34,043 nt of DNA from Gammaproteobacteria bacterium (GTDB lineage Bacteria > Pseudomonadota > Gammaproteobacteria > Ga0077554 > Ga007554), in the NCBI GenBank assembly GCA_005240065.1, contig SBBG01000041.1, positions 1 through 34,043 of the forward strand, in the 5' to 3' direction. The translations under genes and the position numbers were made by a program. Under the pieces are notes generated by a model that was not told where the DNA came from, searched no databases, and saw only the letters and a program-made list of their open reading frames with translations. Positions 1 to 34,043 of the stretch are shown in pieces; position 1 is the first letter of the stretch, and the number at the start of each line of letters is the position of its first letter.

Positions 1-1735
1 CAAGCAATCCACTTACACCACTTGCAATCCCGGCAGCGAGGCATGGCTGTTGCGCTCGTCCACGATCAAGCTGGACCAGGCAAAAGGCGCCGGCGAGATG
101 TATAACGCCACGGTGCGGTTCATGGGGGTGCCGTTTTTGTATTTGCCTTATATCTCCTTTCCGATCGACAACCAGCGCAAAAGCGGATTTCTGATCCCGC
201 GCATCGGCAATACCTCCGTATCGGGTATGGATATCAGGATACCGTACTATCTCAACCTCGCCCCCAACCGCGATGCGACGATCGCGGCTCGTTACATGAG
301 CCGGCGCGGTTTGATGATGGACGGCGAGTTCCGTTATCTCAACCGCGCCAGCCGTGGGCAGGTGGATGCCGAGTATTTGCCGGGCGATGCGGTATACGGC
401 AGCGATCGCGCCATGTTCGCCTATAAGCATGCGGGTAGCCTGCCCTCCGGCTGGGGTACCGATCTGAATCTCAATTACGTTTCCGACAAGGATTATTTCA
501 GGAACTTCGGCACGAGTCTGGGTGTTGCCAGCACACCTTTTGTGGAGCGCCGTTTCGATGTGACGTATCAGCGGGAAAATCTGTCTTTTCTGGGGCGGAT
601 GCAAGGCTTGCAGCCGGTCGACAGGACGCTGCCATCGGCTTTGCGCCCCTATCGCCGCTTGCCGCAATTGCTGCTGACCGCCGCATGGCCGGCCGGTTCG
701 GGCGCATTGAACTATCGTCTTCAGAGCGAGCTCGTGCGGTTCGATCAGGAAGACAAGCTGACCGGCGCACGCCTCGATATGCAGCCCGAGGTGAGTCTGC
801 CGTGGGAACGGGCGGCGGGCTACGTCACCCCTCGGTTGATGTTGCGGCACACGCGCTATGCGCTGGACAACACCGCGCCGGGAGCGCCGGAAAACCCGGC
901 TCGCACGCTGCCGATCGCCACGCTGGACAGCGGCCTGTTTTTCGAACGTGATCTCGATATCGGCCGTTCACCGCTGTTGCAGACGCTGGAGCCGCGCCTG
1001 TTTTATCTGTATGCGCCGTATCGCGACCAGTCCGCGCTGCCGGTGTTCGACAGCGCCGTGATGGACTTCAATACCACTCAGTTATTCCGTGACAACCGCT
1101 ATAGCGGCGTGGATCGCGTCGGCGATGCCAATCAATTCAGCGCGGCGCTGACGAGCCGCCTGCTCAACCGCGACAACGGTGAGGAGCTTATCCGCGCAAG
1201 CATCGGTCAGATATACTATATGCAGGACCGCCGTGTAGCGTTTCCGGGTGGCGCGGTGGAAACCCGGCCGACTTCCAATATCATCGGCGAGACAACGGTC
1301 AACCTGACGCCGGGCTGGACCGCGAGCGCCGATCTGCACTGGAATCCGCATGTCGAGGAGACCGCGCGCGGATCGGTCCGTCTTCAGTATCAGCCGCGGC
1401 GGAATCACATTCTGAATCTGGCCTATCGCTATCGCCGCGATCAGCTTGAGCAGATGGACATCTCGTTTTTCTGGCCACTGCACCGCAATTGGAACGCCAT
1501 CGGGCGCTGGTACTATTCGATGCCCGATAATCGCGTCCTGGAATCGCTGGCGGGGCTGGAATACAACAGTTGCTGCTGGGCATTCACCATCCTCACCCGC
1601 AGTTATACCACGGGCGCCGCCACGACCACTCGGGCGTTGATGATGCAATTGGAACTCAAGGGGCTGATGAGTGTCGGACAGTCGATCAGGACGGTGTTGG
1701 AGCGTGGTATTTTGGGTTATCAAGGTGGACGATAA
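1..1735 (+). CDS. lptD: LPS-assembly protein LptD, C-terminal part (5' end outside window)
   Basis: The open frame runs in from before base 1 (frame starts at base 2) and ends at TAA 1733-1735, so about 577 C-terminal residues are present. LptD is the outer-membrane beta-barrel that inserts lipopolysaccharide into the outer leaflet together with LptE. The visible start has the family hallmark YTTCNPG, whose Cys (bases 23-25) should correspond to the second of the two N-terminal disulfide cysteines. The adjacent Cys-Cys pair in NSCCWAF near the C-terminus is the other half of the LptD disulfide system. The rest is alternating barrel strands rich in Tyr and Arg. The next gene is surA, the periplasmic chaperone that delivers LptD, and lptD-surA-pdxA is a classical gammaproteobacterial order. 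An internal TTG at 50 could look like a start, but the homologous sequence continues upstream of it, so the gene is simply cut by the window edge. Confidence 0.96.
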   Translation, partial: KQSTYTTCNPGSEAWLLRSSTIKLDQAKGAGEMYNATVRFMGVPFLYLPYISFPIDNQRKSGFLIPRIGNTSVSGMDIRIPYYLNLAPNRDATIAARYMSRRGLMMDGEFRYLNRASRGQVDAEYLPGDAVYGSDRAMFAYKHAGSLPSGWGTDLNLNYVSDKDYFRNFGTSLGVASTPFVERRFDVTYQRENLSFLGRMQGLQPVDRTLPSALRPYRRLPQLLLTAAWPAGSGALNYRLQSELVRFDQEDKLTGARLDMQPEVSLPWERAAGYVTPRLMLRHTRYALDNTAPGAPENPARTLPIATLDSGLFFERDLDIGRSPLLQTLEPRLFYLYAPYRDQSALPVFDSAVMDFNTTQLFRDNRYSGVDRVGDANQFSAALTSRLLNRDNGEELIRASIGQIYYMQDRRVAFPGGAVETRPTSNIIGETTVNLTPGWTASADLHWNPHVEETARGSVRLQYQPRRNHILNLAYRYRRDQLEQMDISFFWPLHRNWNAIGRWYYSMPDNRVLESLAGLEYNSCCWAFTILTRSYTTGAATTTRALMMQLELKGLMSVGQSIRTVLERGILGYQGGR

Positions 1736-1737
1736 GA

Positions 1738-1877
1738 GGGTATCTCTAAAAATCCGCTAAAGCCGCGATGGCGGCGTCGAAAAGTGGCTCAAAATGCTCA
1801 TGTACTGCGTGTACACTCCGCTTTTTCGCCCCTTTTCGCCTTGCCCTCGCGTCTTGATCGGATTTTTAGAGGTGCCC
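1738..1877. repeat. 140-bp MITE-like palindromic element
   Basis: The gap between lptD and surA is almost filled by a long imperfect palindrome. The 19-bp ends at 1738-1756 and 1859-1877 are inverted copies matching at 17 of 19 positions (core CTCTAAAAATCCG and its complement). The inner arms also pair imperfectly, for example around GTCGAAAAG near 1775 and CTTTTCGCC near 1833, and the centre near 1800-1815 is the near-palindrome TGTACTGCGTGTACA. There is no open frame of note inside. The structure fits a non-autonomous miniature inverted-repeat element or a REP-like dispersed repeat. I saw no clear target-site duplication. It separates the two genes and probably supplies a hairpin to the transcript. 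Confidence 0.7.
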
Positions 1878-1902
1878 ATTTTTATATGAAGGTTGTGATG
1901 AC

Positions 1903-3219
1903 ATGATCCGGTTTATACAAAGAATAGTCGCAGGTTTGATGCTGATGCTGCCGGCCGCCGTGCTTGTACCCGGCGTGGTGGCGGCGGATGCCGTCGCCAT
2001 CGACCGCATCGTCGCCGTCGTCAATGATGACATTATCACGCTCGGCGAGCTGGATGAGGAGATCGACATGATCAAGCAGCAAATGCGCCAGCGCGGTGGC
2101 GGCACACCGCCCGAAGCCGCACTGCGCAAGCAGGTGCTCGAACGCCTGGTGATCAATCGGCTGCAATTGCAACTCGCCGCCAGCACCGGCATCCGCGTCG
2201 ATGACGACGCGCTCAATCGCGCCATAGGCCGCATCGCCGAACAAAACAAGCTGTCGCTGGCGGAATTCCGGGATACCCTGGAGAAGGATGGATTCAATTT
2301 CGCCAGCTTCCGCGAGAACATCCGCGAGGAAATCACCATCACCCGCTTGCGGCAGCGTCAGGTGGACAGCCGCATCACCGTGACGGAGCAGGAGGTCAAT
2401 CGCCTGCTCGCCGATAAGGCCAGCCAGGGCCGTGCGGATGATGAATACCGCGTGGCGCACATCCTGATCGGCGTGCCCGAGGCCGCTTCGCCGGAGCAGA
2501 TACAGGTGGCCAAACAAAAGGCGCAGCGGGTGCTGGACGATCTGAACGGCGGCGCCGACTTCCGCGAGACGGCGATCGCCGTTTCCGATGGCGCACAGGC
2601 GCTCGAAGGAGGCGATTTGGGCTGGCGCAGTCCCGCTCAACTGCCTTCGCTGTTCGCGCCGCTGGTGGTGAAAATGAAAAAAGGCGAATTGAGCGATCTC
2701 ATTCGTTCGCCGTCCGGTTTCCATATCATAAAACTGGCCGATTACCGTGGCGGCAAGCAGCACATGGTTACCCAAACCCAGGCGCGCCACATCCTGATCA
2801 AGACCAATGAACTGATCAGCGACGACGATGCCAGCATTCGCCTCGAACAATTGCGGCAACGCATCGAAAAGGGTGCGGATTTCGCCGAACTGGCGCGCGC
2901 TAATTCCGATGACAAGGGCAGCGCCGCCAGCGGGGGTGACTTGGGCTGGGTCAGCCCCGGCGAAATGGTCTCTGCCTTCGAGCGCGCCATGAGCGAACTT
3001 CAGCCGGGCGAGATCAGCAAGCCTTTCAGAAGCGAATTCGGCTGGCACATCGTCCAGGTGCAGCAGCGGCGCGAACAGGATAATACCGAGCAATTCAACC
3101 GCAGCCAGGCCTTCGAGGCGATTCGCAACCGCAAGGTCGAAGAGGAGTACCAGACGTGGTTGCGCCGTTTGCGTGACGAGGCTTATGTGGAATATCGGCT
3201 GGAGAATACCGCTTCGTAG
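1903..3219 (+). CDS. surA: Periplasmic chaperone/peptidyl-prolyl isomerase SurA
   Basis: The 438-aa product is close to the usual length for SurA (about 430). A signal peptide covers roughly residues 1-28 (basic start, hydrophobic stretch rich in Leu/Met/Val, then VVA-AD). Residues about 30-175 form the SurA N-terminal chaperone domain, opening with the typical RIVAVVNDDIITLGEL. Two parvulin (PpiC) domains follow: the first with AHILIGV and SGFHIIKL, the second with ARHILIKT, GGDLGWV and FGWHIVQV. SurA escorts unfolded outer-membrane proteins, including LptD, across the periplasm. The ATG at 1903 has GAAGG ten bases upstream, and the signal peptide begins right at this Met. It is followed 18 bases later by pdxA, probably in one transcript. 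Confidence 0.96.
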   Translation: MIRFIQRIVAGLMLMLPAAVLVPGVVAADAVAIDRIVAVVNDDIITLGELDEEIDMIKQQMRQRGGGTPPEAALRKQVLERLVINRLQLQLAASTGIRVDDDALNRAIGRIAEQNKLSLAEFRDTLEKDGFNFASFRENIREEITITRLRQRQVDSRITVTEQEVNRLLADKASQGRADDEYRVAHILIGVPEAASPEQIQVAKQKAQRVLDDLNGGADFRETAIAVSDGAQALEGGDLGWRSPAQLPSLFAPLVVKMKKGELSDLIRSPSGFHIIKLADYRGGKQHMVTQTQARHILIKTNELISDDDASIRLEQLRQRIEKGADFAELARANSDDKGSAASGGDLGWVSPGEMVSAFERAMSELQPGEISKPFRSEFGWHIVQVQQRREQDNTEQFNRSQAFEAIRNRKVEEEYQTWLRRLRDEAYVEYRLENTAS

Positions 3220-3237
3220 GAGGCGGCTGAACCAATA

Positions 3238-4230
3238 ATGCTGTCCCGTCTCGCAATCACCCCCGGCGAACCCGCCGGCATCGGTCCCGACCTGTGCGTG
3301 CGGATCGCCCAGCGGGCCTATGCCGCCGAGCTGGTCGCGGTGGCCGATGGCGATCTGCTGTTGTCGCGCGCCCGTCTACTGGGATTGCCGTTGCGGCTGG
3401 AGGAGTTCGACGCCGCGCATCCCGCCGCACCCCATCGGCCAGGTACACTCAAGATCTTGCAGGCGCCGCTCGTCAACCCCGCCGTCTGTGGCCGGCTCGA
3501 TACCGCCAATGCGGCGTATGTGCTGGAAACGCTGCGCGCGGCTACCCGCATCTGTCTCGCCGGGCAGTGCGACGCGCTGGTGACCGGCCCGGTGCAGAAG
3601 AGTGTGATCAACCAGGCGGGCATGCCGTTCACCGGCCATACGGAGTTTCTCGCCGAGCTGACCCAATCGCCGCAGGTGGTGATGATGCTGGCGATACCGG
3701 GATTGCGCGTGGCGCTGGCCACTACCCATCTGCCGCTGCGGCAAGTAGCCGATGCCATCACCGCGCCGCTGCTGGAAAGCGTGCTGCGCGTGCTGCATGG
3801 TGATTTGCAAAGGCGCTTCGGTATCTCCACGCCGCGTATTCTGGTGTGCGGCCTCAATCCCCATGCCGGTGAAGGCGGCCATCTGGGAGGGGAAGACGAA
3901 GAGATCGTCGCACCGGTGCTGGAGCGGATGCGCACAGAGGGCATGCGCCTCGTCGGCCCGCTGCCCGCCGATACCCTGTTCATTCCTAAATATCTGCACG
4001 CTGCCGACGCGGTGCTGGCGATGTATCACGACCAGGGCCTGCCAGTGCTCAAGCACGCCGGTTTTGGCCGTGCGATCAATATCACCCTCGGCCTGCCCAT
4101 CATCCGTACCTCGGTGGATCATGGCACGGCGCTGGATCTTGCCGGGACTGGCAGGATCGATAGCGGCAGTCTTGAGGTCGCCATCCAGACCGCGTTGGAA
4201 ATGGCGGGGAGGAAGGAAGGGGTGGAATGA
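3238..4230 (+). CDS. pdxA: 4-hydroxythreonine-4-phosphate dehydrogenase PdxA
   Basis: The 330-aa protein catalyses the NAD-dependent oxidation and decarboxylation of 4-phosphohydroxy-threonine in the DXP-dependent pyridoxal 5'-phosphate pathway. It opens with the family signature [13 protein letters not shown]. The three metal-binding histidines are H164 (TTHLPLR), H209 (LNPHAGEGG) and H264 ([11 protein letters not shown]), matching the enterobacterial H166/H211/H266. The substrate-binding GHTEFLAEL is at about residues 133-141. It starts 18 bases after surA, with AGGAGG overlapping the surA stop codon (3218-3223). In enterobacteria rsmA and apaGH follow pdxA; here they are absent and an unrelated membrane protein follows. 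Confidence 0.96.
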
Positions 4231-4278
4231 TGGTATCATTATTAAATTTTGTTGATCGTTTTCGTATGGAAAAACCGC

Positions 4279-4833
4279 ATGGCTAACAACTTACCTTCAT
4301 CTGATTCAACGTCCGCCGTTGTACCCGAGCGCCGCTCCATGACGTTCCTGAGAAATCTGGTTTTCTGGAGCCGCTGGCTGCAAGCACCGCTCTATCTCGG
4401 ACTGATTGTCGCCCAGGGTGTTTATGTTTTCCATTTCATGGCCGAACTGTCGCATCTGGTGCACAAGGCCGTGACCATTGGCGAGACCGAGATCATGCTC
4501 ATCGTGCTCGGCCTGATCGACGTGGTGATGATCGCCAATCTGCTGATCATGGTGATCATCGGCGGTTATGAAACCTTCGTTTCCCGCCTCTACAAGGAGG
4601 GCCATCCCGATCACCCCGAATGGCTGAGCCATGTCAATGCCAGCACCATGAAGATCAAGCTGTCGATGGCGCTGATCGGCATCTCTTCCATCCACCTGCT
4701 CAAGACCTTCATCAACGCCCCGCATCTGGATGAAAAAACCATGATGTGGCAGGTGATCATTCATCTGACATTCGTCGCTTCCGCCGTGGCCATGGCCTAT
4801 ACCGACAGGTTGATGCACAAGCCGGCGCATTGA
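4279..4833 (+). CDS. UPF0114 family (YqhA-like) inner-membrane protein
   Basis: The 184-aa product begins MANNLPSS at ATG 4279. A TTG in the same frame at 4249 would add ten residues without family support, so the ATG is preferred. After a hydrophilic N-terminus, membrane helices are visible at about residues 30-52 ([18 protein letters not shown]), 72-96 ([20 protein letters not shown]), 128-146 and 154-172. The stretch [12 protein letters not shown] and the segment around [19 protein letters not shown] are typical of the TIGR00645/UPF0114 family. The molecular role of this family is not established, though a channel or transporter has been suggested. A strong terminator follows at once, so it is the last gene of its transcript. 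It is not a Pil-Chp component. Confidence 0.85.
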
Positions 4834-4840
4834 TCCTTCT

Positions 4841-4877
4841 GCCGGGGGTGAAACAACACACCCCCGGCATTTTGTCT
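4841..4877 (+). terminator. Rho-independent terminator after the UPF0114 gene
   Basis: A perfect 10-bp GC-rich stem (GCCGGGGGTG at 4841-4850, complement at 4859-4868) encloses an 8-nt loop and is followed by ATTTTGTCT. It lies 7 bases after the stop codon. It separates the upstream genes from the Pil-Chp cluster. Confidence 0.88.
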
Positions 4878-5026
4878 CTCCAGTTGTTCTTCTCTCCCTC
4901 TCATTCAGGGTGGTCTGTTTTTCTCTCTAACTCATCTCCATTTAAAGTCTATCTTTCCTCTGCCGATACAAGGATCTGAATATACCGTATTCCAGAATTG
5001 GCGCGGTATTTATCGAGGGCAGGAAT

Positions 5027-5470
5027 ATGACTGAAAACAATGCTGCGGAGTACAGTTTTACTGGCATCAAGGTCATGGTGATCGATGACAGCAAGACGAT
5101 ACGCCGCACGGCGGAGATCATTTTGCAAAAGGCAGGGTGTGAGGTGATTGCCGCGAGCGACGGCTTCGAGTCGCTGGCGAAGATCGTCGATTACGCGCCG
5201 GACATCATTTTCTGCGACATTATGATGCCGCGCCTGGACGGTTATCAGACCTGCGCCTTGATCAAGCACAACCTCGTTTTTCAACGCACGCCGCTGATTA
5301 TGTTGTCCAGCAAGGACGGATTGTTCGATAAGGCGAAGGGGCGGCTGGTCGGCGCGGAAGAATATTTGACCAAACCCTTCACCGGCGAGGAGTTGCTGGA
5401 AGCCGTCAAGCGCCATGTGCGCCGCGGACACGGCGCTAGAGATGAAGAAATTATTTTGACAGGATTGTGA
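5027..5470 (+). CDS. pilG: Type IV pilus response regulator PilG
   Basis: A 147-aa single receiver domain. Visible residues are the acidic pair in VMVIDDSKTIRR, the phospho-acceptor Asp in FCDIMMPRLDGYQ and the Lys of YLTKPF. A short N-terminal extension of about 13 residues precedes the domain. In the Pil-Chp system of Pseudomonas, PilG is phosphorylated by ChpA and favours pilus extension and polar localisation; the same role is inferred from the order pilG-pilH-pilI-pilJ-chpA. GAGGG lies 7 bases before the ATG. The gene starts after a 190-base gap holding a terminator (4841-4877) and an imperfect dyad ATACCG...CGGTAT at 4982-5009, so the operon promoter probably lies in that gap, although I see no consensus -35/-10 pair. 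Confidence 0.9.
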   Translation: MTENNAAEYSFTGIKVMVIDDSKTIRRTAEIILQKAGCEVIAASDGFESLAKIVDYAPDIIFCDIMMPRLDGYQTCALIKHNLVFQRTPLIMLSSKDGLFDKAKGRLVGAEEYLTKPFTGEELLEAVKRHVRRGHGARDEEIILTGL

Positions 5471-5486
5471 TGAGGAGGAGCAAAAA

Positions 5487-5852
5487 ATGGCTCGAGTATT
5501 GATTGTGGATGATTCGCCCACGGAAGCGTATGTGCTGAAAAGCATGTTGGAGAAAAATGGTTATCAGACAGTGGCCGCCAGTAGCGGAGAGGAGGGCATC
5601 GTCAAATCCAAGACGGAAAAACCGGATCTGATTCTGATGGACGTGGTGATGCCGGGACTCAACGGCTTCCAGGCCACCCGGCAAATCACCAAGGATCCAG
5701 AGACTGCCGCCATTCCGGTCATCATCGTTACCACCAAGAATCAGGAAACCGACAAGGTGTGGGGGTTGCGTCAGGGCGCCAAGGATTATGTCACCAAGCC
5801 GGTCGATGAATCGGAACTGATGAACAAGATCAAGACCGTGATGGGGAACTGA
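5487..5852 (+). CDS. pilH: Type IV pilus response regulator PilH
   Basis: A 121-aa stand-alone receiver domain with VLIVDDSPTEAYVLKSML at the N-terminus, the phospho-Asp in ILMDVVMPGLNGFQ and the conserved Lys in YVTKPVDESEL. PilH is the second CheY-like output of the Pil-Chp system and is thought to support retraction or drain phosphate from the kinase. The start is well set by a strong AGGAGGAG six bases before the ATG. It follows pilG by 16 bases and precedes the CheW-like gene by 5 bases, so the three are co-transcribed. Confidence 0.92.
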   Translation: MARVLIVDDSPTEAYVLKSMLEKNGYQTVAASSGEEGIVKSKTEKPDLILMDVVMPGLNGFQATRQITKDPETAAIPVIIVTTKNQETDKVWGLRQGAKDYVTKPVDESELMNKIKTVMGN

Positions 5853-5857
5853 GACAC

Positions 5858-6409
5858 ATGGTGTCGTTGAGTGTCGATGAGATGCCGTTCGGGCTGTTGC
5901 ACGACATCGAGCGGCGCAGTCTCGAGAGCGGCGCCGAGCTTCCTCGGGAAGAAGAAAGAAAGCCGGGATGGACCGGCGTTGCCTTCAAGCTGGACGGCAA
6001 CCTTATGGCGGTTTCCCTTCATGATATGGCGGAAGTTATGGACTGTCCTCCTTGCACACCCGTGCCCCGTACCAAAGCATGGTTAAAGGGAATCGCCAAC
6101 GTGCGCGGCCGTCTTCTGCCAGTTGTCGATCTCCATGTATATCTGGGGGGGGAGCGAAGACCCTCCCGAAGAAACGCCCGCCTGCTCATCCTGAATCATG
6201 GCGCGTTATCGGCCGCCGTACTGGTCGATGAAGTGTTTGGCCAAAGGCATTTTCTTGACGAGAACCGTTGTCCGCTGCCCACGCTTGAGTCAGGCGGCGT
6301 GATGAGCTATGTACGGCCGTTTGCGTATCAAAAAGACAACGATCTATGGTTGGTATTCGATGCCCGTAAATTGATGATGGAGCCGGAGTTCGTGCGCGCG
6401 GCGCGGTGA
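5858..6409 (+). CDS. pilI: CheW-like coupling protein PilI
   Basis: A 183-aa single CheW domain preceded by about 40 less conserved residues. Supporting motifs are the strand FKLDGNLMAVSLHDMAEVM, the turn GIANVRGRLLPVVDLHVYLG (the most conserved CheW segment) and the later AAVLVDEVFGQ. It should bridge the receptor PilJ and the kinase ChpA. It starts 5 bases after pilH stops. A second CheW-like gene lies at the far end of the cluster (13615-14109), matching the PilI/ChpC pair known from Pseudomonas. Confidence 0.88.
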   Translation: MVSLSVDEMPFGLLHDIERRSLESGAELPREEERKPGWTGVAFKLDGNLMAVSLHDMAEVMDCPPCTPVPRTKAWLKGIANVRGRLLPVVDLHVYLGGERRPSRRNARLLILNHGALSAAVLVDEVFGQRHFLDENRCPLPTLESGGVMSYVRPFAYQKDNDLWLVFDARKLMMEPEFVRAAR

Positions 6410-6456
6410 GCAGGAGAGTTTTCGCGTTTTGTTCTGAATTTTAGAGGATAGTGGAT

Positions 6457-8229
6457 ATGAAAATAAGCGGATTTAAGAATATCGGCGCGGGCGGATTCCG
6501 TGGTTTCGATGTGTTCAGAAATATTGGCGTTAACGCCTTGATGTGGTGGCTGATGGGGCTGATGTCATTGGCGATTGTGAGTATTGGAGCGTTCGGGTTT
6601 TACAGTACCTACAAGGAGCAAGCGCTTGTCGCCCGTACCGTCAATGAGGCGGAGCAGGATCTCAGGATGATCGAGCTTGCGCAGGGGGCTGAAATAACAT
6701 TCAAGAAGCAGATTCAGGAGTGGAAGGATATTCTGCTCAAGGGGGGTGATCCGGAACACTATGCCAAGCACTTTGGCGCGTTCGAGAAGGAAGAAGCCAA
6801 GGTGCAATCGAGTCTCAAGGAATTACGGCAGATGCTGGTGCAGCAGCCGGGACTCGAAGTCGCCCAGATGGATGCGTTGCTGAAGAAACACGCGGAGCTG
6901 GGGGCTCGCTATAAGGAGGCATTGAAGGAGTATGACCAGGCCCGCGCCGGCGAAAGTGCCCATCTCGTGGATGGATTGGTGAAGGGGCAGGATCGCGTCC
7001 CTACGGAGCAGATGGAAGCATTGATCAAAAACATTGATGCTTATATTACCAATAATCTTGAGAAGGACAAGCAAGAGGCGCAAGAAGCCTTAGCTCGCAG
7101 CGGTACGATTTTCGTCATCGTGGTGATCGCAGCTCTGGTGATCACCTTCGCCTTGGCGTTTCCCATCCGGCGTGGCGTCAATCAGGCCATCAACAAGGTG
7201 AACACTATGCTGGCCGACGCCGAACAACAGAACCGCCGCAACCAGGACGCGATTTTGCGTTTGCTCGACGAGGTGGCCGATCTGGCGGATGGTGATCTGA
7301 CCAGGAAACCTCTCGTGACCGAAGATTTCACCGGCGCCATCGCCGATTCGCTGGGCTACGCCATCGAAACGTTGCGCGGTGTGGTGGGGTCAATCAATGA
7401 CACGGCGCTGAAGGTTTCCACCGCTGCCACGGAAACGCAATCCACCGCGGTGCGATTGACCGAGGCCAGCGATCTTCAGGCACAGGAGATCGAAACCGCG
7501 GGCGTGGCGATTTATGAAATGACCAAATCCAGCGAGCGTGTATCGGCCAACGCCGCTCAATCGACGGCGGTGGCGGAAAAGTCGGTGGACATCGCCAGGA
7601 AGGGTGCGCGGACGGTGCAGGACACCATCGCCGGCATGGAGGCAATTCGCGAGCAGATTCAGGAAACGTCGAAACGTATCAAGCGACTGGGCGAAAGCTC
7701 GCAGGAGATCGGCGAGATCGTCGGCCTGATCAACGACATCGCCGACCAGACCAACATCCTGGCCTTGAATGCCTCAATCCAGGCGGCGATGGCCGGTGAA
7801 GCGGGGCGCGGCTTCGCGGTGGTCGCCGACGAGGTGCAGCGTCTCTCGGAACGTGTGGCCAACTCCACCAAGCAGATCGCCACGCTGGTGAAAACCATTC
7901 AGACCGACACCAACGAAGCGGTCATCTCGATGGAAAAGAGCACCACGGGTGTGGTGAACGGTACCCGCCTGGCTCAGACGGCGGGTGAAGCGCTGGGTGA
8001 AATCGAAAACGTTTCCGCGGATCTCGCGCACCTGATCGACGACATCTCCGGGGCCGCCCAACAGCAAACGGTCATCGCCAACAGCGTGGCCGATACAATG
8101 AAGACGATACAAAATGTCACCACGCAAACCTCCATGGGTACGCGCCAGGCGGCAAACGCGATCGGCGAATTGACGATCATGGCAGATCGGCTCAAGAGTT
8201 CGGTGGCAGGTTTCAAACTGCCGGCGTAG
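6457..8229 (+). CDS. pilJ: Methyl-accepting receptor of the Pil-Chp system (PilJ-type)
   Basis: The 590-aa receptor has a membrane helix at about residues 27-48, a periplasmic segment of about 165 residues, a second helix at about 216-236, a HAMP-like linker and a long signalling coiled coil. The hairpin tip (N438 onward) reads NASIQAAMAGEAGRGFAVVA, where the Met after QAA is typical of PilJ-type receptors. The C-terminal half closely fits PilJ. The sensor does not look like the tandem PilJ domains of Pseudomonas: it contains FKKQIQEWKDILLKG, a motif of short four-helix-bundle sensors found in ordinary chemoreceptors. The ATG at 6457 is chosen over the in-frame GTG at 6451 because AGAGGA (6443-6448) is spaced 8 bases from the ATG. 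No NWETF-type tether for CheR is seen at the C-terminus. Confidence 0.88.
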   Translation: MKISGFKNIGAGGFRGFDVFRNIGVNALMWWLMGLMSLAIVSIGAFGFYSTYKEQALVARTVNEAEQDLRMIELAQGAEITFKKQIQEWKDILLKGGDPEHYAKHFGAFEKEEAKVQSSLKELRQMLVQQPGLEVAQMDALLKKHAELGARYKEALKEYDQARAGESAHLVDGLVKGQDRVPTEQMEALIKNIDAYITNNLEKDKQEAQEALARSGTIFVIVVIAALVITFALAFPIRRGVNQAINKVNTMLADAEQQNRRNQDAILRLLDEVADLADGDLTRKPLVTEDFTGAIADSLGYAIETLRGVVGSINDTALKVSTAATETQSTAVRLTEASDLQAQEIETAGVAIYEMTKSSERVSANAAQSTAVAEKSVDIARKGARTVQDTIAGMEAIREQIQETSKRIKRLGESSQEIGEIVGLINDIADQTNILALNASIQAAMAGEAGRGFAVVADEVQRLSERVANSTKQIATLVKTIQTDTNEAVISMEKSTTGVVNGTRLAQTAGEALGEIENVSADLAHLIDDISGAAQQQTVIANSVADTMKTIQNVTTQTSMGTRQAANAIGELTIMADRLKSSVAGFKLPA

Positions 8230-8275
8230 TGATTTTGGGCCGGGGGCTACGGATGGAAAAACAGGCGAAAACGGC

Positions 8276-11200
8276 ATGATAGCAACCGATCAAATGGATT
8301 ATAACGCCCTGAGATGGGTCAAGGGCGAGATCGATGTAAACCTGCGCCAGGCCCGTCAGGTGCTGGAAACGTTTTGTCTGTGCTCGGGCAGCGATGGCCA
8401 GGTACAATCCTGCGTGGCATTGTTGCAGGAGGTGCGCGGGGCGCTGAAAATGCTGGATCTCACGGGTCTGGCGGCGCTTGCGGAGGCGACAGGCCATGCC
8501 GTTGCGTCGTTGGACAAGGGTGAGGGATGCAAGACTTGGGCTTACGAGGTTCTGGCTCAAGCGATGAGGCGGCTTGGCGATTCGCTGGAGCGGCTGCAGG
8601 AAGGTCATTGCGAGATTCCTCAATCGCTCTTGCCGATGATCAACGATCTTCGCGTGGCGGCTGGCATGCCGCCGCTTTCCGAAAACATGGTGTTCGGGCC
8701 GGATGCTTTCTCCGTTATCGATCAGGGTCATCCCGAGACGGAAGATGCTGTTGCCAACGATGTGAAAACCCAGGCGCAACGTTCACGGCCGATATATCAG
8801 GCTGGCCTGTTGGTATGGTACCGCGACTCGGGAAACAAGGCGGCTTTGCGGCGGCTGATGCAAGTGGTCATGCAATTGCAACAGTCTTGTCCGGAGGAAG
8901 GCTTGTGGATGGTGGCCGAGGGGTTGCTCGAAAGGCTTCTCAAGGATGCGCTCGAAATCAATCCTGCCATCAAACTTTTGTTGGGACAGGTGGAGCGGCA
9001 GATTGGTCGAATTGCCGCTTCCGGCCCCCAGGATCTGCGCGACAATCCTCCGGCGGATCTAATCAAGAATCTTCTTTACTACATCGCCTATGCCGATACG
9101 AAAAGTGCCCAAGGCATGGCGGAGGAGACGGTTGTGGCCGGGCAAGCTTCGCCGGGGCAGAGCGGTATTCCGGTTGCGGCGAATCCCATCTTGCTGGAAA
9201 TGGCCGCCGATGCCGTCAAGGAGGAGCTGGCGTGGGCGAAGGACAGGCTGGATGAGTTCGCACGCGCCGGCGGGCGGCACACGTCCCGGGATTTGCGCGC
9301 CATCGCCGATGTGTTGAAGCGGGTATCGAACACGTTCGATATGCTGGGCCGCTGGGAATTGCGCCAGCGGGTGCGCCAGCAAACCGGGGTGATCGATACG
9401 GTTATCGAAGAAGGAACGATACTCAACGATCCGCGCCTGGTCGAAGTGGCCAATGCCCTGGTCTATGTGCAATCACTGCTGCGCGATGTTCCAATGCCAG
9501 AAGATTCAGCAGCGGAGGCCCCGGGCAAGGAGCTTCCGGAAAATGCCGCGCTGATCAGTGCGGCTGAATATCACGAGATATGCCGCATCGTCATCCGTGA
9601 GACCATGACCGATATGACGCGGGTCAAGGAAGATATCATGGCGTTGGCGAACGCGCCCGCGCAATATGATCTGATTGCCTCATGCCCCATTACCTTGCGG
9701 CGCATCATAGGCGTGCTGACCGTGCTATCGCTACCGCGCCCGGCCACCCTGTTGAAAGCGGTTTTCCACTATCTTCGTCGCGATCTGGCCGCAAGCCGGG
9801 AGGCTTGCTCGCAAGACGTGCTCAATATCCTGGCCGACATATTGACCAGTGTTGAATTTTATCTCGAAACACTGGCCGAGAGCCAGATGAATCTCGATTC
9901 GCTGCTCGAAATGGCGGAAGGACAAGTCGCGACACTTGGGTATCCGGTCGATGTGGTTGGCGATATGCCGATGGAGGATGGTGGCGCGGATGTGTCCGGA
10001 TCCGGCGTAGAATCAGCCGCTGTTGCCGATGACGCGGAATGTGCGGTGCAAGCGCCGGAAGTCGTCGATCAATCCCTTGTGATCATCGAGACTCACGCCT
10101 TGGAGAGCATCGCGGATGCGCCGGTGACCGAAGACATTACCGCGTCTATATCCACCGAGTCTGTGCCAGTTGCAATGTCCGGGCAAGGCGAAGAGATGGC
10201 GGATGAGATCATGGAGATCTTTGCCGAAGAAGCGGGCGCGGAGTTGGCGTCGATCGCCGAAAACCATCCCCGCTGGCGGCAAGGCAGCGAGGATGCGCTT
10301 AAGACCATCCGCCGTTCGTTTCATACCCTGAAAGGCAGCGGGCGGCTAGTCGGGGCAAAGGTGATCGGCGAAGTCTCATGGGCGATGGAGCATCTTCTTA
10401 ATGCCGTGATCGCCGGCGAGATCCCCGCTGGCCCAGCGATACTCAATGTGGTGGAGCGAGCACATGCGGCAATGCCTGGGTTGTTGCAGCAATTCCAACG
10501 CACTAAAGGTGAGGCGGATATCGGCGGTGTTGCCCAGGCACTGATAGACGAGGCGCGAACGTTGAGCATGCCGTCCCGTCCCGCCACCGAAATGGAACAG
10601 CCGCGGATCACGGCATCCGATGATACAGGCGAGCACTTGCCGCGGATCGATCCGGTGTTGCTGGAAATCTTCAGGCACGAGTCGCAAGGGCGTTTGGCGG
10701 AGGTGCGGAATTTCATCGACACTTGCGGTTCGACGGGGCGAGGCCGCGTGACGGAATCCCTGCTGCGCAATCTGCACACCTTGCAGGGTAGTGCGCGCAT
10801 GGCCGGTTTTCAGGAGATCGCCGATTTGAGCGGTCGCTTCGAGAGCTATATCACTCTGCTCAATCGCGTCCAGGGCGAAGTCATGGAAGATGCGATGTGC
10901 GCCTTGGGTGAATTTGTTGATCTTTTTCACGAAGTGTTGGGTCTGGCGCAGCCGCTGGCAGAATCGCCGGAAAAGGCGGCGATGCTGGAAAGAATCGCCG
11001 GATTGATGCGCCGGGCGGAGCATTTTGTTGCCGCCGAAGAACAGTCAGTGACTGCCGCCGAGGAGATGGCCAGAGCCGCCAAGGCGGCGCCACGCAACGA
11101 CATGGACGAGGTGCTGGCGGTTTTCCTGGAGGAGGCGGCGGAAATCCTGGGTAACATCGAAATCCTGTTGCGGCGCTGGATGCATGAACCGGGCGACCAA

Positions 11201-13597
11201 GAGCCAATAGCAAGGCTGGAACGCGAACTGCACACCTTCAAGGGCAGTGCGCGCACCGCGGGTATTGCCGCGATCGGCGACCTCAGTCATGGTTTCGAAT
11301 CCTTGTTGCGTGCCATTACGAACGGGGAGGTTGCGGTTACAGATGATATTTTCGGAATATTCGAGCAAGCTTACGACCGGCTTCAGGAAATGCTGGAACA
11401 AGCGTTGACGCGCCAGCCCGTCAGTGATGCCGAGGATTTGGTTTTGCGCCTGGAGGTCTTGGCGGGCATGAAGGAGGAGCAGGGTCTTCCGGAGGATTCG
11501 GAACAAGCCGCCTTGGCGGGCTCGGCACAGGCATTGATGGCGACATCTGTCGCGGAAGAGCTTGCCGATGCGCTTCCGGTGATCGAGGTGGAGAGGGGTG
11601 ACGGGATACGGTGCGATCGCAAGGAAAGTGTGCCTATTGCCAGAGAGACCGATGAGGCGGGTGCAGTGGTTTTGCAAGCATCATTGCCTCCCGTCGCAGA
11701 GGGTGGTGAGCCTCCAGCAGGCGATGCTGAGCCGGCCTGGCTGGATCGTATCCCCGCCACCGAACAAATTCGTGTGCGCGCCGATCTGCTCGATCATCTC
11801 GTCAATCAAAGCGGCGAGCTCAGCATTTTGCGTGCCCGCCTGGAACAGCAGATTCATTCCTTCCGTGGCGGTGTCGCGGAAATGAAGCAGACGGTTGCCC
11901 GTTTGCGCGAGCAACTGCGTAAATTGGATGCCGAAACCGAGGCGCAAATCCTGTTTCGCCATCAGGAATTGAGTTTGCAAGCTCAGGCGTTCGATCCACT
12001 GGAATTCGATCGCTACTCGCTGGTGCAGCAATTGTCGCGCGGCATGATGGAATCGGTTGCCGACCTTGTCAATATCGAAGATCACCTGGACAAACAGATC
12101 ATCGATTCCGACGCCGTGCTGCTGCAACAGGCGCGGCTCAATACCGAATTGCAGGAAGGCATGATGCGTACCCGGATGCTGCCCTTTGGCGGCGTAGCAT
12201 CACGGTTGCAGCGCGTGGTTCGGAAGACCGCGCGGGATGTGGGAAAACAGGCCGAACTGCATGTCACCGGCGTGGATCTGGAAATGGATCGCAGCGTGCT
12301 CGATCACATTGTCGCCCCGTTGGAGCACATGGTGCGCAATGCCGTGGATCATGGCGTTGAAAGCCCCGCCGTTCGCCGTGCCCTGCACAAGCCCGAGGCG
12401 GGAGTTATCACGTTGCGGTTGAGCAAGGAAGGTACGGAAATGGTGCTGCGCTTGAGCGACGACGGGCGCGGTCTGGATTTGCCGGCGATCCGGCGCAAGG
12501 CGGTCGAGCGTGGCTTGTTGCAGGAAAACGCCGCGATCGACGATCAAAGCCTGATGCAGTTCGTGCTCGACTCGGGTTTCAGCACCGCCAGCCAGGTGAC
12601 ACAAATTTCGGGCCGTGGTGTCGGCATGGATGTGGTGAATAGCCAGATCAAGCAGCTTGGCGGCAGCTTGTATATCGAATCCGTGACGGGACAGGGCTGT
12701 ACTTTCACCATTCGTTTGCCGGTCACGCTGTCCCTCACCAAGGCATTGATCATCCGCGATGCTGAACAAACATATGCCATTCCGCATTCCAGCATCGCTG
12801 GTGTCATGAGGGTTGGCCACGCCGCGCTGGAGCAGGTGCGTCACAGCGAATCTCCTGTGATCGAATACGGCGGCGTATCTTATCCGTTGCAAGCGTTGCA
12901 TGATTTGCTGGGCGAAGATGTGTCGCACTTGCCGCCGGGTCAGGATGACCGCCATCTGTTGCTGATGGTGCATGGCGGCGGTCTGCGCGCTGCGCTGCGC
13001 ATCGATTCATTCGTGGAAAGCCGCGAAATCGTCGTCAAATCCTTGGGGCCACAGTTGAGCGAGGTGCGCGGCGTGATGGGTGCGACCATCATGGGTAATG
13101 GCGCTGTGGCGTTGATTCTGGACATCCCCGCCTTGTTGCGCCTGGGATCGGTCGCCGGTCAGGTGCCGGCGCCGCAAAATGCACCGGGCGATCAGGTGCA
13201 TGGCGCGGGAGAGGTGACTGTCATGGTGGTGGATGATTCCATCACGGTGCGAAAGATCACCTCACGTTTGCTGGAGCGCAATCAGATGCAGGTGCTTGTC
13301 GCCAAGGATGGCGTGGACGCGCTGGAGATATTGCAGCACCATCTGCCCGACGTCATGCTGCTGGACATCGAAATGCCACGCATGGATGGCTACGAACTGG
13401 CTTCCGCCATCCGCAACGATGAACGCTTGAAGCGAATTCCCATCATCATGATCACTTCGCGCACCGGCGACAAACACCGCGAACATGCCTTGCGTATTGG
13501 AGTGAACGAGTATCTGGGCAAACCCTATCAGGAGCAGGAATTGCTCGATCACATCCGGCGGCTGACGGGCCGCTATGCCGCTGAACAGGCGGCCTGA
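8276..13597 (+). CDS. chpA: Hybrid chemosensory histidine kinase ChpA (Hpt-CheA-CheW-REC)
   Basis: A 1773-aa multidomain kinase. The start (DYNALRWVKGEI) matches ChpA proteins and leads into Hpt-like bundles without the phospho-His (for example LLQEVRGALKMLDL). Three intact Hpt domains follow, with H683 in HTLKGSGRLVG, H834 in HTLQGSARMAG and H986 in HTFKGSARTAG. A dimerisation helix (LLDHLVNQSGELSILRARL), an ATPase domain (N-box from H1351, HMVRNAVDHGVE; later DDGRGLD and GRGVGMDVV), a CheW-like regulatory domain and a C-terminal receiver with phospho-Asp D1697 (LLDIEMPRMDG) complete it. It phosphorylates PilG and PilH. Pseudomonas ChpA is longer (about 2470 aa) with more phosphotransfer domains. 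The ribosome site is weak; an in-frame ATG at 8294 is an alternative start. Confidence 0.93.
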   Translation: MIATDQMDYNALRWVKGEIDVNLRQARQVLETFCLCSGSDGQVQSCVALLQEVRGALKMLDLTGLAALAEATGHAVASLDKGEGCKTWAYEVLAQAMRRLGDSLERLQEGHCEIPQSLLPMINDLRVAAGMPPLSENMVFGPDAFSVIDQGHPETEDAVANDVKTQAQRSRPIYQAGLLVWYRDSGNKAALRRLMQVVMQLQQSCPEEGLWMVAEGLLERLLKDALEINPAIKLLLGQVERQIGRIAASGPQDLRDNPPADLIKNLLYYIAYADTKSAQGMAEETVVAGQASPGQSGIPVAANPILLEMAADAVKEELAWAKDRLDEFARAGGRHTSRDLRAIADVLKRVSNTFDMLGRWELRQRVRQQTGVIDTVIEEGTILNDPRLVEVANALVYVQSLLRDVPMPEDSAAEAPGKELPENAALISAAEYHEICRIVIRETMTDMTRVKEDIMALANAPAQYDLIASCPITLRRIIGVLTVLSLPRPATLLKAVFHYLRRDLAASREACSQDVLNILADILTSVEFYLETLAESQMNLDSLLEMAEGQVATLGYPVDVVGDMPMEDGGADVSGSGVESAAVADDAECAVQAPEVVDQSLVIIETHALESIADAPVTEDITASISTESVPVAMSGQGEEMADEIMEIFAEEAGAELASIAENHPRWRQGSEDALKTIRRSFHTLKGSGRLVGAKVIGEVSWAMEHLLNAVIAGEIPAGPAILNVVERAHAAMPGLLQQFQRTKGEADIGGVAQALIDEARTLSMPSRPATEMEQPRITASDDTGEHLPRIDPVLLEIFRHESQGRLAEVRNFIDTCGSTGRGRVTESLLRNLHTLQGSARMAGFQEIADLSGRFESYITLLNRVQGEVMEDAMCALGEFVDLFHEVLGLAQPLAESPEKAAMLERIAGLMRRAEHFVAAEEQSVTAAEEMARAAKAAPRNDMDEVLAVFLEEAAEILGNIEILLRRWMHEPGDQEPIARLERELHTFKGSARTAGIAAIGDLSHGFESLLRAITNGEVAVTDDIFGIFEQAYDRLQEMLEQALTRQPVSDAEDLVLRLEVLAGMKEEQGLPEDSEQAALAGSAQALMATSVAEELADALPVIEVERGDGIRCDRKESVPIARETDEAGAVVLQASLPPVAEGGEPPAGDAEPAWLDRIPATEQIRVRADLLDHLVNQSGELSILRARLEQQIHSFRGGVAEMKQTVARLREQLRKLDAETEAQILFRHQELSLQAQAFDPLEFDRYSLVQQLSRGMMESVADLVNIEDHLDKQIIDSDAVLLQQARLNTELQEGMMRTRMLPFGGVASRLQRVVRKTARDVGKQAELHVTGVDLEMDRSVLDHIVAPLEHMVRNAVDHGVESPAVRRALHKPEAGVITLRLSKEGTEMVLRLSDDGRGLDLPAIRRKAVERGLLQENAAIDDQSLMQFVLDSGFSTASQVTQISGRGVGMDVVNSQIKQLGGSLYIESVTGQGCTFTIRLPVTLSLTKALIIRDAEQTYAIPHSSIAGVMRVGHAALEQVRHSESPVIEYGGVSYPLQALHDLLGEDVSHLPPGQDDRHLLLMVHGGGLRAALRIDSFVESREIVVKSLGPQLSEVRGVMGATIMGNGAVALILDIPALLRLGSVAGQVPAPQNAPGDQVHGAGEVTVMVVDDSITVRKITSRLLERNQMQVLVAKDGVDALEILQHHLPDVMLLDIEMPRMDGYELASAIRNDERLKRIPIIMITSRTGDKHREHALRIGVNEYLGKPYQEQELLDHIRRLTGRYAAEQAA

Positions 13598-13614
13598 GCA
13601 TTGGAGCACGAGAA

Positions 13615-14109
13615 ATGACCATTATGCCCGACATGATACATAGCCTGCTTCTGCCGGTGCGCGGCAAAATGCTGTTGCCGCATGCCACCGTCGCTGAAGT
13701 CGTGGCGTACCAGAAGGCCGAGCCTGTACCGCATGCCCCGGCCTGGCTGGCCGGCATGTTGCTGTGGCGCGGACTGCGTATTCCACTGGTCTTTTTCGAA
13801 GGCGCATGCGGAGAATCCCTGCCGGTGTCGCCGCCGGCACAGCAAAAAATCGTGGTATTGAAAACACTGGGCGGGGATCCCGAATTGCCTTTCATCGCGC
13901 TGGTGATGCAGGGTATTCCGCGCGCGCTGCGGGTGGACAAGGAGACAGTGATGCCGGACAGTCATGACGTGACCGCGCCATTGATTCTGAAGCACGTCAA
14001 TATTCAGGGGCAGTCCGCCTACATTCCCAACCTCGATGCGCTGGAAAACTCCGTGAAGATGGCGTTGGCCAGTTCATCCCAAGTCTGGCAGGCTTCCGGC
14101 ATCAACTGA
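13615..14109 (+). CDS. chpC: Second CheW-like protein of the Pil-Chp cluster (ChpC-like)
   Basis: A 164-aa protein with a divergent CheW fold: LLLPVRGKMLLPHATVAEVV at the N-terminus, LAGMLLWRGLRIPLVFFE where CheW has its GxxxxRGxxxPVxDL segment, and a final IPNLDALE. It lies 17 bases after chpA and ends the cluster, the place and type of ChpC in Pseudomonas, where ChpC is a secondary coupling protein, possibly for receptors other than PilJ. No pilK (CheR) or chpB (CheB) lies between or after these genes. Its stop codon overlaps the end of the convergent ispA by 8 bases. Confidence 0.8.
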   Translation: MTIMPDMIHSLLLPVRGKMLLPHATVAEVVAYQKAEPVPHAPAWLAGMLLWRGLRIPLVFFEGACGESLPVSPPAQQKIVVLKTLGGDPELPFIALVMQGIPRALRVDKETVMPDSHDVTAPLILKHVNIQGQSAYIPNLDALENSVKMALASSSQVWQASGIN

Positions 14110-14998
14110 TTCTTTCCACGATATACCCGGCAATCCAGCGCAGGGGATCGGCGCGCTCGTCGAGCCCGTTGAGACACCACAATGCTTCCAGGTGAAGATC
14201 CAGGGCGCGCTGTTTGGCCTCTGCCATGCCGAGCAGAGTGGGGTAGGTGGGCTTGTTGCGGGCGGCGTCGGCACCTTGAGTTTTACCCAAAGTGGTGGTG
14301 TCGCTTTCGATGTCAATGATGTCGTCACGGATCTGGAAGGCCAGGCCGATGCACTTGGCGTAACGGTCGAGCCGCTCCAGCAAGGTGTGATCGACGCCGG
14401 GTAGGCTGAGTGCGCCCAGTATCACACTGGCGCGGATCAGGGCGCCGGTCTTGTGGATGTGCATATCTTCCAGTTCGGCAAGCGTCAGTGCGTGCCCAAC
14501 GGCGGCGAGGTCGATGGCCTGACCGCCCGCCATGCCGCGGCTGCCCGTGGCCAGCGCCAGGGTTTCGATCATCTTCAGGCGCGCACCGGCGTCCGTCTGG
14601 ATGGCGGGGTCACGAGCGAGGACATGAAACGCCAGGGTTTGCAGCGCGTCGCCGGCAAGGATGGCGGTGGGGTCGTCGAACGCTTTGTGGCAGGTCGGTT
14701 TGCCACGGCGCAGGTCATCGTCATCCATTGCCGGCAAATCATCGTGCACCAGCGAATAAACATGGATGAATTCCACGGCGCAGGCCGGGCCGTCCAGCGC
14801 TTCCTCCTCTACTCCCAGTGCGTCTCCGGTGGCATAGACCAGCAGCGGGCGTATGCGCTTGCCCCCGCCCAGTACGGCATAGCGCATCGCCTCGTGCAGA
14901 CGGGTGGGGTGAATGTTGGTGGCAGGCAACCAGTGATCGAGTTTCTGCTCGATGCGCGACTGGCAGGCCGTCAGCCAGTCTTTGAACTCAGGTTTCAT
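14102..14998 (-). CDS. ispA: (2E,6E)-farnesyl diphosphate synthase IspA
   Basis: A 298-aa short-chain trans-prenyltransferase that condenses IPP with DMAPP and GPP to farnesyl diphosphate, the precursor of undecaprenyl carrier lipid and quinone tails. The first Asp-rich motif is DDLPAMDDDD (from D86) and the second is DDIID (D225-D229). GGGKRIRP for pyrophosphate binding and GGQAIDL are present. The start at 14998 (MKPEFKDWL) fits the family; an in-frame ATG further upstream would add 18 residues within xseB without support. The start overlaps the end of xseB by 11 bases, indicating translational coupling. The usual third gene, dxs, does not follow. Confidence 0.94.
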   Translation of the reverse strand: MKPEFKDWLTACQSRIEQKLDHWLPATNIHPTRLHEAMRYAVLGGGKRIRPLLVYATGDALGVEEEALDGPACAVEFIHVYSLVHDDLPAMDDDDLRRGKPTCHKAFDDPTAILAGDALQTLAFHVLARDPAIQTDAGARLKMIETLALATGSRGMAGGQAIDLAAVGHALTLAELEDMHIHKTGALIRASVILGALSLPGVDHTLLERLDRYAKCIGLAFQIRDDIIDIESDTTTLGKTQGADAARNKPTYPTLLGMAEAKQRALDLHLEALWCLNGLDERADPLRWIAGYIVERIS

Positions 14999-15278
14999 TC
15001 GATTCGGTACCGCCTGGCGAGGATGTGAGGGAATCTCCCTGGGTTTGATCAAAGGGGCGCAGTTCTTCCTGCCCGTTTTTCTCGATCAGTATCTGTACCT
15101 TCTGTTCGGCGTCCTTGAGCGACTGCTGACAGGCGCGCGTCAGGCCGATGCCGCGTTCGAAGCAGGCCAGCGATTCTTCAAGGGAGATATCGCCCTGTTC
15201 CATGCGCGCCACGAGGGATTCCAGTTCCTTGATCGCCGACTCGAAATCGGGTGGGGCGAGGGATTTTTTCTTGGTCAA
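14988..15278 (-). CDS. xseB: Exodeoxyribonuclease VII small subunit XseB
   Basis: A 96-aa protein; the first 80 residues are the XseB fold, with FESAIKELESLVARMEQGDI and LEESLACFERGIGLTRACQQ. Several copies bind the large subunit XseA to form exonuclease VII, which degrades single-stranded DNA. XseB is usually about 80 aa; here a short, variable, Ser/Thr-rich tail (TQGDSLTSSPGG) extends it and overlaps the start of ispA. xseB-ispA is a common operon in gammaproteobacteria. xseA is not in the window. Confidence 0.94.
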   Translation of the reverse strand: MTKKKSLAPPDFESAIKELESLVARMEQGDISLEESLACFERGIGLTRACQQSLKDAEQKVQILIEKNGQEELRPFDQTQGDSLTSSPGGTESNET

Positions 15279-15298
15279 GACCGAATGCTCCGTTTTAA

Positions 15299-15336
15299 TT
15301 CACCCTCTCCCTTTGGGAGAGGGTTGGGGTGAGGGA
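15299..15336. repeat. REP-like palindromic repeat between xseB and tgt
   Basis: A perfect 9-bp hairpin CCCTCTCCC-TTT-GGGAGAGGG (15303-15323) is followed by TTGGGGTGAGGG. This sequence type is a frequent dispersed intergenic repeat in proteobacteria (from memory; copy number in this genome is unknown). It lies in the 140-base divergent region, where it could form a hairpin in a transcript from either side. There is no T-run, so it is not a typical terminator. Confidence 0.65.
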
Positions 15337-15380
15337 AAAGCGTGCGGGAAGTCTTTGAATTCTATAGCCCCTCATCCTGT

Positions 15381-16534
<1,154 letters not shown>

Positions 16535-16574
16535 TTACCAGTTTGAAAACCCCAAGGACCAAGAAGGAAATAGT

Positions 16575-16901
16575 ATGAGCTTTTTCATCTCCGATGCCTG
16601 GGCGGAAGCCGCCCCCGCCGCCGCCGCTCCCGGTCTGCTGGAATTCGTTCCGCTGCTGCTGATTTTCATCGTTTTCTATTTTCTGCTGATCCGTCCGCAG
16701 ATGAAGCGCGCCAAGGAGCACCGCAAGATGACCGAGGCGCTGGCCAAAAACGACGAAGTGGTCACCACCGGCGGCCTGCTCGGCAAGATCACCCGTGTAG
16801 AGGAAACCTTTGTCATGCTGGAAATCGCCCAGGGCGTCGAGGTCAAGGTGCAGCGCAGTGCCATTTCCGCGCTGATGCCGAAGGGGACTTACAAGTCATA
16901 G
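16575..16901 (+). CDS. yajC: Sec translocon accessory subunit YajC
   Basis: A 108-aa protein with one membrane helix (about residues 22-42, LLEFVPLLLIFIVFYFLLIR) followed by the family-typical RPQMKRAKEH and the small cytosolic domain with NDEVVTTGGLLGKI. YajC associates with SecD and SecF at the SecYEG channel. AAGGA lies six bases before the ATG at 16575. The frame is open further upstream into tgt, but only this start gives the family's short N-terminus. Confidence 0.95.
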   Translation: MSFFISDAWAEAAPAAAAPGLLEFVPLLLIFIVFYFLLIRPQMKRAKEHRKMTEALAKNDEVVTTGGLLGKITRVEETFVMLEIAQGVEVKVQRSAISALMPKGTYKS

Positions 16902-16941
16902 TAACCCTATCGTTACCTTGAAAACTAAAAAACCCCCCTTG

Positions 16942-16955
16942 CTTCCGGCCGGAAG
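16942..16955 (+). promoter_or_regulatory. Palindrome overlapping the secD ribosome-binding site
   Basis: CTTCCGGCCGGAAG is a perfect 14-bp palindrome; as RNA it can form a 5-bp stem with a GGCC loop. Its 3' arm contains the first part of the secD Shine-Dalgarno sequence (GGAAGGA, 16951-16957), 6 bases before the ATG. Folding could partly hide the site. Whether this is regulatory is not known. Confidence 0.3.
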
Positions 16956-16963
16956 GATGATTC

Positions 16964-18819
16964 ATGAATAAGTATCCGCTATGGAAATACCTGCTGATTC
17001 TGGCGGTCCTCGTTGCTGGTGTGTTCTATGCGCTGCCTAATTTGTATGGCGAAGATCCCGCCTTGCAGATCACAACGAGCCGTGGCACGCCGATCGACAT
17101 TGCGACGCGCTCGAAAGTGCAGGACACCCTCAAGCAATCCGGTATCACGTCTCGCCCGATCGAGAGCGTGGCCAACGGCCTGCTGGTGCGTTTTTCGAAT
17201 ACGGAGGATCAGCTCAAGGCCAAAGACATCGTCGGCACGTCGCTGGGCGATGATTACGTGGTCGCGTTGAATCTGGCGCCTGCCACGCCGGCGTGGCTGT
17301 CCGCGATCGGCGCGGCGCCGATGTATCTGGGGTTGGATCTGCGCGGCGGCGTGCACTTCCAGATGCAGGTCGATACCGAGGCAGCACTGGCGCAAGCCGA
17401 AGAGCGTTATGTCGGGGATATCCGCACCCTGTTGCGCAACGAGAAGTTGCGCTATCTCACCGTCACCCGGCGGAGCGACGCTGGCTTGGAGGTCAAGTTC
17501 CGCGCAGCCGGGGAGCGCGACCAGGCACTGGCGAAGATGAAGACCGAATTTCCAAGCCTGGTGCTGAGAGGTGAGGAACGCGGTGCCGAGTTTTATATAA
17601 CGGCTTCGATCAGCGAGCCGGAGCGGCGCGAGATTCAGAAATTCGCTGTGCAACAGAACATCACTGCGCTGCGCAACCGCGTCAATGAGCTGGGCGTTTC
17701 CGAGCCGGTCATTCAACAGCAGGGCGCGGACCGCATCGTAGTGCAACTTCCCGGCGTGCAGGACACCGCGCGCGCCAAGGAGATTCTCGGCGCCACCGCT
17801 ACCCTGGAATTCCGGCTGGTGGATACGGAACACAATGTGCAGGATGCCGTGGCCGGGCGTATGCCGCCGAACGCCAAACTCTACAAAGAACGCGGCGGTG
17901 CGCCCATCCTGCTACAGAAACGCGTGATCATCACCGGCCAGGATATCGTCGATGCCTCCTCCGGCATCGATCAGCGCGACGGCAGCCCCGCAGTGTTCAT
18001 CTCGCTCGACGGCAAGGGTTCCAAGATGATGTATAACATCACCAAGGACAACGTCGGCAAGCCAATGGCCGTGGTATTCATCGAAAGCAAGAGCGAGACG
18101 CGCATGGTCGACGGTAAGGCCGTTAAAACCAGAAAGATGGTCGAAGAGGTGATCAACGTCGCCACCATACGCGAGGCGCTGAGCAAACGCTTCCAGATCA
18201 CCGGTCTGGACAGTTCCAACGAGGCGCGTGATCTGTCTCTCCTGTTGCGCGCCGGCGCGCTGGCCGCGCCGATGGATATCGTGGAAGAGCGCACCGTGGG
18301 TCCCAGCTTGGGCGCGGAAAACATCGCCAAGGGATTCAACTCCACGCTCATCGGTTTTGCCGCCATCGCCATTTTCATGAGTGTCTACTACCGGGTCTTT
18401 GGTGTCATCGCCAGCGTGTCGCTGTTCATGAACATGGTGTTGCTGATGGCCATCCTGTCCATGCTCAGGCCACGCTCACGTTGCCGGGTATCGCGGGTAT
18501 CGCACTCACCGTCGGCATGGCCATCGATGCGAACGTCCTCATCTTCGAGCGTATACGCGAGGAGCTGCGCGGTGGCAATACACCTCAGGCATCAATTCAT
18601 GCCGGCTTTGAGCGTGCCTGGGGCACTATTCTGGACTCGAATATCACAACATTGATCGCCGGTTTCGCGCTGTTCCTGCTCGGGTCCGGGCCGGTGCGCG
18701 GCTTCGCGGTGGTGTTGTGCATCGGCATCCTGACATCCATGTTCAGCGCGGTGATGGTGTCGCGCGCCATGGTTAACCTGATTTACGGCCAGCGCAAACT
18801 TGCCAAGTTGCCGATTTAA
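16964..18819 (+). CDS. secD: Protein translocase subunit SecD, reading frame broken by a one-base deletion
   Basis: Taken together the two frames give about 618 residues, the normal SecD length (615 in E. coli). SecD with SecF uses the proton gradient to complete Sec-dependent export. Frame one (16964 to about 18465) holds the first membrane helix, the periplasmic P1 domain with [13 protein letters not shown], the [12 protein letters not shown] stretch and the first membrane helices of the RND core. At ATGCTCAGG (18461-18469) the frame changes; the C-terminal part (18466-18819) continues with [29 protein letters not shown] and the last helices. One base, probably a G in Met-Leu-Gln, appears lost. 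The break is not in a long homopolymer. As secD matters strongly for growth and both halves are well conserved, a sequencing or assembly error is at least as likely as a true mutation. Confidence 0.9.
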
Positions 18820-18836
18820 CCGCTGAGGATAGCTTC

Positions 18837-19772
18837 ATGGAATTTTTCCGCATCAAGCATGATATCCCGTTCATGCGCTATGCCCGTATCACCACGGTGA
18901 TCTCGGCACTGATGTTTGTCGTCGCAGTCGGTGCCATCGCTGCGCGAGGACTGAACCTGAGCATCGAGTTTACCGGCGGCACGTTGGTGGAAGTGCACTA
19001 TCCCCATGCGGTGGATGTGCAGCAGATCCGCACCTCATTGCAGGGGAGCGGATATCATGACGTAACCGTGCAAAACTTCGGCACTACCCAGGATGTGCTG
19101 ATCCGTTTGCCCGCGAAGCGGAATGTGTCGTCTGCGACAATCAGTGATGAGATCATACATACGCTCAAGACGCAGGACGCCAACGTGGAGTTACGGCGTG
19201 TGGAGTTCGTCGGCCCCCAGGTTGGCCAGGAATTGTATGAGGGCGGCGGGTTGGCACTGCTGCTGGTGTGTTTAGGCATCATGGCCTATCTCGCGATGCG
19301 CTTCGAGTGGCGTTTCTCGATTGCGGCGATCATCGCCAACATGCACGACGTTGTCATCATTCTAGGTTTCTTTGCCTTGTTTCAATGGGAGTTTTCGCTT
19401 ACTGTGCTGGCGGGTGTTCTGGCCATTCTCGGTTATTCGGTGAACGAGTCGGTGGTGGTGTTTGACCGGATCCGCGAAAACTTTCGCAAGATGCGCAAAG
19501 CGTCTGTTCCGCAGGTCATAGACAATGCCATTACGCGTACCATGTCCCGTACCGTCATCACCCACGGCATGACTGAACTGGTGGTGTTGTCGATGCTGCT
19601 TTTCGGCGGTGAGACGCTATTCTATTTCGCCTTGGCGCTCACCATAGGCATCATCTTCGGCATCTATTCTTCGGTGCTGGTGGCGAGCCCCATCGTGATG
19701 TGGTTGGGCGTGAGCAGAAGCAATCTGATGCCGGTGAAGAAGGAAGGCGAGGGCGCCGATGCGCGGCCTTGA
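18837..19772 (+). CDS. secF: Protein translocase subunit SecF
   Basis: A 311-aa membrane protein partnering SecD. One helix near residues 18-38, then SIEFTGGTLVEV at the start of the periplasmic domain, and five C-terminal helices containing FSIAAIIANMHDVVIILGFF and LGYSVNESVVVFDRIRENFR, the SecD/SecF signature with the conserved Asp. Length matches the family (about 310-320). It starts 17 bases after secD with GAGGA nearby. Its intact frame, directly after the broken secD, suggests that the operon is under normal selection. Confidence 0.96.
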   Translation: MEFFRIKHDIPFMRYARITTVISALMFVVAVGAIAARGLNLSIEFTGGTLVEVHYPHAVDVQQIRTSLQGSGYHDVTVQNFGTTQDVLIRLPAKRNVSSATISDEIIHTLKTQDANVELRRVEFVGPQVGQELYEGGGLALLLVCLGIMAYLAMRFEWRFSIAAIIANMHDVVIILGFFALFQWEFSLTVLAGVLAILGYSVNESVVVFDRIRENFRKMRKASVPQVIDNAITRTMSRTVITHGMTELVVLSMLLFGGETLFYFALALTIGIIFGIYSSVLVASPIVMWLGVSRSNLMPVKKEGEGADARP

Positions 19773-19856
19773 GGTTCGGATTCTGTTGGCATTTTGAACC
19801 CGGATTATCCGTTCGCGCGTCTGGACGGCGGTGGTGCGGGCTTTCATCGAGACTCC

Positions 19857-20324
19857 ATGAAGTTCTTGTGCGACGAGATGCTCAAGCGCCTGGGGCGCTG
19901 GTTGCGCGCGGCGGGGTATGACACGGTGATAGAGGGTGACGGTGTCGGCGATCGCGATCTGATCCAGAGGGCGGTGCGCGAAGGGCGGCTGTTGATCACG
20001 CGCGACCGCAAGCTCACGGAATTCCGCGAGGCGCCGGAGGTGGTGATTCTGCTGCGTTCGAATGCTGTGCAGGACTGCATCCAGGAACTGACGGGGCGGC
20101 TTGGCATCGACTGGACGTTTCAGCCCTTCACGCGCTGCCTGGTGTGCAATACACCGCTCACTGAGGCCGCGCCGGAACAGTGGTGCAAGGTGCCGCGTCG
20201 TTCCAGGGTGACGGTCAAGCATCTTTTCTATTGCCCCCAGTGCGGCAAGGTTTATTGGGAAGGGGGACATGTGCGGCGTATGCGCGGCAAGCTGGCGGCT
20301 TGGCGGGCCGGCGGCAGGGGATAG
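19857..20324 (+). CDS. Mut7-C family PIN-like nuclease domain protein with zinc ribbon
   Basis: The 155-aa product starts MKFLCDEMLKRLGRWLRAAG, the usual opening of Mut7-C (PF01927) proteins, a PIN-like RNase fold. Acidic residues expected in the active site are visible in CDEML, GDRDLIQRA and ITRDRKL. The C-terminus carries two Cys pairs (CLVCN and CPQCG) forming a zinc ribbon. A TTG at 19794 in the same frame would add 21 unconserved residues, so ATG 19857 is preferred, although its ribosome site is weak. It lies 84 bases after secF and may be read from the same transcript. Bacterial members are thought to act on RNA; the substrate is not known. Confidence 0.82.
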   Translation: MKFLCDEMLKRLGRWLRAAGYDTVIEGDGVGDRDLIQRAVREGRLLITRDRKLTEFREAPEVVILLRSNAVQDCIQELTGRLGIDWTFQPFTRCLVCNTPLTEAAPEQWCKVPRRSRVTVKHLFYCPQCGKVYWEGGHVRRMRGKLAAWRAGGRG

Positions 20325-20363
20325 GTTGTCTATTTATAACTTGTTGTAATTATGGCAAAATGC

Positions 20364-20382
20364 AATCTCATTTGATGAGATT
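20364..20382. other. Hairpin / dyad upstream of htpX
   Basis: AATCTCAT-TTG-ATGAGATT is a perfect 8-bp inverted repeat with a 3-base loop. It sits 40 bases after the Mut7-C gene and 17 bases before the sigma-32 -35 element. It lacks a T-run, so it may be a weak terminator of the upstream transcript or an operator for htpX. Confidence 0.4.
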
Positions 20383-20398
20383 CGCCCGGCACGAAGGA

Positions 20399-20427
20399 CT
20401 TGAACTATTGGGCGGCGGCCCCCATCT
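20399..20427 (+). promoter_or_regulatory. Sigma-32 (RpoH) heat-shock promoter of htpX
   Basis: CTTGAA (20399-20404) and CCCCATCT (20420-20427) are separated by 15 bases, an almost exact match to the RpoH consensus CTTGAA-N13-16-CCCCATNT. Transcription would begin near 20434, leaving a leader of about 26 bases that includes GAGG (20451-20454). HtpX is a known member of the RpoH regulon in E. coli. Confidence 0.85.
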
Positions 20428-20460
20428 AATGATTCGGGTTTACAACTTACGAGGTTTTTA

Positions 20461-21348
20461 ATGAAACGCATTTTTCTGTTCCTGGTCACCAATATTGCCG
20501 TGCTGGTCGTTCTCAGCATTTCGATGCGGGTGCTCGGCATAGAAGGTATTCTCGATCAGCAGGGCATTGATCTGAACATGAATTCGCTGCTCATCTATGC
20601 CGCGATCATCGGCATGAGCGGTTCGTTCATCTCGCTGGCGATGTCCAAGTGGAGCGCCAAGAACATGACCGGAGCGCGTGTCATCGAGCGCCCGGCGAAT
20701 GCCACCGAGGCGTGGCTGGTGGACACCGTGCGGCGTCAGGCGCAGAAGGCCGGGATCGGCATGCCGGAAGTGGCGATCTATGATTCGCCCGACGTGAATG
20801 CTTTCGCCACTGGCATGAAGCGTAACAATGCGCTGGTGGCCGTAAGCACGGGATTGTTGCGCTCCATGAGCCAGGATGAAGCCGAGGCGGTGCTGGCGCA
20901 TGAGGTCAGCCACGTCGCCAATGGCGACATGGTGACTCTGGCGCTGGTGCAGGGTGTTGTGAACACCTTCGTCATCGTGCTGTCGCGGGTGGTCGGTCAC
21001 CTGGTTGACAGGGTGGTGTTCAAGACCGAGCGTGGCCATGGTCCGGCTTTCTGGGTGACCTCCATCGTCGCCGAACTGGTGCTCGGTGTGTTGGCGAGCA
21101 TCATCGTCATGTGGTTCAGCCGTCAGCGTGAATTCCGCGCCGACGCCGGTGGCGCTGGCCTTGCCGGCCGCGAGAAAATGATTTCCGCCCTGGAACGTTT
21201 GAAGGCGAATGCGGGTCAGCCGCACCTGCCCGACCAGATGGCGGCGTTCGGCATCTCCGGCGGTATCGGCCACGGCCTGCGGCGTCTGTTCATGAGTCAT
21301 CCGCCGCTGGATGAACGAATCGCGGCATTGCGCGCCGCGCGCGGTTGA
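20461..21348 (+). CDS. htpX: Membrane-bound heat-shock zinc metalloprotease HtpX
   Basis: A 295-aa M48B protease that degrades misfolded inner-membrane proteins alongside FtsH. The zinc site is H147-E148-x-x-H151 ([13 protein letters not shown]) with the third ligand E224 in [12 protein letters not shown]. Four hydrophobic segments are visible at about residues 4-24, 38-58, 158-178 and 195-220, with the catalytic domain facing the cytosol. The C-terminus [14 protein letters not shown] is typical. The ATG has GAGG 6 bases upstream and lies behind a sigma-32 promoter (20399-20427), consistent with heat induction. A terminator follows, so it is a one-gene transcript. Confidence 0.96.
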
Positions 21349-21360
21349 CAGGAAAGCCCC

Positions 21361-21391
21361 AGAGACACCCCTTCGCGGGTGTCTCTGTTTT
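21361..21391 (+). terminator. Rho-independent terminator after htpX
   Basis: A perfect 10-bp stem AGAGACACCC / GGGTGTCTCT (21361-21370 and 21377-21386) with the loop CTTCGC is followed by GTTTTT. It lies 12 bases after the htpX stop codon. Confidence 0.92.
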
Positions 21392-21431
21392 TGGGGTGCT
21401 AAAGAATTGAAATGGAGCAAGGAGAATAAAA

Positions 21432-21980
21432 ATGAGCATGACCGATATTATCGTCCGGCAGGAGACCGCCGATGACATCCGTGCGATTGACGTGGTCAAT
21501 CTCAGCGCTTTTCAAGGGGAGGCCGAGGCGGTGCTGGTGACGGCGCTGCGCAAGTCCGAAGACTTCATCCCGGAATTATCTCTGGTGGCCGAGATCGATC
21601 ACCGCATCGTCGGCCATATCCTTTTGTCACGGGCGCACCTTGACCAGCCCGCCGGTCAGATCGATGTGCTGGCCCTGGCGCCGATGGCCGTAGTGCCTTC
21701 GCAATCGCATCGCGGCATAGGTTCGGCGCTGGTGCGCGCCGCGCTCACCAAGGCGGCGAGCCTCGGCTGGCGCGCCATCGTCGTCGTCGGGCATCCCGAG
21801 TTTTATGCGAAGTTCGGTTTCGAAAAGGCTTCCAGGTGGGGCATTCAATGCCCTCTGCCGGTGCCGGAAGAATCGGTGCAGGCCATCGAGTTGATCAAGG
21901 GGGCATTGGCAGGAGGAGGCGCCATTCGTTATCCGCTAGCGCTGACGGAATTTTTTCAGCAGACGAAGGGTGCGTCATAA
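21432..21980 (+). CDS. GNAT family N-acetyltransferase (YhbS-like)
   Basis: A 182-aa protein with the acetyl-CoA binding segment in MAVVPSQSHRGIGSALVRAA (about residues 78-97). Before it comes a substrate strand LVAEIDHRIVGHILLSRA, and after it the VVVGHPEFYAKFGFEKAS stretch shared by YhbS-type acetyltransferases. The acceptor is not known for this subgroup. AAGGAG eight bases before the ATG is strong. It follows the htpX terminator, so it needs its own promoter, and it converges on the lipoprotein gene across a palindrome at 22000-22027. Confidence 0.88.
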   Translation: MSMTDIIVRQETADDIRAIDVVNLSAFQGEAEAVLVTALRKSEDFIPELSLVAEIDHRIVGHILLSRAHLDQPAGQIDVLALAPMAVVPSQSHRGIGSALVRAALTKAASLGWRAIVVVGHPEFYAKFGFEKASRWGIQCPLPVPEESVQAIELIKGALAGGGAIRYPLALTEFFQQTKGAS

Positions 21981-21999
21981 CCTGCTGTATGTTTGATGG

Positions 22000-22027
22000 G
22001 TCGGCCTCCTCTGTCGAGGAGGCCGAC
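22000..22027. terminator. Possible bidirectional terminator between converging genes
   Basis: A perfect 11-bp stem GTCGGCCTCCT / AGGAGGCCGAC (22000-22010 and 22017-22027) with a 6-base loop lies between the stop codons of the GNAT gene (21980) and the lipoprotein gene (22036). No T-run follows on either strand, so termination strength is uncertain. Confidence 0.6.
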
Positions 22028-22035
22028 GGATGGTT

Positions 22036-23834
22036 TCAGGGCAATATCACACTCACAAGACGGGCGGTGAGTTTGCGGTTGGCGGTGTCGTAGTCGCCGC
22101 GCGCCACGATTCGCCGCACCTTTTCGCCACTGTCAAGCCGGGTTTGCAGGCTGCCGGCAAAGCCACTGAAGCTGTGGTACACGTAGACCGTGCCGCCGTC
22201 GTTGATGGCGAACAGACCCTTGTCCTGGCTGTTGGCCAGGATCGCCGGACTGGGCGTGTTGTCGAGAGCGTCGGTTTCGATCCCGCCGCGCCACACCTTA
22301 TGCAACACGCTGCCGTTCAGGTTCAGGTCGAGCCGGCTGGTGCTGGCGATGTTCACGGCGCTGGCGCTGGCGGGTAGCCAGACGCTCTCCAAGGTGGCCG
22401 GGAGATTGGCCAGGTCGATCACCGTCTGGGCAGTGAAGTTGGGGGAGGGTGTGCCGAAGGGGGTGCGAAGCCTCGCACCCGCACCGCATCGCCGGCTGTG
22501 ACCCCGTTCGGCATGAGGCCGGTGATATCCACCTCATAGCTGGCGGCGCTGGCCCCGGTGTCCGTGAATTTGTACTGTCCGGCCGGACGGCCGTTGAGGT
22601 AGTGCAGCGCCAGGGTCAGGGTGTTGCCGCTGATCGGCTGCACCACCGTGCCGCTGATCTGGCTGATCAGCATGCGCGCCAGCACCGGGCTGTCGAGCGA
22701 ATTGGTGTTGGGGTTCCATGCTCCCAGCAGCATGAGACGCTGGCCCACCGAGATGTCGTTCTTGGTAAAGGGATCCTTGGAAAGCTGGCGCGTCACCTTG
22801 GAGATGGCGCTTACGTCTACGGTGATGTTCTCTTTGAAGATCAGGGTGCCGTCCGGTTTGACGATGGATCCGGCATTGACGGTGAGGCTATCCCCGTTGC
22901 GCGCTATCACCACCCCTGTCACCATATCGTACTGGCTGCCGGGCACGCTGCTGCCGCCATAGACCTCACTGGCCTCGAAGCGCTTTGTGACGGTGTTGAT
23001 GGCGCCATGTACCACTACCCAACTGTTGGGCGTCTCTTTGGCCAGTGCCGCCAGACCGGCGCTGCCGGTATAACCCTGTCCGTCGATCTCGTAGACGGTC
23101 TGGTCATCGACATAGGCGCCCAGTTGGCCGAAGGCACCGTTGTCCGGGGTATAGAAGGGACGGATATTCAGGTCGATACGTGCGGCGTTCTGATCCACCC
23201 CGGCCAGCAGTCCGCGCATGCGATGGGGTTTGGGATCCTCCAGTTTGACGTCGGCGATCAGTATGGGGTTGAGGGTTACCTGCGCCGGTGTGGCGGCGGT
23301 GTTGACACTGTGAGAGGACTCCAGGTCGAAGTCGAGGGTCAAGTGGGCCGGTATGCCGGGGGCGACGACCAGTGGGGATGCATTCTCCAGCGTCACTTGT
23401 ACTTCGGTAATGCCGATGGGATTGCCATTGCTGTCTTTCACTTCGGCCTTCTTGGCGCTGCCGCCTGCCTCTACCTGAATGTCAGCAGTGCTGTAGTCCA
23501 GTGTCAGCGTGGCTTTGGTGTACTGTCCGGCGGGCACGGTGGCGGCGGTGAAGAGCTCGGTGAGTTCGGTATATTGGGCGAAGTCCACGCGGGTAGCCTG
23601 GGGCAGCACATTCACCACCGCGCCATTGGCCTTGGTGAGGGTGAGTTGTTTGACATCCACCGCATAAGTGAGGAAGTCGCCTTCGGCGTCGGTAAGGCCG
23701 ATGACGACCTCGCCCGTGCTACCTGCTGGGGTATCGCCACTGCCGCCGCCGCAGCCGCTCAGGGCGAAGAGGCTGGTCAGGAACAAGCCCAAGGCGCCGA
23801 AGCGCCGCATGAATCTCCACAAGTATGTTTGCAT
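22036..23834 (-). CDS. DUF4382-type lipoprotein with DUF5666-like repeats, frameshifted near its C-terminus
   Basis: Joining two frames gives a lipoprotein of about 600 residues. It starts at 23834 (MQTYLWRF) with GAGGAGA upstream, and has a type II signal peptide ending in the lipobox LSGC (Cys28), followed by GGGSGDTPAG. Residues about 38-200 resemble DUF4382 (VVIGLTDAEGDFLTYAVDVK). The rest looks like beta-rich repeats of the DUF5666 type, for example VVHGAINTVTKRFEASEVYG and AISKVTRQLSKDPFTK. The first frame ends early (stop at 22419). One extra C in the run of five at 22459-22463 would carry it smoothly on (FGTPSPNFTAQTVIDL) to the stop at 22036, ending with a repeat that fits the others. 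The function is unknown; it should be anchored in an outer or inner membrane. It lies 82 bases downstream of the DUF3106 gene and could be read from the sigma-factor operon. Confidence 0.78.
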
Positions 23835-23916
23835 GGTATGTCTCCTCGATGAATTACGGTTTCTCTTGGACAATAACGTATCGGCGCATTGCCGGTTGAC
23901 TTGCATCCTTCGTTTT

Positions 23917-24402
23917 TCAATGGGAAGGATCGTCAAGTTGCCGTGGCGGATTCTGCCGCCAGCGCTCGCGCAACGCCTCGCGTTGTTCCGGGGTGAGCTG
24001 GCGCCAGCGTTCGCGCAGATGTTCCCGCTCGGCGGGCGGCAGATCCTGGAACCGCTGCCAGCGGCGCAGAAGGCGCTGTTGCTGCTCGGGCGGCAGGGTG
24101 CGGAAGTGGCGGAAGCGCTCGCGGATTGCCTCGCGCCGTTCCGGCGGCAATGCCTGCCAGCGGCGGAAACGCTCGCGCGCCTGGGCACGCTGCTCCGGCG
24201 CCATCTCCAGCCAGCGCTGGGCGCCGCGTTGCAGCCGTTCCTGACGCTCGGGCGGCAGGTTTTTCCAACGTTCGGCAAAAGGGGTGAGCAACCGTTGCTG
24301 CTCGGGGCTGAGACGCTCCCAAGGGATGCCGGTATCGGCGCTGGTATCAGCCAGGGCAGGGGCGCCCAGCAACCAGAACAAGAGAATGAACAGCCTAATC
24401 AT
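23917..24402 (-). CDS. DUF3106 family secreted protein with Pro-Glu-Arg helical repeats
   Basis: A 161-aa protein with a signal peptide (residues 1-18, ending ALA-DT). The mature part repeats a unit of about 20-25 residues of the kind W..LPPERQERL, for instance WKNLPPERQERLQRGAQRWL, FRTLPPEQQQRLLRRWQRF and WRQLTPEQREALRERWRQ, so it should be a highly charged helical repeat protein in the periplasm. This is the DUF3106 pattern. The start overlaps the previous gene by 8 bases, so it is translationally coupled to the sigma-factor operon. The role is not known; by position it might be an extracytoplasmic sensor or target of the sigma factor. The repeats explain the strongly biased composition on both strands here. 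Confidence 0.85.
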   Translation of the reverse strand: MIRLFILLFWLLGAPALADTSADTGIPWERLSPEQQRLLTPFAERWKNLPPERQERLQRGAQRWLEMAPEQRAQARERFRRWQALPPERREAIRERFRHFRTLPPEQQQRLLRRWQRFQDLPPAEREHLRERWRQLTPEQREALRERWRQNPPRQLDDPSH

Positions 24403-24643
24403 GTTTGCGCTCCTTGGTGGAGGGTTCCTTGTCCTGCCGCAGGTCTTCCAGCCAGCGCAGGGGATCGGACCAGGTGGGATCGACCGGGCGTTCCTCTCCG
24501 AGCAACTCCAGAAGCTCCATGGCAGGGGCGGGTTCGGCGGGTGTCTTTTTTGCCTCTCCGCCCCAGGCTGGCGGCAGAATGCAGACCAATGCCAGTAGCA
24601 GCCAGCTTTTAGAACTTGCTAATAGATTCTCAGCCCGGTTCAT
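24395..24643 (-). CDS. Small secreted or membrane-anchored protein of the sigma-factor operon
   Basis: I do not recognise a named family. The 82-aa product (start at 24643, MNRAENLL) has one hydrophobic segment at about residues 13-28 (WLLLALVCILPPAWGG), which could be a signal peptide or an anchor, then a Pro/Ala/Glu linker and a charged tail including DPLRWLEDLRQDKEPSTKER. It overlaps the upstream DUF3619-like gene by 14 bases and the downstream DUF3106 gene by 8 bases, strong evidence that it is a real, co-translated member of the operon. An in-frame ATG 12 codons upstream is possible but less likely. Confidence 0.68.
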   Translation of the reverse strand: MNRAENLLASSKSWLLLALVCILPPAWGGEAKKTPAEPAPAMELLELLGEERPVDPTWSDPLRWLEDLRQDKEPSTKERKHD

Positions 24644-24971
24644 TGGCTTTCTCCAGCCACAGATAAAATTCCAGCTCATCGTACAGCTCGGGATCGGCTT
24701 GGCTGGTCAACAGTGCCATGTCATCCAATACCCCGGTCTCAGCGGTTTGCTCGATAAATCGCGTATCTGGCACGGTCAGCCACAGACCCAAGGCCAGCAA
24801 CATGCTGGCGGCCAAGGCCAGCGGCACGATCCAGCCCGGCCGGGACAAGTGCGGTGTGGCCAGGGCCTTGTACCGTGCTTCGACGAGGCGTGCGCTGATA
24901 TCCCTATCCAGGTGCTGCTCGGAGGCGCGCAGGGTGTGACGTGCCTGTTGGAGAAAATCGTCGTCTTTCAT
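24630..24971 (-). CDS. DUF3619-like single-pass membrane protein, candidate anti-sigma factor
   Basis: The 113-aa protein starts at 24971 with an ATGA overlap of the sigma factor stop codon. Residues 1-45 are a charged helix (LQQARHTLRASEQHLDRDIS, then ARLVEARYKALA) like the N-terminus of DUF3619 proteins. One membrane helix covers about residues 47-67, and an acidic periplasmic tail (DPELYDELEFYLWLEKANE) follows. In betaproteobacteria, DUF3619 proteins are found between an ECF-like sigma factor and a DUF3106 protein, exactly as here. Size, topology and coupling to the sigma gene suggest an anti-sigma factor, but no ZAS zinc motif (HxxxCxxC) is present, so this role is inference. Confidence 0.72.
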   Translation of the reverse strand: MKDDDFLQQARHTLRASEQHLDRDISARLVEARYKALATPHLSRPGWIVPLALAASMLLALGLWLTVPDTRFIEQTAETGVLDDMALLTSQADPELYDELEFYLWLEKANEPG

Positions 24972-25534
24972 GGCCAGTGATCTCCCAATTCGAAGCGCAA
25001 GGTATTTATCGCGCGGAAAAAATGTGTCTTGACGCTGCCCTCGCCGCAACCCATGGCAGCCGCAGTCTGCGCCACATCCAGACCCTCCCATACGCGCAGT
25101 ACGAACACCTGGCGCTGGCGCAACGGCAGCCCCATGAGTGCCGTTTCCAGGGCCGCCATGGCCTGGTTCTGCTCGGCACGACCGGACGGATCGGGATCCG
25201 GGGAGGGGAACTCACGCTCCGCATCTTCTGCGTGATTTCCCCCGGCATCGCTATGGAGGCTGCCGAACAACCTGCGCCACCGGCCACGGCGCTGCCAGTC
25301 GGTCAGGGCGTTATTGAGGATACGATAGAACAATGCCGGCCATTCTCCGGCGGGGCGGTCACGGTAATGGCCTACCAGCCGGCACATACTGTCCTGAACG
25401 ATATCCAGAGCATCGTCACGGTGGTGAGTGGTGAGCACCGCGATGCGATAGGCGCGCCGTTCCACGGAGGCCAGGAAATCCTCCAGGGTGATCGGAGAAA
25501 GAGGATCTTCATTGACCACCGCCGCGTCGCGCAT
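24968..25534 (-). CDS. RNA polymerase sigma factor, ECF-like
   Basis: A 188-aa sigma-70 family factor with only regions 2 and 4. Region 2 spans about residues 22-85, with RAYRIAVLTTHHRDDALDIV, QDSMCRLV and WPALFYRILNNALTDWQRR. A Pro/Asp/Glu-rich linker follows. Region 4 is at about 128-182, with LPLRQRQVFVLRVWEGLDVA and the helix-turn-helix TAAAMGCGEGSVKTHFFRAI. It probably directs transcription of its own operon and perhaps the lipoprotein downstream. The ATG at 25534 has only a weak ribosome site (GGTGA). Upstream, GTCAACC (minus strand, 25583-25589) and CGTTA (25562-25566) could form an ECF-type promoter for self-activation, but this is a weak call. Confidence 0.9.
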   Translation of the reverse strand: MRDAAVVNEDPLSPITLEDFLASVERRAYRIAVLTTHHRDDALDIVQDSMCRLVGHYRDRPAGEWPALFYRILNNALTDWQRRGRWRRLFGSLHSDAGGNHAEDAEREFPSPDPDPSGRAEQNQAMAALETALMGLPLRQRQVFVLRVWEGLDVAQTAAAMGCGEGSVKTHFFRAINTLRFELGDHWP

Positions 25535-25669
25535 CGTTATTTCACCAGGTTCTTGGAAATATTAACGCGGAGCGGCGATCCGGGTTGACATGCGGTGAAG
25601 GGGAGCGCTTTTTATCCGCAACCACGCTGAGGGGATGAATTCTAGTGGCGGTTAGCCATGTTTCACGCT

Positions 25670-27511
25670 TCAAATGGAATTCCAGAGCATTTCAAAATCA
25701 TTGCGTTCCGGTTTTTCCTGCGACGCAGTGGTTACGCGGGAGGACATGTTTTCCAGCAACGTGAAGCGGAATTGCGCGAACAGCCCGTTATCTTGAGTCA
25801 GTCCGGTGAGTGTGACGTGCCGGAGCGCGCCATCACTCGTTGCGCAGGTCAGTTTGTCTTCCGCTTTGAACAGGTGGGAGGGAACGATCAGCGTTGCAGC
25901 CTGGTGGATAACCTTGATTTCCGGCAGTAGCAAGCCCATTTCGTGAGCCGTGTTTTGTGCTTCTTCATCGCTGCGGCGCAGCGAGACGGCTTCGGCAATA
26001 GGGGAGATCATCTGAATGCCAAACTCCATCCGCGATTTCTTGACGTGTTTCATCCAGCGGATGACCGCCACACCCCATTCGTGCGCATTTTCCTCGTCGG
26101 CGGTGCTCACACCGATCAGCTCACCGATCTTGAATTTCGCCTCTTTCTTGTTGCCCTCCCAAGCCAGGCAGGCGCCGCCGGCGCTTTCATTGACGACTTC
26201 GCAGTTATACCTCGGATAAGCAGGAGTGGTGGCTTGGACAGCCTTTTCTTCGGCCTGTGCTTCTTTTCCGGCCTGTTGTTTTCGGAAATAATCGGTTTGA
26301 GTTGTAACATCCCATACATCCGGCGCATTCCGCTCTTCATCTCCCCTTTCTTTACCGTTCCAATTTTCCTGCGGGCCGTGAATGCCCATCACGGGGCGGC
26401 TGGTGAACTGCGCCTTGCCCTGGTTCATTGCGGATGACTCCCGGGATGTCACCGCAGAGTCGGACCTTGGGAGTGTGCCTCCGCAGGCCTGATATAGTGC
26501 ATCCATACCCAGCACGGCGATGATGCGGCTATTTTTATTCATGCGGGAGAAATGGCGCTTCATCGGCACTCCCCAGGCCGTGATCAATTTTCTCAGCAGT
26601 TCAGATGAAAGTATGGTGTTGGTTTGAGTATGGTTGTTGTTGCTCAATTCGCGCAGATGGTTGATCAAACCAGTGAGTTCCAGCAGCCGGTACAATGTCA
26701 GACGGGGATTTCTTTTTGCCGCCGGAACGGAGGTGGGTTCGTCTTTTTCAAGGTCGATTAAAAACGATTCCGGTGAAGTTTCAAGGCCGCTAACGAAACT
26801 CAATTTGGCGTAACCCGACCACTTTTCCAAGGCTGTTGCGATGATTCCGATGTCGCGTTGCGGTAAATGATAAGGATTGGCGAGCGCCAACAGCAACGCC
26901 TGCTTGTAGAGGTCGCTGATACTATGATGCGAGATCAGCGGATCTTCCTTGTCATGAATGGCGCTTTCGTGGAGTGTCTTGTTTTCGGCATAAAGATACA
27001 TCTGATGGATATCCCGCCACACCGTACTCGGGGACGACATGTAGGCTTGATATGAAGTGAGCAGCGCTTCGATCAGATATCGCATCGCATGATGCAGTAT
27101 CGGCAGCGTTTTGGCCATTGTAGGCAACGTGGAGGGATGGCTCACCAGGTTGTTGAGCGCGATCTTGTAACCATGGGCCATTTCAATCTGGAGTTCGCGT
27201 GCCAGCAAAGCGGCTTTCATGCCGGTATCGGATAACGGGAAAGAGATGCCGATATAGTGTTTCCTCAGCATATTCATGACATGCCGCAGGGGGGGGCGAA
27301 AAAGTTTCAGGATTTGGCAGCGATGTTGTACGGGTATGATGACGCGGTTTATGGAGGTCAACGCGCAGTAGATCGAGTGCGCGGTCTCGCCAGGGTTGGC
27401 CAGGGGGAGATTGTCGATCCATGCTTTGACTTTGACAGGATGTGCATCAAATGCCAATGTTTGCTGCTTTTCCGGGCACGGAGTGCTCAGATGAATGGCG
27501 GCATTTTCCAC
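25670..27511 (-). CDS. Large protein with degenerate PilZ-like C-terminal domain (paralog A)
   Basis: A 613-aa cytosolic protein without signal peptide or membrane helices. Residues about 25-330 are predicted mostly helical, with KVKAWIDNLPLANPGET at the start and ALLLALANPYHLPQRDIG near residue 200. A low-complexity linker follows (about 360-435). The C-terminal domain, with VVNESAGGACLAWEG (N441 of an NxSxxG motif) and WGVAVIRWMKHVKKSRMEFG, resembles a PilZ fold. The RxxxR half of the c-di-GMP site is not seen before it. The start is GTG at 27511, supported by GGGAGGA eight bases upstream. The neighbour at 27677-29416 is a clear paralog. I know this protein type as an uncharacterised gammaproteobacterial family; its function is not established. 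Confidence 0.8.
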   Translation of the reverse strand: MENAAIHLSTPCPEKQQTLAFDAHPVKVKAWIDNLPLANPGETAHSIYCALTSINRVIIPVQHRCQILKLFRPPLRHVMNMLRKHYIGISFPLSDTGMKAALLARELQIEMAHGYKIALNNLVSHPSTLPTMAKTLPILHHAMRYLIEALLTSYQAYMSSPSTVWRDIHQMYLYAENKTLHESAIHDKEDPLISHHSISDLYKQALLLALANPYHLPQRDIGIIATALEKWSGYAKLSFVSGLETSPESFLIDLEKDEPTSVPAAKRNPRLTLYRLLELTGLINHLRELSNNNHTQTNTILSSELLRKLITAWGVPMKRHFSRMNKNSRIIAVLGMDALYQACGGTLPRSDSAVTSRESSAMNQGKAQFTSRPVMGIHGPQENWNGKERGDEERNAPDVWDVTTQTDYFRKQQAGKEAQAEEKAVQATTPAYPRYNCEVVNESAGGACLAWEGNKKEAKFKIGELIGVSTADEENAHEWGVAVIRWMKHVKKSRMEFGIQMISPIAEAVSLRRSDEEAQNTAHEMGLLLPEIKVIHQAATLIVPSHLFKAEDKLTCATSDGALRHVTLTGLTQDNGLFAQFRFTLLENMSSRVTTASQEKPERNDFEMLWNSI

Positions 27512-27676
27512 GGCTCTGATCCTCCCGGTTGATCGTCAAGTGGTTATCCGTATTATCGGCGCGGTTTTTAAAAGCTTTAGACGAGCGGGGACAGTCAAGG
27601 AAGAGGCCGGTCTTCCTGCCAAGTGGAACCAGACTGGCAGCCTGTTATCGGCAGGTTGTGCAAGGCGAGAGATTCG
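27512..27676. other. Spacer between the tandem PilZ-like paralogs
   Basis: This 165-base gap holds the ribosome site of paralog A (GGGAGGA on the minus strand near 27520-27526) and an imperfect inverted repeat CTGCCA...TGGCAG at 27617-27641. I see no consensus promoter and no strong terminator, so read-through from B to A is possible. Confidence 0.4.
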
Positions 27677-29416
27677 CTAGAGAGAGTTCCACAACAGATC
27701 GAAACTCATGTCTTGTTCCTGCGCGGCGGGGGAAAGCATGCCATGGATGGACGCCTGGACGGGCATGAAATGAAATTGAGTGAAGTTGCGGTTGTTTTCC
27801 ATGACCTCGGTGAGTAACGCATGTTGTGTTCCGCCGGGAGTGTTGATGATGATCTGGGTGCCCGCCTGGAATGTCTTCGCCGGCATTATCAGTCTAGCGG
27901 ATGTGTTGCCGGCCTTGAGTTCAGGCAGCAGCAGGCCGGACAGCGGTGTTTCATTGGACCGATCCGCCCGGAGAGTGCGGACAAGCACCGGCTCCGCGGA
28001 AGGTGATAACATTTCAAGGCCGAATTCCAGTTCCGAGTTCGATGTGTTTTTCGTCCAGCGAATAACCGCGATGCTCCATTCGTCTATGTCTGAATCGCTG
28101 TTTTCCTGGATGGCGATCAGCTCATCGGCGTCGAAGGGCGGCTTTTTCGTATCGTTCGTTTTCCATGACAGACAGGCGCCGGCTTCACTTTCGTTGATCA
28201 CCGCGCAAATGTGCGTTGTGTAAAGCGTAGTTTTCGGCGCGGCTGTTTTTTGTTCGCGCTGTTTCTTGAAATGATCACCGCGTGATAGTACGGCGGCGGT
28301 TTTTTCTCCAGGCGCTTTTTCCGCCACGGATGCGTCCTTTTTCCTGAAGGAGTGCGCCGCATCCACCACGGAAGTTCTGCTGAGCGCATTGTAAATGGCG
28401 TCCAGCCCCGTCGTGACAACGACGTGTCCGGTTTTTCGCAGGCGCGGTAGGGACCGCCTCGAAACGATGCCCCAAGCCGAGATCAGCCAGCGCGAAAGGC
28501 CGGATGACAGTGGCGCCGGTTCAGGAGAGGGTTCGGGTGTTTCGATGGCGCTCGCGGCAAGATAGAGGCGATGGATCAGATCCGTGGTGTCGAGTGCCCG
28601 GCAGGAATCGAGGCCGCAATCCTTGTTGTTCGCCAGCGACATCGGCGGCGCGTCTTTTTCCAGGTTTATGACGAAAGATCCTGTCGCATTGTCGGGGTTG
28701 GATAGCGTGTTGAGGTGACTATGCGAAGCCAGCGTGTTGAGAGCCGTCGAGACCTCCAAGATGCCTTCCTGGGCGAGCTGGTAAGGGTTTGCCAGGGCAA
28801 GCAGCAGTGCATGTCTGTACATTTCGCTGATGCTGCGTGGCCGGCTTGCCGCATCTTCGGTGTCCGGTAATGGGCTTTCATGAAGCTTTTTCTGCTCCGT
28901 GAAGCGGTAAATCTCATGAAGATCGCGCCATAGTGTTTGCGGGCATGGCGCGTACATCAGGTAGGAAGTAAGCGCCACCTCGCTGAGATGGCGCATGGCC
29001 CGATGAAGGTGAACAAGCGTCATGCTGGCCGTGGCTTCGTTGGTCAGCAGACTGGTAGCGATGATTTTGTAACCATTGGCCATCTCCGTGTGGAGTTCGC
29101 GGACCAGATGGGCGGCCTTGAAGTTGATCTCGGCCAGCGGTAGTGGCGCGCCAAGATAATGTTTTTTCAGCTCGCCGGTAATGTGCCGTACCGGCGATTT
29201 GAACAATTCGAGAATCTGGAGCCGCGACTGGATGGCGATGCTCATCCGGTTCAGCGCCTTCAGTTCGTGATATACCAGGCGCGTGGTTTCTCCGGTATTG
29301 CTTAATGGCAGCCGTTCCAGCCATTCCTTCACCTTCGGAGGGTGAGGTTCACAGGCCAGATTCTGGGATTCCTGTTTAGGCGGAAGGTGAAGTCTCAGAT
29401 CGCAATTGTCCATCAT
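27677..29416 (-). CDS. Large protein with degenerate PilZ-like C-terminal domain (paralog B)
   Basis: A 579-aa paralog of the product of 25670-27511, sharing the same plan end to end. Shared segments include KVKEWLERLPLSNTGET, ANGYKIIATSLL, TLWRDLHEIYRF, ALLLALANPYQLAQEGI, FVINLEKDAPP and the last residues LLWNSL (LLWNSI-like ending in A). The PilZ-like motif is INESEAGACLSW (N408), followed by WSIAVIRWTKNTSNSELEFG. As in A, no RxxxR precedes it. Two ATG codons are adjacent (29416 and 29413); the ribosome site is weak. The two genes are 165 bases apart and in the same direction, so they form a tandem duplication, B upstream of A. An inverted repeat at 29494-29511 lies in the upstream region. 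Confidence 0.8.
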   Translation of the reverse strand: MMDNCDLRLHLPPKQESQNLACEPHPPKVKEWLERLPLSNTGETTRLVYHELKALNRMSIAIQSRLQILELFKSPVRHITGELKKHYLGAPLPLAEINFKAAHLVRELHTEMANGYKIIATSLLTNEATASMTLVHLHRAMRHLSEVALTSYLMYAPCPQTLWRDLHEIYRFTEQKKLHESPLPDTEDAASRPRSISEMYRHALLLALANPYQLAQEGILEVSTALNTLASHSHLNTLSNPDNATGSFVINLEKDAPPMSLANNKDCGLDSCRALDTTDLIHRLYLAASAIETPEPSPEPAPLSSGLSRWLISAWGIVSRRSLPRLRKTGHVVVTTGLDAIYNALSRTSVVDAAHSFRKKDASVAEKAPGEKTAAVLSRGDHFKKQREQKTAAPKTTLYTTHICAVINESEAGACLSWKTNDTKKPPFDADELIAIQENSDSDIDEWSIAVIRWTKNTSNSELEFGLEMLSPSAEPVLVRTLRADRSNETPLSGLLLPELKAGNTSARLIMPAKTFQAGTQIIINTPGGTQHALLTEVMENNRNFTQFHFMPVQASIHGMLSPAAQEQDMSFDLLWNSL

Positions 29417-29493
29417 GGCGAGTGTTCCGGGGTGAAAGGTTTTGTCACCACTGTATCGGCCAAGGCTGCGGGATGCTTAGCAGGATTCTTGCG

Positions 29494-29511
29494 GGAAACA
29501 GGGGTGTTTCC
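29494..29511. promoter_or_regulatory. Inverted repeat upstream of paralog B
   Basis: GGAAACA-GGGG-TGTTTCC is a perfect 7-bp dyad with a 4-base centre, about 80-95 bases before the start of the gene at 29416. Its symmetry and place fit an operator. No matching protein is known from the window. Confidence 0.35.
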
Positions 29512-29560
29512 TTGCTCCTTGTTTTAGAAAGATAATTTTCTGGGGTGAGAGCAAATCGAT

Positions 29561-29667
29561 GTGGGACGGGTTAGGCGTTCTTTTCGGCGCCGTAACCCGC
29601 CATTCGTGCCGCCAGGCACTCGTAAACAGCTTGTGTGCTTCGCACGCTTGGCGGGTTGCTAACCCGC
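29561..29667. repeat. Cluster of REP-like palindromes between epmB and paralog B
   Basis: Three nested or adjacent palindromes occur in about 107 bases. GGGTTAGGCG (29568-29577) pairs with CGCCGTAACCC (29588-29598); AACCCGCCA (29594-29602) pairs with TGGCGGGTT (29649-29657); and GCGGGTT-GCT-AACCCGC (29651-29667) is a perfect 7-bp hairpin. GTGCC-GCC-AGGCAC (29606-29619) adds another. Sequences of the type GGGTTAGGCG...CGCCGTAACCC are dispersed repeats in many proteobacteria. The last hairpin is 13 bases after the epmB stop and may stabilise or end that transcript. Confidence 0.6.
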
Positions 29668-29679
29668 TCTACATTTATT

Positions 29680-30684
29680 TTACAAGGGTAATTTGCTAGA
29701 GGCGCCGGCTTCTTCGCGGACCAGGCGCGGGACGAGATAGCCGGGCAAGTGATTGCGCAGCTCGGTCAGGAGCGTTTCGGCGCGGGATGCGCCGGTGTCG
29801 AAATGCGCGGCGCCGCGCACCTTGTCCAGCAGGTGCAGGTAATAGGGTGTGACGCCGCTGTCGAACAGGATCTCGCTCAGATCAGCGAGCGCCGCAGGGG
29901 TGTCGTTCACCCCGCGCAGCAGCACCGATTGGTTGAACAGCGTCACGCCCGCTTCGGTCAGTTTGTCCAAGGCATGGCGCACTTGATCGTCGATCTCGTT
30001 AGCGTGGTTGGTGTGGATGACCATGACCGGCTTCAGGCGTGTCTTCCCGAGCCAGCCGAGCAGTCCGTCGTCGACGCGCTCGGGCAACACCACGGGCAGA
30101 CGGCTATGGATGCGCAGCCGTTTCAGGTGCGGGATGGCGGAGAGCCGCTGCGCCAGGGGCGCCAGACGTTGATCGGTGAGCGTGAGGGGATCGCCGCCAC
30201 TCAGGATGACTTCGGTGATCGAGGAATCGCAGGCGAGATAGTTGAGCGCGGCGTCCCATTGGCCGGCGGCGGGATTGGCGTCGCCATAGGGGAAGTGCCG
30301 GCGGAAACAGTAACGGCAATGAATGGCGCAGGCTCCGGTGGCGACCAGCAGCGCGCGCCCCCGGTATTTGTGCAGCACGCCGGGAAGCGGCATGGCAGCG
30401 AGATCCCCGACCGGATCCGGACTGAATCCCGGCGCATCGTATTCTTCGTCGTGATGCGGAAATATCTGCCGCAGCAAAGGGTCGCCGGGGTCGCCCTTGC
30501 GCATCCGCGCCACATAACCGCGCGGCACACGCAGCGAGAACTGGCGGCGCGCGATGGCGCTGGGAGGAAGGATGTCCGGGGGCAGGCCCAGCCACGTTAA
30601 CAGTTCAAGAGGGTCGCTGATCGCCTCGGCCAATATTTTTTGCCACTGGGAAGGCTGCCCAGAATGGAGAGTTCGCGGTAACAT
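29680..30684 (-). CDS. epmB: EF-P-lysine (R)-beta-lysylation protein: lysine 2,3-aminomutase EpmB
   Basis: A 334-aa radical SAM and PLP enzyme that converts (S)-alpha-lysine to (R)-beta-lysine for attachment to EF-P. The iron-sulfur cluster motif is C119-x3-C123-x2-C126 ([17 protein letters not shown]). Further family segments are [38 protein letters not shown] and the probable PLP lysine region [16 protein letters not shown]. The start at 30684 ([15 protein letters not shown]) gives the usual length; an in-frame ATG 28 codons upstream lies across efp and is not credible. It diverges from efp with only 76 bases between them. Confidence 0.95.
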
Positions 30685-30760
30685 ATGCGCACAGTTTACC
30701 CCAGTACGAAAGTTCCGGGCACCTACGTATTTACAAATACCTATTTTCAGCGAGGAAGGC

Positions 30761-31330
30761 ATGGCCACCTACAGCACCAATGAGTTCAAGTCGGGTCTCA
30801 AAATCATGATGGACGGCGATCCTTGCGCCATCTTGGAGAACGAGTTTGTCAAACCTGGCAAGGGACAGGCATTCAACCGCGTCAAATTCCGCAACCTCAA
30901 GACCGGCCGTGTCATCGAGCGCACCTTTAAGTCCGGTGATACCGTAGAAGGTGCGGATGTGGTCGATGTCGAGATGCAATATCTGTATAACGATGGGCAG
31001 CACTGGCATTTCATGGTGCCGGAAACCTTCGAACAGGTGGCCGCAGACAAATCCGCCGTGGAAGATGCCATCAAGTGGCTGAAGGAACAGGATGTCTGCG
31101 TGGTTACGCTGTGGAATGGCGTGCCTCTGAGCATCATGCCGCCGAACACCGTCACGCTCAAGGTCGTCGACACCGATCCCGGTCTGCGCGGTGACACCTC
31201 TGGCGGCGGCGGCAAGCCCGCCACCCTGGAGACGGGCGCCGTGGTGCGCGTGCCGCTGTTCGTCGAGATCGGCGACGTTCTCAAGGTGAACACTCGCACC
31301 GGCGAATATTTGTCGCGCGCCAAGGGTTGA
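30761..31330 (+). CDS. efp: Translation elongation factor P
   Basis: The 189-aa EF-P relieves ribosomes stalled on polyproline stretches. The modified residue is Lys34 in [14 protein letters not shown], the context recognised by EpmA. Three domains are recognisable: an N-terminal KOW-like one, OB domain II (with [13 protein letters not shown]), and OB domain III ending [13 protein letters not shown] 30761 is preceded by GAGGAAGG. The frame is open upstream but only this start gives the conserved [10 protein letters not shown]. Adjacent epmB and epmA supply the beta-lysylation machinery. Confidence 0.97.
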
Positions 31331-31402
31331 TTGTTCGTTGTCTTTTGTCCAGAGTCGTTGATCCGTGTCGCATAATGAACGACTGGCCTCGGGCAACTGA
31401 CG

Positions 31403-32392
31403 ATGGACAACCCATCCTCTCGCATCGAATGGCGGCCCACCGCGACGATTGAAAACCTGCGGCTGCGCGGTCGGGTGTTGGCCTCCATTCGCGCCTTTTT
31501 CGCCGAGCGCGGCGTGTTGGAGGTGGAAACGCCGGTATTGTCGACCGCGACAGCGACCGACCCGCATCTGGACAGCCTTGTCACCCGCTATACCGGTCCC
31601 GGTGCCGCCGCCGGCCTAACCCTCTATCTTCAAACCTCCCCGGAGTTCGCCATGAAGCGCCTGCTCGCCGCAGGCAGCGGGCCTATCTACCAACTGGGCA
31701 AGGCATTCAGAAATGGCGAGGCAGGGCGGCGCCATAATCCTGAATTCACCCTGCTCGAATGGTATCGCCCGGGGTTCGATCTGCGTGCTCTGATGGACGA
31801 GGTTGAAGCGCTGATAGCGAGCCTGCTAGGCACGCCCGCCGCCGAACGTCTCAGCTATGCCGAAGCCTTTATCCGCCATGCGGGCATCGATCCGCATGCG
31901 GCAACTGCCGTCGAACTTAAACGTCTCGCCGCGCTCAAAAAACTTGGTGAATCGCTCGATCTTTCGGATGAAGACAAAGATGGCTGGCTTGATTTGCTGC
32001 TGACGCATTTGGTCGAGCCTCATCTGGGCAAGGAGCGGCCGGTATTTATTTTTGATTACCCGCCCTCGCAAGCGGCCCTGGCGCGCATCCGCCCTGGAAA
32101 TCCGTCCGTGGCGGAGCGCTTCGAGTTGTATATCGACGGCATAGAGCTGGCCAACGGTTATCATGAGCTGGGCGATGCGCGTGAACAGCGGTGCCGTTTC
32201 GAGGCGGATCGGGAAAGGCGGAGAATCGCCGGTTTGCCGGGCACCCCTATCGATGAGCGCCTGCTCGCGGCGCTTGAACATGGATTGCCGGATTGTTCCG
32301 GCGTGGCGCTGGGTATTGACCGCTTGGTCATGATCGCCGCACAGGCGCAAACGCTTAATGAAGCCATGGCGTTTCCGCTTTTGTGCGTGTAA
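31403..32392 (+). CDS. epmA: EF-P beta-lysylation protein EpmA (PoxA/GenX/YjeA)
   Basis: A 329-aa class II lysyl-tRNA synthetase paralog without anticodon-binding domain; it activates (R)-beta-lysine and transfers it to Lys34 of EF-P. Class II motif 1 lies around FFAERGVLEVETPVLS, motif 2 in QLGKAFRNGEAGRRHNPEFT and motif 3 in GVALGIDRLVMIAA. The segment LYLQTSPEFAMKRLLAAG is typical. Length equals that of known EpmA (about 325). It lies 72 bases after efp on the same strand, so all three genes of the modification pathway are within 2.8 kb. Confidence 0.96.
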   Translation: MDNPSSRIEWRPTATIENLRLRGRVLASIRAFFAERGVLEVETPVLSTATATDPHLDSLVTRYTGPGAAAGLTLYLQTSPEFAMKRLLAAGSGPIYQLGKAFRNGEAGRRHNPEFTLLEWYRPGFDLRALMDEVEALIASLLGTPAAERLSYAEAFIRHAGIDPHAATAVELKRLAALKKLGESLDLSDEDKDGWLDLLLTHLVEPHLGKERPVFIFDYPPSQAALARIRPGNPSVAERFELYIDGIELANGYHELGDAREQRCRFEADRERRRIAGLPGTPIDERLLAALEHGLPDCSGVALGIDRLVMIAAQAQTLNEAMAFPLLCV

Positions 32393-32415
32393 TGCCCCGT
32401 CAATTGTTTGTCGAA

Positions 32416-32434
32416 GTGTCGAAAAAATTTACAC
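32416..32434. promoter_or_regulatory. Candidate upstream activator dyad for a sigma-54 promoter
   Basis: GTGTCGAAAAAATTTACAC is an imperfect dyad with GTGT/ACAC ends, about 100 bases before the putative -24/-12 element at 32532-32547. This is the normal distance for an enhancer-binding protein site. Between them is an AT-rich, probably bendable tract. The activator is not identified. Confidence 0.4.
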
Positions 32435-32531
32435 CCTACCAGATATTTCTTGCTAGATAATTAGAAAGCGATCATTTGCTTATGTTGCATCTCTTTGTTT
32501 TTTTAGTTATTTATTGTTTTTTTCTGATATT

Positions 32532-32547
32532 TGGTGCGTATTTTGCA
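32532..32547 (+). promoter_or_regulatory. Putative sigma-54 (RpoN) promoter of the PilZ gene
   Basis: TGGTGCGTATTTTGCA matches the consensus TGGCACG-N4-TTGCW with exact GG-GC spacing; only two positions in the -24 element differ. Transcription would start near 32559, giving a leader of about 75 bases before the PilZ ATG at 32635. Confidence 0.6.
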
Positions 32548-32634
32548 ACCCGTTAGAGCGGGGGTGTTACGCCGAAAATCGGTACCGATGATTGGTGTTT
32601 CCAGGTTCAAACAACGAAAACGGAGGCTATTGTC

Positions 32635-32970
32635 ATGGAACGCCGCTGGGCGACGCGGACGCCCATACACGTAGATGTCGGGATTTTTTACAAGGGCGGG
32701 GAAGTCGGAGTGCGCAAGGCTCGGGACATCGGCCTGGGTGGAGTATTTCTGGAAGCCACGGAATTGTCCTTGCCGCTGGAAGCGCACGTCGAACTGATTT
32801 TCATGTTGAGGTCGGCAGGCAAGCCGATAAAACACAAAATCAGGGCCAAGGTCGTGCGTGCGACAGACGATGGCGTCGGTTTCATGTTTCGCGATTTCGA
32901 CGCGATCACTTTCCGCTCCCTGCAGGAAGTGCTGCGTTACAGGGAGCCGCCCGACGAGCATCCTCACTGA
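32635..32970 (+). CDS. PilZ domain protein, candidate c-di-GMP receptor
   Basis: A 111-aa single-domain protein. The c-di-GMP signature is present as R4-x3-R8 (RRWATRTP) and D31-x-G33-x-x-G36 (RDIGLGGVFLEA), where the usual Ser of DxSxxG is replaced by Gly. The remaining strands, including LEAHVELIFML and HKIRAKVVRATDDGVGFMFR, fit the PilZ barrel. GGAGG is 8 bases before ATG 32635. The partner is unknown; candidates in the cell include type IV pilus or exopolysaccharide machinery. The promoter region looks RpoN-dependent. It converges with the DUF3330 gene, only 17 bases apart. Confidence 0.88.
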   Translation: MERRWATRTPIHVDVGIFYKGGEVGVRKARDIGLGGVFLEATELSLPLEAHVELIFMLRSAGKPIKHKIRAKVVRATDDGVGFMFRDFDAITFRSLQEVLRYREPPDEHPH

Positions 32971-32987
32971 AAACCAGGTAAACCGTT

Positions 32988-33176
32988 TTACTTCGCCGTT
33001 TCCCTGAAAGCGTTGTGCGGCGCTTTTTTCAGCCATTTCTCGAAACATTCCGCCCCGCAGAAATAATGGACATAGTCCTCCGCCTCGCAGCTTTTGGCCG
33101 CCGAGGCGGGAATTTCTTTCAGGCAGACTTCACAGCTCAACATCCCTTCCTGTTCCGCGCTAGGTTTGGGTTGCAT
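32988..33176 (-). CDS. DUF3330 family small zinc-binding protein
   Basis: A 62-aa protein with two Cys pairs in CEVCLKEIPASAAKSCEAED and YFCGAECFEKWLKK, the DUF3330 pattern; a zinc-ribbon or TRASH-like metal site is likely. The start at 33176 has a good GAGGAG eight to nine bases upstream. The function is not known. It stands alone, converging with the PilZ gene, and no metal resistance gene is near it. Confidence 0.8.
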   Translation of the reverse strand: MQPKPSAEQEGMLSCEVCLKEIPASAAKSCEAEDYVHYFCGAECFEKWLKKAPHNAFRETAK

Positions 33177-33248
33177 GATCTACTCCTCTTGAAAAGTCCC
33201 ACATTGCCTGTGATAGTGAAAATGTTGGGTTCTTGATAGAGTTTATCA

Positions 33249-33311
33249 ATGCGTAAACTGATCGTTATCGCCGCCTTGCTGTTGGGTGCGATAGGCAAGG
33301 TGAATGATTGA
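33249..33311 (+). other. Orphan signal-peptide-like stub ORF (20 codons)
   Basis: ATG 33249 opens a 20-residue frame, MRKLIVIAALLLGAIGKVND, that looks like a signal peptide cut off by TGA. No gene continues in any frame. It may be the remnant of an exported protein gene broken when the neighbouring toxin-antitoxin segment arrived, or chance. The surrounding 33177-33336 holds nothing else I can support. Confidence 0.3.
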
Positions 33312-33336
33312 AATTGATTGCCCCATCAGCCTGCAA

Positions 33337-33645
33337 TTACTCAAAGATCGTGGCCAGTCTCGCCAGCACCTCATCCATGATGGGCGCAGGCACATTTTCC
33401 ACTTTACGGGCGTGACATGAGCCGAGATCAAGAGCGCGAGGTTGGTCACATCGGACCACACCCGTCGTGCTCGTTCCCGCTCCCATGAGCGGCACCGCAA
33501 AGCCCGCCGTGCGAGCGAAGTTTCCACCGCTGGTGATTGGCATCACTATCGGGGTTTTCGTCAGGCGATTGAAGGCGGCTGGCGACACGACCAGGACGGG
33601 GCGCGTCCCTTGTTGTTCATGTCCGGAAGCCGGATCAAGCGACAT
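33337..33645 (-). pseudogene. mazF: MazF/ChpB-type endoribonuclease toxin lacking its N-terminus
   Basis: The frame from ATG 33645 gives 102 residues beginning MSLDPASGHEQQGTRPVLVV, a mid-domain start. Complete MazF/ChpB relatives begin about 8-10 residues earlier with a strand of the type KRGEIWLV. Upstream, the same frame reads IICWLNVL after a stop with no Met, so the first strand is missing or altered. The rest is well conserved: FNRLTKTPIVMPITSGG, TTGVVRCDQPRALDL and MDEVLARLATIFE. No ribosome site precedes the ATG. Without its first strand the toxin is probably inactive or badly folded, but this is inference. Confidence 0.75.
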
Positions 33646-33688
33646 CAGAACATTGAGCCAGCAGATTATAGCGTGGACGCGATTGCGG

Positions 33689-33823
33689 TTAGATCACCAG
33701 GCGGCCGTCATCGACGTCCACGCTAACCGTGGCGCCGACCTGTAGATGCAATAGATCGAGGATGGCGGGTGGTACGGCCAGCATGACCGAGCCGCCGACC
33801 TTGCGGAGATTGGTTGTGTGCAT
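33689..33823 (-). pseudogene. mazE: MazE-type antitoxin truncated after its DNA-binding domain
   Basis: The 44-aa product (start 33823, GGGAG upstream) is the AbrB-like swapped-hairpin domain: MHTTNLRKVGGSVMLAVPPA, ILDLLHLQVGATVSVDVDDG, then RLVI and a stop. Full-length relatives are near 80 residues and use the missing C-terminal half to bind and neutralise the toxin. The 43-base gap to the toxin ATG contains an imperfect inverted copy of the end of this gene (33669-33688 against 33705-33725). Autoregulation through the AbrB domain might remain, but neutralisation should not. Confidence 0.75.
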
Positions 33824-34043
33824 GATGTGTGTCTCCCGTGAGGATTGTTAAATGATATTTTATGAACATGCCTGGTCATGCCAGGCAAGCGTATTTGTCA
33901 ACACAAACAAGGCGTGACGGATACTTAACCCGGCAATCAAATTCAGGGTCTTCGTGAAAGAGTGTGGGTAAAAATAGCCATGTATTGGCTGGGAAGCCTT
34001 GTTGGAAGCCGGTTTTCAGTGTTTATAAGCTTTGCAAAAACTG
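33824..34043. other. Region upstream of the mazE remnant; no gene seen
   Basis: About 220 bases to the window end contain no supportable coding frame. A hairpin GCCTGG-TCATG-CCAGGC (33870-33886) lies 47 bases before mazE, and a TTGACA on the minus strand (33896-33901) is near it, so the palindrome could be the operator of the toxin-antitoxin promoter, although no good -10 box is seen. Confidence 0.35.

Follow-up and report, generated by a model that had tools for sequence, protein, structure and literature searches.

Identification of two tandem paralogs

The window, the whole stretch of 34,043 nucleotides analysed here, carries two adjacent genes of the same strand, W1 and W2, whose products an earlier note had described as tandem paralogs of a PilZ-like family with no established function, and the question raised by this locus is to which protein family they belong and why two copies are kept side by side. 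Both open reading frames were recovered (Table 1), the GTG start of W1 being preceded by a good ribosome-binding site (GGGAGGA), and the two proteins align end to end with 229 of 619 positions identical (37%, E 5e-128), while a search of their own genome returned W1 and W2 only and no third copy. The motifs quoted in the earlier note were all found, with RLPLSNTGET and NLPLANPGET occurring one each in the pair, ALLLALANPY common to both proteins, NESEAG in W2 and NESAGG in W1, then ACL, and in addition AVIRW; the linkers were likewise seen to be divergent. No match to either protein was obtained in Pfam or NCBIfam, even at E 10, and the PDB sequence search with the window proteins gave chance matches only, such as RuBisCO.

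Table 1. Coordinates of W1 and W2, of their domains and motifs, and of other genes of the window.
Feature	Position	Strand	Remark
Pil-Chp-like chemosensory cluster	5487–13597	+	CheY-like regulator, CheW-like protein, methyl-accepting protein, 1773-aa CheA hybrid
htpX and GNAT genes	20461–21980	+	Flank fimX in other genomes; fimX missing between W1 and these genes here
DUF4382 protein	22419–24278	−	Between W1 and GNAT/htpX
Small, weakly DUF3619-like protein	24630–25091	−	Between W1 and GNAT/htpX
ECF-type sigma factor	24968–25534	−	Between W1 and GNAT/htpX
W1, tandem FimW-family paralog	25670–27511	−	613 aa; GTG start
W1 C-terminal tail NDFEMLWNSI	25673–25702	−	Each of the four W1 orthologs of sister genus g3 has lost it
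W1 PilZ-like motif NESAGG	26174–26191	−	
W1 linker motif DVW	26312–26320	−	Missing from W2 and every W2 ortholog
W2, FimW-family protein	27677–29416	−	579 aa; next gene after epmB, where fimW stood ancestrally
W2 C-terminal tail MSFDLLWNSL	27680–27709	−	Family motif FxxLWxxL
W2 predicted second beta domain	27758–27994	−	Residues 475–553; C-terminal model
W2 predicted PilZ-like barrel	28001–28231	−	Residues 396–472; NESEAG as N/DxSxxG, no RxxxR
W2 predicted N-terminal all-helical domain	28379–29341	−	Residues 26–346; AlphaFold2; unmatched in Pfam, NCBIfam and PDB sequences
epmB, EF-P beta-lysylation protein	29680–30768	−	Conserved upstream neighbour of the family
Small PilZ protein	32635–32970	+	RxxxR (RWATR) and DIGLGG
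ChpB/MazF-type toxin gene	33337–33645	−	Near the contig end

Domain architecture of the family

AlphaFold2, given a family alignment of 23 rows, models W2 (mean pLDDT 79.9) with an all-helical N-terminal domain, as had been expected from the sequence, a disordered linker (residues 350–396) and a beta C-terminal region (residues 402–553) followed by a terminal helix. The N-terminal domain gave no match in Pfam and NCBIfam, searched with the window proteins and with N-terminal-domain members, or among PDB sequences, and the structure search that had been proposed for it, carried out by Foldseek with the full W2 model, returned no convincing fold match. BcsA, which contains a PilZ domain, was among the top matches of the full model and was set aside, as it stood among spurious matches such as Cry toxins, and the best BFVD matches, unnamed phage proteins, were taken as unspecific.

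The C-terminal region, modelled alone with 70 homologs, reached a pLDDT of 88.9 and is read as two beta domains, the first of which resembles a PilZ barrel. Foldseek matched this region to the PilZ proteins MotI, VCA0042 and PP4397 with probabilities of 0.80–0.92 but with E values of at least 0.055, and MreC tops the list. The PilZ reading of the model agrees with independent sequence evidence, since PF07238 was matched by 20 of 70 family members (best 5e-5), with any other family recurring in at most two, and since hhalign related the family to a PilZ alignment built here with a probability of 80% (P 1.3e-5), the N/DxSxxG motif being aligned and the RxxxR segment lying outside the alignment. 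Of 125 non-redundant members, 109 have N/DxSxxG and 12 have an RxxxR within 40 residues upstream of the PilZ-like motif; W1 and W2 both retain the former and both lack the latter. The C-terminal domain is a distant, degenerate PilZ barrel in which N/DxSxxG is kept and RxxxR is gone, much as had been proposed from the motifs.

Distribution and gene neighbourhood

An alignment search of 274 genomes sampled across the Gammaproteobacteria detected the family in 135 of them, about half. PilM, taken as the type IV pilus marker, was present in 128 of the 135 genomes with the family versus 76 of the 139 without it (P 2e-15, kinship ignored), and FimX-level genes in 79 of 135 versus 21 of 139 (P 4e-14, kinship ignored). 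FlhA was utilized as a control for flagella, and among FlhA-negative genomes PilM occurred in 31 of the 34 that carry the family versus 36 of the 95 that do not (P 5e-8, kinship ignored), indicating that the family tracks pili even where flagella are missing; the comparison is of little power in FlhA-positive genomes, almost all of which have PilM. Nearly all occurrences of the family are in genomes with type IV pili, and the pilus link suggested in the earlier note is supported both by this co-occurrence and by adjacency to fimX.

Of the 56 loci where epmB was found, 53 have it on the same strand as the family gene and no more than 400 bp upstream. For about 50 of the 142 loci fetched, the next same-strand downstream gene codes for a PAS-GGDEF-EAL protein that in most cases begins with a REC-like part, one divergent GNAT gene standing in between in some of them. 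This neighbour is FimX, the Ketobacter copy matching PDB FimX 4j40 at E 4e-142 and a Pseudomonadaceae downstream gene at E 8e-187. Counted over 150 family genes, fimX follows 52, about a third, and 45 of these also have epmB upstream; the usual fimX-linked layout is epmB-X-fimX, where X is the family gene, and it was also observed in Acinetobacter baumannii NZ_CP077849.

Other subfamilies show other contexts, proS-X and X-pentapeptide. proS, upstream on the same strand in 18 of 142 loci (e.g. L079), forms a second conserved context, seen in betaproteobacteria and others. In eleven loci, L170 and L183 among them, the family gene is followed after about 27 bp by a same-strand pentapeptide-repeat gene, a distinct subfamily association. 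In locus L031 the FimW-like part is preceded, within one open frame of 668 aa, by an additional N-terminal stretch of unknown type. Since many paralogs occur in such contexts, not every family member need act on pili.

Probable identity of the family as FimW

Among Pseudomonadaceae-like genomes (family of G168), 34 of 40 searched contain the family, one of them with the order psd-X-fimX. The family gene was present in all 13 Pseudomonadaceae loci compared, and in 11 of these it is directly followed by a FimX 66–72% identical to that of P. aeruginosa, which is also the ground on which the compared genomes are inferred to be Pseudomonadaceae; of the remaining two, one has a FimX of 49% identity, and for the other no FimX was seen in the stretch retrieved. 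The Pseudomonas protein encoded directly upstream of fimX aligns end to end with W2 (29%, E 6e-68) and with W1 (28%, E 2e-68), and the PilZ-type C-terminal domain is shared. W1 and W2 are not adjacent to fimX, and are bordered by epmB upstream and GNAT/htpX downstream as in fimX-bearing loci; adjacency is a description of the P. aeruginosa gene and not a definition of the FimW protein. FimW is taken here to be PA4958 of P. aeruginosa. On this assignment and on the fimW position, 'encoded with FimX', the family is identified, by sequence and gene order, as the FimW family; as it holds position-orthologs of a pilus-extension regulator, the description 'no established function' can no longer be upheld.

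In P. aeruginosa, FimW is reported to be a c-di-GMP-binding protein that stimulates pili and pilus extension and is recruited to the cell pole when a surface is contacted (PMC10212136, PMC7519303, PMC11656802), its exact function being unknown and an interaction with FimX or PilB being without evidence so far (PMC11656802). A PA14 fimW deletion mutant twitches like the wild type (PMC12288467), so the effect of FimW on pili may be subtle, and PA4958 has been described as an Anr-regulated gene needed for swarming (PMC8087004).

Probable loss of fimX at the locus

The score search found no FimX-level gene in eight genomes of the bacterial family of the window, the best scores being 362 bits in its own genome and 415 bits in relatives, versus 520–1015 for nearly all rows counted as FimX. 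The candidates at 360–415 bits were rejected as orthologs, those inspected keeping EAL and DDFG, unlike most FimX, and W1 and W2 do not themselves have the REC-PAS-GGDEF-EAL order with degenerate catalytic motifs that characterizes FimX. Among GNAT-bearing loci, fimX is present in 17 of 20, and the three without it all come from the bacterial family of the window. Given these loci and the conserved flanks (epmB on one side, GNAT and htpX on the other), fimX was most likely lost from the W1/W2 site, and the loss is treated as specific to this lineage, since W1 and W2 fall in the half of the tree containing most fimX-adjacent members. The block of sigma factor, DUF3619-like and DUF4382 genes (22419–25534) lies near the fimX site of related loci and looks like an insertion.

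Duplication and division of motifs

The tree asked for in the earlier note places the W1 orthologs and the W2 orthologs in neighbouring groups (the nine rows together with a support of 99, the W1 group alone with 94), which dates the duplication before the split of genera g1–g3.

Two short motifs are differentially retained by the copies. A linker motif D[AVILPT]W occurs in 58 of 125 family members versus 3.7 expected from composition, and the Pseudomonas family protein also has DVW in its linker; its form D[VI]W is found in 8 of 8 W1 orthologs and 0 of 8 W2 orthologs. The C-terminal tail FxxLWxxL, on the other hand, is present in 8 of 8 W2 orthologs and 4 of 8 W1 orthologs. Across the family it marks 33 of 49 fimX-adjacent genes versus 19 of 74 others (P 6e-6), being near-constant in Pseudomonadaceae as DFDSLWKSL. 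Three of the four tail losses in g3 are due to a stop at the tail tryptophan codon, and the four may represent one event as they make up the whole genus. TGA recoding was considered for these three, the in-frame TGA standing at the tail tryptophan, and was rejected in favour of plain truncation. The split of motifs fits a division of labour between W1 and W2 and falls short of proof; together with the tree, the complementary losses lend weight to the specialisation after duplication that had been suggested.

Proposed role and alternatives

W1 and W2 are probably tandemly duplicated copies of FimW, which acts in the cytoplasm as a regulator of the extension of type IV pili. Each would be an adaptor at the pilus pole, whose PilZ-like domain may sense c-di-GMP by non-canonical residues or, alternatively, bind the PilZ/PilB motor as the pilus PilZ does, and whose helical domain and pair of short motifs are candidate docks for partners. 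In the lineage of the window the two proteins, perhaps as a heteromer, would perform the job of FimW in the absence of FimX, with the linker dock retained in W1 and the tail dock in W2. The tail is kept in genomes that have no FimX, which makes PilB, PilZ or FimW itself a likelier partner for it than FimX. A further-reaching version, in which the duplicated pair took over the pilus-extension control run by FimX and became, with its divided motifs, an obligate heteromer on the PilB/PilZ motor and a FimX-free switch, is offered tentatively.

It is also conceivable, though we think it rather unlikely, that W1 and W2 are pilus-motor adaptors like the pilus PilZ that bind PilB or PilZ with no nucleotide sensing in this lineage, as the scarcity of RxxxR and the disappearance of FimX, the usual c-di-GMP receptor of the pathway, would suggest; however, c-di-GMP binding has been reported for P. 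aeruginosa FimW (PMC10212136, PMC7519303), although its Pseudomonas relatives also lack RxxxR, so the missing motif does not predict lost binding in this family, and the c-di-GMP independence proposed in the earlier note appears doubtful. That the genes are redundant duplicates, one of them decaying, would account for the truncated tails of the g3 W1 orthologs but is improbable, given that both copies are kept in 8 of 8 genomes examined with reading frames open except for the g3 tail stop, that their terminal branches are comparably long (0.39 and 0.35) and that the losses are spread over both copies. An accessory role for EpmB in EF-P modification, considered on account of the closeness of epmB, was set aside as highly improbable, because several loci are psd-X-fimX or X-fimX with no adjoining epmB, many family genes lie far from epmB, the family tracks PilM and FimX, and no EF-P-related domain was found in the protein.

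On the reading of W1 and W2 as duplicated FimW, what is new is a lineage without a FimX-level gene (eight genomes), with two FimW copies and with motifs split between them. It represents a natural experiment in which FimX was lost while FimW was kept and doubled, which predicts that FimW is independent of FimX, and it suggests that what the tail motif docks onto is the motor or FimW itself. In addition, a family boundary, a domain layout and two candidate docking motifs are supplied for a family that has no Pfam or NCBIfam model.

Comparison with known systems

The canonical PilZ receptors (YcgR, VCA0042/PlzD, PP4397 and MotI) share with W1 and W2 the barrel fold and D/NxSxxG; unlike them, W1 and W2 have neither RxxxR nor a YcgR-type N-terminal domain, and carry the second beta domain after the PilZ-like one instead of before it. 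A relative of the small PilZ protein of the window is retained in the vicinity of the corresponding locus in six sister genomes (L062–L067). The pilus PilZ of the Xanthomonas PilB-PilZ-FimX complex is likewise a PilZ superfamily barrel without RxxxR that is tied to FimX and type IV pili, whereas it consists of a single domain of about 120 aa with no helical domain, and its profile does not match the family (hhalign probability 0.6%); a separate match of the pilus PilZ type is present in the own genome (G000:C78). The Pseudomonadaceae protein at the position of P. aeruginosa FimW resembles W1 and W2 over the full length, with the helical N-terminal domain, the DVW linker (kept in W1), the N/DxSxxG PilZ-like domain and the FxxLWxxL tail, and it differs in being present as one copy versus two in tandem, in having a FimX, which here neither adjoins the genes nor occurs elsewhere in the genome, in the linker motif that W2 has lost, and in a PilZ-like motif that reads NHS there and NES here.
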